This document shows, piece by piece, positions 1-64,000 of a stretch of DNA of 64,000 bases. Made by a program: the position numbers and the translations under genes. Under the pieces are notes generated by a model. It was not told the DNA's origin, searched no databases, and saw nothing but the letters and a program-made list of their open reading frames with translations. The DNA comes from Thermococcus litoralis DSM 5473 (GTDB taxonomy: Archaea > Methanobacteriota_B > Thermococci > Thermococcales > Thermococcaceae), in NCBI RefSeq assembly GCF_000246985.2, contig NC_022084.1:1002191-1066190 (forward strand), given 5' to 3'. Position 1 is the stretch's first letter; each line of letters starts with the position of its first letter.

Positions 1-1251
1 GTTAAAGAAACCGAAGTCATGGGGCTTAAAGCGTATAAGAGCGTTTTGGAGATACCCGAAGAAGTTGATGTGGCTGTTATAGCGATTCCTGGAAGGTTTG
101 TGCCTCAAGTGCTTGAGGAATGTGGTCAAAAAGGAGTAAAAGGAGCCGTTGTTATTTCTGCAGGCTTTAAAGAAGCCGGAAATGTAGAACTTGAGGAGAA
201 GCTCGTTGAAGTGGCAAGAAAATGGGGCATAAGAGTGGTTGGGCCAAACTGTCTAGGAATTACAAACATTGAAAACGGCTTTGATTGTACTTTTAATCCT
301 CCGGAACGGCAGGCTAGACCAGGATTTGGTGGAATAGCGTTCATGAGCCAGAGTGGTGCCTTTGGAGCCGCTATTCTCGACTGGGCTGCGAGGCATGAGG
401 TGGGAATGAGCAAGTTCATAAGCCTAGGAAATATGGCCGACCTTGATGAGAGCGACTTCATGGAGTATTTGAAGGATGATGATGCCACTAAGGTCATCAC
501 GGCGTATCTTGAGGGGGTTAAAGATGGCCGGAAGTTCCTAAAAGCTGCTAGGGATGCAACAAAAAAGAAGCCCGTTGTGATTCTTAAGAGCGGAAGAACG
601 GAAGCCGGAGCCAAAGCCGCGGCATCCCATACCGGGAGCTTGGCGGGAAGCTATGCCATTTATAAAGCCGCTTTCGAGCAGACTGGCGTTTTAGAAGCGA
701 GGAGCATGAGGCAACTGTTTAACTACGCAAAGGCACTGGCAATGCAGAAGCCTGCAAAAGGGGATAGGATTGCAATAGTTACAAACGGTGGCGGAGCTGG
801 GGTAATGATGAGCGATGGAGTTCTTGAGGCAGGATTAAAAATGGCCGAGCTTAGCGAAGAGACCAAAGAAAAATTCGCCAGGGCAATAGAGGAAGGGAAA
901 CTCCCGGAGCATATGAGCTACAAGAATCCCATTGACATAATTGGGGATGCCCCCTCTAGCAGGTATGAAATTGCCATGCGCTATGCTTTGGAGGATGAGA
1001 ACGTTGATGTTCTCGTTGTAATAGCACTCTTCCAGAGCCCGGCTTTGGATGAAGGCATCGTGGAAAAAGTTGGTGAAATGCAGAAGTATGGAAAGCCAAT
1101 AGTCTTTATTGCCCCCGGTGGTGAGTTCCCTGAGAAGATGGCAAGAAGAATAGAAAAAACGGGAGTGCCGGTTTTTGAAACCGTTGAGGATGGTGTTGAC
1201 GCAGTATATGCCTTGGTTAAATATGGGCAGTATCTCTGGGAGATTATGTAA
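1..1251 (+). CDS. ADP-forming acyl-CoA synthetase, alpha subunit (5' partial)
   Basis: Alpha subunit of an ADP-forming acetyl/acyl-CoA synthetase, which conserves energy by turning acyl-CoA plus ADP and Pi into acid plus ATP in the cytoplasm. The frame is open from base 1 and about 45-50 N-terminal residues lie outside the window. The visible 416 residues hold the end of the CoA-binding Rossmann domain, the succinyl-CoA-synthetase-like ligase domain, and a C-terminal flavodoxin-like subdomain beginning near TNGGGAGVMMSDG. The motif SHTGSLAGS carries the His (bases 628-630) that aligns with the phosphohistidine of the family. No beta (ATP-grasp) subunit is seen. It may be unlinked, as is common in Thermococcales. 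The acyl specificity cannot be assigned from the sequence. Confidence 0.9.
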   Translation, partial: VKETEVMGLKAYKSVLEIPEEVDVAVIAIPGRFVPQVLEECGQKGVKGAVVISAGFKEAGNVELEEKLVEVARKWGIRVVGPNCLGITNIENGFDCTFNPPERQARPGFGGIAFMSQSGAFGAAILDWAARHEVGMSKFISLGNMADLDESDFMEYLKDDDATKVITAYLEGVKDGRKFLKAARDATKKKPVVILKSGRTEAGAKAAASHTGSLAGSYAIYKAAFEQTGVLEARSMRQLFNYAKALAMQKPAKGDRIAIVTNGGGAGVMMSDGVLEAGLKMAELSEETKEKFARAIEEGKLPEHMSYKNPIDIIGDAPSSRYEIAMRYALEDENVDVLVVIALFQSPALDEGIVEKVGEMQKYGKPIVFIAPGGEFPEKMARRIEKTGVPVFETVEDGVDAVYALVKYGQYLWEIM

Positions 1252-1295
1252 ACTTTTTAACGTTTTTAACCTTATATATTCTTGAGGAGAGTTTT

Positions 1296-2363
1296 ATGAA
1301 GGAGGTACTCCTACAAATCAGAAAGTTACTGGCTCATAGGCAAATAGAAGAAGCCCATGCTCTTGCAGAGCAGATATCTGACCCCTACTGGAGGGGATAC
1401 GCATTCAAATGGGTTGCTGAGAACCTTGTTATCAAGGATCCTAAAAGAGCCATAAAAATTGCAAAGAAAATAGAAATAGAGACATTAAAAAGTGAGACTC
1501 TGTTGTTTCTTTCATACGAACTTGCAAAGGTAAGGAAGTTTAAAGAGGCAGTAGAAGCTGCAAAGTTGATAAATAACGATTACTTTAGAAAAAAAGCGTT
1601 TAGAGGAATAAGCAACGCACTTGCGAAAGCAATAATGGAGAGTAGTGCAAAAGAAGTTAAATTAAGCGAATTTAATCTTGGGGAGGAGGAGCTTCAATAT
1701 TTAATGCCTCTCCCTGGGAATATTAGGTATAAAGACGGAAGGTTTTTTATTGGTACCGAGATCCATAGAATAAAGGGGGAGACAAAATTACAAATTTTTG
1801 TCTTTGAGAATTTTAAAAAACGCAAGAAAGCTAAATTAAGGAAAAAAGAAGATCAAGATTTAAAGCACATTTCCAATTACATTGAGAGGCTAATTCTTAC
1901 TGGCCAACTTCATGAGGCAGAAAAACTTGCTAGAGGAGTTGAAGATGCTTGTGCTTCTTACCTTTTAGAGGAAATTGGCATAACTTACATTGATCATGGA
2001 GATATCAAAAAAGCAGAGGAGATTTTAGAGAGACTAGAATGTGCAGACTATTTAGCAGCTGAGCTTGTAAAATTTTATTTAAAGAGAAACGACATTGAGA
2101 AAGCAAAGAAATACGCCTTTAGAATCTTTAATCCGGCACTCAAATTAAGCATTGCATATTCAATTTTGCTAATTGACGGGATTGATGAAAAGTTTCTAAG
2201 GGAGTTTTTTAAGGATACAACCCCTTACAAACTAGGGAGGCTTCTGAAATTTTTGGCCTTTGAGCTCCTTGAAGAGGCGAAAAAAAGAAACTCAAGTGAC
2301 CTACTAAAACTTTCTAAAAATCTTTTTCTACTTGGGAAGAGGGAACATCGGAAGATTTACTAA
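1296..2363 (+). CDS. Helical-repeat (TPR-like) protein, function unknown
   Basis: A 355-residue soluble, Lys/Glu-rich protein with no signal peptide or membrane segment. It contains recurring helix pairs of about 35 residues with patterns such as AxxLAxxISDPYWRGYA and AKxIxxxxLKSETLLFLSYELA, resembling the TPR-like repeat proteins common in Thermococcales. Residues 110-200 interrupt the repeats with a more strand-like stretch. The ATG follows a GAGGAG ribosome binding site at 1284-1289. It stands between the acyl-CoA synthetase and trpS with its own upstream AT-rich region. It is probably a protein-interaction scaffold. I do not recognise a specific function. Confidence 0.75.
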   Translation: MKEVLLQIRKLLAHRQIEEAHALAEQISDPYWRGYAFKWVAENLVIKDPKRAIKIAKKIEIETLKSETLLFLSYELAKVRKFKEAVEAAKLINNDYFRKKAFRGISNALAKAIMESSAKEVKLSEFNLGEEELQYLMPLPGNIRYKDGRFFIGTEIHRIKGETKLQIFVFENFKKRKKAKLRKKEDQDLKHISNYIERLILTGQLHEAEKLARGVEDACASYLLEEIGITYIDHGDIKKAEEILERLECADYLAAELVKFYLKRNDIEKAKKYAFRIFNPALKLSIAYSILLIDGIDEKFLREFFKDTTPYKLGRLLKFLAFELLEEAKKRNSSDLLKLSKNLFLLGKREHRKIY

Positions 2364-2469
2364 ATATTGTGACACCATCTCCTGAAGACTTAGCAGCATC
2401 AAGAAATGCTCACCAAATTCAGCACAAAAAATGGGTCTTGTCCTGACGGTATCGTGAACCGCATGGAAA

Positions 2470-2480
2470 ACTTTATATTT
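2470..2480 (+). promoter_or_regulatory. Probable TATA box of trpS
   Basis: ACTTTATATTT lies about 105 bases upstream of the trpS start in an otherwise gene-free 217-base gap. Archaeal start-site spacing would predict transcription from about 2500 and a leader of about 80 bases. The assignment rests on sequence pattern only. Confidence 0.45.
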
Positions 2481-2580
2481 TTATTTTCCACTTTTAAACC
2501 ATGCACGGTGATTGCTTTTGGCTTTGGTGACAGTAACTTCAGTCCTTTTTTGACTAGTTTAATCTTTGGAGGTGTTCTGG

Positions 2581-3732
2581 ATGGAATTTGAGGTAACTCC
2601 ATGGGAAGTGAAGGGTGTAGTAGACTACGACAAGCTTATCAAGGAATTCGGAACGACGCCACTTACCGAAGAGCTGCTTGAAAAGACCAAAGAACTTACC
2701 AAAAGTGAGCTCCCGATGTACTTTAAGAGAAAGTTTTTCTTCTCCCATAGGGACTATGACTTGGTTCTTAAAGACTACGAAGAGGGCAGAGGCTTTTTCC
2801 TTTACACCGGAAGAGGTCCCAGCGGGCCAATGCACATTGGCCACATAATTCCGTTCTTTGCGACAAAATGGCTCCAGGAGAATTTTGGAGTTAACCTGTA
2901 CATTCAAATAACGGATGATGAAAAGTTCCTCTTCAAGCCAAATTTAACCTTCGACGACACCAAAAGGTGGGCATATGAAAACATCCTCGATATCATAGCG
3001 GTCGGCTTTGATCCGGATAAGACGTTCATCTTTCAGGATAGTGAGTTCACCAAAATCTACGAGATGGCGATTCCAATAGCAAAGAAAGTCACCTATTCAA
3101 TGGCAAAAGCCGTTTTTGGGTTTAACGACCAGAGCAAAATCGGAATGATATTCTACCCGGCAATCCAAGCTGCGCCTACTTTCTTTGAGAAAAAACGTTC
3201 CCTTATCCCTGCAGCTATAGACCAAGATCCCTACTGGAGAATACAGAGGGATTTTGCCGAGAGTTTGGGATATTACAAAGCAGCCGCCTTGCACTCAAAG
3301 TTCGTTCCAGGTTTGATGGGTCTTGGAGGTAAAATGAGCGCCTCAAAGCCAGAAACTGCTATTTACCTAACAGATGATCCTGAAGAAGCTGGTAGAAAAA
3401 TATGGAAATACGCACTCACAGGAGGAAGAGCTACAGCAAAGGAGCAGAGGGAGCTTGGGGGAGAGCCGGATAAGTGTGTCGTGTTCAAATGGCTCGAAAT
3501 ATTCTTTGAACCTGATGACAAAGCTTTGATTGAGAGATATCACGCATGCAAGAATGGAGAACTCTTATGCGGCCAATGCAAGCGCTATCTCATAGAAAAG
3601 GTTCAAAACTTCTTGAGAGAGCACCAGAAGAAGAGGGAAGAGGCTAAAAAGCTTGTTGAGAAGTTCAAATATACTGGAGAATTGGCAAGGGAGCAGTGGG
3701 ACAAAGCCATTCCGGAGCCTTTGAGGGGATAG
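2581..3732 (+). CDS. trpS: Tryptophanyl-tRNA synthetase
   Basis: Charges tRNA-Trp with tryptophan in the cytoplasm. This is a class I synthetase of the archaeal/eukaryotic type, 383 residues and full length. The HIGH signature is MHIGH at residues 84-88 and the KMSKS signature is KMSAS at 251-255, with the archaeal-type N-terminal extension ahead of the Rossmann fold. The ATG at 2581 is preferred over an in-frame TTG at 2566 because GGAGGTG (2568-2574) lies six bases before it and would overlap the earlier start. It is a monocistronic gene. A CxxC-like pair (HACKNGELLCGQC) near residues 325-335 is seen in archaeal relatives. Confidence 0.97.
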   Translation: MEFEVTPWEVKGVVDYDKLIKEFGTTPLTEELLEKTKELTKSELPMYFKRKFFFSHRDYDLVLKDYEEGRGFFLYTGRGPSGPMHIGHIIPFFATKWLQENFGVNLYIQITDDEKFLFKPNLTFDDTKRWAYENILDIIAVGFDPDKTFIFQDSEFTKIYEMAIPIAKKVTYSMAKAVFGFNDQSKIGMIFYPAIQAAPTFFEKKRSLIPAAIDQDPYWRIQRDFAESLGYYKAAALHSKFVPGLMGLGGKMSASKPETAIYLTDDPEEAGRKIWKYALTGGRATAKEQRELGGEPDKCVVFKWLEIFFEPDDKALIERYHACKNGELLCGQCKRYLIEKVQNFLREHQKKREEAKKLVEKFKYTGELAREQWDKAIPEPLRG

Positions 3733-3816
3733 CTCCCAATTCTTCAAATTTTTGGTTAGCGTCCTATATCCTCAGAGTTTATAAGCTCCAAAATTGTAAT
3801 TTTACTTGGTGATCAC

Positions 3817-4494
3817 ATGATTCGTTTACCCTTTAGAGATGGCTTTTACGAGGTTAAGCCGAGCAAAATAATCTGTCTTGGAAGAAATTACGCTGAACAT
3901 GCAAGGGAACTTGGGCACGAAGTTCCCGAAGAACCGGTAATCTTCTTAAAACCTCCTTCCGCACTTATAGGGCCCGGTCAAACGATAATCTTGCCGAGAA
4001 AGAGTAATCACGTTGATCACGAAGTAGAGCTTGCTGTGATAATTGGAAAGAGAGGTAAGAACATTCCAAAGGCGAAAGCCATGGACTACGTTCTTGGCTA
4101 TACCATCTTAATGGATATAACCGCCCGAGATCTCCAGTGGGAAGCAAAGAAAAAAGGTCTTCCATGGACCGTTGCAAAGGGATTTGATACCTTTGCTCCC
4201 ATAGGGCCAAGAATAGTTGATAAGAGGGAAATAAACGTTGACGACCTTGAAATTGGCCTCAAGGTTAACGGCGAAATAAGGCAGCTCTCAAGGACGAGCA
4301 AGATGATATTCAAGATAGACGAGATAATAGAGTACGTTTCGAGTATAATGACCCTTGAGAAAGGCGACATAATTGCAACTGGAACCCCTGAAGGCGTTGG
4401 ACCTCTGAGACATGGCGATGTTGTTGAGGCATGGATAGAAGGAATTGGGACTTTGAGGGAAGAGGTGCTTGCTGAGCGCTCGATACTGTGCTGA
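3817..4494 (+). CDS. Fumarylacetoacetate hydrolase (FAH) family enzyme
   Basis: A 225-residue FAH-fold enzyme of the short type, which includes acylpyruvate hydrolases, oxaloacetate tautomerases/decarboxylases and 2-hydroxyhepta-2,4-diene-dioate isomerases. The divalent-metal triad is visible: Glu69 and Glu71 in HEVELAV and Asp100 in MDITARDLQ. The N-terminal LGRNYAEHARELG and C-terminal TGTPEGVGP motifs are also typical. No neighbouring aromatic-degradation genes are present, so a housekeeping hydrolase or tautomerase role is more likely than a catabolic one. The exact substrate is not deducible. The ATG is preceded by GGTGATC. Confidence 0.88.
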   Translation: MIRLPFRDGFYEVKPSKIICLGRNYAEHARELGHEVPEEPVIFLKPPSALIGPGQTIILPRKSNHVDHEVELAVIIGKRGKNIPKAKAMDYVLGYTILMDITARDLQWEAKKKGLPWTVAKGFDTFAPIGPRIVDKREINVDDLEIGLKVNGEIRQLSRTSKMIFKIDEIIEYVSSIMTLEKGDIIATGTPEGVGPLRHGDVVEAWIEGIGTLREEVLAERSILC

Positions 4495-4617
4495 CTACTC
4501 TTTCTTGTTTACTCTTTTGCAGAAAGTCTGGGAGAGTCACTCGATTACATAGGAATGAGCTCTAACTTCATGCATTAACTGGGCGGATATTTGATCAAAA
4601 AATAAAAATGTCAAACC

Positions 4618-5832
4618 TCACTCCATCCTCTTTATTGCCCACGCGTAGCTGGCCACCGCGAGTACCGCCATAACGACGCTCCAGATGAGCACGTAGGTGA
4701 AGTCCCCCATCAGCTCCCCCGGTGACCTTTCGTAGATGTCGGAGAGCCTCAGCACCTTCAGGGCCCTTCCGAGGGGGAAGTAGTGGGCTATGGGTCTCGC
4801 CCACTCGGGCATTATGCTCGCGGGAATGACTATGCCAGCTAAGAACAGAAGGGGCATGGAGACGAGGTTCACAATAGCGGTAGTTGACCTCTCGCTCCGG
4901 GTGAGCATCGCTATTGCCAAACCAAGGCTCATCGAGAAGACCGCCGCCGTGAAGATGATAAGCCAGCCGAAGGGGCTCGGGAAGAGCGTTGAGCCGAAAA
5001 CCAGCCTCGCGTAGGCTATTCCCACGAGTATGCTCACGGTTATGGTGATTAGGGTTGAGAGGCTCTTTCCGATCAGGAAGTCCCAGGGCGTCGTTGGCGA
5101 GGCCGCTATCCTCCGGAGGGTACCCTTGTTTATCTCCTCGAGCACGGAGCTCCCTATCGAAAGCATCGTGGCGAAGAGGAACTGTATCCCTATGAAACCC
5201 GTCACGTAAAACCTTATCCCTTCTCCCTTCTCTCCACGGACGCTCCTCTCTTCGAGCGCTATAGGCTCGGCACTCGCGAGGAAGTACTCCCTAATCCGCT
5301 CCTCCGAGAGGTTGTACGTCTCAAAGTACTCCCCCGGGATGTAGGCCATCATCATCTCCATCTTCCGCTCCCTGAACTCCCTCCCGACCCCGGAGAAGAA
5401 GCTCCTTATTATGGAGCTCACTATCTGGTAGTCCTGGGGGTCGGTTCTGTCGAAATAGACCACTACCTTCCCTTGCAGTCCAGAGCTTATGTTGGCGTCG
5501 AAATCTTTTGGAAAGAGGATGAGAGCGTTTACGCTGCCCCGTTTTAACGCTTCAAGGCCCGAGGAAACGTCCGGGAACTCCCTAACGTCGAAGAGGTGCG
5601 TTCCGTTGATGGTTACGTTCTCCATAACACCGGTTATGAGGGTCGAAAAGTTCCCTCCGGGGTTAACGATGCCTACATCAACCGTTACCGGAGAGCCCGG
5701 GCTTCCCCAGAGGCCGCCCATGAGGGTGACCCACATCAGGGGAAAGACGAATACCCAGAAAACCACCATCTTCTCGCGCCTTACCTCCTTTAAATCCTTG
5801 ATTAAGATGCCCTTAATGGCCCGTGGGTTCAT
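4618..5832 (-). CDS. ABC-2 type exporter permease
   Basis: Membrane subunit of an ABC-2 family exporter, 404 residues. It has one N-terminal TM segment (about 20-42), a large extracytoplasmic domain (about 45-210, with NISSGLQGKVVVYFDRTDPQ resembling the YhgE/ABC-2 core), then five TM helices from about residue 215 to the C-terminus. The gene overlaps the upstream ATPase gene by four bases (ATGA), so the two are translationally coupled and form one transporter. The substrate is unknown. Related Thermococcales pairs are annotated as multidrug or antibiotic exporters only by similarity. Confidence 0.88.
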   Translation of the reverse strand: MNPRAIKGILIKDLKEVRREKMVVFWVFVFPLMWVTLMGGLWGSPGSPVTVDVGIVNPGGNFSTLITGVMENVTINGTHLFDVREFPDVSSGLEALKRGSVNALILFPKDFDANISSGLQGKVVVYFDRTDPQDYQIVSSIIRSFFSGVGREFRERKMEMMMAYIPGEYFETYNLSEERIREYFLASAEPIALEERSVRGEKGEGIRFYVTGFIGIQFLFATMLSIGSSVLEEINKGTLRRIAASPTTPWDFLIGKSLSTLITITVSILVGIAYARLVFGSTLFPSPFGWLIIFTAAVFSMSLGLAIAMLTRSERSTTAIVNLVSMPLLFLAGIVIPASIMPEWARPIAHYFPLGRALKVLRLSDIYERSPGELMGDFTYVLIWSVVMAVLAVASYAWAIKRME

Positions 5833-6710
5833 TCCAGCCCCCTCCCGGTCAGCTTCACGAAGACATCCTCGAGCGTCGGCTCCTCAATCTTTATCTCCTT
5901 CACGCTGCTCCCGGCTTTCACAAGGATTTCAACTATTTCTGGCAGGGCCTCCCGCGGGTTTCTCACGCGAACCCTTATCTCGTTCCCCCTCTCAACGAAG
6001 GGATAGCCTATGCCTCCTAGCCCCTTCAAAAGCCCCCTGATCGTTATTATGCTCTCCTCGCCAATGAGATGCTTCAGCTCCCCGGGCGTTCCGGTTGCGA
6101 TGACCTTCCCCTCGTTCATCACCGCGACTCTGTCTGCGAGCTCCTCCGCCTCCTCCATGTAGTGGGTCGCGAGGAGAACGGTCTTTCCCTCGTTCCGGAA
6201 GTTTCGTATAATCTCCCAGAACTCCCGCCTCGAAGGCACGTCCAGTCCGGTGGTTGGCTCGTCGAGAATTAGGATTTTTGGTTCGTACAGGAGAGCTATT
6301 GCAAGATTCAAACGCCTCTTAAAGCCTCCGCTCAGTTCCTTCGCCTTCTTTTTCTCGGGTAGTGAGAAAAGCTCGATGAGCTCCCCTATCCTCTCGCGGG
6401 AGGCGTTGTATAGGTCGGCGTAGAACTCGAGGTTCTCCCTCACCGTAAGCAGATCGTAGGCTATGCTCTCCTGGGGGACGTAGCCTATGAGCCTCCTCGT
6501 TTCCCTTGAAAGCTCCTTACCAAACACCTTTATCTCACCGGAGTCGTAGGCGAGCCCTTCCGCCAGAATTCTTATGAGGGTGGTCTTTCCGGCCCCGTTT
6601 GGGCCGAGAAGGGCGAATATCTCCCCTTCGCGGACTTCGAGGTCAACCCCCTTCAGGGCCTCGAAGTCGCCGTAGCGTTTCCTAAGACCCTTTATCCTGA
6701 GCGCCATCAT
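5829..6710 (-). CDS. ABC transporter ATP-binding protein (ABC-2 exporter partner)
   Basis: ATPase that powers the ABC-2 permease encoded directly downstream. It has 293 residues. Walker A is GPNGAGKTT (36-44), the signature is LSGGF, and Walker B is ILILDEPTTGLD followed by the H-loop LATHYMEEAEELADR. The C-terminal 80 residues form the accessory domain usual for drug/lipid-type ABC-2 ATPases. Tandem ATG codons at 6710 and 6707 leave a one-codon uncertainty. GGTGC lies six bases ahead of the first. The two-gene operon reads away from the phosphate operon. Confidence 0.92.
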   Translation of the reverse strand: MMALRIKGLRKRYGDFEALKGVDLEVREGEIFALLGPNGAGKTTLIRILAEGLAYDSGEIKVFGKELSRETRRLIGYVPQESIAYDLLTVRENLEFYADLYNASRERIGELIELFSLPEKKKAKELSGGFKRRLNLAIALLYEPKILILDEPTTGLDVPSRREFWEIIRNFRNEGKTVLLATHYMEEAEELADRVAVMNEGKVIATGTPGELKHLIGEESIITIRGLLKGLGGIGYPFVERGNEIRVRVRNPREALPEIVEILVKAGSSVKEIKIEEPTLEDVFVKLTGRGLE

Positions 6711-6817
6711 CGTACTGCACCTTACATAAATTTGTGAAACTCCATAAAAGGCCTGCGGTTTCTCTGAAGTTCAGAGTGATGAACTCTTTGAGGGATTTAA
6801 AAAGAAGTAAAATGCAT

Positions 6818-7411
6818 TCACACCCTCTTCCCTTCCTTCACGTAAACGACCCTCGCCCCGATTTCCTTTGCGTGGTCGCTTATCCTTTCCAGGTGGCGCA
6901 TTATGAGGGCCTCAACCGGAGAAGAGGCCGAGCTTTTCAGGTTCTCCAAGGATTGAATGTAGAGGTCGTCTATCCTGTTGTCTATCTCAAGGAGCTTTCC
7001 GGCCGAGACTTCATCGAGGTTCTCAAAGGCCTCTATGGCAGTTTTAACGGCCTCAACAGTCAGCTCAAAGCCTTCCCTGAGGAGCTCGCTCTCTTCGGCC
7101 CCCACTATCTTCGCAGTCCTCTCTATCTCCATGGCGTAGCGTGAAATCCTGTAGAGGTCGTAGGATACATCTATCGAGCTCTGGATAAAGCGCAGATCGC
7201 TGGCAACTGGCGAGTACCTCACGAGGAGCTCTGTTGCTATATCGAGAACCTCGTTCCTGAGAAGGTGGAGCTTGCTCGATATCTCCTCCGTTGAGTTGAA
7301 CTCTCCTTCGAGGCTTTTCCTGGCGTTCTCCAGGGAGTTGAGGGCATCGCTTCCCATTTCGTTTATCAGCTTTTTGAGCTGTTCCTCACCAATATCGAGT
7401 AGTTTCCTCAT
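6818..7411 (-). CDS. phoU: PhoU family phosphate-signalling regulator
   Basis: Last gene of the phosphate operon. This is a 197-residue all-helical protein with two PhoU-type three-helix repeats (around residues 10-90 and 110-190), including the RYSPVASDLRFI motif and the ExERTAKIV and ERISDHAKEIG metal-site stretches typical of the family. PhoU proteins modulate the PstABC transporter in the cytoplasm. Four bases separate it from pstB. It is slightly shorter than bacterial PhoU (about 220-240), as usual for archaeal versions. Confidence 0.93.
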   Translation of the reverse strand: MRKLLDIGEEQLKKLINEMGSDALNSLENARKSLEGEFNSTEEISSKLHLLRNEVLDIATELLVRYSPVASDLRFIQSSIDVSYDLYRISRYAMEIERTAKIVGAEESELLREGFELTVEAVKTAIEAFENLDEVSAGKLLEIDNRIDDLYIQSLENLKSSASSPVEALIMRHLERISDHAKEIGARVVYVKEGKRV

Positions 7412-7415
7412 GGTA

Positions 7416-8177
7416 TCACCCCAGCGCCCCCGTAACGTATTTCTCGGTTAATTCATGCTCCGGGTTCTCGAAGACCTTCCTTGCTGGCCCAACCTCTATC
7501 AGCTTACCGAGGTAGAGGAAGGCAACGTGGTCGGCAACTCTCGCCGCCTGGGCAGGCGAATGGGTGACGAGCACTATCGTGTAGTCCTCCTTCAGCTCAA
7601 GGAGGAGCTCTTCTATTTTGGCAGTTCCAACAGGGTCAATGTTGGCCGTCGGCTCGTCCATGAGGAGAACCTCTGGTTTCATAGCCAGAGCCCTCGCTAT
7701 AACGAGCCTCTGCCTCTGTCCCCCAGAGAGGTTCCCTGGATAGTCGTTCAGCCTGTCCTTTACCTCATCCCAGAGCGCGGCCTTCTTCAAGGCCCACTCA
7801 ACCCTTTCGTCGAGCTCTTCCTTGGACTTAACCAGTCCGTTTAGCTTGAGGCCTATCGCCACGTTGTCGTATATGGTCAAGTGGGGGAACGGGTTCGGGT
7901 ACTGGAACACCATTCCAACCCTCTTCCTGACCTCTATCGGGTCAACGTCCTCCGAATAGATGTTCTCTCCGAAGAGCCTTACCTCACCCTCAACCCTTGC
8001 ATCTTCGTTCAGCTCTATCAGCCTGTTGAAAGTCCTCAGCATCGTGCTCTTTCCACAGCCACTCGGCCCCATGAGTGCAAAGACCCCCCTGTTCGGGATT
8101 TTGAGGTCAACGCCCTTTATCACGTGGTTCTGGCCGTAGTAAACGTTTAGGTTAACAGTCTCCATCGCGAAGTTCAC
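7416..8177 (-). CDS. pstB: Phosphate ABC transporter ATP-binding protein PstB
   Basis: ATPase of the high-affinity phosphate importer, 253 residues. Walker A is GPSGCGKST (37-45), the signature LSGGQRQR, and Walker [13 protein letters not shown]. The [20 protein letters not shown]-type helical region and [13 protein letters not shown] tail are typical of PstB. The GTG start at 8177 is supported by GGAGGTGA a few bases upstream. Its GTGA overlaps the pstA stop, implying translational coupling. Confidence 0.96.
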
Positions 8178-9004
8178 AGTCTCACCTCCTTAAGGCTAAG
8201 GCGTATCGGGATGAATATCCCGAGGAAAATCGCCAGGAGAACCAGAGAGGCTCCCCAGGCGGTTGCATGGTCCACTGGATTCGGGCTCTGGACGAGCTGG
8301 TAGATGAGGAGTGGAACGGCACCGACGGGCTTGGTTATAGAGGATGGATAGCTCTCGTAAAGTCCTCCTGCCGTGAAGAGGAGCGGCGCGGTTTCTCCAG
8401 CGACTTTGGCCATTCCTATGAGGACGCCGGTCAAAATGCCGCGCTTCGCCATCGGCGCGAGGATTCTGAAGACGACTTTCGCCCTCGTGAGCCCGAGGGA
8501 AAAGCCAGCCTCCCTGTACGTTGACGGTATCTCCCTGAGGGCCTCGTGGGTGTAAACGGCCACGTAGGGGGTTAGAATTATCGCCAGCGCTAAGGCCCCA
8601 GCCAGGGCGGAGTAGGTTCCCATCGGCACAGCCACAACCTGCATCACGAAGACCCCGACCAGTATCGTCGGGAACTCTATCATTATCTGGAGCAGTGTTT
8701 TAGTCCACTGCCCGAGTGTGCTCTTAGGATATTCATAGGCGTAAACTCCGACGAGGAAAGCAACAGGAAGACCGAGGAGAGCAGAGAGGAACGTAAGGAT
8801 GAAGGTTCCAGCTATCGCCGGGCCGATTCCTCCCTCGCTGAGCGTCCCCGTGAGGAACTTCGTCCCCCTCTCGGCTATCACCGGAAATCCCTTGATCAGG
8901 ACTGTGGCTATGATATGGAACAGCGGTATGAAGATTAGGATGGTGAGCGCACCGATCCCTATGAAAAAGACCTTCTCTTTGGTCTTTCGGTTAGATGTTA
9001 ACAT
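8174..9004 (-). CDS. pstA: Phosphate ABC transporter permease PstA
   Basis: Inner permease subunit of PstSCAB, 276 residues with six predicted TM segments. The EAA loop motif ([20 protein letters not shown]) contacts PstB. The ATG is preceded by GGGAGAGAG and lies inside the 3' end of pstC (14-base overlap). With PstC it forms the phosphate channel in the cytoplasmic membrane. Confidence 0.95.
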
Positions 9005-9911
9005 CTCTCTCCCACCTCTTGAGCATCTTGAGGCCGACCACGTTCACGGCCAATCCGATTACGAAGAGTATTAATCCGGCCGCGAAGAGAGTCGAGGTCA
9101 TGTACTCGTAGATGAAGGCGTTGCCGAACTGGTTGGCTATTAGCGAAGAGACTGTGTATCCCGGTGCGAAGAGGGCCGTTGTCAGGTTGAACGTGTTCCC
9201 TATCACGAGGGAAACGGCGACCGTCTCACCTACGGCCCTTCCGAAGGCAAGGATCGTTCCCGAAACTATCGCCGGCTTTATGTAGCCGAGGAGAACCTTA
9301 GTTGCTTCGTACCTCGTTGCCCCGAGGGAGTAGATTGCCTCTTTATATGTGAAGGGCACCATGTTGTAGGCCTCTCTTATTATGGCTGATGCAAAGGGAG
9401 TAACCATTATCGCCAGGAGAACTCCCGCCGAGAGGTAGCTGTAGCCACCAACCGGCGGATAGGAAAAGAGCGGAATGAAGGAGAGGTGATCGTAAAGGGG
9501 CTTCATAATCCAATCCCTCAGGAACGGGACGAGGAAGAACGCTCCCCATATTCCATAGATTATCGTCGGAAGGCCAGCCATTATGTCGGAGAGGATTATG
9601 AAGGCGTTCTTCAGCCTCTTCGGTGCGTAGTCAACGACGAACACCGAGTAGGCCACCGATAGTGGCAGGGCTATGAGAATCGCTATAATTGAAGTGTAGA
9701 TGCTTCCCCATATAGCTGCCGCTATTCCATAGACCTCTTCGCTCGGCTCTTCAGCCGCTCTCCAGACGTTCTCCAGGTAGAGGTCGAGGCCGTACCTGTG
9801 GAGCGCTGGAAGGGCGTTGGTAAAGTAAACGAAGAGCATCCCCGCGAACAGCAGGAAGACGATGATAACGGCGGGATAAGTGGCTACCTTGAAAGATTCA
9901 ACCTTCCTCAA
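8991..9911 (-). CDS. pstC: Phosphate ABC transporter permease PstC
   Basis: Second permease of the phosphate importer, 306 residues and six TM helices. It has a large loop after TM1 and the EAA motif EAIYSLGATRYEATKVLLGY. The TTG start at 9911 overlaps the stop of the isomerase gene (TTGA), and GGGGG/GTGAG purines lie upstream. RAVGETVAVSLVIG near the C-terminal half is the PstC permease signature. Confidence 0.95.
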   Translation of the reverse strand: MRKVESFKVATYPAVIIVFLLFAGMLFVYFTNALPALHRYGLDLYLENVWRAAEEPSEEVYGIAAAIWGSIYTSIIAILIALPLSVAYSVFVVDYAPKRLKNAFIILSDIMAGLPTIIYGIWGAFFLVPFLRDWIMKPLYDHLSFIPLFSYPPVGGYSYLSAGVLLAIMVTPFASAIIREAYNMVPFTYKEAIYSLGATRYEATKVLLGYIKPAIVSGTILAFGRAVGETVAVSLVIGNTFNLTTALFAPGYTVSSLIANQFGNAFIYEYMTSTLFAAGLILFVIGLAVNVVGLKMLKRWERDVNI

Positions 9912-10723
9912 GCCTCACTACCCCCTTCCGCCTTTTCTATTCGGGAGAAATTTTCGTCCGGCATGTTGCGGAAGAAACTCACGTTTGAGAGGACTGAATC
10001 CTTCCCGCTGTACCTCCTTATCTCCATGACGGCCCTTTCGGCTTTTGTAAGTTCCACCACTCTGCCGACGTAAGAAAAACCTATCATGCCCTCGCCGAGC
10101 GGCCTGTGTTCGTCTCTGGAGCCGTTGTTATCGTGGATGTGAAGGTGGCTCGTGTATGGGAAGAGCACGTTAAACTCGTCAATCCTAAGCCCGGAACTCA
10201 TGGATGTCAGGAAAGCGTGTCCGATGTCAAAGCACAGCTCAAAGCCCTCACTAATGAATGTGAGAAGCTCGTGAGGAAGCGCTCCGATTCTCCCCTCAAA
10301 GAGGTTCTCAACGACGAGCTTTACTCCGTGGTCTTCCGCTATTGGCTTAAGCCCCCTTAGGTGTCTCAGAGTGTTTACGTAGGCCTTCGTGTAGCTCTTT
10401 CTGATATCCCCACCGTGAAGGACGATGACCTCTGCGCCGAGATGGCTGGCGATTCTGATTACCTTCTCCATCCTCTTTACCGGCTCTTTCCCATAGACTC
10501 CGAGGTCTATCGGGAGGTTCTTTCCATCTGCAGTCGGAGCGTGGAGTGTGAACTCAACCCCAAGGCCCTCAAGGTTTTTGAGTGCTTCCCAGTTTATCTC
10601 TTCGTTCTTAATGATACCAGAATCGTCAAAGCCAAGCTCGATGAAGTCCACTTGAAGGTTATCTAATGAAAACCCCTTCCCGCTGATTTCCTTGACGATG
10701 CAGGAGTTGACGCCGAGCTTCAT
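9908..10723 (-). CDS. Sugar-phosphate isomerase/epimerase-like TIM-barrel protein in the pst operon
   Basis: A 271-residue protein of the xylose isomerase-like TIM barrel / AP endonuclease family 2 superfamily. Candidate metal and active-site motifs include FTLHAPT, VIVLHGGD, KLVVENLF, CFDIGHAF, HLHIHDNNG and the terminal ExRRY. The ATG at 10723 is chosen because GGTGAG lies just upstream. TTG 10735 and GTG 10732 are longer in-frame alternatives. It sits between the alkaline phosphatase and pstC in a coupled operon, so a role in handling a phosphorylated or phosphate-containing metabolite is plausible. Sugar isomerase, epimerase and endonuclease IV-like activities cannot be separated by reading. 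Confidence 0.78.
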   Translation of the reverse strand: MKLGVNSCIVKEISGKGFSLDNLQVDFIELGFDDSGIIKNEEINWEALKNLEGLGVEFTLHAPTADGKNLPIDLGVYGKEPVKRMEKVIRIASHLGAEVIVLHGGDIRKSYTKAYVNTLRHLRGLKPIAEDHGVKLVVENLFEGRIGALPHELLTFISEGFELCFDIGHAFLTSMSSGLRIDEFNVLFPYTSHLHIHDNNGSRDEHRPLGEGMIGFSYVGRVVELTKAERAVMEIRRYSGKDSVLSNVSFFRNMPDENFSRIEKAEGGSEA

Positions 10724-10753
10724 CGTTCTCACCAAGCCTAAAATGTTAAAGGG

Positions 10754-12235
10754 TTAGGATTCCTGGAGAATCAGAAGCACATCCTTCAGGTCTATCATGC
10801 CGTTGCGGTCCATGTCAACTCTTTTTTCTGCCTCATTGTCCACATTCTCTCCCAAGAGCATCATTAGAGTTATGTACGCGTCTCTCCTATCCACCTCGGA
10901 GTCGCCTGTTATGTCTCCTTTAATGCCGCTCACTCCGGAGATCGTGATTGGCGTGTTTTCCCTTCCGAAGAGCATCAGCTTTGCAGTGTCTACATGGTGC
11001 AAAAAGCCCCCGAAATTTTCCGATCCGGGCCCATATGCCAAAAGGGGAACTGGGGCTCCAGTGTGTTTGTGTGAGACGAAGCCCACGCCAACGCGTCTGT
11101 TAATAATTTCGACCACCGCATTCTGGAGTGCATACCTGTCAGTTGAGTTCAGAGCCTTCTTGATATAAGCGATCTCTTCAATTGTCGGCTCGAAGTCGGC
11201 GTATTTTTTGAAGATTCCCCTTATGTCGCCAGTTACTTTAATTTCGCTGGCTATTCTTGACGTGCTGGCTTTTATTCCTTTGATGACCTTCTCGTTGACT
11301 GCATTTCCATACGTTAAGCCTATTGCAAGCCCTCCAGTCTCATGGTCGGCCAGCACTATTACCAGGGTATCTCCCCTCTTCCTTGCATACTCTAGGATAT
11401 ACCCAACGACATCGTCGAACTCCTTGGTTTCTGCAACAACCGATCCAATATCGTTTTCATGGGCAGCATGGTCGATCCTTCCACCTTCGACCATAAGGAA
11501 GAATCCATTTGGATTCCTCTCCAATACCGAAATCGCCTTTTTGGTCATGTCTAGGAGCCCAACGTCCCCGGGCTTTCTGTCCAGTACGTAGGGAATGTGA
11601 CTGTCTGCAAAAAGCCCCAGAATGAAATCTCCCTCGGCTTTTTCGAGCTCTTCCTTAGTGAAAACTATATTGTATCCATAGTCTTCTGCCATTTTTAGCG
11701 TATCTTCGTCGAATTCCTTTTTCCCGCCACCAAGGAGGACGTTAACCCTATGTAATATTAGTTGCCTCGCTATTTCATCTTCCATGTCCCTGTCGGGAAC
11801 ATGGGAGGCAAACACCGCGGGGGTTGCGTGGGTGATCCTAGTAGTGGTCACTAGCCCAGTGGATTTACCAAGTGTCTGTGCTACTTCGAGCAGAGTTGTT
11901 ACGTTTGTTATCCTCCCGGTAACGTTGGTAACCGAAATCATGCCGTTGTACGTTTTGACTCCGGTGGCTATCGCGGTTCCCGCCGCGGCGGAGTCTGTGA
12001 CTTCCCCGCTCAAAGAGTCCGTGAGTTCTAGTCCCGTAACTGGAAAGTCCTCCATGTTCAAGTGGCCGTATACGAGCTTTGTAATCTCAACGTGTGCAAC
12101 ACCCATGCCGTCTCCAATCAGTATTATTACGTTTTTGACGGCACTCTGATGGCTGTAAGCTAGGCAGGGCTGTAATGAAACAAGATTAAAAATTAAAAGA
12201 CTCAAAAGCAAACTGCTAGCGAGGGGCTTTTTCAT
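10754..12235 (-). CDS. phoA: Secreted alkaline phosphatase with C-terminal dockerin-like domain
   Basis: Extracellular phosphomonoesterase that would release phosphate for PstSCAB. It has 493 residues. An N-terminal signal peptide (about 1-27, hydrophobic core LLLSLLIFNLVSL) is followed by the alkaline phosphatase core with GDGMG (41-45, metal Asp), nucleophile Ser82 in TDSAAAGTA, EGGRIDHAAH and LADHETGG. From residue 440 two 12-residue EF-hand-type loops, DITGDSEVDRRD and DMDRNGMIDLKD, form a type I dockerin-like module. Twelve bases separate it from pstS. The tail suggests attachment to a cohesin-like partner or the S-layer, but no cohesin is encoded here. Confidence 0.9.
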   Translation of the reverse strand: MKKPLASSLLLSLLIFNLVSLQPCLAYSHQSAVKNVIILIGDGMGVAHVEITKLVYGHLNMEDFPVTGLELTDSLSGEVTDSAAAGTAIATGVKTYNGMISVTNVTGRITNVTTLLEVAQTLGKSTGLVTTTRITHATPAVFASHVPDRDMEDEIARQLILHRVNVLLGGGKKEFDEDTLKMAEDYGYNIVFTKEELEKAEGDFILGLFADSHIPYVLDRKPGDVGLLDMTKKAISVLERNPNGFFLMVEGGRIDHAAHENDIGSVVAETKEFDDVVGYILEYARKRGDTLVIVLADHETGGLAIGLTYGNAVNEKVIKGIKASTSRIASEIKVTGDIRGIFKKYADFEPTIEEIAYIKKALNSTDRYALQNAVVEIINRRVGVGFVSHKHTGAPVPLLAYGPGSENFGGFLHHVDTAKLMLFGRENTPITISGVSGIKGDITGDSEVDRRDAYITLMMLLGENVDNEAEKRVDMDRNGMIDLKDVLLILQES

Positions 12236-12247
12236 CTTTTCACCCCC

Positions 12248-13429
12248 TCATCCGGTCTCTATCATGTCAACAGCCTGGAGGCCTATCTGGGCGACTTCCT
12301 TAGGAAGACCGACGTAGCCGGGAGCGAGGTTCTCCGGCTTCTGTCCCTCTGTCAGGACCCACTTGAGGAAGTCCTTGATGGCCTGGACCTCTTCCTTGCT
12401 GTAGTGCTTTCCACCCTTGTTCTGCCAGACGAGAAGGTGGGTGAAGGCAACTATCGGGTAGGAGTTCTCTCCAGGGGCGTTGAGGAGCTGTTTGAGGTCC
12501 TCCTTGTAGCCCTCGGTCGGACTTGGTATGAAGGCTTTAACACCGGCAACGGCTGCTTTTATCGCATCGTCAGTGGGCTTAACGAAGTTTCCGGCTTTGT
12601 TTTTGAGTGCCACGACCTTGAGGTTCTCCTCTATGGCAAAGGAGAGCTCGGTATATGCTATGCTATACTTGGTGCTCTTTAGAGCCTGGACGACTCCAGG
12701 GTTGCCCTTTCCACCGATTCCCCTGCCAACCTTGTCAACGGGCCAGTCAACCGTCTTCCCCGCTCCAACTTTGTCGGCCCACTCCTTGCTGACGAGGCTC
12801 AGGTATGTGGTGAAGATTGCAGTAGTTCCGCTCGCGTCGCTCCTGTGAACGACTATTATCTTTTCGTGCGGGAGGTTCGCGCTGGGATTGAGGGCCTTAA
12901 TGGCATCGTCGTCCCAGTACTCTATCTCGCCCATGAATATCTTAGCGAGGGTTTCCCCATCGAGCTTGAGCTCGTCGACGCCCGGCACGTTGAATGCAAC
13001 AACAACCGCACCTACGATTTCGGGGAACTGGAGGGGCTGGTCGCCAGTTGCGAGGAACTTCTTCCAGGTTGACTCCTTAACCGGCGGGTCGGTTCTACCT
13101 ATGTGGGTGAGGCCCTTGAGGAACGCCTCCTGCCCGTGTCCGCTTCCTCCACCTTCGTACTCGATCTTGACGTTGGGGTGGTTCTTCATGTAGACTTCAA
13201 TCCACTTCTGTATCTGGTACTGGGGGAACGTCGCACCGGTGGTGCGGAGGGTTATAACTTTGGCCTGAGAAGTGCTCTGGGTGGAGCTTGAGGTGCCCTG
13301 GCTTGAAGTCTGAACCGTGCTGGACGGGCTTGAGCTCGTACCGGCGCCTTTTTCTTCGGATATACAGCCGCTTGCCGCCAGGGAAAGCCCCAGCAGCAGG
13401 ACGATAAACACCGAGATGGCTTTCTTCAT
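12248..13429 (-). CDS. pstS: Phosphate ABC transporter substrate-binding lipoprotein PstS
   Basis: Phosphate-capturing lipoprotein and first gene of the operon, 393 residues from the ATG at 13429 (GGTGA five bases upstream; a GTG at 13438 is in frame). The signal peptide ends in the lipobox AASGC. A Ser/Thr-rich linker (about 25-58) then connects to the PBP-like II domain. Phosphate-binding loops are visible as TGATFPQ, GSGHGQE, HRSDASGTT and GKGNPGV. It delivers phosphate to PstC/PstA. Confidence 0.95.
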   Translation of the reverse strand: MKKAISVFIVLLLGLSLAASGCISEEKGAGTSSSPSSTVQTSSQGTSSSTQSTSQAKVITLRTTGATFPQYQIQKWIEVYMKNHPNVKIEYEGGGSGHGQEAFLKGLTHIGRTDPPVKESTWKKFLATGDQPLQFPEIVGAVVVAFNVPGVDELKLDGETLAKIFMGEIEYWDDDAIKALNPSANLPHEKIIVVHRSDASGTTAIFTTYLSLVSKEWADKVGAGKTVDWPVDKVGRGIGGKGNPGVVQALKSTKYSIAYTELSFAIEENLKVVALKNKAGNFVKPTDDAIKAAVAGVKAFIPSPTEGYKEDLKQLLNAPGENSYPIVAFTHLLVWQNKGGKHYSKEEVQAIKDFLKWVLTEGQKPENLAPGYVGLPKEVAQIGLQAVDMIETG

Positions 13430-13439
13430 TGGGTTCACC

Positions 13440-13522
13440 GATGATTAGAGGAGGGTTAAGAAATATAAAGATTGCCGCAATAAAATATATTCAGATGGTG
13501 AATCTATATAGACACTTATTCT
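13440..13522 (-). promoter_or_regulatory. Phosphate-operon promoter region with palindrome
   Basis: The 83 bases upstream of pstS are AT-rich inside a G+C-rich block. Minus-strand TATA-like elements lie at 13461-13470 (CTTTATATTT) and 13482-13490. Between them sits a perfect 11-base palindrome, ATTGCCGCAAT (13471-13481). The position is suitable for a repressor or activator of the whole pst operon. No regulator gene was recognised nearby. Confidence 0.4.
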
Positions 13523-14809
<1,287 letters not shown>

Positions 14810-15025
14810 ATGGATAGTCCTGCCAGTTCATTATATCTTGACAATGTATGGGATGGAAACCTTCCTGTTCTTGTCAAAGAGGTCCCAATTGTTTGGTTAA
14901 TTTTTCAAAAAGTGGTGCTAATGTACATTAAATATGTGTCTACTGGTTCAGATAGCTTTCTCGATGCATGTAACGATATTTTCGACTTCTTCTATGGGGG
15001 AATAGGTAATGAGGTTTCCCGTTAA
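14810..15025 (+). CDS. Possible 71-residue small protein ahead of the permease pair
   Basis: A short frame with ATG at 14810 preceded by GAGGTGG (14797-14803). It ends 17 bases inside the following permease gene, so it could be translationally coupled to it. The protein is acidic/aromatic with one hydrophobic stretch (VPIVWLIFQKVVLMYI) that might cross the membrane. I recognise no family. It may be a genuine small subunit, a relic of a lost binding-protein gene, or chance. Confidence 0.35.
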   Translation: MDSPASSLYLDNVWDGNLPVLVKEVPIVWLIFQKVVLMYIKYVSTGSDSFLDACNDIFDFFYGGIGNEVSR

Positions 15026-16040
15026 AACTCTAACTCGTCTGGCGGCGATTTACCTTTGTGTGTTCCTTGTAATAATCCTGGTAGCTGGAGCAACATCAAA
15101 CAAGCTGGCTTGGAATTACGTTCACGATGCTCTCATTGGAATTCGGAGGAATAATCCCGCCCTGTACCAAGAGCTGGAGCAAAATGCCACGAGAGAAGGC
15201 ATTACTGTTGAGGAGTACTACTATAAAATTCTCACGAAGGCAAAAGGAGTTCGGGCTAATAGCATTTTTGTGACGGGTATAGACCTTCTCAAGAAGAGCA
15301 TTGATTATTATCGCAATAACACAAAGTATGATTTTTCTGACTTCATAAAGGTGACTCTTGCTGTTATGGGGATAACCATGTTTCTGATTATTATCTTAAG
15401 CCTGTTTCTCGGCTTTAAGCTTGCAAACAGTAGGTTTCTTTATATTGCTGAGGGATTGGCACGCTTTTTCAACGGCATACCCTCTTGGTGGATTGGGGCA
15501 GTGTTGATAGCGGTCTTTGCCGTCAAACTTGACGCGTTTCCAATCTCAGGCCTGAAGAGCATCCCTCCGAAGGGTGGCTTTGAGGGCGTGCTCGACGTTC
15601 TCTGGCACCTTGTCCTTCCCGTTGCCACGCTAGTTTTTGTGTACATCTGGGAGTTCGTGGTTGTTGTTGCTCACAACGTAAGGGACGAGCTTGGGAAGCC
15701 CTACGTCCTAACTGCGAGGGCCAAGGGTATCTCTGAGTGGGTGATATACTGGAGGCACGTTCTTAAGAACGTCTCCATAGTCCTTAGCTCGTTCACCGTT
15801 CAGAAGTTCGTTGAGATGTTCACGGATTACATCGTCGTGGACGTCCTATTCAACCTCGGGGGCCTTGGGATAATCTTTAAGGCGAGTTTTGTCAGGACAG
15901 TTGTTCCAGCATTTGGTGTGGTTGTTAGCTTTGACTACCGTCTGTTTTTCGTTGTCACCCTTTCGATATTCATTATATCCTTCGTCTTTTCGTTTCTCCT
16001 GGAGCTCGTTAAGGGAATGTTGGATCCAAGGGTGAGCTAA
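15009..16040 (+). CDS. Dipeptide/oligopeptide ABC transporter permease (DppB-like)
   Basis: Permease of the peptide/nickel/oligosaccharide ABC importer family, 343 residues. TM1 (about 13-30) is followed by a 75-residue external insertion and then five TM helices. The cytoplasmic EAA loop is YVLTARAKGISEWVIYWRHVL, and the C-terminus FLLELVKGMLDPRVS is the usual DppB ending. It is followed after one base by the second permease. No substrate-binding protein precedes it. Confidence 0.88.
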   Translation: MRFPVKTLTRLAAIYLCVFLVIILVAGATSNKLAWNYVHDALIGIRRNNPALYQELEQNATREGITVEEYYYKILTKAKGVRANSIFVTGIDLLKKSIDYYRNNTKYDFSDFIKVTLAVMGITMFLIIILSLFLGFKLANSRFLYIAEGLARFFNGIPSWWIGAVLIAVFAVKLDAFPISGLKSIPPKGGFEGVLDVLWHLVLPVATLVFVYIWEFVVVVAHNVRDELGKPYVLTARAKGISEWVIYWRHVLKNVSIVLSSFTVQKFVEMFTDYIVVDVLFNLGGLGIIFKASFVRTVVPAFGVVVSFDYRLFFVVTLSIFIISFVFSFLLELVKGMLDPRVS

Positions 16041-16041
16041 A

Positions 16042-17295
16042 ATGAGGCGGCGGAAAGTTGGGATAGCGATACTCCTTGTATTGTTGGTATTTGTGGTTAT
16101 TTCAAACATCAGTGTAAGTGAAGAGGATACCGCCAACTGGGAAAATATAAGCTACTGGAAGGACAACCCGCGGAGGGCTTATCCTTCTTGGTTTTCTCTA
16201 TTTAGTGACAAAACCCCAACGGTCTTACTAAAGCCATCAATCACCGAAGAGAATGGTTTGTGGGTTTATAGGTTTTCATATAATCATACCTACCACGACA
16301 AGCCAAGTGACGTTAGGTTTTACGGTCTTCCATATGGAGAAAAGGTTGAAATAAGCGTTTTAAGACCTGATGGAAGATTGGTTCCCCTCTATTATGACTC
16401 CGTGATTTATACCAATCTCAGTCTCAACAGTGATATGCGTGCTAGTGTGGTTTCAACGCTTTCTAATGTTCTCGATCTTAGGGGTGAGAGAAATATTCTC
16501 TTCTCCGCAACTCAAATCCTGTTCTCTAAGGATGAAAGCATGGAAACTCTCAATGGGGAGTACATCTTTGAGATTAGATTAATCGGAAACGCAACCCCTT
16601 CAGTTGAAATTCTTGGAACCTGCTATGGTATTTTGGGAACCGATTCTTATGGCAGAGACATATGGGTTGGCTTTGTCAAGGGAATGAACAACACTCTCTA
16701 TCTCGCGTTCTTCACGACAGTGATAATAGTAGTTCTGGGTGTTCTTATAGGTCTTTTGTCGGGCTACATCAGCGGGGCATTGGGCGAGTTTGCAACATTC
16801 TTACTGGAGGTTTTGGTAGCTTTGCCAATGCTTCCAATCCTTGTAGTACTTGTATGGCTCTTCTCCACCCAAAGCTATGGATTGCAGGTCAATATAAACC
16901 CCTTCATATTCATGTTTTTAGTTGCCATTCTCACGCTTGGGAAATTTGCCAAGACTATTAGAATGATTGTGATAAAGGAGAAGGTGAACGAGTATGTTAA
17001 AGCCGCGGTGAGCATGGGTGCAGGCTCATTATGGGTTCTGAGGAGACACATCCTCCCTCCGGTAAAAGAGTTCTCCCTCAGATACTCTACGATACTTCTG
17101 GGTAGAATGGTGGCGTTGGTTTCAGTTTTTGGGTTCTTTGGTCTGATCCCGGGTACAAATTGGGGTTCCCTTATGATAGAGGCTATGGAGCAGGGAGCAA
17201 TATATGGAGGGTATTGGTGGTGGATAGTTCCTCCAGGTATCGTTATGGCTTTTCTGAGTGCTGCTATGGTTCTGATTTCCTCTGACTCTGGTTAG
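16042..17295 (+). CDS. Peptide ABC transporter permease (DppC-like), C-terminus shortened
   Basis: Partner permease of 417 residues. TM1 is followed by a long external domain (about 30-190), then DSYGRDIWVGFVKG and five TM helices. The EAA loop is AAVSMGAGSLWVLRRHILPP. Family members normally finish with a last helix running into GLDExxNPRLR, whereas here the frame ends in AAMVLISSDSG. The TAG stop abuts the stop of the convergent GTPase gene. The usual downstream ATPases (DppD/DppF) are missing, so the transporter is probably a decaying or cut remnant unless it borrows subunits from elsewhere. Confidence 0.85.
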   Translation: MRRRKVGIAILLVLLVFVVISNISVSEEDTANWENISYWKDNPRRAYPSWFSLFSDKTPTVLLKPSITEENGLWVYRFSYNHTYHDKPSDVRFYGLPYGEKVEISVLRPDGRLVPLYYDSVIYTNLSLNSDMRASVVSTLSNVLDLRGERNILFSATQILFSKDESMETLNGEYIFEIRLIGNATPSVEILGTCYGILGTDSYGRDIWVGFVKGMNNTLYLAFFTTVIIVVLGVLIGLLSGYISGALGEFATFLLEVLVALPMLPILVVLVWLFSTQSYGLQVNINPFIFMFLVAILTLGKFAKTIRMIVIKEKVNEYVKAAVSMGAGSLWVLRRHILPPVKEFSLRYSTILLGRMVALVSVFGFFGLIPGTNWGSLMIEAMEQGAIYGGYWWWIVPPGIVMAFLSAAMVLISSDSG

Positions 17296-18369
17296 CTACT
17301 CCATCACTGCTATTACGCCCTTCCATTTTCCCCCGAAGCACTCGCTTGCGATGACCTTCTTCTTGGTTATTTCTTCAAGAAATTTTATTGCAGAGTCGCA
17401 CTTTTTAAATCCTGTTGCTATTCCCACTGTAAATCCCTCAATTTCTCTAAATCCGACCCTCTTCTTGTTATCAAGGGTTAGCTTTTCTCCATATTTCCAG
17501 AGTATTCTTCTGGGGTCTAAAAGGTGTTCCTTCTCGATTTCGTCGAGAATTTCTTCGAAATTCCAGATGAAAGGTTCTTTTTTCTTTCCCTCTTTCTCAA
17601 AAAGGGTAAATCTCCCTGTTTGCCATTCTCTTAGGAAATAGCGGGCGGCCTCTTCCAGGTTGACTTTGCCTCCCTTCCCTAGAAGACCTTTCTTTCTGCC
17701 GATAGCTTCAAGAATCTGCTCTTCATTCTCGAACTCCTCTACCCCATACTTTTCGGTAATTGCTTCTTTTCTGGTTTCTAAAATTCTTTTTATAAGCTTT
17801 AATGCCGGTTTGACGGGATCTTCAATCTTATCCGCCGGAAAGCCCCCTCTAATAACGAGCTCGTCAAAATCATCTATCGGAACAACTCCCGGGGAATCAA
17901 CTAACCATATCTTTTTTGAAAGCTTAATAAGTTGCTTTCCTTTTGTATATCCCGGTATTGGTGCCGTTCCAACAGCATGCTTACCTTTCAGCACGTTTAT
18001 TATTGTGCTCTTCCCAACGTTAGGGTAACCCACTAAGACAACCTTCACTTTCTCTTTGCCTTCTTGGAAGAGTTCCTTTGCGAGCTTCTTTATTTCCTTC
18101 CTCAGCATTCCGGTTCCCTTTCTCTCCCTTGCACTGATGAACACCATTGGGATGTCCTTATGTTTCCTCTTGTACTCTTCAGCCCACTCCTTTGGGACTA
18201 AATCGGCTTTATTCATCACTATGAGAAGCCTTTTTCCTTCTTCTTGGACAAGGCGTTCTACTTTTAGGTTTCTCGTTCCAATGGGGTCGCGAGCATCAAC
18301 TACCTCTACTATAATGTCTCCCTCTTTAATCGCTTCTCTCACTACTCTCCATGCTTTCTTCTGCTTCAT
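17296..18369 (-). CDS. Circularly permuted GTPase (YlqF/YawG family)
   Basis: Ribosome-biogenesis-type GTPase with permuted motif order, 357 residues. G4 is NKAD (53-56) and G5 VFISARE (about 76-82). These precede G1 GYPNVGKST (114-122) and G3 DSPG (158-161). A C-terminal all-helical domain with a final alpha/beta segment (FREIEGFTVGIATGFKKC) extends it beyond bacterial YlqF. Archaeal relatives are linked to 50S assembly by homology only. GGTGGT precedes the ATG. The start lies 44 bases inside the upstream gene, so the two form an operon. Confidence 0.92.
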   Translation of the reverse strand: MKQKKAWRVVREAIKEGDIIVEVVDARDPIGTRNLKVERLVQEEGKRLLIVMNKADLVPKEWAEEYKRKHKDIPMVFISARERKGTGMLRKEIKKLAKELFQEGKEKVKVVLVGYPNVGKSTIINVLKGKHAVGTAPIPGYTKGKQLIKLSKKIWLVDSPGVVPIDDFDELVIRGGFPADKIEDPVKPALKLIKRILETRKEAITEKYGVEEFENEEQILEAIGRKKGLLGKGGKVNLEEAARYFLREWQTGRFTLFEKEGKKKEPFIWNFEEILDEIEKEHLLDPRRILWKYGEKLTLDNKKRVGFREIEGFTVGIATGFKKCDSAIKFLEEITKKKVIASECFGGKWKGVIAVME

Positions 18370-18661
18370 CTCTTACCACCGTTATCTCAAAGATTACCGT
18401 TCCTCCATCCGTGTACGGGGGTCCGGGGTCAAGGCACTGCACATAGGCTTTTTCCCCTTTCCCAAGTCCTATCTCTGAAGCCTTAATTCCTTTTCGCAGT
18501 GCCACTATGTAGGGAAGGAAAGACGCAAATGCATGGGTGCAGATCGCATCGGTCTCTTTTAAGTTGACTTTTGGTCCTTCTATAACTACCTTATCCCCAA
18601 CCTTGAATACCGGACACTTTCCTTTAATCTCTACAGCTTTTATTATTAGCCTTTCCACCAT
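18326..18661 (-). CDS. TIGR04076 family protein
   Basis: A small 111-residue protein of the TIGR04076 type (Thermococcales and anaerobic bacteria). Conserved features are the N-terminal KCPVFKVGDK, the central ICTHAFASFLPYIVALRKG and the GKGEKAYVQCLDPGPPYTDGG-like Cys/Pro region. The conserved Cys residues could bind a metal or cofactor, but no function is established. GGTGGTGG precedes the ATG. Its 3' end overlaps the GTPase start by 44 bases. Confidence 0.75.
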   Translation of the reverse strand: MVERLIIKAVEIKGKCPVFKVGDKVVIEGPKVNLKETDAICTHAFASFLPYIVALRKGIKASEIGLGKGEKAYVQCLDPGPPYTDGGTVIFEITVVRDEAEESMESSERSD

Positions 18662-18685
18662 CCACCACCAAAAGGTAAATAAGGG

Positions 18686-20159
18686 ATGAAGCCTAAAATA
18701 TTTACTAGGACTCTTAGTTTACGAGGAGTTAAATATTATCCGGTGGTGCTGACCGTGGCGGAAGATATTGAAGAAAAAATAAGGCGTTTGAGAGAATTGG
18801 GCAGAGTTTCTGTTGAGGAGAAAGAAGAGAAAAAAGCCCCTACTGCTCCCATCCCGAGAGCTTCCCCCCCCCAGAAAGCCTTCGAAATTGGGAAGGCTCA
18901 GGGAAAGGGAGAGACGTAAAAGGATAATTATAGGTGCATCTATTATAGCTGTCGTTCTCATTGCTGTTGTTATAGGAGTGTACACAACCTATCAAAATCG
19001 TGCCACAAAACAGCTTCAAGAGGCCAAACTTGCAAAGATTAAAGAGGTCAACAAGTATTTCACTGGGGAACTTGAAAATGATACCATGAAGGTGCAATTA
19101 ATAGAGCAAATTAACCAAGCACAGAGTATAGAGGAACTCGAGAAGATAAACGTTAAGGCAATAGCAGAGCAGAGAAAAGCTCAATTAGAGCAAGAGCGTC
19201 TTGAGAAGGAGCTTCAACAGGCAAAGAGCACAAAGTTATCACAAATAGAGCAATCTTTTGAACTTCTCCTTTCTCAGCCCCTCCCAGAAGATATAAAGAG
19301 CGAAGCTATTCAAACTCTAAACCAATTAAAGGAGAAAGTTAATTCTGCAAAAACAAAAGATGAAGTATCTTTAATTGACCCCAATCCGTATCTGCTTGAG
19401 CTCTGGAGAAAATATTACTACTACCTCATAGACACCACTCCCACCCAAAAGGTAATCCTTAAAAAAGGAACGGAAAAGAGCATATACACAAAAGCAGAAG
19501 CAAAGTACATGCTCAGCAAAGTTACGGACTTCACGGAACTTCTCCAATACGCAATAGAGAAAGCTGAAATGGTGCAAGTCGCTTTAGTTTTGCCAAGAGA
19601 GAATGTTAATGGTGCCTTCCTCTCATCAGGTGACAAAATAAAGATTTTCGCCCAAATAAATTCAACATCCGTTCAAAAGATAGCGGATGAGGGGTATGTG
19701 AACATGGTCTTCTTTCTAACGGATGCTGGTGTAATTGCAGTGTCAGAGTCACAGCAAGAGACTAAAAACATAGCAACCTCTTCAGAAACTTCATACTCAG
19801 ACCAATACTCCGAAGAATATGCTCCTGGAGACCAGTCAATTTCTTACCAGCAGAATAAGGACGAAAGCCACTCCACAACCCAATCAAGTTCACAGACGAT
19901 AAGTGCCTCCTACTCGTATAATGTTGCACTAAACGAGATATTAAAGGCCATTGCGGCCAACAAGATAGCTGCGGCAGATGAAGTTAAGGCACAGCTTGCG
20001 AGGTACAAGTGGAAGGTGGTTGACCTTGAGCAGAGCACAGGACTATTGGCTACAGAGCCTAATGCCGAGGTGTTGGTAATAGTTGAAGTCCCAGCAGAAT
20101 TCGTTGAGGATATACTGAGGTATAGAGATGCTCTGTACATAACAAAGATTGCTGGGTGA
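18686..20159 (+). CDS. DUF515 membrane coiled-coil protein of the pilus locus, frameshifted at a C9 run
   Basis: Two overlapping frames form one protein. The first (from 18686) ends soon after a run of nine C at 18864-18872. The second (stop at 20159) has no credible start of its own. Removing one C joins ASPP directly to RKPSKLGRLRE in frame and gives about 490 residues. The joined product has a cytoplasmic basic N-terminus, one TM helix (IIIGASIIAVVLIAVVIGVY), a long coiled coil and an alpha/beta C-terminal domain with a Ser/Gln-rich linker. This matches the archaeal DUF515 family found beside KlbA-type ATPases. It is the first gene of the pilus/secretion operon. Sequencing error and true frameshift are both possible. 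Confidence 0.75.
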
Positions 20160-20165
20160 TTTGGA

Positions 20166-21062
20166 ATGCTAAGGAAGATGCTTCCGCTCTTTTTCCTTGT
20201 TTTGCTAGTTTCGGGTTTAGCTAATGCACAAGAAAGCGTTAGCGCATCCTCCACGATTGATTTGAACGTTACCTTGGTGAATGCGGGCCCGTTTTACAAA
20301 TTTGTTTCAATAAATCCCGATTATAATTACACTTTGCTTAGGGAAGGCAACGAGAGTGAAATTGTGAACAATCTGGGATTTTGGATTGCCCCGTATGAGA
20401 CACTTAAGGTGAATGTAAAGATTAACGAACCTTTGTCCACAGGCACAATAAGTGGAGTGGAAGGTCCAAACATATTTTACAGCCCTATTTATCCTCAGTT
20501 AATCCTCTATCCTCAGAAGTACTATGCGGTTGATACGTTCTTTGTTTCGGATGGTTATGTGAAGGTGCTCAAGTACACAGGAAGGGTTGAAGTAACGATA
20601 GAAAATCCATCACCCGAAAATTCAAAGTACATTGCCATAGGACTGCCAGTACTCTTTGAAGGGGCTGAAATGAGTGACTTCACTCCAGAGTACACAATGA
20701 AATACAGTGAATACGTTGATAAGATTCTCTCTCAATATGCCCAATACGTTAGGGACTACATGCCTGAGTACTTGAACAGAACATCTGAAGGCAGCTCGGA
20801 TACTCTCTCAGAGCTTTCTTCTAGGATAGTTGTTTCCTCTGGAACTGGTTTACTTTCGGAAAGCAAAGAAGAACCCAAGTTGGAGGAGATATCTAAAAAA
20901 CCTGAGCTAAAATTTGATTATCCGGTTTGGATAGTGTTTTTAGGTAATAAGCTTGAAATCACATATAACGTCAAATGGGAAAATCTCATGAGGGTGAGTG
21001 AATTTGGAGGAGAAAAAGAAAAAACGTTCAGGCTTATCATGGATAGAAGAGATCTTAAGTGA
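20166..21062 (+). CDS. Exported protein of the KlbA pilus/secretion locus
   Basis: A 298-residue protein with a clear signal peptide ([22 protein letters not shown], cleavage after about 21). The mature part is beta-rich with several N-glycosylation sequons (NVT, NES, NRT). No C-terminal anchor is obvious. GGGTGATT precedes the ATG at 20166. It lies six bases after the DUF515 gene and overlaps the ATPase gene by 65 bases, an unusually long overlap. Its last 25 residues may be misread: dropping one A around 20981 would end the protein at about 20986, with an SD for the next gene right after. The function is unknown. Position suggests an extracytoplasmic part of the machine. Confidence 0.7.
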
Positions 21063-24000
21063 AGAAGCAGCTCCTTTAGAAGATATAATAAAAGAAGAAC
21101 AAAGAGAAGAAAAACCCAATGCCAAGGAAGAACTATCTCCAACTGTGCCAGAAATTAAAACTCCTTCAAGATCCTTATCTGCTGAGAGCAGGGGAGGGAG
21201 TAGCTTAGAGGAGATATTGAAGTCCACAAGAGGCTCACCAAGAGTTCCCATCCCTACATATTATGGAGAGGAAGTGAAGGTTCTTGATGTATATGGAAAT
21301 GTGAGGATCCTTAGAGTTAAGGGAGAACCGATCCCAATTTATGAAATACGCCTTCCAAAATTGAGTGAAGAGGAAGAAAAACTCGTGAAAATCGTTAGGG
21401 ATAGGGCAATTGCAGAGATACAAATAGACCCCGAGAGCATTCCCGATCCGGAGGAAAGGAGGAGAATATTTGGGAGGGTTGTAAAAAACATAATGCGCGA
21501 ACTTGCCCCTGCTATTTCTGAGGCAAGGATGGAAATTCTTGTAAATATGGTTGTCCAGAACATGATAGGTTATGGAAAACTTGATCCCCTCGTTAGGGAC
21601 GATAACTTGGAAGAAGTTATGGTTATAGGAACAAGAAGACCAGTATACGTGTGGCACAGAAAGTTTTACATGTGCAAAACCAATATCGTTTTTGATGATG
21701 AGAGGGAGATATTAAACATTATTGAACGTATAGCAAGGCAGGTTGGGAGAAGAATTGATCAGCAAACCCCGCTCTTAGATGCTCGTTTGCCTGACGGAAG
21801 TAGAGTAAACGCAACTATTAGGCCAGTTAGCTTAGATGGGCCTACGTTAACCATAAGAAAATTCAAAAAAGATCCCCTTACGATAATTGATCTCTTGAAG
21901 TATGGCACCTTTAATTTAGAAATAGCATCTCTGCTTTGGGTTTTTGTTGACGGTCTTGGAGTTAAGCCCGCAAACGTCCTTGTTGCCGGAGGTACTGGTT
22001 CGGGTAAAACTACCACTCTTAACGCATTGGCAATGTTCATTCCTCCAAGTGAGCGTGTTATAAGTATTGAAGATACTGCAGAACTTCAATTGCCAATTGA
22101 GCACTGGGTAAGGCTTGAAACAAGGCCTCCAAACATAGAAGGAAAGGGAGAAATAACCATGGATGATCTCGTTAAGAACACCCTAAGAATGCGTCCAGAT
22201 AGAATTATCGTCGGTGAGGTCAGAGGTCCTGAGGCAAGAACGATGTTCACGGCAATGAATACAGGGCATAATGGAGCGCTTTACGACTTCTCGGTTATTC
22301 AGCTCTCTAATGGGAAATTCGTGCTTATAGGAGATTTGGTTGAGGAACTCTTCAAGAAGTATTCTGATAGAATTGAGACATATAAAGACCTTGAGTACAT
22401 AGTACTCGATGAAAAAGATCGCTTTGAGGTCGTTAGCGTCGGCCCAGACCTAAAAGCGGGTAAGCATATTGTTTCAAGAGTTTGGAGAAGGAAAGTCAGA
22501 GAGGGAGAAAGGCTGATGCGCATAAAGACAAGAACGGGCAATGAGGTAATACTTACCAAGACTCATCCATTCTTTGTATTCTCCAAGGGGGATGTCGTTA
22601 GGAAAGAGGCGGAGAAGCTTAAAGTTGGAGATAGGGTTGCTGTAATGATGAACCCTCCTAAGCCGCCTCAGCGCAGGGCAATTGTGGACCCCAGCATTTA
22701 TGTAAAAATAAGTGATTACTATCTCGTCCCCAATGGAAAGGGAATGGTAAAAATTCCTAATGAAGGTCTTCCTCCTGAGAAGGTCCAATATCTGTCATCG
22801 GTAAATTCACACCATGTGAAGTTGGTTAGGGAGGTTAATGAAAAGCTCTCATATATCGCTGGAGTTATTCTTGGCGATGGATATATATCATCGGGGGGAT
22901 ATTACATTTCAGCTACATTTGACGATGAAGATTACATGGAGGCGTTTGTAACTGCGGTTTCGAAGTTTGTACCTAACTACGTACCCCGCATGAAGAATGA
23001 TGGAAAAAGCACAGTTGTAACTGTTGGTTCGAAGATTTTCGCTGAAATGCTTTCTAGGATATTCGGAATACCTAAGGGTAAAAAATCTGGGATATGGGAT
23101 GTTCCGGATGTTGTTCTCTCAAACGATGAGCTCATGAGGTACTTTATAGCTGGGCTCTTTGATGCCGATGGATATGTGGATAAAAACGGACCCTCCATAA
23201 TTTTGGCTACTAAGAGCGAAAATGCAGCAAGAAAAATCTGGTATGCTCTCCAAAGGCTGGGGATAATAAGCACAGTCTCCCGTGTAAAGAACAGGGGCTT
23301 CAAAGAGGGCGAAATATTTAGGGTAATCATAAGTGGAGTTGAGGATCTTACTAAATTCGCAAAATTTATCCCTCTATGCCATTCAAGAAAAAGGGCCAAA
23401 CTTATGGAAATCTTAAACACCAAGAAGGCATACCGTGGAAGAAAAACATACAGAGTTCCGATATCGAGTGAAATGATAACTCCCATCCGCCGGAGGTTAG
23501 GACTGACAATTGCAGAGCTTTCAAAGTTAGCTTCTTATTACGCAGGGGAAAAAGTTTCTGAGGGCCTTATCAGACATATAGAAAAAGGAAGAGTTAGAGA
23601 AATAAGGCGTTCTGCACTTAAGGGAATAGCCCTTGCTCTTCAGCAGGTGGCCAAAGACATCGGTGATAAAGAAGCTTGGGTAATGGGGAAGAGACTCCAA
23701 CTGCTAGCCGAAGGAGATGTCTATTGGGATGAGGTTGTAAGTGTTGAAGAAGTTGACCCGAGAGAGCTAGGTATTGAATACCTCTATGATCTCACGGTAG
23801 AGGACGACCACAATTATGTAGCCAATGGAATACTGGTTTCCAATTGTATGGGTACAATCCACTCTAACTCTGCCAGAGAAACAATCGTAAGGCTTGAGAG
23901 TCCACCTATGAACGTTCCAAGAATCATGATTCCTGCTTTGGATGTTATCATAATGCAGGTAAGGTTCAACAACAGGAAGAAAGGAACAATAAGAAGGATT

Positions 24001-24339
24001 ACCGAGATAGCTGAGGTTTCCGGAATAGAGGGAGAAAGCGTTCAGCTGAACACTATCTATAAGTACAATCCAGCAAAGGACGAGCTTTATCACACGGGAG
24101 TTCCGAGTAGAGTTCTGAACCAGCTTGCTGAGCATACAGGTTTAACAATGGATGAGCTCCTAGAGGAAAGGATAAAGAGAGAAGTTGTCCTCCAGTGGAT
24201 GGTAGAGAAGGGAATAAGAAGCATAGAAGAGGTCGGGCACTACATTAGAGAATTCTACATTGATCATGAAGAGTTGCTGAGAAGAATAGAGAGGGATGCC
24301 TCAATTGAGCTAACTGAGAAAGTTAGAACAGTCATCTAG
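20998..24339 (+). CDS. KlbA/GspE type II/IV secretion ATPase containing an intein
   Basis: Hexameric motor ATPase for a Tad/Epd-like pilus or secretion system. The precursor has 1113 residues and the spliced protein 590. An acidic N-terminal region (1-110) and N-domain are followed by Walker A GGTGSGKT (331-338), the Asp-box region, and Walker [10 protein letters not shown]. The His-box [10 protein letters not shown] comes after the intein (residues 427-949). The start may be GTG 20998 or, with better SD spacing from GGTGAG, TTG 21004. It lies upstream of two TadC-like membrane proteins. The conserved [12 protein letters not shown] stretch before the intein identifies the KlbA family. Confidence 0.93.
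22276..23844 (+). mobile_element. Ala1-type KlbA intein with LAGLIDADG homing endonuclease
   Basis: A 523-residue intein inserted in the ATPase between TGHNG and CMGTIHS. It begins with Ala (ALYDFSV) instead of Cys or Ser and ends in VSN before Cys+1. Block B is TKTHPFFVF. The two endonuclease motifs are [13 protein letters not shown] and [12 protein letters not shown]. Block F is [14 protein letters not shown] helix-turn-helix-like segment ([15 protein letters not shown]) lies between the endonuclease and the C-terminal splicing block. The insertion site and Ala1 match class 2 KlbA inteins, which splice by direct attack of Cys+1. All blocks look intact, so splicing is expected. The penultimate residue is Ser rather than the common His. 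Confidence 0.93.
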
Positions 24340-24350
24340 GGTGAGAAGAT

Positions 24351-25412
24351 TTGGGGATAAAAGAGAAAATACTTAAATTCATTGAAAGGCTGGGTGAAAA
24401 AACCATAGAGGTTAGCGAACGCCCTATTTCAAGAATTCCTAAAACCCTAACGCTCCAAGAGAGACTTCAACTCCTGAAAAAACTTCAAGAGGAAGTCTCT
24501 CAGGAGAGAGAAGAAAAATACGAAAAAGAACTTGAAGAGATTGTCGAATGGAGAAAAAGAGAGCTAGAGGAATCTTTCACCCATAGATTCTCAGAATTTA
24601 TGCTTAGGCACTTTAGAGGTCCGGTTGAATCATTTACAAAGTCTCTAAAGGGACTCGACTATGATCTCGTGAGGGCTAACATTAAAATGAGTAAAGAGCA
24701 GTTCGTTGCATTGATGCTGGGTGTTTCCATTTTCACTGCAATTTTTGCTTTTTTAATGGGCGTTCTCCTCCTCATGCCAGCTGACATCTCCCTGATGCTT
24801 GGGATACTTGGCTTTATTGGTGGTTTCCTGTATATGAGGAACTACCCAAGGATAGTCTGGCGGAGAAGGGTTGTAGAGGTAGAAAAAGCCCTTCCATATG
24901 TTTTGAGACACATGGCATCGCTCTTAAGTGCTGGAGTTGGTATAGCTGAGGCAATGGTATCGGTTGCCAATGCGGATTATGGACCCATATCCGAGGAATT
25001 TGACCTCATGATAAGAGACATGCACGGAGGAACATCCTTTGAAGATGCATTAATGAGGTTTGAGGAGAGAATGGCATCCGAAAACGTTAGTAGAGTTGTA
25101 AAGCAGATCCTTAGGGCCACAAAATTCGGTGGAAACTTGGCGGATATCCTCTACAAACTTGCCGAAGACTTTTCCTTTGAATACAGAATGAAGCTTGTGG
25201 AGTACATCCAAAAGGTGAACGGTGTTGCCTTTGTCTATATGTTCATAACCATAATAATGCCAACGCTATTTGTTGTGGCGATACTGGCTGCTTCATTAAT
25301 GACCAGGGCGTTAGTAATGCCCGTCCAAGGGTTAGCTGTTATCCTGCTCTTTGGGTTCCCAGCTATTTCAACCCTCGTCGTGTTTATGATAAAACGTAGT
25401 GAACCGAGGTGA
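24351..25412 (+). CDS. TadC/T2SSF-type pilus platform protein 1
   Basis: Membrane platform subunit partnering the KlbA ATPase, 353 residues. A charged cytoplasmic N-terminus (1-110) is followed by a T2SSF domain with two TM helices (about 122-165), a helical cytoplasmic bundle (LPYVLRHMASLLSAGVGIAE), and two further TM helices at the C-terminus. The TTG start is backed by GGGTGAG six bases upstream. It starts 11 bases after the ATPase gene. In FlaJ two such halves are fused. Here they are separate genes, as in Tad systems. Confidence 0.88.
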   Translation: MGIKEKILKFIERLGEKTIEVSERPISRIPKTLTLQERLQLLKKLQEEVSQEREEKYEKELEEIVEWRKRELEESFTHRFSEFMLRHFRGPVESFTKSLKGLDYDLVRANIKMSKEQFVALMLGVSIFTAIFAFLMGVLLLMPADISLMLGILGFIGGFLYMRNYPRIVWRRRVVEVEKALPYVLRHMASLLSAGVGIAEAMVSVANADYGPISEEFDLMIRDMHGGTSFEDALMRFEERMASENVSRVVKQILRATKFGGNLADILYKLAEDFSFEYRMKLVEYIQKVNGVAFVYMFITIIMPTLFVVAILAASLMTRALVMPVQGLAVILLFGFPAISTLVVFMIKRSEPR

Positions 25413-25418
25413 TTAAAT

Positions 25419-26339
25419 TTGGCTGAAATTAAATTCCTCCGACCTCTTGCAAAGGCTCTTGAAAAACTACTCCCCACAAGGTGGGTCAGAAGGTACGAGC
25501 TCTTCCTGTACTCAGCGGGAATATCATTTTTAGCGCTTGAATTTTTGTTGGTATCTTTATTGCTGGCAGGGTTGGTCGGGATAATAGCTTTCATACTGTC
25601 CCCTGTTAAGATCTATGCTCTCCCGGTGTTCCTCGGTTTGTTTTTAGGGATTGCATGGGTTTATCCCTATTATTTGCTGACCAAGAAGATAGAAGACATG
25701 GAGAAAAACTTGCCCGATGCTTTCTTCTATCTTGCGAGCTCTTTGAGAGCTGGAGTTTCTTTCTCTGAAGCTTTGGAAGAAGCATCAACTGCAAGGTTTG
25801 GAGCATTAACAGAGGAATTCAAAAGAACAGTACAGGAGATAAAGAAGGGTAGAGCAACAATAGAAGCCCTGAGGGCTTTTGCAGTAAGAAACAAGAGATC
25901 TTCGGTAATTTATCGCTCCACAATGATTATCATAGAGGCTTATGAGAGAGGAGCCCCAATGGCTGATGTACTTGTGGCGGTTGCCAACGACGTCCGTGAA
26001 ATACTGAGAATAAAAAAGGAGAGGAAAGCCTCAACCGGAATGCAAGCAATGTTCTTTATAATTGCAAGCGGCTTCATAGGGCCATTCATCCTAGGGGTTG
26101 TATCCCAGATTATGGGTGGCATGAACACTCCTGAAGTGGGACTTAATTTGCCGTTAGAAGCGATAAAAAACGTTTCTCTTGCGTTTGTGGCAATACAAGC
26201 TATAGTTTCGGGGTTAGGAATTGGAATAATAAGAGAAGGAAAGTTCTCTGCAGGCTTCAAGTACAGCGCAATGTTGGCTATACTCGGAGTTGTGATATTC
26301 CTTGTGGCTACCAGGGTTCAGATATCAGGATTCATCTGA
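25419..26339 (+). CDS. TadC/T2SSF-type pilus platform protein 2
   Basis: Second platform subunit, 306 residues with four to five TM helices flanking a T2SSF domain (LPDAFFYLASSLRAGVSFSE, then RAPMADVLVAVANDV-like helices). The TTG start follows GAGGTGAT by five bases. Six bases separate it from the first TadC gene. No prepilin or prepilin peptidase is encoded in this operon. The gene ends 15 bases inside the convergent FKBP gene. Confidence 0.88.
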   Translation: MAEIKFLRPLAKALEKLLPTRWVRRYELFLYSAGISFLALEFLLVSLLLAGLVGIIAFILSPVKIYALPVFLGLFLGIAWVYPYYLLTKKIEDMEKNLPDAFFYLASSLRAGVSFSEALEEASTARFGALTEEFKRTVQEIKKGRATIEALRAFAVRNKRSSVIYRSTMIIIEAYERGAPMADVLVAVANDVREILRIKKERKASTGMQAMFFIIASGFIGPFILGVVSQIMGGMNTPEVGLNLPLEAIKNVSLAFVAIQAIVSGLGIGIIREGKFSAGFKYSAMLAILGVVIFLVATRVQISGFI

Positions 26340-26807
26340 TTCTGGCTTTGCCTTTTCTATATCAACTATTTCCACTTCAAATGTTAGTGTCTTGCCTGCC
26401 AGTGGGTGGTTAAAGTCCAAAGTGACGTTTTCTTCAGTAATTGCAGTTATCCTTGCTATCCCACTATCGGTCATTATGTACGCTCCCTCTACTGGTTCTA
26501 TGCCGGCTTTTTCAAACTCCTCTATTGGGACTTCAATTATCAAGTCATCTCTTGGCATCCCGTATCCTTTCTCGGGGGGAACCACTATAGTCTTTTTCTC
26601 TCCAATTTCCATTCCTATAAGGGCTTCATCCATTCCGGGGATAAGTTCACCAACACCAACGTTAGCTCCAAGGGGCCCGTATGTTCTGTCTTCCACATAA
26701 ATGCCTGCTTCCTTGGCGATATCCTCATAAGTTGTATCAAATATTTCTCCGTTTTCAAACCTTCCAACGTAGTTAAAAACCACAAAATCTCCTTTTTCAA
26801 CTTTCAT
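26325..26807 (-). CDS. FKBP-type peptidyl-prolyl cis-trans isomerase (short archaeal type)
   Basis: Protein-folding isomerase with chaperone activity in the family, 160 residues from the ATG at 26807 (GGTGAAAAG upstream; longer TTG and GTG starts exist). The FKBP fold motifs are FVVFNYVGRFENGEIFDTT and GELIPGMDEALIGMEIGEKK. An insert-in-flap domain with PPEKGYG follows, then a C-terminal VTLDFNHPLAGKTLTFEVEI. This corresponds to the SlyD-like 17-18 kDa FKBPs of Thermococcales. No signal peptide, so cytoplasmic. Confidence 0.94.
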   Translation of the reverse strand: MKVEKGDFVVFNYVGRFENGEIFDTTYEDIAKEAGIYVEDRTYGPLGANVGVGELIPGMDEALIGMEIGEKKTIVVPPEKGYGMPRDDLIIEVPIEEFEKAGIEPVEGAYIMTDSGIARITAITEENVTLDFNHPLAGKTLTFEVEIVDIEKAKPESDES

Positions 26808-26893
26808 TCTTTTCACCAACTAAATTTCTTCAAGCTTAACTCTTCCACGAGCTTTATAACATTTTTGGTCAGCATTATACAATTTTGTGAAAA

Positions 26894-26902
26894 GTATATA
26901 TA
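26894..26902 (+). promoter_or_regulatory. TATA box of the 95-residue gene
   Basis: GTATATATA lies 35-43 bases before the ATG at 26937 in the divergent gap with the FKBP gene. GGGTGA (26925-26930) follows as ribosome binding site. Purine-rich bases just upstream of the TATA could serve as BRE. Confidence 0.55.
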
Positions 26903-26936
26903 CCACTTTGACCAAAAAGTTAATGGGTGATTTTGT

Positions 26937-27224
26937 ATGGGGGAGTTTGCAGAGATGCTTAAAAGAGAATTTGGTGGGTTGGAAGCAAAAGAAATATACT
27001 CAACAAAACTCGGTAATAGGAGCGTTGAAATACTTGAGGTTGAAGCAAAGGGGTCAAGGTTTCTTGTGATGTTTCAAGACGAGCCTATGAAACATGATCT
27101 ACACAGATGGTCGTTAATAATAACCAGTGCGAACAACACCAGAACTATCCAAGGGATGGATAAACTGGATACGCTAAAAATGAGAATCAAAGAAAACGTA
27201 AGGGCAATAATCGAAGGTCTTTAA
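26937..27224 (+). CDS. Conserved small protein, function unknown
   Basis: A 95-residue soluble alpha/beta protein (GNRSVEILEVEAKGSRFLVMFQDEP, then a C-terminal helix). A good TATA box and GGGTGA ribosome binding site support expression. I recognise no family or motif. It ends base-to-base against the convergent DUF2118-like gene. Confidence 0.7.
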   Translation: MGEFAEMLKREFGGLEAKEIYSTKLGNRSVEILEVEAKGSRFLVMFQDEPMKHDLHRWSLIITSANNTRTIQGMDKLDTLKMRIKENVRAIIEGL

Positions 27225-27719
27225 CTACTCCTCTGGGAGAATGTAGTAGATGTAGTGGGGCCTATTAGTGAACTCGTCTATGTAAACCACCACCCCATTT
27301 TTTGGAGGCTTTAGGTAGTGTACCTCTCCTTTTTTAGTTGTTACTGCTGCAAAAGCATCGCTTTTTCTTACCCTGTTTCCTACCCCAGCTATTATCGTGG
27401 AAACAAACCCTTCCACCGGGAGCAACATGAGTTCGTCTCCTTCATACAGTCTTATCTCGGTTCTTCTATCGGGGAGAACTATTCTCGCATCACAGAGCAT
27501 TTTATGCTCGTATTTGTCCACATAAAAGTGAAACCTATCGTAGATTTCTTTTCGCAAAAATTTCGCTTTTTTAACGTCTATAAACTCCGGAAGCTTTTGT
27601 CCCTTTTGTAGTCTAATCTCTATGTTGTCTTGGATTATTATGCAATCAACTTTTGCCTCGTCTCCTTCAAAGCATTCTTCAAACTCTGCCTCAACGAACA
27701 ATTGCGGGAGTTTTTCCAT
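27225..27719 (-). CDS. DUF2118-like archaeal protein (biotinyl/lipoyl-fold C-terminus)
   Basis: A 164-residue protein from the ATG at 27719, with GGGTGAG directly upstream. The N-terminal half is beta-rich (EAEFEECFEGDEAKVDCIII). The C-terminal half, with LPVEGFVSTIIAGVGNRVRKSDAFAAV, resembles a barrel-sandwich hybrid (biotinyl/lipoyl) fold without the MKM lysine motif. It resembles the archaeal DUF2118 family from memory. The biochemical role is unknown. It diverges from the MoxR operon. Confidence 0.6.
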   Translation of the reverse strand: MEKLPQLFVEAEFEECFEGDEAKVDCIIIQDNIEIRLQKGQKLPEFIDVKKAKFLRKEIYDRFHFYVDKYEHKMLCDARIVLPDRRTEIRLYEGDELMLLPVEGFVSTIIAGVGNRVRKSDAFAAVTTKKGEVHYLKPPKNGVVVYIDEFTNRPHYIYYILPEE

Positions 27720-27750
27720 ACTCTCACCCAACTTTTTCCAAGCTGTAAAA

Positions 27751-27760
27751 CTTTTTAAAC
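27751..27760 (+). promoter_or_regulatory. Probable TATA box of the MoxR operon
   Basis: CTTTTTAAAC lies 34-43 bases before the ATG at 27794 and predicts a short leader. It is a sequence-pattern assignment in the divergent gap with the DUF2118-like gene. Confidence 0.45.
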
Positions 27761-27793
27761 CTATCTTTACATAATTCTATGTGATGGTAGGTT

Positions 27794-28633
27794 ATGAGAC
27801 GTAGGTTGATGGCCCTATACCTGCTGATAATCCTGCTGATGGGCGCAATAGTAAGTTCTGAAGCTAAAATAGGTGAAATTAAGAAGGGCAACCAAGACTA
27901 TTACCTAATAGGGCTTTTCTTTGCCATTTTAATAGTTCTTGGGGGCATAATACTAATCCAGATTTTCCTAACTGTTGGGGATCCTTTTGCGAAAAAAGGC
28001 CCGGAATACGGTGTAAACTGGGGTATCTTCCTCGCTATAATAATAGGCTCCATTATACTTGCTCTCCCCATTCTCTACAAGGTTTACAAAACTCCCCTCC
28101 CAAACATGACAGCAAACCGAAGTGAGGGGATTTACTACGTTAATCAGAGTTATCACGTTAGCTTCTACGAGAGGTATTTCCAAAATCCCTTTGGAGGGTC
28201 TTCAGAAGGTAGCGTTTACCTATATGTTCTCTTTGGAGTTCTTGTAATAACCCTCAGCTATGTTGCGGTGAGGTTTTATCTTGATTTGAGAGCGGCTAGA
28301 GAAAGGAGAAAACTTAAAGAGATCGTTGAACAATTTGATAAAAAATTAGAGGAAGAAGGTATAGACTTCCTGGGAGACCCAAACGAAATAGTGGTGAAGC
28401 TTTACAAGAATGCAGTAATCTGGCTTAGACTTTTGGGCATCCCCTACAGAGAAAGCTGGACTCATTGGGAGCACGCAGAGAAAGTAAAATATAAGCACGA
28501 CGCATATGTAAAGCTTGCGAGGCTTTTTGAAAAAGCAAAATACGCACCGGAGAAAGTCACTATGGAAGATGCGAGGGAGGCTTATGAGCTTTACATGAAA
28601 ATCAAGGGGGATGTAAATGAAGTTGAGGCTTAA
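27794..28633 (+). CDS. DUF4129-like membrane protein of the MoxR operon
   Basis: A 279-residue protein with a signal-anchor or TM1 (about 5-22), TM segments around 38-58, 74-92 and 142-162, and an external loop with sequons (NMT, NQS). The cytoplasmic C-terminal domain (PNEIVVKLYKNAVIWLRLLGIPYRESWTHWEH) fits the DUF4129 pattern found with MoxR-DUF58-transglutaminase clusters. It is the first gene of the operon and overlaps the next gene by 17 bases. Confidence 0.7.
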   Translation: MRRRLMALYLLIILLMGAIVSSEAKIGEIKKGNQDYYLIGLFFAILIVLGGIILIQIFLTVGDPFAKKGPEYGVNWGIFLAIIIGSIILALPILYKVYKTPLPNMTANRSEGIYYVNQSYHVSFYERYFQNPFGGSSEGSVYLYVLFGVLVITLSYVAVRFYLDLRAARERRKLKEIVEQFDKKLEEEGIDFLGDPNEIVVKLYKNAVIWLRLLGIPYRESWTHWEHAEKVKYKHDAYVKLARLFEKAKYAPEKVTMEDAREAYELYMKIKGDVNEVEA

Positions 28634-29042
28634 TCTTGCCCTGATCCTAACTGCTCCCTTCTTCTTAGTCGCAATCTTTGCAGGTTCGTATTTGGTTAGG
28701 TGGATAGCTGTTTTAGTAGCGGGAACAATGCTTTTGGCTTTTATGCTCGAAGAGGCTGAGCTTCCTTATATTCCAAGAAGGAGAGAACAGAAAAGAAGAA
28801 AAGAGGACTTTGAAAGGCTTGCAGATGTTATAAAAATGGCAAAAAAGGGCAGTGTTGCCAAGCAAATAGTTCTTGATTCCCTCTTGGAGATATATGAAAT
28901 AATTGAAGAGGACAGAGAAAAAGCAAAAACAAAGGTTAGGGAGCTTAAAATAACTGGCTCTGGGAACAAGTTCCTTGAAGATCTCGAAAAAGTTCTTGAA
29001 ATTGTGGAGGCGGATGTTAATGAGAGTAGAGGAAGTTTATGA
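28617..29042 (+). CDS. Small membrane protein of the MoxR operon
   Basis: A 141-residue protein with two adjacent TM helices (about 5-24 and 27-45) followed by a charged helical cytoplasmic tail. GGGGGATG precedes the ATG. Its 3' end overlaps the MoxR gene by 23 bases. No family is recognised. Its place between the DUF4129-like and MoxR genes suggests it belongs to the same membrane complex. Confidence 0.7.
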   Translation: MKLRLNLALILTAPFFLVAIFAGSYLVRWIAVLVAGTMLLAFMLEEAELPYIPRRREQKRRKEDFERLADVIKMAKKGSVAKQIVLDSLLEIYEIIEEDREKAKTKVRELKITGSGNKFLEDLEKVLEIVEADVNESRGSL

Positions 29043-29973
29043 AAAAGGAAATGAGATTTTAAATGAAGTTGGGAAGGCAATAGTTGGAAAAAGAGAAGTT
29101 CTAAAGCTTATGCTTGCAACAATACTAGCCGATGGGCACATTCTCATTGAAGACCTCCCAGGATTGGCAAAGACATTAATGGCAAAGAGCTTTGCCTCAG
29201 CACTAGGAGTTAAGTTCAAAAGGGTTCAATTTACACCCGATCTACTCCCCTCCGACATACTGGGAGTTAGCGTTTTCAACCAGAAAACCCTTGAATTCGA
29301 GTTCAAAAAAGGGCCGGTGTTTACAAACATACTTCTTGCCGATGAGGTCAACAGAGCACCCCCAAAGACTCAATCAGCTTTGCTTGAGGCTATGCAGGAA
29401 AGGCAGGTAACTATAGAGGGGAAAACCTACCAGCTTGAGAAGCCCTTTGTGGTAATAGCCACCCAAAACCCGATTGAGCAAGAGGGAACATATCCCCTGC
29501 CGGAGGCACAGCTCGATAGATTCCTCGTCAGGCTCAGGGTGGGTTACCCGACCAAGGGGGAGGAGCTTGAGATTCTCAAGAGGAGGATCGAGAGAAAGAA
29601 AGAAGAAGTGGATATAAACCAAGTAACCTCCGCTGAAGAAGTTGTAGAGATGCAGAGGGCAGTTGAGGATGTTTATGTGAGCGATGCCGTTCTTGAATAC
29701 ATAACCGAGATAGTGAGGGCAACTAGAGAAAACAAAAAGGAAATTGAAGTTGGAGCGTCTCCAAGAGGGAGCTTGGCATTGCTAAAGCTTTCGAGGGCAT
29801 ACGCTGCTTTGGAAGGCAGGGACTACGTTATCCCAGATGACGTGAAGAAAGTTGCTGTGCCTGCACTAAGTCATAGGCTCATACTGAAGAGGGAGCTTTG
29901 GTATACTCGGGTAAGCCAAGAGATTGTGATGGAGAGAATGCTTGAAAAAATACCCGTTCCAAAGTTTGAGTGA
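29020..29973 (+). CDS. MoxR family AAA+ ATPase
   Basis: AAA+ chaperone-like ATPase of 317 residues, thought in this family to help mature or insert partner proteins. The P-loop is the MoxR variant IEDLPGLAKT (about 43-52). Walker B is LLADEVNRAPP, the sensor region ATQNPIEQEGTYPLPEAQLDRF, and arginine finger and sensor 2 features follow (VGASPRGSLALL). ATG 29020 is preferred (GGAGG 9 bases upstream). A slightly longer start at 29014 is possible. It is followed by the DUF58 partner. Confidence 0.93.
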   Translation: MRVEEVYEKGNEILNEVGKAIVGKREVLKLMLATILADGHILIEDLPGLAKTLMAKSFASALGVKFKRVQFTPDLLPSDILGVSVFNQKTLEFEFKKGPVFTNILLADEVNRAPPKTQSALLEAMQERQVTIEGKTYQLEKPFVVIATQNPIEQEGTYPLPEAQLDRFLVRLRVGYPTKGEELEILKRRIERKKEEVDINQVTSAEEVVEMQRAVEDVYVSDAVLEYITEIVRATRENKKEIEVGASPRGSLALLKLSRAYAALEGRDYVIPDDVKKVAVPALSHRLILKRELWYTRVSQEIVMERMLEKIPVPKFE

Positions 29974-29978
29974 TAGCT

Positions 29979-31214
29979 ATGAGGGAGTTCTACCCGACTG
30001 GAAAAGCCCTTCAGCTTCTTCTTGCCCTATGGATAGGGGTACTCATAGCTTTCTTTACCCTTCGCTGGGATATGGTATATCTCCTCCTTCCGATACTTTG
30101 GCTGTTTTTCATAGCGGTTGCATTTTTTAAACCAAGGCTTGATGTGGAGATTAAGAGAATCCTGCCTCACGACAGAATTCTTGAAGGAGAAGCCGTGGAA
30201 GTAAGACTTACCGTAAAGTCCAACGAAAGAATTCCAAGCTTAAAGCTTGTGGATAGCACACCAGAGGAGCTTGAGGTTATTGAAGGTAAGAACGAGTTTT
30301 TGCTTTCCCTAAAAAAAGATGAAGTGAGAGAGCTTTCCTACAAGATTAGGGTACGCAGAGGAGTTCATGAGTTTAACTGGATATACTTGAGCTACCAAGA
30401 TCCATTTGGATTTTTCAAAAGGGGCAAGGTGGTTGAGCTGTATGATGAGCTTATTGGTGTTCCGCTCATAGAAGATGTCATCACTCCTTACTCCACAAAG
30501 GGCACGAAAATAACCGTTGGCCCCTTGCCATCTCCGAGAATAGGTGAAGGAGTAGAGTTTCATGCTATAAGGGAATATCAGCCTGGAGATCCTTTCAAGA
30601 TAATAAACTGGAAGGCAACGGCAAAAATGGGCAAAATAATGAGCAACGAGTATGAGAGCGAGAGAAAAGTTGATGTTGTGATAATAGTGGACGCTGGCTA
30701 TTTGGGGGGTAGGGTTATAGACTACTCTGTGAGGGCTGCCGCTTCTCTTATGCTTGACTGTCTTAAAAACGGCACGAGCTTTGGTCTTTTGCTTTCGGAG
30801 AGCGTCCCCCTATGGGCTAGGGTAGATTATGGAAAAAGGCATTTCTTCAGATGTGTGGACATTCTAAGCACTGCTAGGCCGGATAAAAACAATCTAATTG
30901 CCTATCAGGTTGAACATCTTATAAGGACGCGCTTTCCTGCAAATGCCCAAATAATCTACATCTCACCCCTTGTTAGCGAAGAGAGCAGAAAAGCCCTTGA
31001 GATGATTTATCACTATGGATACAAGATAATAGTGATCTCTCCAGATCCATATTCGGCCATAGAGCCAAGAAGCAAAGAGGAAGAACTGGCGGTTAAGATG
31101 CTAGACCTCAAAAGAAAAGCATACTTGAGGAAGCTTTCCGCCTATGCCCTGATAATAGACTGGGATACCAAAAAGCCTCTTAGAAGTGCCATTGCAGAGG
31201 TGATCAAGCTATGA
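29979..31214 (+). CDS. DUF58 family protein (vWA-like MoxR partner)
   Basis: A 411-residue protein with two N-terminal TM helices (about 10-45), a beta-sandwich region (DVEIKRILPHDRILEGE) and the DUF58 signature REYQPGDPFKIINWKATAK, followed by a vWA-like domain with VDVVIIVDAG. DUF58 proteins are the usual partners of MoxR ATPases. GTG 29970, overlapping the moxR stop, is an alternative start. It overlaps the next gene by four bases. No transglutaminase gene follows, unlike many such clusters. Confidence 0.9.
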   Translation: MREFYPTGKALQLLLALWIGVLIAFFTLRWDMVYLLLPILWLFFIAVAFFKPRLDVEIKRILPHDRILEGEAVEVRLTVKSNERIPSLKLVDSTPEELEVIEGKNEFLLSLKKDEVRELSYKIRVRRGVHEFNWIYLSYQDPFGFFKRGKVVELYDELIGVPLIEDVITPYSTKGTKITVGPLPSPRIGEGVEFHAIREYQPGDPFKIINWKATAKMGKIMSNEYESERKVDVVIIVDAGYLGGRVIDYSVRAAASLMLDCLKNGTSFGLLLSESVPLWARVDYGKRHFFRCVDILSTARPDKNNLIAYQVEHLIRTRFPANAQIIYISPLVSEESRKALEMIYHYGYKIIVISPDPYSAIEPRSKEEELAVKMLDLKRKAYLRKLSAYALIIDWDTKKPLRSAIAEVIKL

Positions 31215-31624
31215 GGATAAAGTTCTCACCGATACCGCTTGTAATCTTGTTTTTCATCCTGCTTAGCTACAAACAGCTCCTCCCGGTCTTAGCACTTGCT
31301 CCCCTGGCGTTCCTCTCGTATTTCTTTGGCACATTATTTTTGATGGCCGTTATAGGCTTTCTGGTGTATTACAAGATAGGAGGTGCTCTGGGAGTTCTAA
31401 TAGTGGCTTTAGCCTTAATCTTTATTGAGTCCGCTTACTTAGATAGGGAAAAAGCTCCCAGAGAGCATTATTTAATCTTGACCGTAGCTTCTCTATTGGC
31501 CCTTCCCACATATGCCCTCATAATGGGGCTCTCTTTGGTCATGCCCAAGTTCGAGGTCACTGCAGTTGCCGTTCTTATTCTAATTGCCCTCTATGTATTC
31601 TCAAGGATAGTCACGAGTGATTAG
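31211..31624 (+). CDS. Small polytopic membrane protein, last gene of the MoxR operon
   Basis: A 137-residue very hydrophobic protein with about five TM helices and short loops. Its ATG overlaps the DUF58 stop (ATGA), so translation is coupled. No family is recognised. The gene ends with a four-base overlap against the convergent PfkB gene. Confidence 0.75.
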   Translation: MRIKFSPIPLVILFFILLSYKQLLPVLALAPLAFLSYFFGTLFLMAVIGFLVYYKIGGALGVLIVALALIFIESAYLDREKAPREHYLILTVASLLALPTYALIMGLSLVMPKFEVTAVAVLILIALYVFSRIVTSD

Positions 31625-32445
31625 ATGCTCCAGCTTCCTTTTTTCTTAAGCACCTCTCTTGCCCTCATCAATCCTTGCTTTATGCACTCCTCGAGGTTCT
31701 TTTCTCTTGCATAATAAGCTAGAAAGCCGCCAGCAAAAGCATCCCCAGCTCCGGTTGGATCCACGATTTCATCTACTGGAAGAGCATTGAACTTTTTGAA
31801 ATCTTTCCCGTTATAAAGCAGAACCCCCTTTTCTCCCATGGTTACCACGACGATTTTAGCTCCCCACTTGTGAAGCTTTTCGGCGGCTTTTTTGATGTCC
31901 TCTTCTCCGGTTATCGTTTTTGCCTCTCTTTCGTTTGGAAAAACTACCTCCACTTTTGACACTATCTCCTTCATGAGATCTCTTTTTGTCTTGTATTCTT
32001 CCATGTATGTCGGGTTGAAATCTAGGGTAACCCTCTTACCTTTTAGTCTTTCTATAGCCTTTAGCTGCTCTTCTGGTGGTATTGGAGAGATATGAAATAT
32101 TTTCGCATTTAGGTAATCTTCCGGAATCTCTGTTTCGCCCATCTTCTCTGCCACTCCCATCTCCACCGGCGCATCGACGCTCCCGTCTTCGTGGTAGATC
32201 ATGTATATGTGCATTGTCTTTCCTTCGAGAACGTGAACTCCCTTAATGTCTAGGGTTCTTTCAAGGTTTTTCAGCCACTCCGTGGGGAAGTCCTTCCCAA
32301 CCTTTGTAACCAATCCCACTTTGGCTCCACTTAGAGCGGCGGAAGTTGCAACAGCGGCAGCTGCCCCTCCTGGGAGGACTATCTCCCTCTTGTCTGGAAA
32401 GATTATGTGGTCAATCGCGACATGCCCGAGAACTATCAGATCCAT
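31621..32445 (-). CDS. PfkB (ribokinase) family carbohydrate/nucleoside kinase
   Basis: A 274-residue kinase. The N-terminal substrate loop is VLPGGAAAAVATSAALSGAK. The anion hole and catalytic base are in DPTGAGDAFAGGF, with FPNEREA upstream. Members phosphorylate sugars or nucleosides. In Thermococcales similar proteins include ADP-ribose-1-phosphate pathway and nucleoside kinases. The substrate cannot be fixed from sequence. Monocistronic, diverging from the endonuclease pseudogene. Confidence 0.88.
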   Translation of the reverse strand: MDLIVLGHVAIDHIIFPDKREIVLPGGAAAAVATSAALSGAKVGLVTKVGKDFPTEWLKNLERTLDIKGVHVLEGKTMHIYMIYHEDGSVDAPVEMGVAEKMGETEIPEDYLNAKIFHISPIPPEEQLKAIERLKGKRVTLDFNPTYMEEYKTKRDLMKEIVSKVEVVFPNEREAKTITGEEDIKKAAEKLHKWGAKIVVVTMGEKGVLLYNGKDFKKFNALPVDEIVDPTGAGDAFAGGFLAYYAREKNLEECIKQGLMRAREVLKKKGSWSI

Positions 32446-32562
32446 GGCAAGCCCTCTTTGACCTAATTGGGAGGGTTTATTAAAGTTGCCCGAGTTTTTA
32501 ACAAAAATAAGTTGTATGAAAATTACACAAAAACTTAAAAACAGAGAAGTCTAGTTGGTGTT

Positions 32563-33402
32563 ATGCTTAGGGTAAAAGACCTTGGACAAAAGGAACTTGA
32601 GGTGCTTGTGAATTACGTCAGGGGGTTGAGGAATTATGGACTTAGTTATTCTGAAATAGTGGAAAGAGTATATATGGAAAAAGGCGTAAAAATTTCTAAG
32701 GCTACGGTTTTAAGATGGTGCAAGGAAAAGCATGAGCCTTTCAATAAAATCAAGCTTCTTGATTTAAGTCCTTCTCCAGCTTTGTCTTATATCTTGGGAG
32801 CTTATTTTGGAGATGTCACAATAGGCATTGGCCAAAAATACAAGTACAGAATTCGGCTGAAAGTTGTAGATAGGGAATTTACCGAGGCATTTGCTAAGGC
32901 ACTTAAAGAGATAGGGGCTAATCCTCGAGTTGGTTATGAAAACGACTCTACAAGAGTTGGTAGATGGTATGTTGAAAGTACTACTAAATCTCTCTACATG
33001 TTTTTAAAATAGCCAAAAGATGCTTTGTTTGAAGTTGCAAAGGAATATCCCAGAGAGTTCCTTCGGGGTTTGTTTGACAGTGAGGGTTATGTCTATTTAG
33101 ACCCAACTACTAAGAAAGTTTCTTATGTTTCGTTGCACAACTACGATTTAGAGCTATTAGAGTTCTCTAAAAGTCTCTTAGCTTTATTGGATATACACTC
33201 AAAAATAAGGGTTTCAAAGAAAGCTGGAAGCCCTGTTGTGATCAGAGGCAAACAATACTCCTACAAAAGTGACCTTTATGAGCTTAGGGTATATCGCGTA
33301 GAAAGTGTGAGACGTTTTGCCAAGGAAGTTGGATTTACAATACCAAGGAAACAAAATAAGCTTAGAGAATGGTTATCAATAAAGTTTAATGAACATTTAT
33401 GA
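32563..33402 (+). pseudogene. LAGLIDADG homing endonuclease interrupted by an amber codon
   Basis: A free-standing double-motif LAGLIDADG endonuclease of about 279 residues. An N-terminal helix-turn-helix (YGLSYSEIVERVYMEKGVKISKATV) is followed by motif 1 ALSYILGAYFGDVTIG and motif 2 FLRGLFDSEGYVYL. A TAG at 33010-33012 splits it, and the frame is otherwise unbroken on both sides (FLK-TAG-PKDALF). A single C-to-T change from CAG (Gln) explains it. The stop lies between the two motifs, so a truncated product would probably be inactive. It ends 23 bases from the tRNA gene. No splicing-domain motifs, so not an intein. Confidence 0.85.
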
Positions 33403-33425
33403 ACATCAATGCACAAAAATGAGCA

Positions 33426-33503
33426 TGGTAGCGGGGCGAGGATTTGAACCTCGGACCTCCGGGTTATGAGCCCGGCGGGCACTCCTAGCTGCCCCACCCC
33501 GCT
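33426..33503 (-). tRNA. Initiator tRNA-Met (CAT), CCA encoded
   Basis: Folds as a complete cloverleaf on the minus strand: acceptor AGCGGGG/CCCCGCT, D stem GGGC/GCCC, anticodon stem CCGGG/CCCGG around loop CTCATAA, T stem CGAGG/CCTCG with TTCAAAT. The A1-U72 pair and the GGG:CCC pairs in the anticodon stem are initiator features, so this is tRNA-iMet rather than elongator Met or Ile2. The 3' CCA is encoded (33426-33428). No intron. Confidence 0.95.
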
Positions 33504-33533
33504 GCTTGACCCGTTACTTATTAATAAGAAGCC

Positions 33534-33547
33534 GATTTATAAAATTT
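33534..33547 (-). promoter_or_regulatory. Promoter of the initiator tRNA gene
   Basis: On the minus strand AAATTTTATAAATC gives a strong TATA (TTTATAAA-like) with an A-rich BRE-side flank, about 31-44 bases ahead of the tRNA 5' end. That spacing predicts transcription starting close to the mature end. Confidence 0.6.
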
Positions 33548-33716
33548 GCGGTTTCTTTGTAAGGTTGCATTTGCCTGATTATTTCCTTATGGAACTATAT
33601 GAGAGAAGTTTTCTTAAATATTTGAGTGTTGGTAGGAGATGATGATAGAGTCGATAGCTTAGAAGAAAAGTTCCAAAAAATATTTAAATTTAAAGTCCTA
33701 TTTTTTCCGAGGAATC

Positions 33717-34706
33717 ATGTTCAGGAAAAAAAAGAACGCTAGAGGTATATCATGGGAATACATAAAGAAACGGCACTCTACTATAGTTAATGAACTAAAA
33801 AGTCTAAGTGGTTGGGATAACATAAAGGCTTCAGTAGTTGAAGCTGAGAGCCTTGGAGAGTATTCTCTTGTCTCGCTCTATGTCGCCACTGAGGTATATA
33901 GAGAAACAAGAAGTCAAATTGAGTATCTTTCTGAAAAAGTGGAGAGTATCAATTCTAGATTGGAATCCATTAGATCAGAAAATGCGGAAAAACTTAAGCA
34001 GGTGGAAAGGGATATAAAGGAGATAAAAGAAAAGCTGGAAGAGCTTGAAAAACGAACACTTTTCTTGGGCAGCATTGAAAAAATGATTCCTCGATTAACA
34101 GAACTAGAAGAAAAATTGGAAGCCTATCCTTCAGAGCTGATAACTAAATTGGAAAAAACATATGGACATAAAATAAATGAAGAGATAAATCAAATAGTAC
34201 AAGAGAGGTTAAAGCTAATCGAAGAGGATTTAAAAAGAGGAATATTTGGAGTCAGCGTTGACTTAGCAGAAACACTTAAGGAGATTCAAGGTAAATATGA
34301 GAAGATTATACTAGAAAACTACACCTTGAGGGAAGAACTCAAAGAAAAGGATCTTCAAATTGCTGAATTAACTCAGCGACTTACGACACTTCAAAAGCAA
34401 CTGGAAATTGTTAATGACCTAGACAAAAAGCTTGAGAAGTACAGAAAGTTAGCAGAGGAGTTCAGAAGAATGAAAGAGAGTCTAATAAAAATCACGGGAA
34501 TAGATGATGTGGACATTGCTCTTGAAGAGCTGAAAGAATATGTTCCAAAAACTAAAATTAAACCATTGCTAGATGAAACTAAGAGGTTATTGGCCCAAAT
34601 AGAGGAGTTGAAAAAGGAAAATGAACAGTTAAGAGAAGAAAATAGGCGTTTAGAGAGCAGTTTGAAGAAGCTTTTAGGAAAAGAGAGCCCAAATTCAGAG
34701 TTTTAA
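33717..34706 (+). CDS. Soluble coiled-coil protein near the che cluster, function unknown
   Basis: A 329-residue protein with no TM or signal peptide. The N-terminal 65 residues are globular (SLSGWDNIKASVVEAESLGEYSLVSLY). Nearly continuous coiled coil then runs from about 65 to 325, broken around 105-115 and 240-265. GAGG lies four bases before the ATG, and TATTTAAATT at 33681-33690 may be the TATA. No family is recognised. It resembles the structural coiled-coil proteins often found near archaeal motility genes. Confidence 0.75.
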   Translation: MFRKKKNARGISWEYIKKRHSTIVNELKSLSGWDNIKASVVEAESLGEYSLVSLYVATEVYRETRSQIEYLSEKVESINSRLESIRSENAEKLKQVERDIKEIKEKLEELEKRTLFLGSIEKMIPRLTELEEKLEAYPSELITKLEKTYGHKINEEINQIVQERLKLIEEDLKRGIFGVSVDLAETLKEIQGKYEKIILENYTLREELKEKDLQIAELTQRLTTLQKQLEIVNDLDKKLEKYRKLAEEFRRMKESLIKITGIDDVDIALEELKEYVPKTKIKPLLDETKRLLAQIEELKKENEQLREENRRLESSLKKLLGKESPNSEF

Positions 34707-34713
34707 GCATGAT

Positions 34714-35463
34714 TTATTCTTCTTGTTCTTTCATTATGAGTTTGGACATGCCATTTTGGATAATTCTTTGAACTAGTGGGCTGGGGTCATCGAGTTCTTC
34801 TAATTTTGCTAAAACAATCTTTCTAAACTTGACATTCTTTTCTGCTAGAGAAATTAAGGCCTCTAAGGCACTTGCTTTTACGACTTCGTTTTTTTCCTGG
34901 GCCATCATAAGAAGTTTAGGGAGATATGGACTTACATACCCAAAGTTATGCTCTCCCAAAGCCACTATGAAATTAAGCGCTACTAACTTATCATTGGGGT
35001 CGCTCGAGAGTAGCATTTCCTTAATATCGGACATAATTGTCATGAGCAGAGAAGGGTTATTCCTCGCTATTTCTTCTATTACATATGCCATATTAATTTT
35101 AATTTTCCAGTTTCCTATGTTGTAGTTTGCGAAAAGGAGAGGTATCACTTTTCTTAGTAGGTGTGGATTATTTTTAGCGATTTTTCCAAAGGTTTTAGCT
35201 ATCTCTTGAGTTAGGAGGGTAGCTTCGCTTTTTCTTATCATCCCCATTAGTTTTGTTATAAGGGGGCTGTAAAGGTCTTCTCTTTTTTCAAGTAACTCAG
35301 ATATAACAGAGAGGGCATTTTTGGCGACTATCCATAAATCGTCATCTAAACTTCCAATTAGTTCATTAAGATATTTTTCGTTACTTTCGGCTAAAATAAG
35401 GATTTTATCCAAATCTTCCCCATTTGCTAAAAGTTCTCTTATGTTTATCTCCTCATCTTCCAT
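34714..35463 (-). CDS. HEAT/armadillo-repeat protein, function unknown
   Basis: A 249-residue soluble alpha-helical protein. Repeats of about 38 residues are visible, for example LLTQEIAKTFGKIAKNNPHLLRKVIPLL, KINMAYVIEEIARNNPSLL, KLVALNFIVALGEHN and VVKASALEALISLAEKN, typical of HEAT repeats. The ATG at 35463 follows GGTGGTC. An in-frame extension to 35559 would run back through the promoter and is rejected. Likely a protein-binding scaffold. Divergent from the PQQ-propeller gene and convergent with the coiled-coil gene. Confidence 0.8.
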   Translation of the reverse strand: MEDEEINIRELLANGEDLDKILILAESNEKYLNELIGSLDDDLWIVAKNALSVISELLEKREDLYSPLITKLMGMIRKSEATLLTQEIAKTFGKIAKNNPHLLRKVIPLLFANYNIGNWKIKINMAYVIEEIARNNPSLLMTIMSDIKEMLLSSDPNDKLVALNFIVALGEHNFGYVSPYLPKLLMMAQEKNEVVKASALEALISLAEKNVKFRKIVLAKLEELDDPSPLVQRIIQNGMSKLIMKEQEE

Positions 35464-35490
35464 TTGACCACCAATACCAATTTCGTGAAA

Positions 35491-35500
35491 CTTATATATA
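35491..35500. promoter_or_regulatory. Symmetrical TATA element between divergent genes
   Basis: CTTATATATA lies 28 bases from the HEAT gene start on one side and 43 bases from the propeller gene start on the other. The core is nearly self-complementary, so it could be used in both directions. No second good TATA is seen in this 79-base gap. Confidence 0.5.
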
Positions 35501-35542
35501 ACTCTAACTTCATGAGCAGTAAAGCTATAAGGGGGTGCAAAG

Positions 35543-36826
35543 ATGAAACGCATGCTCATCTTAATAATTTTCGGACTTTTAATTTTTGAGGCGGCTTATG
35601 CTCAAGACTCGCCTGTTTTATGGAAAAAACAAGTTTGTGAACATGTAATGGTACAAAAAACTGTTGAAAGTGTTTATGTAGATGGTAGCACATTATATGC
35701 GGGTTGTGGTTACGTGGATAGTGTACATGGTGTGCTATGGTATAAAGGAAACATCTCAGCGTTTTCATTAAACGGTACGAGACTATGGACGCAAGAGGTT
35801 GGTTTTGTTAGAAAGATTGAAAAAATAAACGGGAGCATCTTAGTGGGAACTGACATAAGTAGGGGGCCAAGCAACTGGTTCGGTACACTGGGCAAAGTTT
35901 GGTTGTTATCGGAAAATGGATCCATCATCACGCATAATATAACTTTTGGAAGCTTTTTTGACTTTGATTCTGACGGTGAATTTATTTATATTGGAGATGG
36001 CTGGTGGATCGGTGAAGGAAAAGCCAATGAAACATGGGGACGAGTCTACAAGTGGAGGATTAAAAATAACAAGTTCAATGAGGAATGGTTTGTAGAATTA
36101 AATGGTACTATTGGACGTGTAAGAGTAGGAGATATCATCTACGCCGGCGCCGGTGCACCCTCAGGATATACCATGAAGCATTATTTTGGGTACATATACG
36201 GGATATCAAAAGATGGCAGGTTGCTTTGGAAAATTAATACTACTTGGTGGGTAAGAGACATGGAGATATGGAAAGGCAGTGCGATAGTTGGAACCGGATT
36301 TGATAATGTTATCGGGAAGGTTTATCTTGTCGACAAAAATGGTGAAATAAAGTGGCAGAAAGATCTCTTTTACATCGAGGATATAGAAGTCTTTGACAAC
36401 ATAGCATACATTGGAGGGATAAAAGGACAAGAAGGTAAACTGGCTGCCCTAGACTTAGCTAGTAGACAAATAAAGTGGGAAGTTTCTTTTCCCAACCGTG
36501 TTAAGGTAGTTAAGAGATACAATGATTATCTGCTCGTGGGCACTGGAGAATTCTCTTATAAACAGGAAAAAAACCAAACAGTTGTGTATAGCGAGGGTAG
36601 GCTGTATGTAGTCTCAGCCAATGATGGAAAAATACTAGAAAGTTTTGATACTGGATATGTCAGAAGTATCAGTATCGGAAAAATTGTGGGGATTGGAACA
36701 GGTAGTGGAGAAATCTATGCATTTGACCCAGAAAAGTTAATCCCCAAGAATAATTCAATTTGCGGTGTGGGATCTCTTTTGATATTCCTCCTCGCAGGGT
36801 TATTATTAGATAGAAAAAGAGGTTAG
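35543..36826 (+). CDS. Exported beta-propeller protein with CGP-CTERM-like tail
   Basis: A 427-residue surface protein. The signal peptide (LILIIFGLLIFEAAYA) is followed by a PQQ-like beta-propeller with repeated blades of the type GxLWKxNTxWWVRDMExWKGSAIVGTG. The C-terminus ICGVGSLLIFLLAGLLLDRKRG has the Cys-Gly, hydrophobic helix, basic tail layout of Thermococcales CGP-CTERM sorting signals, with Val in place of Pro. It is therefore probably processed and held at the surface. GGGGGTGC precedes the ATG. The ligand is unknown. Confidence 0.82.
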   Translation: MKRMLILIIFGLLIFEAAYAQDSPVLWKKQVCEHVMVQKTVESVYVDGSTLYAGCGYVDSVHGVLWYKGNISAFSLNGTRLWTQEVGFVRKIEKINGSILVGTDISRGPSNWFGTLGKVWLLSENGSIITHNITFGSFFDFDSDGEFIYIGDGWWIGEGKANETWGRVYKWRIKNNKFNEEWFVELNGTIGRVRVGDIIYAGAGAPSGYTMKHYFGYIYGISKDGRLLWKINTTWWVRDMEIWKGSAIVGTGFDNVIGKVYLVDKNGEIKWQKDLFYIEDIEVFDNIAYIGGIKGQEGKLAALDLASRQIKWEVSFPNRVKVVKRYNDYLLVGTGEFSYKQEKNQTVVYSEGRLYVVSANDGKILESFDTGYVRSISIGKIVGIGTGSGEIYAFDPEKLIPKNNSICGVGSLLIFLLAGLLLDRKRG

Positions 36827-37850
36827 AGCATTCCCATACCATATTTTACGAGCTTGTTTACAATTTTTTTCCCATTCTTTGTTAAATCAACCACTTTTCT
36901 GATCCTGATTATTTTAAGAATTCCCTTATCTATTAATCTGTCATATATTTCCTCAAGTTCTCTTTCATCTATTCCTAAAAACTCATGAGCCTCTAATGGA
37001 TCAACACCCGAATAAAGTGCCATTAAAAGTTGTTTTTCCATATCATCCAGCTCTTCAAGCTCTTTTAGTTCTCTTTCAATCTCTTCTTGGAACTCCATTT
37101 TAATGGTGGGAAATTCTTCTGCTGCTTTTAAAAGTAGCTCTAGAATGTTTCCTCCCCCGTATCTGAGCAGATATCTCAAAATATAAAGCTTGATCTTTTT
37201 TCTGGAATATATAAATACGAGACAACGCTCTCTCCTTCGTAGAAATGTTTAATTTTCCAGGCATTAACGAGTTTACCGTCCATTTCTACCTCTTCAATTT
37301 CTAGATCTTCCATATCTGAGAAAATCGGGATAGGTGGAGTTTCTTGGGTTGTGATTACAATATTTATCTCTCGCTTTCCAGTTTTTGGTGATTTGTAAGA
37401 CAAAATCTTTAGAGCTCCGTCGATCCATTTTGCCTCCATGTTAAGAGCTCCGCCCCGAATCCTAGCTAGTTCTATTTTTACTGGACTGCCATTTATCAAA
37501 ACTTCAAAGAGCTTGTGAATGAAATCCTTGAATTTTTTTTCGTCGTATATCAGGAGATTTTTTCCTATTGTTAATATTACAGTAACTTCTCCTCTAGTTT
37601 CTAGGTAAAACTTAAGCCCAAAGTGTTCCTGTTCTGGATCAAGCTTTATTCCATCAGCTATCCGTACTCCAATATCAGTAAGTGCGGAAAATGAAAATGC
37701 ATCTTCTCCTACAACTTCCCCCATCTTGACATATTTTATTATTAGTCTATCATGTTCAATTACTGCAATTGCATCTCTCCAGTTTATACTACCCTTTCCT
37801 TTCCAAGAGGACTGGATTGCAACCTTCACTCTTGTTGTCCCTATTGGCAT
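36823..37850 (-). CDS. cheF: Archaeal taxis protein CheF (DUF439), split by a one-base deletion
   Basis: CheF links CheY to the archaellum switch proteins FlaCDE in archaea. The 5' part (37850 to 37176, 224 residues) is the DUF439 domain. The 3' part (37179 to 36823, 118 residues) is a winged-helix domain (LEAHEFLGIDERELEEIYDRLIDKG). Adding one base at the T6 run 37196-37201 (A6 on the coding strand) joins YIPEK to KIKLYILRYLLRYGGG with no break and gives 342 residues. As written the second frame would start at a TTG overlapping the stop. It could then be a separately translated protein, but continuity of coding sequence favours a frameshift. Last gene of the che run. Confidence 0.78.
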
Positions 37851-37860
37851 GTTTTTTCCC

Positions 37861-38583
37861 TCAGAGCATTCTTAATTCTTCAAGCTGTTTTTCAAGTCCT
37901 TTTAATTTTTTTTGAAGTTTTTCCACCTCGTTGGTTAGTTTTACTTCAAGAGGGGTAACCGCAGGATTCTCGTTTCTACTTTCCATAAGTCTGTCTAGGA
38001 TTTCAACTGCGCTATTAATACTGCTGGTTATTCTTATTAAAGCTTCCTCAGGTGAAAGTTCGAGCGTATTTTTATCCTTTGTTTTTATTGTTATAGGGAG
38101 TTTGGTGGCGGCAACATATTTTATTAGCAATTCTAATTGTTCCTTATCTTTTGAAGATGGAAATTTTGCAAGCCACAGTCTTTTGAAGTCTTCCAGCTCA
38201 TTTAGAACCTTGATTAAGAACATGTTATATTCTTCCGCTGTTACGTATCCTAATGTGTATCCCTTTGCAACGTCAAGTAGCATGAGAAGTCTTTCTTTTT
38301 TCTGTTTGGCTTCCTCCATTACATTACTTACTTTGGCATCTATAACTTCCCTAAGCTTTTTCAATAGTTCCTTTTCATCAACTTGTTGTTTTTTTTCTTT
38401 GTCGTTTTTGGATGTTGAGAGGGACTTTTTATAAGGGGTGGTAGTTTCTTGGGTTGAAGAAACTTTGAGCATTTCATAGAGTTGTTCGTATTGGGCACTC
38501 ATAATTTTAGAGACTAATGCCGCTGCTATAATAATACCAGCTATCATCCCCACCAATATAATGCCTGCCGTTAGTAAGTCCAT
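37861..38583 (-). CDS. Membrane-anchored coiled-coil protein A flanking the che cluster
   Basis: A 240-residue protein with a single N-terminal TM helix (TAGIILVGMIAGIIIAAALV), a low-complexity linker (45-75), a helical domain and a C-terminal coiled coil. The region from LLMLLDVAKGY to the C-terminus can be aligned by eye to the product of 47798-48896. Shared features are AK.Y.L...EE, a KLP..IK or DLP.KVEK step, L.PE, and VTPLE or VTPIE followed by a coiled coil. ATG 38583 has an ideal AGGAGGTG six bases upstream. It lies ten bases upstream of cheF and just after mcp, so it belongs to the chemotaxis operon. No named family. Confidence 0.82.
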   Translation of the reverse strand: MDLLTAGIILVGMIAGIIIAAALVSKIMSAQYEQLYEMLKVSSTQETTTPYKKSLSTSKNDKEKKQQVDEKELLKKLREVIDAKVSNVMEEAKQKKERLLMLLDVAKGYTLGYVTAEEYNMFLIKVLNELEDFKRLWLAKFPSSKDKEQLELLIKYVAATKLPITIKTKDKNTLELSPEEALIRITSSINSAVEILDRLMESRNENPAVTPLEVKLTNEVEKLQKKLKGLEKQLEELRML

Positions 38584-38619
38584 TCGAAGCACCTCCTAAA
38601 AATAAATTTAAAGGAATTT

Positions 38620-40867
38620 TTAAAGTCTGAATCTGGAGACTCTGGCTCTGAGGTTATGAACAACATCCATTAAATCTTCTGCCGCATGTTTTAGCTCTTC
38701 TATTGCGGCGGTTTGCTCCTCAACAGCGGAGCTAACTTCCTCAGCACTGGCGGTGGTCTCTTCGGCACTTGCGGCCAAGTTTTCAAGCTCTTTCAAAGCT
38801 CTATCAAGCTCTTCCTGTGTTCTGAAAACTTGCTCCTTGACTTGTGTTAATCTTGATCCCGTATCTTGTATAAGTTCAGCTATAGTTGTTAGATACTGGG
38901 CAGTTTCCTTTAGCTTTCCGGAGGATTCTTCTACGACCGCTACCCCACTCTTTGTAGCTTCAACAGCGTCGTTTACTTCTTCTGTCATGGTATTAATTAT
39001 CTCTTTTATGTCATCGGCAGCCTTTTTGCTCTCTTCCGCAAGGTTCCTAATTTCTTGAGCGACAACTGCAAAACCTCTCCCAGCATCTCCAGCTCTGGCT
39101 GCTTCAATAGCCGCATTCAAAGCCAACAAATTAGTTTGTTCGGCAATACTTGTAATAACGTTTGTGATTTCCTCAATACGCTTGCTCATCTCGTTCACTT
39201 TGCTTACAGCGCTTTCAATAGCTCTCATCGTGTGTTCTATACTCTCTATCTGCTCAGCAGAGGTTTCTCCTTTTGCTTTTCCTTCTTCTGCTATACTAAC
39301 GACTTCACCTATAGCCTTTTCAAACTCTTCCATAGTTTCAACGGCTTCTTGGTTTACCTCAGAAACTAATCTCACTCCTTCGGTTATCTCGTTGATGCTT
39401 TCTTGTTGTCTTTGTGCTTCATGACTTACCTGTTGGACTGCCTCATTTACCTGATTAATCGCCTCGGTGACATCACTAGCAACTTGGGTGAGGACATTAG
39501 CTTTCTTTTCAAGTGCATCGGTAATTTCTAGCACACCGCCTATGAGTTTCTTCATATCCTCATTCATCTTTTTAACTGAATTCACGACCTGCATGAGCTC
39601 TCCTCTTGCCTCTAAGCTTAATCCATTGCTCAAATCTCCTTGTGCTAAGCGTTCTAGCTTTTTGGTTATTTCCTGCAGAGTTCCTACTACATCTTGAGAA
39701 ACCGCCTCAAATGCTCTTAATAATGCCCCAATTTCATCGTTTTCTAAGTACCTTATCTTGCTTAGTTTGGATTTTACTTCACTAAGCTTTCCTTCTGCAA
39801 GAGAATCTGCAGCAGATTTGAGAATCTCAAGAGGCTTAAGGGTCGATGATGTAATCTTGTATGTAAGAAGAACAATAGCCAATCCACTCAAAACTGATAT
39901 TCCGATTGTTAGGAGGATTACTTCCCTTAGAGCGTCCTGGACTTTGTCCATTGCCAAATAAATCGGGCCTGCTATATCATCTTGATTTACTACTGCAAAA
40001 ACTACCCATCCTGTGTTTTTAATTCTCGCAAAACCTGCTATTTTTTCAACGATATTGCCAGTTTCTCTTCCGTTTATAACCTCCTTCCATTGATATGTTG
40101 TGTAACCCATGTCTCTACCACTCTGAATCGCTTCTCCAAGAGGCCTCAAGTCGGGATCTTTTGTAAAGTCAAGCTTCATTATATACTCCTTGTTTGGATG
40201 AACAAGAACAAGACCCTCTTCATTAGCCACAGCAATGTATCCACTTTTGCCAACATTTATATTTAACGTGTCCTGAACAAGGGTATCTATAAAAACATCG
40301 ATACCAATAACTCCTATAAGCCTACCGTTTTCATATATGGGAGTGGCATAGGTTATTACCCATTTTCCTGTTGCAGCATCGGCATATGGATCTGTCCACA
40401 CTCCTTTTCCAGTGGTTGCAGCGGCCTGATACCATGGCCTAACCCTTGGGTCGTACCCTTCTGGGAGTTCATCATCTGGATACATGTACATATTGCCCTC
40501 AGTGTCCCCAAAGTAAACGTATGCAATTCTTTTGTCGGCATTTACAATCCATTTAAAGCGCTCTAAAAGCACCGATTTATACTGGGGATCACTTTTTGTG
40601 TATTCTTTGTTTGTTTGAATTACAATACTAGAAGCAACTTTTCCTAAGGACTCAATTTCATTGAAAAACCCCCTCGTAATGTCGGGCAACTCCATAAGCA
40701 ATCCTTGTAGTTAAGTCCCCCGCCTGTTCTATTGTGGGGTTATGAAGTTCTGTTGTTATGTTATGTCCCATTTGCTTTTGAGCATAGAGCATCATTCCCC
40801 CGAATATCCCCAACAAAATAACTATCCCAATTAAATTAACCATCACGAGTTTTTTCTTAAACTGCAT
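38620..40867 (-). CDS. mcp: Methyl-accepting chemotaxis protein with dCache sensor, frameshifted
   Basis: Transmembrane chemoreceptor of about 748 residues once repaired. As read, the N-terminal TM piece (start 40867, GGGGTGA SD) and the rest (in frame from about 40680) are in different frames. Dropping one base of GGG at 40684-40686 gives [17 protein letters not shown] without interruption. Domains in order: TM1, dCache ligand domain ([21 protein letters not shown]), TM2, HAMP-like region, helical bundle, and the signalling hairpin [31 protein letters not shown] (positions about 39050-39160), which binds CheW/CheA. Glu/Gln pairs for methylation by CheR flank the hairpin. The ligand is unknown. 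Without repair the receptor would lack its first TM helix. Confidence 0.85.
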
Positions 40868-40878
40868 AGCTTTCACCC

Positions 40879-41373
40879 CTACAGCGTTGTCTCAAATATT
40901 TTTCCGTTTGAAACTTTTCTCATTTTTACCTTTCCGGTTTCAAGATTCAGGGAAATCGTTCTTCCCCCCTTTCCCCCTGTGTCCTCGGCAACAATCTTGA
41001 TTTTATGCCTTTTTAGTTCTCTTTTTGCAGTTTCAATGTTCCTTTTACCTATCATGAGATTTTCACTTGTGACGTTTTCAAAAATATGGGCGCCTCCAAA
41101 TATCTTTGCCTCTAGCCTTCTTTTGATTGCACCCAGCTTTGCTAAATCTTTGAGGAGCAACTCTAATCCTGTGTCTACGTATTTTGCCGGATTTCCTCTG
41201 TTTCCATAGTACTTTGCCTCTGGAAGGAGGGCATGTAGCATTCCTCCAGCTTTGGTAACTGGATCGTAGAGTGTTATTCCTACACACGATCCTAATCCAT
41301 ATGTGGTTATCACCCCCTTCGCTTTGCTTACAGCATAGTCTCCAATTCCCACTTTTATTTCCTCCAAGGTCAT
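40879..41373 (-). CDS. cheD: Chemoreceptor glutamine deamidase CheD
   Basis: Deamidates receptor glutamines and, with CheC, takes part in adaptation. It has 164 residues. The catalytic Cys30 lies in TTYGLGSCVGITLYD and His47 in AGGMLHALLP, with PAKYVDTGLELLL after them. It starts within the cheC stop (four-base overlap) and ends 12 bases before mcp. Confidence 0.95.
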   Translation of the reverse strand: MTLEEIKVGIGDYAVSKAKGVITTYGLGSCVGITLYDPVTKAGGMLHALLPEAKYYGNRGNPAKYVDTGLELLLKDLAKLGAIKRRLEAKIFGGAHIFENVTSENLMIGKRNIETAKRELKRHKIKIVAEDTGGKGGRTISLNLETGKVKMRKVSNGKIFETTL

Positions 41374-41984
41374 CCCTCTTTGACCTCTTTTTCTAGGCGT
41401 GAGATTATCTTCTCAAGTGAAGCTTGAGTTGGTACCAAGTAAAAGTAGCTTTCTATGCCCAACTCCGTTTTTTTGAACTTGTTTTTGAACATGACGACGT
41501 TTTCTATATCCTTTAGATCTCCAGAAGCCAGTTCTTTTTCTACATCATAAAGAGTTGATGCTGGAATGGGAGGGGTTAATGAGACGGATTCTCCTATTAA
41601 CGTCGAAAGAATGTCGGTATATACTGAAATTAGTATATTGCCAACTTCCATGATTGCCGATTTACCCATTTCGTCGAGTTCTTCTATTTGGGATGGATCC
41701 ATCCCCATGAGTACTGCTGCCAAGGCTGTTGCGCTTTTTTGAGGAAACTGGAGAATTGCAAGACCGTTTAATCCTTCTGTAATGTTAAACATGACGACAA
41801 AGCTTTTGGATATTCCATTTTCTGCAAGGGTTTTAAGGAATTCTGCCCTTTTTATCATGTATACCTCCGGCACTTCCATTTCTATGGGTTCACCGAGCAT
41901 TTGAGAAAGGGACGTTATCCCATGAGAGATTGCAATATTTGAAGCTTCTCTAAAAATATCCTTTTCCCATTCTGAAAACCTCAT
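41370..41984 (-). CDS. cheC: CheY-P phosphatase CheC (copy 1)
   Basis: A 204-residue CheC-family phosphatase that dephosphorylates CheY-P. Both half-site motifs are kept: DIFREASN near residue 9 and SAIMEVGN near residue 110 (D/S-x3-E-x2-N). It sits between the second cheC and cheD, overlapping each by one to four bases. CheC activity in this family is raised by binding CheD. Confidence 0.92.
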   Translation of the reverse strand: MRFSEWEKDIFREASNIAISHGITSLSQMLGEPIEMEVPEVYMIKRAEFLKTLAENGISKSFVVMFNITEGLNGLAILQFPQKSATALAAVLMGMDPSQIEELDEMGKSAIMEVGNILISVYTDILSTLIGESVSLTPPIPASTLYDVEKELASGDLKDIENVVMFKNKFKKTELGIESYFYLVPTQASLEKIISRLEKEVKEG

Positions 41985-42604
41985 TACAATCCCTCCATCA
42001 GTTTGTTTATGATTTTTTTCATATCTTCAACGTGGGGCATTATGAAGAAATTCTCATGAAATTCTATCTCATTTACTGAGATGTTAGTTCCAATTAAGAT
42101 CACATAGTCACAATATTGGGCAACATCTACTATTGCAAGATTAAGCACTGCTGGAATGAAATCTATGGCAAGCTGTGGAGGAGTCTGCTCGATTACTATC
42201 CCCAAGAACTGTGAGAGGGCATTAGCAAATGCTGAAATTAGTATGTTCCCAATTTCCATTATTGCAGATTGTACCATTTCGTCCATGTCTTTTGTACTTC
42301 CTATTTCTTGACCTAACATTATGTCATAAACTTTCATGGCATCTTGAATATCTGTTACAAAAAATGCATGACCGTTGAAATCTCCTCCAAGCCCTACGTA
42401 CACAATAGCCTTAATATCTTCCCCAACCTCTGTCGGGAGGTATTTTATTGTGCTTACTTTCATATTTGGGACTTTTATGGTAACAGGTTTGTTAATTATC
42501 TGGCTGAGGGCATCTGCTGCATGGGAGGCTCCGATATTGAAGGTCTCCAAAAGAGCGCTTTTTTCTAATTCCCCTAAATTCTTTAGATATTCTTCATAAT
42601 CCAC
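41984..42604 (-). CDS. cheC: CheY-P phosphatase CheC (copy 2)
   Basis: A second CheC paralogue, 206 residues, also with two intact phosphatase motifs, SALLETFN and SAIMEIGN. The GTG at 42604 is favoured over a TTG at 42619 because GGAGGG lies six bases upstream of the GTG. It starts 11 bases inside the cheA 3' end. Low overall identity to the neighbouring copy suggests divided roles, such as different CheY or CheD affinity. Confidence 0.9.
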   Translation of the reverse strand: MDYEEYLKNLGELEKSALLETFNIGASHAADALSQIINKPVTIKVPNMKVSTIKYLPTEVGEDIKAIVYVGLGGDFNGHAFFVTDIQDAMKVYDIMLGQEIGSTKDMDEMVQSAIMEIGNILISAFANALSQFLGIVIEQTPPQLAIDFIPAVLNLAIVDVAQYCDYVILIGTNISVNEIEFHENFFIMPHVEDMKKIINKLMEGL

Positions 42605-44882
42605 CTGAAATCCCTCCAAAGAGGCTGTTTATATCTATTATTAACACTACCCTGCCATCCCCAAGAATCGTGGCTCCAGCAAATCCTTTGATGTTTGATA
42701 ACATTTTTCCGAGGGATTTTATGACGATGTCTTTCTTGTTGAGAAGCTCATCAACTCCTATAGCCACCTTTTGGGCTCCTAGGTCTACAACTATTGCTGG
42801 GAATTTGTCTTTCTCAATATAATCAACTCCAAAGAGTTCGTGGAGCATGAATACCGGAATTATTTCCTCTCTGAGAACTATTACCTTTTTTCCTCCTATG
42901 GTCTTCAACTGGTTTTGCTTTATATCAATGGTTTCCAAGATGTTGTTTATAGGTATTGCATAAGTCTCATTGCTTATTTTTACAAGTAGAGCCTGTATTA
43001 TAGCCATACTTATTGGTAGCTTTAGTATGAAAGTTGTTCCTTTTCCAACTTCACTCTTTACACTTATGCTCCCATTGAGGGTTTTTATAACATCTTGAAC
43101 GACATCCATTCCAACTCCTCTTCCAGAAACATCGGTAACTTTTTCAGCTGTACTGAACCCTGGCAGGAAGATAAGGTTTATTGCTTCCTCAGGACGCATC
43201 TCTGCGGCCTGTTCAGGTGAAATAAGGCCTTTTTCAATAGCTTTCTTTTTGACTTTTTCGGGGTCTATTCCCTTACCATCATCTTTAACTATGATTAAAA
43301 TATGGCTTTTTTCTCTTCTTGCTATGAGTTCCACTTTACCAACTCTTGGTTTTCCTTTTGCTACTCTCTCTTCGGGGGGTTCAATCCCATGATCTATAGC
43401 ATTTCTGAGAAGATGTACCAAAACATCTCCCAGCTTGTCTAGAATAGTCCTATCAACTTCTATATCGCTACCTTCCATTTTGAATTCCACTTCTTTACCG
43501 AGCTCCTTTGCAAGCTTTCTCACCATTCTCGGGAATTTGTTGAAAACCTCTGCAACTGGTGTGAGGCGCATTTCCATTATTTCATCTTGGAGTTCTGTCA
43601 TAAGGTGGGAAGTTGTAGATAGAGTTTCTAGAAGCTCTCTATCTCCCAACCTCTCGGCAATTTGTTCAAGCCTGCCCTTATTAATGACGAGTTCTCCTAC
43701 GAGGTTCATTAGCTTGTCTAAGTGAAAAACGTCAACTCTTATCATCTTAGAGATTTTTACTCTTCTTCCTGCATCAACTTGTGATTTTAGATTCTTTGCC
43801 TCTCTTTTATCTGCAGAGTGAATTTCATTGAGTTTATTTCCCTCAAAGATTTCCACTTTTTCAACGTCTGGGTGTTTTAATATTAGTTGTGTTATATTGT
43901 CTTTTTTCTCATTTGTGTACAGCAGGACTCCAAAATATTTTCCATCAATAAGTTCCTCCTTTTCCAGTTTGTTGGGTTCTGGAAAGACTTTTTTTAGGTT
44001 GCCTATCTTTTTTAAATCTTGCACTATAAGAAAACTCCTTACTCCCTTTAGTGGGGCTTCTTTCTCCATTGTAATTTTTATTGTGTATTCGTTTGCCTTT
44101 TTTTCGGGATTTTCCTCTTGGGTGTTCTCTTTGACGTTTTCTACAATCACTTCTCTAACTTCAGGGTGTCTCGTTATTTTCTCTTTTATCTCTTCTGGGG
44201 ATAGAGATGTCATGACTATGAATTCGAGAGAGTCCCCTGTGAAGTTTCCTTCTTCGATTATCTCTCTTTCCGGAATAGTGCCAAAAATCTCGCCAATTTC
44301 TTCTAGATCAGTAAGAATTAAAAAGGCTCTTACATTTTTTAATTGAGCGTCATCTTGAAAGAGTACTTTAATGTGATATTTATCTCCTCTTACATGTGGT
44401 GCTTGTTCATGAATAACTGCTGTTTCTTTTTCACTGATATCTTGGTGCGATTTCTCTTCGGTCGTTCCCTCCAGATTGCCCTTTAGCAATTTGTCAGCTT
44501 TCTCAAACAGAGGGGAAACATCAACATTCTCATCCCCAGAACCAGCTTCGATATCGTAGATCATTTTTTCAATTGCATCAAGAAAATCTATAACAAGATC
44601 AACGATTTCTGGAGTTATGTCAATTTCACCGTTTCTTACCGCATCGAGGAGATTTTCCATTTTGTGGGCAGTTTCACTAAGTCTCATAAATCCCATTGTA
44701 GCTGCCGTTCCTTTCAACGTATGTGCATCTCTGAATATCTGATCTATAAGCTCTTTTTTCTCTCGTTCATCTCCTCCCTTTTTTACTATCTCCTCCAAAG
44801 AGATAACTGCATTGCTTATGCTGTCGATTCTGTCTCTTGCGTCGGCCAAAAATTCATCAAGGTATTGGGAGAGATCTTCCAT
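42594..44882 (-). CDS. cheA: Chemotaxis histidine kinase CheA
   Basis: Central kinase phosphorylating CheY and CheB, 762 residues. The P1 Hpt domain has His54 in RDAHTLKGTA. Two CheY-binding P2-like modules appear in the 170-330 region (repeated KVLFQDDAQLKNVRAFLILTD and ITMEKEAPLKGVRSFLIVQD). The P3 dimerisation helices follow (MNLVGELVINKGRLEQIAERL), then the P4 kinase with HLLRNAIDHGIEPPEER, DDGKGID and GFSTAEKVTDVSGRGVGMDVV, and the P5 CheW-like domain. The ATG at 44882 follows GGGGTGA. Confidence 0.96.
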   Translation of the reverse strand: MEDLSQYLDEFLADARDRIDSISNAVISLEEIVKKGGDEREKKELIDQIFRDAHTLKGTAATMGFMRLSETAHKMENLLDAVRNGEIDITPEIVDLVIDFLDAIEKMIYDIEAGSGDENVDVSPLFEKADKLLKGNLEGTTEEKSHQDISEKETAVIHEQAPHVRGDKYHIKVLFQDDAQLKNVRAFLILTDLEEIGEIFGTIPEREIIEEGNFTGDSLEFIVMTSLSPEEIKEKITRHPEVREVIVENVKENTQEENPEKKANEYTIKITMEKEAPLKGVRSFLIVQDLKKIGNLKKVFPEPNKLEKEELIDGKYFGVLLYTNEKKDNITQLILKHPDVEKVEIFEGNKLNEIHSADKREAKNLKSQVDAGRRVKISKMIRVDVFHLDKLMNLVGELVINKGRLEQIAERLGDRELLETLSTTSHLMTELQDEIMEMRLTPVAEVFNKFPRMVRKLAKELGKEVEFKMEGSDIEVDRTILDKLGDVLVHLLRNAIDHGIEPPEERVAKGKPRVGKVELIARREKSHILIIVKDDGKGIDPEKVKKKAIEKGLISPEQAAEMRPEEAINLIFLPGFSTAEKVTDVSGRGVGMDVVQDVIKTLNGSISVKSEVGKGTTFILKLPISMAIIQALLVKISNETYAIPINNILETIDIKQNQLKTIGGKKVIVLREEIIPVFMLHELFGVDYIEKDKFPAIVVDLGAQKVAIGVDELLNKKDIVIKSLGKMLSNIKGFAGATILGDGRVVLIIDINSLFGGISGGL

Positions 44883-44886
44883 AAAA

Positions 44887-45948
44887 TCACCCCGCAAGTA
44901 TCTTCTTTTCAGCTCTTATGATGGTTTCAGCTATTTTATCCAGTGGAACAACGTAGTCCACAACTCCTAATTCTATAGCGGCTTTTGGCATTCCGAAGAT
45001 TATGGAAGTTTCTTTGTCTTGGGCTATTGTTATTCCCCCTCTTCTCTTTATCTCTGCTAATCCTTGAGCACCATCTCTTCCCATTCCGGTCATAACAACT
45101 CCAATAGTTTTTCTACCAAAGAGTCTTGCAACACTTATCATCATTGGATCTGCAGCTGGTCTGACCCCATGAACTTTGGGTCCTTTGTTTAAGGCAATTC
45201 GAGGTTTTCCTGCTCTTATTGTGATTTCCATGTGAAAACCTCCAGGCGCTACGTAAGCTTTTCCTTCCTCTACCAGATCACCATCCTCTGCTTCCTTTAC
45301 ATCAATTTTCGAGACTCTATCCAGCCTCTGAGCGAATGACTTAGTAAAACCTGGGGGCATATGCTGGACTATTAATATGCCAGATTTTATCTCTGCTGGG
45401 AGCTTTGGTATGACCCTCAAAAGAGATTGGGGGCCGCCTGTAGAAGCGGCTATCGCAATGATACTTCTCGCTGCATCTTTCTTTTCTCTTATTCTCTTTT
45501 GAGATTCTAGTAATCTAATTCTCCTGAATTTTAGGAATCTTGGAGGTATCTTGGCAGCTTCCTTTATCTTAGCTATTATCTCAGACCTGAGTTCGTTTAT
45601 CCCAGTGGAAAAACGAGAGGAAGGTTTGGGAATAAAATCAACTGCTCCATATTCGAGAGCTTTAATAGTGGCATCTGCTCCTTCTTGTGTTAAGGAGCTT
45701 ATCATTATTACAGGAGTGGGGTATTTGCTCATTATGAACTTTAAAGCATCTAGACCATTCAACTGCGGCATCTCGATGTCTAGAGTTATAACGTCGGGTT
45801 TTAGTGTTTTAACGGCTTCTATAGCTTCGATACCATTGCGGGCTTCACAGCATACTTCGAGTTCTGGGTCTGAGTTTATTATGTCCTTTAGTACTCTCCT
45901 GATAAAGGGTGAGTCATCTACTACTAGCACTCTGATTTTTCTGCTCAC
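44887..45948 (-). CDS. cheB: Chemoreceptor methylesterase/deamidase CheB
   Basis: Response-regulator methylesterase, 353 residues. The receiver domain has Asp57 in [15 protein letters not shown]. The linker is followed by the catalytic domain with Ser in [13 protein letters not shown], His in VQHMPPGFT and Asp in [10 protein letters not shown]. The GTG start at 45948 follows a GGGGGTTTGTAA stretch. It sits between cheY and cheA. Confidence 0.96.
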
Positions 45949-45961
45949 TTACAAACCCCCA

Positions 45962-46324
45962 TCAGGAGGATAGTACTCTGTTTACTTCCTCTATGACCTT
46001 GGGGGCTTGGAAAGGCTTTACAATGTAACCCTTTGCCCCGCTTTTTAGAGCTTCCATGACCTTTGCTTCTTGACCTACAGCAGTAATCATAATTATCTTT
46101 GCGTTAGGATCTATTTTCATGATCTCTTTCACCGCACTGATTCCATCCATCTCTGGCATGACAATGTCCATAGTAACTAAATCCGGCTTTAGTTCTTTGT
46201 ATTTCTCAACCGCTTCTTTTCCATTTCCTGCTTCTCCAACTACCTGGTGTCCAGCTTGAACGAGTATCTTTTTTACCAGCATTCTCATAAAAGCCGCATC
46301 ATCAACTATCAATACCTTGGCCAT
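45962..46324 (-). CDS. cheY: Chemotaxis response regulator CheY
   Basis: Single-domain receiver of 120 residues. Acid pocket Asp8/Asp9, phosphoacceptor Asp53 (VTMDIVMPEMDG), Thr81 (IMITAVG) and Lys103 (YIVKPFQ) are all present. CheY-P acts through CheF on the archaellum switch. The ATG at 46324 has GGAGGTGGG upstream. A longer in-frame reading to 46423 is just cheR sequence in another frame. The start is nested 23 bases inside cheR. Confidence 0.96.
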   Translation of the reverse strand: MAKVLIVDDAAFMRMLVKKILVQAGHQVVGEAGNGKEAVEKYKELKPDLVTMDIVMPEMDGISAVKEIMKIDPNAKIIMITAVGQEAKVMEALKSGAKGYIVKPFQAPKVIEEVNRVLSS

Positions 46325-47156
46325 AATAGCCCACCTCCAAATTTTTCTTGTAAATTCTTGAAGGCAGATCATACAGCTTAAAAAGGTGAGAGGCATTTCC
46401 GAGGATAGTTTCTGTTTTTCCAAGTATTAGATACCCATGATTTTCAAGGGCTTCGTACATCTGTCTGAAAACCTTCTCTTGAGCTTCCTTTTCCATATAA
46501 ATGAGAACGTTCCTCAAGAATATGACATCAAAGCCCTTAGGGTACGCTCTGCTGAAGAGATTAAAATGCTGGAACTTAACCAATTTCCTAAGTTTCGGCA
46601 GAACACGATAGAACTCATCGCTCTTTAGGAAGTACTTGTTTATAACGTGTTTTGGAATATTTTTCTCCACCACCTCAACTGGGTAAACACCTTTGATCGC
46701 TATCTGCAGAGCTTCACGGTCTATGTCAGTCCCAAGTATTGAGATTTTAAAACCCTTGAGGTCGTCTCCCAAGGTTTCATAGAGGCTGATAGCTATAGAA
46801 TATGGTTCCTGTCCGGTTGAACATGCAGCGCTCCAAATCTTTATAGAGCGGCTGTTTGCTTCTCGTTTATATCGGATTAACTCTGGAATTATCTTTTTTT
46901 GGAATGTTCTCCAAACTGGTGGATCTCTAAAAAATTCGGTTACGTTTATTGCAACTGTTAAAATTAGGTTATTTAACTCCTGACGATTCTTTCTGAGTAA
47001 CTGGTAGTACTCCATGGTGTTTGAAATTCCGAGTTTTCTCATTCTGGCCTGGATTCTCCTTTTTAAGTATGTATCTTTGTAGGCATCTCCACTAACTCCT
47101 AAATGTTTAAATAGTTCAGCTTTTATGAGTTCATATCCGCGGTCTCTTAAGATCAT
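46302..47156 (-). CDS. cheR: Chemoreceptor glutamate methyltransferase CheR
   Basis: SAM-dependent methyltransferase adding methyl groups to receptor glutamates, 284 residues. The helical N-domain (YLKRRIQARMRKLG) contacts the receptor. SAM-binding motifs are WSAACSTGQEPYS and FDVIFLRNVLIYM, with the beta-subdomain around KGVYPVEVVEKNIPKHV. First gene of the che operon on the minus strand. Confidence 0.95.
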   Translation of the reverse strand: MILRDRGYELIKAELFKHLGVSGDAYKDTYLKRRIQARMRKLGISNTMEYYQLLRKNRQELNNLILTVAINVTEFFRDPPVWRTFQKKIIPELIRYKREANSRSIKIWSAACSTGQEPYSIAISLYETLGDDLKGFKISILGTDIDREALQIAIKGVYPVEVVEKNIPKHVINKYFLKSDEFYRVLPKLRKLVKFQHFNLFSRAYPKGFDVIFLRNVLIYMEKEAQEKVFRQMYEALENHGYLILGKTETILGNASHLFKLYDLPSRIYKKNLEVGYYGQGIDS

Positions 47157-47210
47157 GTTTTTGCCCCCACTGTTGGAAATTTTTTAATACATCTTTGGAA
47201 CCTTTGAGTG

Positions 47211-47260
47211 GTTATATAATCTTTTGTAAAATACTCTAAAAATCCTTTATGTGTATATAT
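47211..47260. promoter_or_regulatory. Divergent promoters for cheR operon and cheW
   Basis: GTTATATAAT (47211-47220) reads as a TATA box for cheR on the minus strand, about 55 bases from its start. GTGTATATAT (47251-47260) is the likely TATA for cheW on the plus strand, predicting a leader of about 75 bases. Nothing else was seen in the 203-base gap. Confidence 0.5.
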
Positions 47261-47359
47261 TTATGTATGTGATAGTGCAGGTTCTGAAAAAAGTTATAAC
47301 TAACACTAACAATATTATTGCCAAACAAATACCTAACAGATCCAAAGTGGGGGAGAGCC

Positions 47360-47797
47360 ATGGGAGAGATTCAGGTAGTTGCCTTCCGAGTTGGGAACGA
47401 AGAATTCTGTCTGGATATTTCGAAAGTTAGGGAAATAAAAGAAATGATGCCAATTACAAGAGTTCCAAATGCTCCCGAGTATACTGAAGGGGTCATGAAC
47501 CTTAGAGGACAGATAACCACAGTAATAAATCTGAAAAAGAAACTTGGTTATTACGATGATGAGCCCTTAGATGACAAAAAGATAATTTTAGCCGAGGTAA
47601 AGGATGAGATAGTGGGAATAATCGTTGATGCAGTTTCAGACGTAGTTACCCTCACGGATGACCAAATTGAACATCCGCCAAAAACACTAGTCTCAAGAAT
47701 GGATACGCGTTTTATAAAAGGGATAGCGAAAATAAATAATGGCGAAAGGCTGTTAATAATGATAGATCTGGATAAGCTTTTTGGGGAAGAATGGTAA
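47360..47797 (+). CDS. cheW: Chemotaxis coupling protein CheW
   Basis: Adaptor linking the receptor tip to CheA, 145 residues from the ATG at 47360. GGGGGAGAG precedes that codon. A TTG at 47318 would add 14 non-homologous residues. The two five-stranded CheW barrels are clear: VVAFRVGNEEFCLDISKVREI, ITRVPNAPEYTEGVMNLRGQ and the terminal MIDLDKLFG. It is transcribed away from the other che genes and runs convergently against the coiled-coil gene. Confidence 0.95.
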   Translation: MGEIQVVAFRVGNEEFCLDISKVREIKEMMPITRVPNAPEYTEGVMNLRGQITTVINLKKKLGYYDDEPLDDKKIILAEVKDEIVGIIVDAVSDVVTLTDDQIEHPPKTLVSRMDTRFIKGIAKINNGERLLIMIDLDKLFGEEW

Positions 47798-48896
47798 CTA
47801 CAACTCCAGCTCCTTTAGAAGAGCTTCTAATTCCTTTTTTGATTTAATCGTTGGGTCTTCAAGTTCCATTTTTTGACCAAGCCTGGACATAAGGTTCTCC
47901 AGTTGCATTTCTAGCTGTTTCAACTCTTCGAATTGTATCTTTAACTTTTCATAAAATTCTTTTTCTATGGGGGTTACTGGAATAGGGGTGTCCAATGTTT
48001 CGGCTATTTTGTCAACTTTGCCTATCATTGAATATATCCTGTGGTGTATTTCTATAAAACTTTTTTCGGGATTAAGTTCTTTTATTTGCCCGTTTTTTTC
48101 TACTTTCATTGGCAGATCAAGGCGTTTGAGTTCTAAGATAATATCTCTAAACTGGCTGTAGATTTTTTTCTTCTGGGTGAGAAACAATAGCAAGCTTTCT
48201 GAGATTCTTGAGGAGCTCTATTATGTTGTTCCTTAACTTGTAAAACTCCTCTTGGCCTTTCTCAGTAAGGACATATATCTTAGCTATGTCTCTAAGGGAG
48301 AGAAGTCCTTTTTTTAACTCAAGCAATCCTTTTTGGATCTTTTCTGGCTTTAAATTAACAGAGAATGAGAGTATCTCCATGAATTCTTGAAGCTCTTGTT
48401 CTTTTCTCTGTTCAATCATCTCTTCCAATAGTTCAATTTCCCCTTCTACCTCTCTTATTAGACTATTTTTGACCTCATCTTTCAGTTTATCAAGTTCCTT
48501 TTGAAGAAATTCTTGAGTTTTATGTATTTCACTTTTTAAGTAACTAATTTCATTTTTAATAAACTTGAGCTCTTTTTCTCTGTTATTTCCGTAAGTTGCT
48601 TGTTCTTTTAATATTTTTTCCAATTTTGAAATCTTTTGTTCTAGATTTTTGATCTTCCATGATTCATATTCATCAAGCTCTTCAACTTTATTTTCTTTTA
48701 AATGTTCAACATCATGCTGTAGTAAGGCAATTTGGGAGGTTAGTTCTTCTTTTATGTGTTCGACTTCCTCCATTGAAGATTGCACACTTCTTTTGACATC
48801 AAAAAAATGTGAAATTACCTTGTTTACATTATCTTTAACATAATATGCCAAGGCTAAAACAAATATTATCGCAACTATGGAAAGATACTCAATCAT
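47798..48896 (-). CDS. Membrane-anchored coiled-coil protein B flanking the che cluster, split by a frameshift
   Basis: Two frames (48896 to 48147, and up to 47798) that make one protein of about 365 residues if one base is dropped from T7 at 48164-48170: VSHPEEK then KIYSQFRD become VSHPEEKIYSQFRD. The downstream frame has no SD or good start of its own. Homology to the product of 37861-38583 runs across the junction. Layout: N-terminal TM (EYLSIVAIIFVLALAYYV), about 130 residues of coiled coil, the shared helical domain, then PVTPIE and a terminal coiled coil. The ATG at 48896 follows GGAGGAT. Probably a membrane scaffold. The family is unnamed. Confidence 0.78.
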
Positions 48897-48911
48897 TGTT
48901 GTATCCTCCAA

Positions 48912-49358
48912 TGACTAAACTAACCATTATTTTTAGCTTATTTTTTAAAAGGTTTATTGTAAATTATCTGTGTGAATTTGCACAATGAAAATTTTATTGA
49001 ACTTTAAACAAATTTTTGAGAATACCTTTACAAACCTCTATGGCACACGTGATAATATCCCTCTGCGGCTATTATTTCGTTAAATTCTACCATTAGATAC
49101 ATAGTGTTTTTCCAATATTTTGATTGCGGAGATTATATGATACTTTAGATATTTTGGGATTTTGTTGAATAATATGCAATGATTTCCGAAAAGTTTAAAT
49201 ATATTGCATTGATCTAATAATATTGCTGGAATGACCTCAGTGTTTGAATCACCACTCAGCATTAAATCGTGTGTCTCAAGGTGTTACTTAAAAGTTATGA
49301 CATTGGCAAAGATGTACATAAGTACGTCTCGTGAAATCCACATCAAGGGGGTAGATAC
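48912..49358. other. Gene-free region between che and archaellum operons
   Basis: About 450 bases without a supportable gene. A TATA-like TTTAAATATATTG lies near 49192-49204 and another ACTTAAAAG near 49286-49294, either of which could drive the archaellum regulator gene. Single TACATA hexamers occur at 49098-49103 and 49315-49320. A 60-codon minus-strand frame (49080-49262) has no SD and is judged chance. No repeat array or RNA fold was recognised. Confidence 0.5.
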
Positions 49359-49685
49359 ATGGCTCTTCATATAAACCCACACATATTGCGCTCCCTTCAT
49401 AGAAGTGAGCTTCGGCGTCGAATATTGCTCTATCTATATCAGCTCTACCCTTCTGCTACTTATCTTTCGGAGATAGCAAGGGTGGTCGGTTCTGATCCAT
49501 CAAACGTTCGAGGAGCCCTTGTGGGGCTTGGCAATAGATACAATGGTGAAAGTTCTCTCGTGTATCTAGGACTTGTTGAAGAAATTTCTAATAATGGCTT
49601 TAAATACTATAGGCTCACGGAATATGGAAAGAAAGTAGTAGAATATCTTAAATCTTACTACACTTATTACCGAAAATTTATGTGA
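49359..49685 (+). CDS. earA: EarA-like winged-helix regulator of the archaellum operon
   Basis: A 108-residue MarR/ArsR-like winged helix: recognition region YLSEIARVVGSDPSNVRGALVGLG, wing with SSLVYLGLVEEISNNGFKYYRLTEYG. Size, fold and position directly ahead of the fla genes match the euryarchaeal archaellum regulator EarA, which activates fla transcription in Methanococcus. The match is by recall and context, not by alignment. GGGGGT precedes the ATG. Ten bases separate it from the methyltransferase gene. Confidence 0.75.
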   Translation: MALHINPHILRSLHRSELRRRILLYLYQLYPSATYLSEIARVVGSDPSNVRGALVGLGNRYNGESSLVYLGLVEEISNNGFKYYRLTEYGKKVVEYLKSYYTYYRKFM

Positions 49686-49695
49686 GGTGGACATA

Positions 49696-50655
49696 ATGAA
49701 CGTATCTCTGATTGAGACACTGGATACAAATCTGCAAGTTATGATAGATACTGCCCTCCTTTATACTATGCAGGTTGGCATGAAATACAACGTCTTTAAG
49801 GCTCTTTCGGAGAAAGATACGAGAAAGGCTCTTGAAGAGATAGAGATTCAAAACAAAAGTCTTCTAGAGAAATTTCTCAAAACATTAAATGAACTTGGAG
49901 TTGTTCATGAAACTTCAGAAGGACCCAGATTAAATCGATTTTTTTACGAGGTAAAGATTTTTAGAGAGAATTACAAACAGATAATCCCTGATTGGATAAA
50001 ATTTTTAGAAAAAATATACGAAATGGTAGATTATGCTTTTATAACTGCAGACCATCCTTATGTGTCTATGGATTTTGACAAAGACGCTGATTTTTGGGAC
50101 ATGAGGATGAAATCGAACTTTGCATCCCTATATCGAAAAATAATAATTGATCTCGGTAAAATCTCTTCAAACACAGAGATAATCGATATTGGATGCGGCT
50201 CAGTTTCTCCTATAGAGTTTGCCGGGCAGATAGGACCTAATGGGTATTACCTTGGTGTGGACTATTCTTCAGCTCTTTTAGAAATAGCCAAGTCGAGAGT
50301 AGAAGAAAAGGGCTACGATTGGGTATCTTTAAAAGAAATTGATGCACGCTTGATAAAACCTTCCCATAGATACGATGTAGCTGTACTTAGCTTTGTCTTG
50401 GAGTACATTAATGACAGAAGAAGAGTTATAAAAAGGGCAGTTGAATCTTTAAAAGAAGGCGGTAAGATTATTATAATTGAACCGTTCAGAGATAGTTTCG
50501 AAAATCTCCCTGCATTGGAATTTTTTGAAGGCTTGAATAAGGATTTTGTTGGATATCCAACTAGGGCTGAAATATCTACCATACTAGAAGAAGAAGGTTT
50601 TGACGTTAGTGTGGAGTCTCCAGGTAAGGGTGTTATGGTTATACGGAAACTTTAG
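49696..50655 (+). CDS. SAM-dependent methyltransferase between earA and flaB1
   Basis: A 319-residue class I methyltransferase. The N-terminal helical/winged-helix domain (LYTMQVGMKYNVFKALSEKD) is of the type used for dimerisation in small-molecule O-methyltransferases. The Rossmann domain has motif I EIIDIGCGSVSPIEFA, acidic loop YLGVDYSSALLEIAKSR, and LSFVLEYINDRRRVIKRAVESLKEGGKIIIIEP. ATG 49696 is preceded by GAGGTGG. The target is unknown: archaellin residues, the N-glycan, or a regulator are all possible given the position. Confidence 0.8.
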   Translation: MNVSLIETLDTNLQVMIDTALLYTMQVGMKYNVFKALSEKDTRKALEEIEIQNKSLLEKFLKTLNELGVVHETSEGPRLNRFFYEVKIFRENYKQIIPDWIKFLEKIYEMVDYAFITADHPYVSMDFDKDADFWDMRMKSNFASLYRKIIIDLGKISSNTEIIDIGCGSVSPIEFAGQIGPNGYYLGVDYSSALLEIAKSRVEEKGYDWVSLKEIDARLIKPSHRYDVAVLSFVLEYINDRRRVIKRAVESLKEGGKIIIIEPFRDSFENLPALEFFEGLNKDFVGYPTRAEISTILEEEGFDVSVESPGKGVMVIRKL

Positions 50656-50716
50656 CTGTTTTTACGTTTTATTCTTTCAAAAATTTTGTCACTTTTTGGT
50701 CGTGATTAACCTTTCC

Positions 50717-50773
50717 TACACCTATACCTACATATTCAAATACACAACTAAAAACAAAAAAACCATTTATAAT
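50717..50773 (+). promoter_or_regulatory. flaB1 promoter with three 12-base-phased TACA repeats
   Basis: TACACC (50717), TACATA (50729) and TACACA (50741) begin exactly 12 bases apart, followed about 20 bases on by the TATA box TTTATAAT (50766-50773). TACATA is, as I recall it, the hexamer reported for Methanococcus EarA binding. The predicted start near 50796 leaves a short leader with GGAGGTG at 50809-50815. Confidence 0.55.
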
Positions 50774-50823
50774 TCAACTTTTTTAGATTACAATTGAAGA
50801 ACTTCCAAGGAGGTGCCTTGGTA

Positions 50824-51771
50824 ATGAAAGTTAGAACAAGAAGAGGTGCTGTTGGTATTGGCACCTTGATAGTGTTTATTGCCATGGTGCTGGTGGCTGC
50901 AGTTGCTGCAGCAGTGCTCATTAACACCAGCGGGTTCCTCCAACAAAAAGCCTCCAGCACAGGCAGACAGACAACACAAGAAGTAGCAAGCGGTGTTAAA
51001 GTTACCAGCGTCGTTGGTTATGTTCCAACCAACGGAAATAAAATCACAAAACTTGCAATTTATGTCTCACCAAACGCAGGAAGCTCAGGAATAGACTTGC
51101 TTAACACGAAGATTGTGCTCTCAAATGGAAGTGTTGAGGCTCTCCTCAAATACGGAGGTGCTAACATTACCGGACTAAACATTGCAAACTTCACCTCTGG
51201 AGGCTACGTATATGCCAATGCAACCCAGTTTGCAAGTGCACTTGGATTAACAGAGTACATTCTTAATGCTGCATCCCTCTCAAGTCTTGATTCATACTAC
51301 GTCAACATGAGCAAATTACAGGCAGATGGCATACTCCAATTTGGCCAAGATGCAACAAGTGGAAACATTACCTGGATATACTTCAACAAACCACAATTCA
51401 CAAAGGGACCAATCCCAGGCATCTTTGATGGAGGCATTGACTACACAAGTGATACCTCACTTCAGATAGTAAATAGTACCCTAACCCAAGAAGCAGCAGT
51501 TTCATGGCCAGAGTTCGTTTGGAAAGCACTTGATGCTACTAGATTTGGTGTAATTGGAATACAGGACTATGATGAATCACTCCAAAGAGACACCCCAACC
51601 ATCAATCAAGGAGACATAGCTATCTTAGGCGTTGACGTTGAGGCGCTGTTCAATGGTATTCCAGTAAGAACAAAGATTACAGGTGAAGTTATTCCCGAAT
51701 TCGGCGCTCCTGCTGTAATTGACTTCACAACACCAAGCACATACACCGATAACGTGGTAGACTTGCAGTGA
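50824..51771 (+). CDS. flaB1: Archaellin FlaB1
   Basis: Major archaellum filament protein, 315 residues. The class III signal peptide MKVRTRRG is cleaved before [21 protein letters not shown] by prepilin peptidase FlaK. The conserved hydrophobic helix and [22 protein letters not shown] follow. The C-terminal beta domain has sequons (NIT, NFT, NAT, NMS) fitting N-glycosylation, and the [20 protein letters not shown] tail is typical. ATG 50824 has GGAGGTG upstream. First structural gene after the phased-repeat promoter. Confidence 0.96.
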
Positions 51772-51837
51772 AGCTTTTTATGGTTTCATTCATAAATTTT
51801 TTGAGTTTTTTATTTATGCTTTTAAGGAGGTGAAAAA
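51772..51837 (+). terminator. T-tracts between flaB1 and flaB2
   Basis: Three T runs (T5 51775-51779, T6 51797-51802, T6 51806-51811) sit in the 66-base gap. Euryarchaeal RNA polymerase can stop at such U-tracts without a hairpin, so partial termination here would make flaB1 mRNA exceed downstream fla mRNA. GGAGGTGA for flaB2 follows at once. Confidence 0.4.
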
Positions 51838-52596
51838 GTGAAAAGGCAAGGTGCCGTCGGCATTGGAACGCTGATAGTCTTCATTGCCATGGTATTGGTA
51901 GCTGCAGTTGCTGCAGGAGTGCTTATAAGTACAAGTGGTTACCTTCAGCAGAGAGCGCAAGCGGCTGGAAGGGAAACAACTCAAGAAGTCTCAAGTGGTA
52001 TAAAAGTACTCCACGTGTACGGATATGTAAACGGCACAGTACCGAGTGGTAAGAATATAACAAGAATGGTAATTTACGTCTCTCCAAATGCCGGCTCAGG
52101 GGGTATTGATCTCAGCAACGTCAAAGTAATGCTCACAAACAATGACCGCATGGTTGTTTACACTTATCCAAATGCCTCTGCCTTGAACAATGGAACGTTC
52201 TTTTACAAAGGGCCAATTATGGACGTGTTTGGCGGGGAGGTAGAGAACAAGTTATCATCAATAAATAGCTACAACACTACCAATAATGTTACTTCCCTCT
52301 GGGAGAACTTGGCATACTTGACAAAAGACGAGAAAATTCCCGCCTTTGGCATAATAGTAGTCCAAGATTCCGATGGAAGTTTAGTCAAAGAACATCCAAC
52401 ACTCAGCTGGGGAGATATAACAGTAATAGCTCTATGGACGATTCCATTTGATAACGACGAGGATCCATTAGACGGTTTTGGAATTCCTCCGAGTACTAAA
52501 GTAATCGGAAAGGTAATTCCAGAAACGGGAGACGATGGTGATATTGAATTCGTAACTCCTGCAACATACACAACAAAAATCGTTGAACTACAATAA
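51838..52596 (+). CDS. flaB2: Archaellin FlaB2
   Basis: Second archaellin, 252 residues, GTG start with GGAGGTGA upstream. Signal peptide MKRQG precedes [22 protein letters not shown], nearly identical to FlaB1 over the helix. The outer domain is about 60 residues shorter and shares the end motif [20 protein letters not shown]. Sequons NGT, NIT, NAS, NVT are present. It probably forms a minor or proximal part of the filament. Only two archaellins are encoded here, whereas some Thermococcus species carry more. Confidence 0.95.
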
Positions 52597-52607
52597 CGGT
52601 GGTTAAA

Positions 52608-53087
52608 ATGGCACTTGAATTTCTTTCATCTCTTTTTAGCAAAAAGAAAAAGCAACCTTCAGTGAGTGAAAGCGAAACGGAGGAGCTAATAGATGAGCTT
52701 GAGGAGAGAATGGAGAGAAGAGAAGAAGAGGAGATGATAAATCAAGTAATGGAAAGGCTCAGCGAAGTTGAAAACGAAGTTCCAAGAATAAAAATAAGTA
52801 TTGACACACTGAAAAAGCAGTTTCAGGAAGTGAGGGAAGATATTGAAAGACTAGAAAAGACCATAAAGGACATTATGATGCTGTATGAAGTTATTTCCCA
52901 GGAAATCAACCCTTTCAAAGAGCAACTGATGCAAGAAAACCCCCTTTCACAAGAACTACATGAAGTGAAGCAAGAGATCGAGAGCCTCAAGATGGAACTT
53001 GCCCAAATAAAAAATGACATAAGAGTATTAGCAGGCTATGGTGTTGATATTGATTCAATAATATATGATGTTCTCTCGGAGGTGTAG
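52608..53087 (+). CDS. flaC: Archaellum accessory protein FlaC
   Basis: Cytoplasmic switch-complex subunit of 159 residues (ATG 52608 after GGTGG). An N-terminal MALEFLSSLFSKKKK is followed by a long acidic coiled coil and the FlaC core EISPF-like VISQEINPFKEQL. FlaC with FlaD/E links the motor to CheF and CheY. Three bases separate it from flaD. Confidence 0.9.
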   Translation: MALEFLSSLFSKKKKQPSVSESETEELIDELEERMERREEEEMINQVMERLSEVENEVPRIKISIDTLKKQFQEVREDIERLEKTIKDIMMLYEVISQEINPFKEQLMQENPLSQELHEVKQEIESLKMELAQIKNDIRVLAGYGVDIDSIIYDVLSEV

Positions 53088-53089
53088 GC

Positions 53090-54164
53090 ATGGAGGACGG
53101 GAGGTACATAACAGAGGCAGACATAAATGCCAAGCTTTCAGAGCTAAGAGGAAAAGTACCTTCAGTAGTTATCAATGATCTCAGGGAAAAGCTAATGGCT
53201 AAAAGAGACCAGCTTACCTACGATCAGCTGGAAAAAATAATTCAGAGGGTACTTGATACTTATGGAAGTCAATCCGCTAAGTATGAGCAGATAAGTAAAA
53301 GGGTTGATGAACTGGGCAACAGGCTGGGTGAATTAAGTGCTCAACTTTCGAGATTGGTAGAGAGCTTGGAGGAAGCCAAATTTAATATCCACGAAAAAAG
53401 AGCGGAGGTATTAGAAGAGAAAGTAGAGAATATCAAAGAAAAGCTTGAAAGCCTAGATGAAGAACTAGAAAGTCCAGAAGAAGACAAAAAAATTATTGAA
53501 GTACTTGAGGAAATCCCAGAAAAAATTGAGGAACTACAAGAGAAAATTGAACAGGCTGTGGAAAAAACCCAAAGAGAAGGTTTCTGAAGAAGAGGTACCT
53601 ATTGGGGAAATTAATGAGGAATTTCCTGCTCATGAGAATATTGTTGAAATTGAAGAACTTCCCCAGGAGGAAGTTGAAAAGATGGAAACTTTTGAAACTC
53701 CTGCGGATGTTGCTGAGGGGGGTGAAGTTGAGATGTCAGAAAAGAAGTTTGAAGTTCCAGAGGACATAGCAAGCTTATTATTTGCCGAAGAACCTAAAAA
53801 AGCGAGGTTAGAAACGCTTCCCGAGGACATTGTCTCAACGATGATAGCTCTTAAGTGGCTTGGATTCCTTATAGATAGGGTCGGTATTCAGAACTTGGAA
53901 AGTGTTCTTGAGTTTTACTACGACATCGGGTGGATAAGCGAAAGAGTTCTGAATGCCTTGTTGAGATATGCAAAGGGAACCAGACCTCATCACAGAGACC
54001 CAGAATGGAAGCCTTCTGAGAAGCTTACGGTTCAGGATCACTTAATATCATTGCTCTTCATCGAGAGACTTAGGGGATTAAGAATAACGAGGGATGTACT
54101 TGATAAACTTGAAAGAGAAGTTAAAATCTTAGAGAAAACGCTGGATGAGTTCTACGGGGTCTAA
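53090..54164 (+). CDS. flaD: Archaellum accessory protein FlaD/E, split by a frameshift at A6
   Basis: Switch-complex protein, about 357 residues after repair. The first frame (53090-53587) gives the helical N-terminus and coiled coil. The second (stop 54164) carries the acidic linker and the conserved FlaD/E domain ETLPEDIVSTMIALKWLGFLIDRVG. Dropping one A from 53562-53567 joins QAVEKPKEKVSEEEVP seamlessly. The second frame becomes coding exactly where the first stops. An internal ATG at 53732, with GGGGGTGAAG just upstream, could independently yield a FlaE-sized C-terminal protein. Confidence 0.82.
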
Positions 54165-54182
54165 TGAGATAGGGTGTCGCCA

Positions 54183-54695
54183 ATGGGATTCAGCGTTTCA
54201 GCAAGTACAGCAATTCTCTTTACTTCAATTTTATTGATAGTATCCAATCTATATCTAGCTTGGGAGAACAGCTATGTCCAAGTTAAAGACGCTGAGAGAT
54301 ATTGGTATGATTTAAAAATATCGAGGTTGAGCACTAAGCTTAATTTAGCCTCTCACTCCTACGCAATAGGTTCTGATCATTACAACCTGACCTTAACAAT
54401 TGAAAATAATGGGAATACAGTGAATGTAGATTATTGGAGTGGAATATACGATGGAAACTATGTAACTCTCTTTAATGTTGCTGATGATAACATAGGATTC
54501 CTATCCTCCTCTGAATATTTGCTTCCAAGTGAGAGCACCTCTCTAAACATAACTTTCATTCCTCTAACTACCTCCCAACATACCCTGTGGATATTTGTTG
54601 GAAATGGATGTGGATTAGGTGTAAAGTGGCACTACAATGGAAGTGCTGTGCTTATAGACACCACTTCATGGGTATGTCCAAGCGAGGTGACCTAA
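54183..54695 (+). CDS. flaF: Archaellum stator protein FlaF
   Basis: A 170-residue protein with an N-terminal TM helix (ASTAILFTSILLIVSNLYLAW) and an external beta-sandwich that, in the family, binds the S-layer and anchors the motor. Sequons NLT and NIT are present. ATG 54183 follows AGGGTG; the GTG at 54174 is in frame. It abuts flaG without a gap. Confidence 0.9.
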   Translation: MGFSVSASTAILFTSILLIVSNLYLAWENSYVQVKDAERYWYDLKISRLSTKLNLASHSYAIGSDHYNLTLTIENNGNTVNVDYWSGIYDGNYVTLFNVADDNIGFLSSSEYLLPSESTSLNITFIPLTTSQHTLWIFVGNGCGLGVKWHYNGSAVLIDTTSWVCPSEVT

Positions 54696-55166
54696 ATGGC
54701 CGCAGGTGGACCAGCGTCAGAGCTGATTATGTTTATAGTGGCTATTATTGTTGCCGGAAGTGTTGCAGGTGCATTAGCACATGTTACAAATGATATCGCT
54801 GGGGGTATCAAAATAAGGGGGGAGAGCTTGTCATATAACTTAAAATCAGACGCTGTTATAATAAATGATCCAGAGAACATTCCAGTAGCCGGTACGGGCC
54901 CATATAATTATATATTTTACATAAAAAACGTTGGAAAAGAAAGTATAACCTTTAGCAGCGATGCATTACAAGTATTTATTGATGGAAATATGATACCTCC
55001 ATCGAACCTTACTCTTGTAGATGTCAATAACGCTCCCATTTCCTCTTTAGATCCGTATGAGGTTGGGAAAATTGTAGTTACCACGACTCTCTCTAGTGGA
55101 GCCCACAAACTTGTGATAGTGTTGGAAAATGGAAAGGTGAGAAGCTTTGTATTTCGACTCCCCTAG
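54696..55166 (+). CDS. flaG: Archaellum stator protein FlaG
   Basis: A 156-residue partner of FlaF. N-terminal TM helix (LIMFIVAIIVAGSVAGALA) and an external beta domain with YNYIFYIKNVGKESITF. It starts directly after the flaF stop. FlaF-FlaG filaments form the periplasmic stator-like column in related archaea. Confidence 0.9.
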   Translation: MAAGGPASELIMFIVAIIVAGSVAGALAHVTNDIAGGIKIRGESLSYNLKSDAVIINDPENIPVAGTGPYNYIFYIKNVGKESITFSSDALQVFIDGNMIPPSNLTLVDVNNAPISSLDPYEVGKIVVTTTLSSGAHKLVIVLENGKVRSFVFRLP

Positions 55167-55196
55167 TCAAATAAGTGATAATAGAAGGTGGTTCAT

Positions 55197-55895
55197 TTGG
55201 TCGAGGAAGTCTTTAGAATGGAGCTTAAAGGAGATGAGCTACACAGACGTATTGGAGGTGGGATACCAGCAGGTACAATTATGTTGCTAGAGGGAGATAG
55301 AGGTACTGGGAAGTCTATTTTTGCCCAAAGATTGTTATATGGATTCTTAATGAATGGATATCGTGTTTCTTATGTGTCTAGTCAATACACAACAGTGGAG
55401 TATATTCGACAGATGTTTTCCTTAGGATATGATGTTGTACCATTTTTGATCAGAAAGAAGCTTGTCTTTGTGTCGTTATACCCATTATTAACAGGAGTTA
55501 GTGAAAAGAAAAAGTTTTTAAGCAGATTACTAGGTGAACCAAGACTCTGGGAGACGGATATAATAATAATCGACTCTTTTTCTGCTCTACTCTCAAGAGA
55601 GCAGGATTTAGATGCTGTTAGAAACTTTCTTATGTATATAAAGAAGCTTGCGAGTTTAGATAAGGTAATAATCCTTACATCAAATACCGAAGAAATAGAT
55701 AGGGAATCATTGTTTTTGTTGGAAGAAGCCGCTACAATGCTAGTTAGGTTACAAGTAAAGGTATTTGGTGGTGATTTGAAAAATTCTGCGATTATTGTGA
55801 AGTACAACAATGCTAAAGGTGTTTTTCAGAAGATAATACCATTCAGAGTAGAACCCAAGGTGGGATTGGTAGTAGAAATAGCAGCGGTGGTGTGA
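55197..55895 (+). CDS. flaH: Archaellum RecA-like protein FlaH
   Basis: A 232-residue ATP-binding KaiC/RecA-like protein that docks on FlaI and regulates motor assembly. Walker A is GDRGTGKS (33-40), Walker B region TDIIIIDSFSAL. TTG at 55197 is chosen because AAGGTGG lies just upstream. GTG 55188 is in frame. It precedes flaI by one base. Confidence 0.92.
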   Translation: MVEEVFRMELKGDELHRRIGGGIPAGTIMLLEGDRGTGKSIFAQRLLYGFLMNGYRVSYVSSQYTTVEYIRQMFSLGYDVVPFLIRKKLVFVSLYPLLTGVSEKKKFLSRLLGEPRLWETDIIIIDSFSALLSREQDLDAVRNFLMYIKKLASLDKVIILTSNTEEIDRESLFLLEEAATMLVRLQVKVFGGDLKNSAIIVKYNNAKGVFQKIIPFRVEPKVGLVVEIAAVV

Positions 55896-55896
55896 A

Positions 55897-57531
55897 ATGG
55901 CTCAAAAATTGAATGATACACTAGAAGACGCAATGAGAAGAAACCCCCATTTGAGAAAATATGTTGAACAGTTTAGAAAAAAGTATGGAAAAATGCCTGA
56001 ATTTCACCCCCAATTAAGCAGAGATATGAAGGAACTTCCCCAGCCCAATATAATTTATCCAGTTGGGGATCCAATTTTCATTCATATATATGGGGATGCC
56101 CAAACCGATAAAAAATATATTGTTATTGAACCTAAGATTGAAACAAGAGAGGAAGAAGAAAAATATGAGGTAATAAAGAACAAAATTCTGGAATTGGCAC
56201 CATTTAAGGACATTCCGGAAGATGAAGAAGAATTTGAAGTGTTTTTAGACAATATTTTTGAAGAAGCGGTTTTTTCTTTACTTAAATCCTCTAAGAGTCC
56301 TTTAAAACGCAGTTCACCTCTAATTTTAACACGTGAGGAAATGGAAAAGTTTAGGTATTTAATAAAGAGGGACATAATAGGTATTGGACCTCTTGAAGCT
56401 CTTGCGAGAGACCCCTATATTGAAGACATTCACATAATTGGGGCCAATTATGTTTCTCTTGTTCACAAGATTTTTGAGGCACTTCCAACCAATATTTCCT
56501 TTGGAGATAATATAAAGCTTGCAGACTATTTGAAAAACCTCAGTGAGCGTATAGGAAGACCTGTTAGCGATAGACATCCAATTGTAGATGGCACTCTTCC
56601 AGATGGTTCAAGAATTAACATAATATATAGTCCAGATATAAGTCTCAAAGGTCCCAGTGCAACAATAAGAAAATTCTCGGCAACCCCACTAAGCATTACC
56701 CAGCTAATAGCTTGGAAGACGTTAAGTGCAGAAATAGCAGCATATCTATGGCTTGCCTTAGAATATGGTATGAGTGTTTTTATATGTGGAGAAACGGCTA
56801 GTGGTAAAACAACAACCCTTAATGCAATTATCCCCTTCATAAAACCAAACTCCAAAATTTATACTGCTGAAGATACCCCTGAAGTTGTGGCTCCTCACCC
56901 TACATGGCAAAGACTTGTTACTAGGGAGAGAGGTCCAGAGGAGAGCAGAGTTACACTTTTTGATCTTCTTAAGGCTGCTCTAAGATCAAGACCCAATTAC
57001 ATTATAGTTGGTGAGATCAGAGGTGCAGAAGGTGCTATAGCTTTTCAGGCTATGCAGACTGGTCACCCAGTTATGAGTACTTTTCATGCTGGAGATGTTA
57101 AAAAGATGATTCAGAGATTTACTGGGAGTCCTATCAACGTTCCAGTAACTTTTATAGACAACTTAAACATAGCTCTCTTCCAGCAGGCAGTATATGTAAG
57201 AGGTAAATTCCTTAGAAGAGTTCTAACGGTTGTGGAGATTGAAGGGTATTATGAAGAACTTGGCGGAGTAGCAACAAGAAACGTTTTTGAATGGGATCCG
57301 GTTTCAGACGTTCATCATTTCAGGGGGTTCAACAATTCATACATTCTAGAAAGAAAAATAGCCGAAATAGCAGGATATGAAGACCCTAAAGAGATATACA
57401 ACGAGTTGTTCCTAAGAGCAAGGATTCTTCAAAGAATGGTCGAGCTGGGCATTACTTACTATTGGGACGTTTACAGAGAAATCAAAGCTTTTTATGAGAG
57501 GGGCATTGAGGGACTGAGCTTTAGAATCTAG
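55897..57531 (+). CDS. flaI: Archaellum motor ATPase FlaI
   Basis: Hexameric ATPase that assembles and rotates the archaellum, 544 residues. N-terminal helical crown region (1-60), then the N-domain with SDRHPIVDGTLPDGSRINI, Walker A GETASGKT (298-305), Asp box EDTPEV, Walker B YIIVGEIRG and His box STFHAGDV. Unlike the KlbA ATPase in this window it carries no intein. Confidence 0.95.
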   Translation: MAQKLNDTLEDAMRRNPHLRKYVEQFRKKYGKMPEFHPQLSRDMKELPQPNIIYPVGDPIFIHIYGDAQTDKKYIVIEPKIETREEEEKYEVIKNKILELAPFKDIPEDEEEFEVFLDNIFEEAVFSLLKSSKSPLKRSSPLILTREEMEKFRYLIKRDIIGIGPLEALARDPYIEDIHIIGANYVSLVHKIFEALPTNISFGDNIKLADYLKNLSERIGRPVSDRHPIVDGTLPDGSRINIIYSPDISLKGPSATIRKFSATPLSITQLIAWKTLSAEIAAYLWLALEYGMSVFICGETASGKTTTLNAIIPFIKPNSKIYTAEDTPEVVAPHPTWQRLVTRERGPEESRVTLFDLLKAALRSRPNYIIVGEIRGAEGAIAFQAMQTGHPVMSTFHAGDVKKMIQRFTGSPINVPVTFIDNLNIALFQQAVYVRGKFLRRVLTVVEIEGYYEELGGVATRNVFEWDPVSDVHHFRGFNNSYILERKIAEIAGYEDPKEIYNELFLRARILQRMVELGITYYWDVYREIKAFYERGIEGLSFRI

Positions 57532-57541
57532 AGGTGGTGCT

Positions 57542-59251
57542 ATGAGTGACATAAGCATTTTTGTAAAAGCAGATCTTTCAATGAAAAAATACTTAAAGAA
57601 AGTACTTCTACCCACATTGCTACTTTCCATTGTTCTCTTTATAATAGCGTCTATTGTTCCGAGATTTATAGCGCTTCCCCTGGGGCTGAGAATAATTCTA
57701 AACCTTATTCCACTGATAATTTTGATGTACGCTGTTCTATATCCCTACACCACAGCAGATACGAAGAAAATTTCAATTAACTCTAAAATTCCATATTTTA
57801 TTACTTACTTCGCTGTGTTGTCTACGAGCGAAATGTCAAGAGGGGAGCTCATACAAGTTTTGGCAAATGATCCTAAACTTGGTGCAATTGCTAGTGAGCT
57901 TAAGAAGGTGTACATAATAGTGAACAAGCTTCACAGAAGCTTACCTGAAGCATTTAGATTTTTAGCTAGGAGAACACCAAGCAAGGTATTTGCCGATTTT
58001 TTGGATAGATTAGCATACTCCCTCGATAGTGGTGTGGAGCTCAAGGATTATCTATTCCAAGAACAACAAACGGTGATGGATGATTATCAAACATTTTATG
58101 AAGGAGCGTTGTATGATCTTGATGTGTTTAAGGAGATTTATGAATCAATAATTATCTCAGTTGTTTTTATTGCAGCGTTTATAATTATTGGGCCATTAAT
58201 AACAGGCCAAGATGTAGGGCGGCTTGCTATTTACCTTCTCATGATAATATTAAGTGCGGAAATTGGGGTTATGTTTGTGATTAAATATAGAATGCCCGAG
58301 GATCCAATATGGGCTGAAAGAAAAATCCCGACTGAAAGAGATAGAAGAATAAAACGAGCTTTAATGATCTCAATTGGGGGGGTTGTTGTAGTTTTTGGTG
58401 TTTATATACTTGTTCTTAGGCCTAGGTTTGATATCCCATATCCATTTGTAGTCTCTTTGATTCTGACACCCCTGGCTTATGCTGGAAGGGTGATTAGGAA
58501 TGAAGAAGAGGGTATTTTCAGAAAGGATGAAAACTTCCCTGCGTTTATTAGGAGTTTGAGTTCCTCTCTTGCAGCAAGTGGAAGCTCTCTCATTTTTGTA
58601 TTAAAGTATCTAAGTGCTCATGATTTTGGTACCTTAACTCGGGATATAAGAGCTCTTTATAGAAGACTTGCCGTGAGGGTCAGCAATGAGAGAGGATGGG
58701 ACTTCTTTATAGCAGAAACTGGAAGCTGGTTGGTTGGTATATTTTCAGAAATGTTTAGGGAAAGTATAAAACTTGGTGCTGAGCCAGACTATGTTGGTAA
58801 AGTTATTTCAAGAAATTTCGAAAGACTTGTAAGACTCAGGAGAAAAAGACAGCAAAGTATAGCAAGCTTTATTGGGATTATCTATGGCATTACTGGAGCA
58901 TTTGCTTTTTCAATTGCCTCCTCTTTTCAAGTTGCCGTTTCAATAAGCGAACTCTTTGGGAGAATGGAAATCTCTGTTGAGTATCTTGGAGATATAATTC
59001 ATGTCATCCAACCAAGTGGACTTGTATTTTTAACTGGAATAATGCTTCTCCTCATGGTTGTTCATTCTTTAGTGTCTGCTGTTACAATAAAGCTTGCAGA
59101 TGGAGGACATTTAGGAGTTTCTCTGTATTATTTTGTTATCTTGCTTTGGATATTTGCCGTTGGTATGTTCATAGGCCAGACATTAATGGAAAGAATGATG
59201 GGTCTTGGAGGGGGCCAAATGCTGTTAATACTGCTGGAGGGATTGAAATGA
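57542..59251 (+). CDS. flaJ: Archaellum membrane platform FlaJ
   Basis: A 569-residue polytopic membrane protein with two T2SSF domains (around 85-180 and 330-440) separated and flanked by about nine TM helices. FlaI acts on its cytoplasmic loops. Positively charged segments such as RRRTPSKVFADFLDR-like and RLRRKRQQSI are the expected docking surfaces. The last codons overlap the following gene (ATGA). Confidence 0.94.
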   Translation: MSDISIFVKADLSMKKYLKKVLLPTLLLSIVLFIIASIVPRFIALPLGLRIILNLIPLIILMYAVLYPYTTADTKKISINSKIPYFITYFAVLSTSEMSRGELIQVLANDPKLGAIASELKKVYIIVNKLHRSLPEAFRFLARRTPSKVFADFLDRLAYSLDSGVELKDYLFQEQQTVMDDYQTFYEGALYDLDVFKEIYESIIISVVFIAAFIIIGPLITGQDVGRLAIYLLMIILSAEIGVMFVIKYRMPEDPIWAERKIPTERDRRIKRALMISIGGVVVVFGVYILVLRPRFDIPYPFVVSLILTPLAYAGRVIRNEEEGIFRKDENFPAFIRSLSSSLAASGSSLIFVLKYLSAHDFGTLTRDIRALYRRLAVRVSNERGWDFFIAETGSWLVGIFSEMFRESIKLGAEPDYVGKVISRNFERLVRLRRKRQQSIASFIGIIYGITGAFAFSIASSFQVAVSISELFGRMEISVEYLGDIIHVIQPSGLVFLTGIMLLLMVVHSLVSAVTIKLADGGHLGVSLYYFVILLWIFAVGMFIGQTLMERMMGLGGGQMLLILLEGLK

Positions 59252-61170
59252 AAGGGAAGATAATACCCGTGTTTGTTTTCATGCTCTTTTTCCAATTTGT
59301 TGCGGCATCATCTATAGTTGGATGGATTGAAACCCCAGTTAAGATAGAGATTCCCAACTACACCCTCAAGATTGAGGACATATCTCTTGTTGATGGTTCA
59401 ACTTATGTCGAATATTTTACTCCTAATGGCTCTCATCTTCAACTTTTAAAAATTGGTCAGAATCTCTCTGTGGATGATCTCGTTTTCAAAATTCATCGGA
59501 CAATAGTTGGAAAACAAGGTTATGCTTATATCTCTCTTGAATACCCTTATCTGCTTGAGGGTGAAACCATACTATTTGGAAACTACTCGCTATCTTTGCT
59601 ATCTGTCGGTAACAATACTGCCAAAATAAAGTTAAGGATAAACAACGAAAGCAAAGAGTATACGTCAACTGACATTAAATACGATAATCTTCAAGTAAAG
59701 TTAACACCTTATCCAAAAATCTTCTCTGGATATCTTGAAAAGGACGAAACATTTACCTTCCATTCTCATTCGATAACATTTAAAGAGGCATTAATAGAGA
59801 ACATTTCTGGCAAATATAAGAATGTGGTAAAGTTTGTGATAGACAAAGATGAATATGAGGTCCCTGTAGGAGATACCGTTGAAATAGGAATTTTTGTTAT
59901 TTCACCAAAAGATTTAATTGGAGAGAAATACGTGGAAATGGAGGTTTATCTTAAAGGAGCCTATGTTAATGTTTATCTACTCCCTCACTTTGAAAAAACA
60001 TTAAAAGAAAATGAAAATACAAGGATAGGGCCATATTTAGTAGTCCCAGAGTACATTTTCCATTCGCAAGCTTATGTGAGTATAAAGAATCTTTGCGGAA
60101 AAGCCTTAAGTGGAAGCTTTTTATCCGCTGGAAACCATTCAAAGGCACTGACCTATCAGGGGATAGATGTGGGAGTGTTGGATGTTAACTATACCTCTGA
60201 ATCAAAGACAGCTAAATTGATAATATTCGTAACAGATCCCTCTATTCTTACTATGGAGGAACTTATCCCTGAAGTGGAAATATCTCCTGTGATTCCTTCC
60301 AAGATAGTTCAATTTGATGAGGTTCCTTTAAAGATTGTCTTGAAGAATAAGGATCATGTTGATTTAAAGAATGTACGAATTTTCTATGCTCCCTCCTCCT
60401 GGGTAGAGTCAATAGGAGACAACGTGATATATGTCCCAAAAATCGAAGCTGGTTCCTCATATGAAGCTGAGTTTTTGATTAGAGTCAAAAAGTACGGGAA
60501 AATAACTCTTGGCAGTATTAGAGTAATAGCAGAAACCTCTACTGGGTTTGGTTGCAATGAAAATGGAACTATTGAGATTTCACACAGTTCAGTGACAGCA
60601 GCTGTTGAAGAAGCTACGGTAAAGTATGATGTTGACATCTCCGCGCCGGCCAATTTAACACTTGCCCCCTTCGATGTCTCAATACGTATTCAGAATAGGG
60701 GAAATACGAAAACACCTGTACTTCTTAGGATTCCAGTTTCCAAATTTGCAATTATTAATGCAGATTCTTTTACACTAAATGGTTCTAACATAGAGCGCTT
60801 GGTATCTCTTATCCCAAATAAAACGGCAGAATTTAAGATTAGAGTATTTCCTTTAGACTCAACAAATCTTACTTTGCAAGCATATGTTATTTCTAATGGG
60901 AGGATAGTAGGGAAAGATGAAGAGGGGATTACATTTACCCAGGACAAATCTCAAGAAGAATTCCAAGAGCAAAACAGAGAATGTACACCTCAGATCGTTT
61001 ATGTAAATAAGAGCGTGCCAGTGGAAAAAGTAGTTGAAAGAATTGTAAACAATACTGTGGAAGTGCCATACACTCCACTTAAGGCAAAGCTCATATTTTT
61101 GAGTGCCGGATTTTTGCTTGGTTCTGCATTTATCATACTACTAGCATGGATACAATCCCAAAGAGAATAA
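59248..61170 (+). CDS. Large surface protein coupled to flaJ, function unknown
   Basis: A 640-residue protein starting at ATG 59248 inside the flaJ stop. It has a signal peptide (IIPVFVFMLFFQFVAAS), then about 560 residues of beta-rich, probably Ig-like repeats with CARDB/NEW3-type motifs (VQFDEVPLKIVLKNKDHVDLKNV; APFDVSIRIQNRGNTKTPV) and many sequons. A coiled-coil-like stalk (VNKSVPVEKVVERIVNNTVEVP) and a C-terminal TM helix (LIFLSAGFLLGSAFIILLAW) with a short basic tail complete it. It is outside the standard fla set. Its tight coupling suggests an envelope-anchoring or stator-linked role. Confidence 0.8.
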   Translation: MKGKIIPVFVFMLFFQFVAASSIVGWIETPVKIEIPNYTLKIEDISLVDGSTYVEYFTPNGSHLQLLKIGQNLSVDDLVFKIHRTIVGKQGYAYISLEYPYLLEGETILFGNYSLSLLSVGNNTAKIKLRINNESKEYTSTDIKYDNLQVKLTPYPKIFSGYLEKDETFTFHSHSITFKEALIENISGKYKNVVKFVIDKDEYEVPVGDTVEIGIFVISPKDLIGEKYVEMEVYLKGAYVNVYLLPHFEKTLKENENTRIGPYLVVPEYIFHSQAYVSIKNLCGKALSGSFLSAGNHSKALTYQGIDVGVLDVNYTSESKTAKLIIFVTDPSILTMEELIPEVEISPVIPSKIVQFDEVPLKIVLKNKDHVDLKNVRIFYAPSSWVESIGDNVIYVPKIEAGSSYEAEFLIRVKKYGKITLGSIRVIAETSTGFGCNENGTIEISHSSVTAAVEEATVKYDVDISAPANLTLAPFDVSIRIQNRGNTKTPVLLRIPVSKFAIINADSFTLNGSNIERLVSLIPNKTAEFKIRVFPLDSTNLTLQAYVISNGRIVGKDEEGITFTQDKSQEEFQEQNRECTPQIVYVNKSVPVEKVVERIVNNTVEVPYTPLKAKLIFLSAGFLLGSAFIILLAWIQSQRE

Positions 61171-61281
61171 CATCTTTCACTCTTTAGCTAGGATAAGAAA
61201 GTGGAGAGATTAGCTTTGAAGTCATCATCGCTCTATTGAAAAATCCTTTAAACTCTATCCCAATTTTATATTGGTGGTAAG

Positions 61282-62442
61282 ATGTACCTCACAAAGGAGG
61301 AAGAACTAATACTTGCCGGAGAATACGGCTATGCATTACAAAAGGCTATGGAGATTCTTGTGGCCTTGGGAGAGATATATAATGCGGATAGGTTAATTCC
61401 AATAAAAAGTGCCCAAGTGGCGGGGGTTTCCTATAAAAACATTGGAGATGCTGGAATAGAGTTTTTGAAAGATTTCGTAGATTCCGGGGCGAAGGTTAGC
61501 GTTTACACTACTCTCAATCCAGCTGGTATTGGGGACGAGCTCTTTATGGAGAAGCAGAGAGAGATCCTTGAGCTCTATAAAGCTATGGGAATAGAGATCA
61601 CCTCCACCTGTACCCCATACTACGGTGCAAACCTTCCGAAGTTTGGTGACCATATAGCATGGAGCGAGAGCTCCGCGGTTATCTTTGCAAACTCCATAAT
61701 AGGAGCGAGAACAAACAGAGAAGGCGGGCCCTCAAGCCTTGCAGCTGCAATCGTTGGTAAAACTCCAAATTATGGCCTTCATCTTGAGGAAAACAGAAAG
61801 GCAACGGTTATTGTTGAGGTAAACGCAAAGCTCAAGGACTTTGCAGACTACAGCTTTTTGGGCTACTACCTCGGCAAAGCTCTAAAGAACGACATACCCT
61901 ACTTCAAAAACCTCAAGTCTGAAAAAACTGACTACCTCAAAGAATTAGGGGCTTCGATGGCTGCAACTGGTTCGATAGCCCTCTACCATGTTGAAGGCGA
62001 AACTCCCGAATACAAACATGCCATAGCGGATAAACTTGAGAGGATTGAGGTTGATGGGAAGGAACTTGAAGAGGTTAAGGAGAAGTTCAACGCAGAGTGG
62101 GGAGAGATAGACGCAATAGTAATAGGCTGTCCCCATGCTTCGATTCAGGAAGTAAAAGAGGTTGCTGAGATTTTGAAGATGAGGGAGAAGCCTCTAAAAG
62201 TTCCGCTTTTAATAACCGCAAGCAGAGCTGTGAAGGCTCTCGCAGATGCTCTGGGCTATAGCGAAGTTATAGAGCGATACAATGGAAAGATAATAGCCGA
62301 CAGCTGTTTGATAGTCTCTCCGGTCGAGAAGTGGTATGGGGGAATAGCTACAAACAGCGGAAAGGCGAGCTTTTACTTCTCCTCAGCAGGGCTAAAGGTG
62401 AGGCTTGAGAATACGGAGAAGTTACTTCTTGATGCCCCGTGA
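61282..62442 (+). CDS. Phosphomevalonate dehydratase large subunit (aconitase X type)
   Basis: Converts (R)-5-phosphomevalonate to trans-anhydromevalonate phosphate in the archaeal mevalonate pathway for isoprenoid lipids. It has 386 residues of the AcnX catalytic family. Iron-sulfur cluster Cys candidates lie in TSTCTPYYGA, IVIGCPHAS and IADSCLIVSP. SESSAVIFANSIIGARTNREGG is the family signature. GGTGG precedes the ATG. Ten bases ahead of the small subunit. Confidence 0.92.
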   Translation: MYLTKEEELILAGEYGYALQKAMEILVALGEIYNADRLIPIKSAQVAGVSYKNIGDAGIEFLKDFVDSGAKVSVYTTLNPAGIGDELFMEKQREILELYKAMGIEITSTCTPYYGANLPKFGDHIAWSESSAVIFANSIIGARTNREGGPSSLAAAIVGKTPNYGLHLEENRKATVIVEVNAKLKDFADYSFLGYYLGKALKNDIPYFKNLKSEKTDYLKELGASMAATGSIALYHVEGETPEYKHAIADKLERIEVDGKELEEVKEKFNAEWGEIDAIVIGCPHASIQEVKEVAEILKMREKPLKVPLLITASRAVKALADALGYSEVIERYNGKIIADSCLIVSPVEKWYGGIATNSGKASFYFSSAGLKVRLENTEKLLLDAP

Positions 62443-62451
62443 GGTGAGATT

Positions 62452-62844
62452 ATGAAGCTTAAGGGGAGAAAAATCACTAAGGGAAAAGCAAGGGGAGTTG
62501 CCCTTGTCTCCAAAAAACCTCTCTCATTTTTAGGAGGTGTCGACCCAAAAACGGGCATAGTGAAGGACATTGAAAGCGATATTAAGGGGGAGAGCATAAA
62601 GGACAAAATCCTTGTATTCCCGAGGGGCAAAGGCTCGACTGTTGGCTCTTACGTCATTTACCAGCTGAAGAAAAACGGTGTTGCGCCTAAAGCAATAATA
62701 GTTGAGGAGGCAGAGACGATTGTAGCAACGGGAGCTATTATTGCAGAAATCCCCATGGTGGATAAAATTGACATAAGCAAGATCAAGAACGGCCAGATCG
62801 TTGAGGTGGATGCAGACAAAGGAGAGGTAACCATAGAGGAATAG
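62452..62844 (+). CDS. Phosphomevalonate dehydratase small subunit (AcnX swivel domain)
   Basis: A 130-residue swivelling-domain subunit (DUF126 type) completing the dehydratase. The catalytic-loop Ser62 lies in [14 protein letters not shown], followed by [29 protein letters not shown] precedes the ATG. Separate large and small genes are the normal archaeal form. Confidence 0.92.
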
Positions 62845-62886
62845 TTTTTAAGCTTTCTTCCCTATTCTTTTTAAGTGGTGGAGAAA

Positions 62887-64000
62887 ATGGCGAGGGGTAT
62901 TTACGAGTGCGTTAAATGTGGCCATAGAGAAATTAGGGAGTCCAATACGGCTTTATTGGAAAACTCATGCCCAGAGTGCGGCTCCGATATGGTTCTTGTT
63001 GGCTTTGAGATTGAGCCTGTTGAAGAGCTCATTAATGAGCCCCTCATGGAAAAGCTCAGCGAGTTTTATTCCCTTGGCGAGATGCAGACTAAAGGAGACG
63101 TCATGGCATTTGAGGTTCTGGAGATAAGGGAGACCAACTTCGAGAGGGTTCTTAAGGAGCTTGAGAAGCTTGGCTACTGGGCTGCATTGAAAAAGAGGGA
63201 AGGAAAGGTAGTCCTCTTCGTCTTTCCGGCACAGCCGATTAAAGAGGAAAACCCCCTCATTGGGATAGGGTTGTTTATAGCAACAGTTTTGAGCACCCTC
63301 TTTGCGGGCTACTGGCTTTCAAGCTCTTATATAGCCTTTCTTGACCAGTACAACCTTCCGGGGATAAGGAACATCTACCTCAATGCCCTTGCATTTTCAA
63401 TAAGCGTCCTTGCTATCCTCGGCACCCACGAGATGGGGCACAAGATAGCGGCCACCTTTCATGGCGTAAAGTCAACTTTTCCTTACTTCATCCCCTTCCC
63501 GAACATTCTCGGCACACTGGGAGCTGTTATAAGGGTTAAATCCCCAATACCCACCAGAAACGCTGCCATAGACCTAGGCTCAAGCGGGCCTATAGCCGGG
63601 TTCATTGTGGCGATTCCAGTGCTGCTTATAGGGTTAAGGCTTTCTCCAACTCTACCTATCTCTGCGGCCCAAATGGAGGGCGGAATAGCCTTTGGTCAAA
63701 GTCTAATAATGCTCTTCCTTGAGAGATACATCTTTAGGATTCCCGAGGACTACGTGATTTACCTCCACCCGGTGGCGATAGCTGGCTGGGTAGGAATTCT
63801 CGTGACCTTCCTAAACCTAATCCCCGCTGCCCAGCTTGACGGCGGACATATAGCGAGGGCTTTCCTTGGAGAAAAGCTCCACTCGATTTTGACCTTTGGT
63901 CTAGGCCTGGCGATGATTGGACTGAGCGTCCTCTGGGCAGGGTGGCTCATCTGGGGCTTCATAATTCTCCTTATGGGGAGAATTGGAAACCCGGGTGCTT
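62887..64000 (+). CDS. M50 family (site-2 protease-like) membrane metallopeptidase, 3' partial
   Basis: Intramembrane zinc protease, at least 371 residues, running off the window. The N-terminal zinc ribbon has Cys8, Cys11, Cys28 and Cys31 (CVKC, CPEC). A winged-helix-like segment follows, then several TM helices. HEMGH (181-185) supplies the zinc ligands and catalytic Glu. AAQLDGGH with Asp318 is the second zinc motif. The layout matches the archaeal site-2 proteases with a cytoplasmic N-terminal extension. The substrate is unknown. Start ATG 62887 follows GGTGGAG. Confidence 0.9.
   Translation, partial: MARGIYECVKCGHREIRESNTALLENSCPECGSDMVLVGFEIEPVEELINEPLMEKLSEFYSLGEMQTKGDVMAFEVLEIRETNFERVLKELEKLGYWAALKKREGKVVLFVFPAQPIKEENPLIGIGLFIATVLSTLFAGYWLSSSYIAFLDQYNLPGIRNIYLNALAFSISVLAILGTHEMGHKIAATFHGVKSTFPYFIPFPNILGTLGAVIRVKSPIPTRNAAIDLGSSGPIAGFIVAIPVLLIGLRLSPTLPISAAQMEGGIAFGQSLIMLFLERYIFRIPEDYVIYLHPVAIAGWVGILVTFLNLIPAAQLDGGHIARAFLGEKLHSILTFGLGLAMIGLSVLWAGWLIWGFIILLMGRIGNPGA

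What the first reader, a model, noticed from the sequence alone, without database searches (positions are those of the whole stretch)
59248..61170. Uncharacterised 640-residue surface protein translationally coupled to flaJ
The ATG lies within the flaJ stop, so expression is tied to the archaellum platform. Signal peptide, Ig/CARDB-like beta modules, a stalk and a C-terminal TM helix fit a protein reaching from the membrane to the S-layer. It could complement the FlaF/FlaG stator or form a sheath or anchor. I know of no function for it.
Basis: partly seen in the sequence, partly recalled or inferred. Interest (0 to 1): 0.65.

Follow-up and report, generated by a model that had tools for sequence, protein, structure and literature searches.

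The report
Thermococcales-only archaellum-linked surface protein
The last gene of the swimming-organelle (archaellum) gene cluster in Thermococcus and Pyrococcus relatives encodes an uncharacterised, probably sugar-decorated, membrane-anchored surface protein that has been inherited together with the motor genes, and may be a missing link between the rotating motor and the cell's outer protein coat.

Summary
A 640-aa ORF (59248-61170, +) starts with an ATG that overlaps the flaJ/arlJ stop (ATGA). The 4-nt overlap recurs in most orthologues, and a ribosome-binding site inside the end of flaJ precedes 35 of 37. In 94 Thermococcales genomes, 64 carry both genes, always adjacent and on the same strand. 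Only two have a relative without flaJ (a divergent paralogue and a fragmented assembly). In 396 archaeal genomes no full-length homologue lies outside Thermococcales, although ~45 others have an archaellar flaJ. The gene tree mirrors the flaJ tree (r=0.90). Published data show the T. kodakarensis orthologue TK0050 falling with the fla operon. So the archaellum link is strong; the protein was so far only a 'hypothetical protein' (PF0329, TK0050).

Predicted anatomy: Sec signal peptide, compact beta-rich head, two CARDB-like Ig domains, Thr-rich disordered stalk, one C-terminal TM helix, and about three times more N-glycosylation sequons than chance. Best guess: a clade-specific tether or collar between the membrane at the motor and the S-layer, helping ArlF/ArlG. 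That function is inferred, not shown. Ten genomes keep full-length flaJ without the gene (two losses), so it is accessory rather than universally essential.

The parts
59248..61170 (+). the gene: 640-aa predicted type I membrane/surface protein, last gene of the arl (fla) cluster
   Evidence: orthologues
57542..59251 (+). arlJ/flaJ, platform protein; its TGA overlaps the ATG of the target
   Evidence: (PF00482 hits)
59235..59240 (+). GGAGGG Shine-Dalgarno-like site within the 3' end of flaJ, about 7 nt from the ATG; SD-like site present in 35 of 37 orthologues
59248..59307 (+). predicted Sec signal peptide (residues 1-20), AxA-type cleavage; no class III (pilin) motif
   Evidence: sequence; low-pLDDT helix 6-13
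59302..60243 (+). N-terminal beta-rich head (residues 19-332), built partly of related beta units; modelled alone pLDDT 94, pTM 0.86
60250..60945 (+). two CARDB/NEW3-type Ig-like domains (residues about 335-456 and 457-566), related to each other (hhalign 97.5%)
60946..61080 (+). disordered stalk (residues 567-611), Thr-rich across the family
61081..61167 (+). C-terminal transmembrane helix (residues 612-640) with invariant G625 and A633, small residues common at 619-621, short cytoplasmic tail
49359..59251 (+). rest of the archaellum cluster: earA, fam, two arlB, arlC, arlD (frameshifted), arlF, arlG, arlH, arlI, arlJ

Best explanation
The gene encodes a Thermococcales-specific accessory component of the archaellum. 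Shown by computation: it is the last gene of the arl cluster, its start overlaps arlJ, it is co-inherited with arlJ, and the protein is predicted to be secreted, beta-rich, rich in N-glycosylation sequons and anchored by one C-terminal TM helix. Inferred: the TM helix, with an invariant Gly and Ala, packs in the membrane near ArlJ or against itself. The Thr-rich stalk and two Ig domains carry the rigid N-terminal head outward across the wide (about 34 nm in P. furiosus) periplasmic gap. The head contacts the S-layer or the emerging filament. The protein would thus act as a tether or collar at the archaellum base, helping the short ArlF/ArlG stator couple the motor to the S-layer, or holding open the S-layer gap through which the 11-nm filament passes.
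For: Strict adjacency: 64 of 64 genomes with both genes, same strand; co-occurrence with flaJ, Fisher p=7e-9, not corrected for shared ancestry. Mirror trees r=0.90, Mantel 0 of 2000, with the gene following flaJ across two cluster types that cut across genera. Conserved -4 overlap and SD. TK0050 is 6.5x and 5.4x down together with TK0049 (8.1x, 5.9x) in two histone mutants (PMC8155482). Architecture from AlphaFold. Sequons 16 vs 4.8 expected, enriched in all 31 homologues. P. furiosus tomography found a ~34 nm gap, S-layer gaps (<=3.5 nm) too small for the filament, and no identified conduit (PMC5517150).
Against: Ten genomes with a full-length flaJ lack the gene, from about two losses, so a collar is not mechanically indispensable. 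RT-PCR in P. furiosus found no flaJ-PF0329 cotranscript. No S-layer-binding motif or solved-structure match identifies the head (nothing at E<=0.001). My length estimate reaches 34 nm only if the stalk is fully stretched. Tomograms show no density spanning the whole periplasm.
Confidence: 0.42

Rival explanations
1. A co-expressed adhesin or recognition protein: it sits in the polar membrane patch among the archaella and mediates surface or cell-cell contact when the cell is archaellated, without a part in rotation.
For: Archaella of P. furiosus serve adhesion and cell-cell contact (PMC4263178, abstract). The ectodomain evolves about 2.6 times faster than FlaJ, is sequon-rich, and the gene was lost about twice without loss of flaJ.
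Against: The best conserved segment is the TM helix and tail, not an exposed face. A free adhesin would not need such strict coupling to arlJ.
Confidence: 0.25
2. An assembly or quality-control factor: a periplasmic partner of the ArlI/ArlJ export platform that guides archaellins or shields the export site, as its distant relatives may do for ABC-2 exporters.
For: Distant relatives sharing the N-terminal unit and Ig domains are encoded in ABC-2 exporter operons next to ATPase and permease genes; coupling is to the platform gene arlJ itself.
Against: The relationship to those proteins is partial (E about 1e-8 to 1e-19, covering pieces only). Archaella assemble elsewhere in archaea without it.
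Confidence: 0.18
3. A passenger gene: an unrelated surface protein that happens to sit at the end of the operon.
For: RT-PCR in P. furiosus placed PF0329 outside the operon; about two losses.
Against: 64 of 64 adjacency across six genera, transfer with the cluster, co-regulation of TK0050 and conserved coupling are not expected of a passenger.
Confidence: 0.1
4. A sheath or structural part of the filament.
For: It is encoded with the archaellins and is sequon-rich, as the P. furiosus filament is N-glycosylated.
Against: It has its own C-terminal TM anchor and a Sec-type rather than class III signal peptide. The P. furiosus filament model is built of FlaB0 with N-glycans (PMC5517150).
Confidence: 0.04

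Closest known systems
PF0329 (P. furiosus) and TK0050 (T. kodakarensis), 'hypothetical (membrane) protein' at the end of the arl/fla cluster
   Same: Orthologous by position: gene directly after flaJ. The genome whose contig is 2,088,737 bp (the size I remember for T. kodakarensis) has a homologue with the same -4 overlap (L115 14442-16436), followed by a pcm-like gene as TK0051 follows TK0050.
   Different: No function known; previously noted only as a hypothetical gene (PMC4263178, PMC10665913, PMC8155482). PF0329 and TK0050 were not retrieved by name here.
ArlF/ArlG (FlaF/FlaG) periplasmic stator proteins
   Same: Same cluster, beta-rich, membrane-anchored, facing the S-layer.
   Different: ArlF/G are about 155-175 aa archaellin paralogues with an N-terminal helix; this one is 640 aa, C-terminally anchored, Thermococcales-only. 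All three coexist in the clusters.
COG1361-type / 'S-layer-like array' proteins of ABC-2 exporter operons in Thermococcales (COG name from memory)
   Same: Similar layout: signal peptide, N-terminal unit of about 90 aa, NEW3/CARDB Ig domains, C-terminal TM.
   Different: Partial and weak similarity; different genomic partner (ABC-2 exporter); extra carboxypeptidase-regulatory-like domain.
Stand-alone paralogue of about 622 aa (e.g. L048, L047)
   Same: Same length and layout, N-terminal part homologous (E about 1e-26).
   Different: Not near arl genes; also present in G087, which lacks flaJ.

Membership tests
Archaellum (arl/fla) gene cluster component | encoded within the arl cluster, in order and on the same strand, across species | tested here: met
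   64 of 64 genomes with both genes; -4 overlap
Archaellum (arl/fla) gene cluster component | co-inherited and co-regulated with core arl genes | tested here: met
   mirror tree r=0.90; TK0050 down with TK0038-49 (PMC8155482); but no cotranscript in P. furiosus RT-PCR
Archaellum core component (universal) | present in all archaellated archaea | tested here: not met
   absent outside Thermococcales and in 10 Thermococcales genomes with full-length flaJ
Archaellum core component (universal) | required for assembly or swimming | not testable with these tools
   needs a deletion strain
Archaellin / ArlF / ArlG (type IV pilin-like) | class III signal peptide and N-terminal hydrophobic assembly helix | tested here: not met
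   Sec-type signal with AxA site by inspection, C-terminal TM instead
CARDB / NEW3 Ig-like domain proteins | Pfam match over the curated cut-off | tested here: inconclusive
   window protein 12.7 vs 22.7 bits; orthologue L115 27.8 vs 22.7; 21 of 31 homologues at E<=0.1
S-layer protein (Methanosarcina DUF1608 type) | sequence or fold match to the S-layer domain | tested here: not met
   no Pfam hit; 3u2g at E=0.021, TM 0.25-0.28 only
ABC-2-exporter-linked S-layer-like (COG1361-type) proteins | full-length homology and ABC-2 neighbourhood | tested here: not met
   partial similarity only; no ABC genes beside the window gene

The most novel reading that the evidence does not exclude
The protein is a previously unrecognised, clade-specific third element of the archaellar stator or bushing: a periplasm-spanning collar that fixes the motor to, or opens a gap in, the closed Thermococcales S-layer, a step that tomography left unexplained.
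Probability: 0.3. Interest if true: 0.75.

Novelty: new variant of a known kind. Interest (0 to 1): 0.52.

Why it matters
How the archaellum motor braces against the cell envelope, and how the filament gets through an S-layer whose holes are too small, are open questions. T. kodakarensis and P. furiosus have genetics and published cryo-tomography, so a single deletion would test whether this conserved but unnamed gene is part of the answer. The natural losses give a ready comparison set.

Tried and rejected
Pfam, NCBIfam and PDB sequence searches with the window protein gave nothing usable. Foldseek with the full model found only generic multi-domain Ig proteins such as integrins with TM<0.27; the head alone found nothing at E<=0.001, the most suggestive being the Methanosarcina S-layer domain 3u2g, too weak to use. 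Looked for an equivalent long membrane protein directly after flaJ in 20 non-Thermococcales loci: none. The genome-contig scan returned only MAGs, so most genomes could not be named. Considered that the gene is a sheath protein or pilin: rejected on signal peptide and TM topology. Considered that absence in 10 genomes is divergence: rejected, since flaJ is followed within about 50 nt by a pcm-like gene with no room for it and the family profile finds no full-length match there. The T. gammatolerans genome paper gave no statement on archaella, so motility of a likely loss species could not be confirmed.

Full report
What is there. The ORF at 59248-61170 (+) is real and encodes 640 aa. [quoted passage not shown]). 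Its ATG overlaps the arlJ TGA (AATGA) and has a GGAGGG site within the end of arlJ. The next gene (61282, aconitase-X-like by my reading) lies 111 nt downstream. The window's genome is a single 2,215,172-bp contig; from that length and the two arlB genes I suspect Thermococcus litoralis, but names are hidden, so this rests on memory.

Is the link to flaJ more than chance? A search of 94 Thermococcales genomes with the protein finds homologues in 66 and with FlaJ in 76. Sixty-four have both, and in all 64 the two genes are adjacent on the same strand. Twelve have flaJ only (two of these are a flaJ remnant, G020, and a contig end, G064), 16 have neither, and two have a relative without flaJ: G087 carries only a divergent paralogue, G088 is a fragmented assembly. 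Fisher p=7e-9, though related genomes are not independent. In the orthologues examined the start is usually at -4 nt to the flaJ end, as ATGA or GTGA, and an SD-like sequence, typically GGGGGTGAT, lies 3-11 nt upstream in 35 of 37.

Inheritance. The FlaJ tree and the target tree agree (distance correlation 0.90; 0 of 2000 permutations as high). Both split into two deep groups that cut across genera, e.g. the window's own cluster groups with other genera and not with most sampled members of its own genus. The simplest reading is that whole clusters were exchanged between lineages and this gene travelled with them. The gene was lost about twice: once in a clade of nine sampled loci and once in G070, the sister of the T. 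kodakarensis-sized genome G024. In all ten, flaJ is followed directly by a pcm-like gene, and G019, the one read in full, keeps arlB, D, F, G, H, I and J.

Range. A profile search of 396 archaeal genomes finds full-length homologues only in Thermococcales. About 45 non-Thermococcales genomes in the same set carry an archaellar flaJ, and in 20 loci inspected no comparable gene directly follows it. Partial matches elsewhere are mostly Ig-domain matches. The main published census of archaellum genes lists FlaI, H, J, F, G, archaellins and FlaC/D/E; the passages I read do not mention this protein, and its supplementary tables were not open to me (PMC4858521).

Expression. Two published results bear on it and disagree in part. 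In P. furiosus, RT-PCR never found flaJ and PF0329 on one transcript, and the authors excluded PF0329 from the operon (PMC4263178); a later study lists a hypothetical gene after arlJ as part of the cluster (PMC10665913). The same RT-PCR also found flaJ only as a single-gene transcript, so that method may miss long rare transcripts at this end. In T. kodakarensis, TK0050 ('hypothetical membrane protein') falls 6.5- and 5.4-fold in two histone mutants, next to TK0049/flaJ at 8.1 and 5.9 and TK0048 at 7.1 and 6.9 (PMC8155482). That G024 is T. kodakarensis rests on my memory of its length and on gene order (flaJ, target, pcm-like).

Anatomy. AlphaFold with 31 homologues: pLDDT 82.5, pTM 0.56, all-beta 20-565, disordered 567-611, helix 612-639. 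Modelled alone, residues 19-332 form a confident unit (pLDDT 94, pTM 0.86) with no PDB match at E<=0.001. Profile comparison of segments shows related beta units in the first 250 residues and two related Ig domains at 335-566, of the CARDB/NEW3 kind. The stalk is Thr-rich (23%), and the TM helix and tail, with invariant G625 and A633, are the best conserved part. Sequons N-X-S/T number 16 against 4.8 in shuffles, and every homologue is enriched.

How it may work. Tomography of P. furiosus (PMC5517150) gives a ~34 nm gap between membrane and S-layer, an 11-nm filament, S-layer gaps of at most 3.5 nm, and no identified conduit. My rough length estimate is 8-10 nm for the head, 8 nm for two Ig domains and up to 16 nm for the stretched stalk, i.e. 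enough to approach the S-layer only when extended. I therefore favour a tether or collar at the archaellum base (confidence 0.42). An adhesin (0.25), an export-platform partner (0.18), a passenger (0.10) and a sheath (0.04) are the rivals. The losses argue for an accessory role, perhaps matched to a particular S-layer or load.

Relatives. The N-terminal unit and Ig domains recur in proteins encoded in ABC-2 exporter operons, which match NEW3/CARDB models in Pfam and a 'putative S-layer protein' model of NCBIfam below its cut-off. So the archaellum protein looks like one branch of a looser family of archaeal surface proteins that sit beside membrane machines. A stand-alone paralogue exists in several genomes of two genera.

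Verdict. Observation confirmed; archaellum association well supported; mechanism open. The gene was already known as a hypothetical gene at the end of the cluster; what is new here is the quantified linkage, co-inheritance, losses, taxonomic limit and anatomy.

Noticed in passing
window 53090-54164: arlD is split into two overlapping ORFs in different frames (165 and 222 aa). In the closest relative (L102) both halves lie in one frame; the alignment differs by 26 nt of gaps in an acidic linker. Either a real frameshift, possibly affecting motility, or two functional half-proteins.
   Followed up: partly
window 20998-24339: Secretion ATPase gene of a second type IV pilus locus (followed by two TadC-like genes, 24351-26339) carries what looks like an in-frame intein, KlbA-like by memory.
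   Followed up: no
L047 7962-9842, L048, L112, L113, L114: Stand-alone 622-631-aa paralogue of the target in a conserved non-archaellum neighbourhood, also in G087 which lacks flaJ.
   Followed up: partly
L103 4662-6638, L106 4002-5948, L107 5023-6960, L108, L109, L111: Proteins of similar layout encoded in ABC-2 exporter operons; sequence similarity to the target is partial.
   Followed up: partly
Thermococcales flaJ tree: Two deep types of archaellum cluster cut across genera, suggesting repeated exchange of whole clusters.
   Followed up: partly
L045 (G020): Only a 3' remnant of flaJ remains, followed by a pcm-like gene: a decaying archaellum locus.
   Followed up: no
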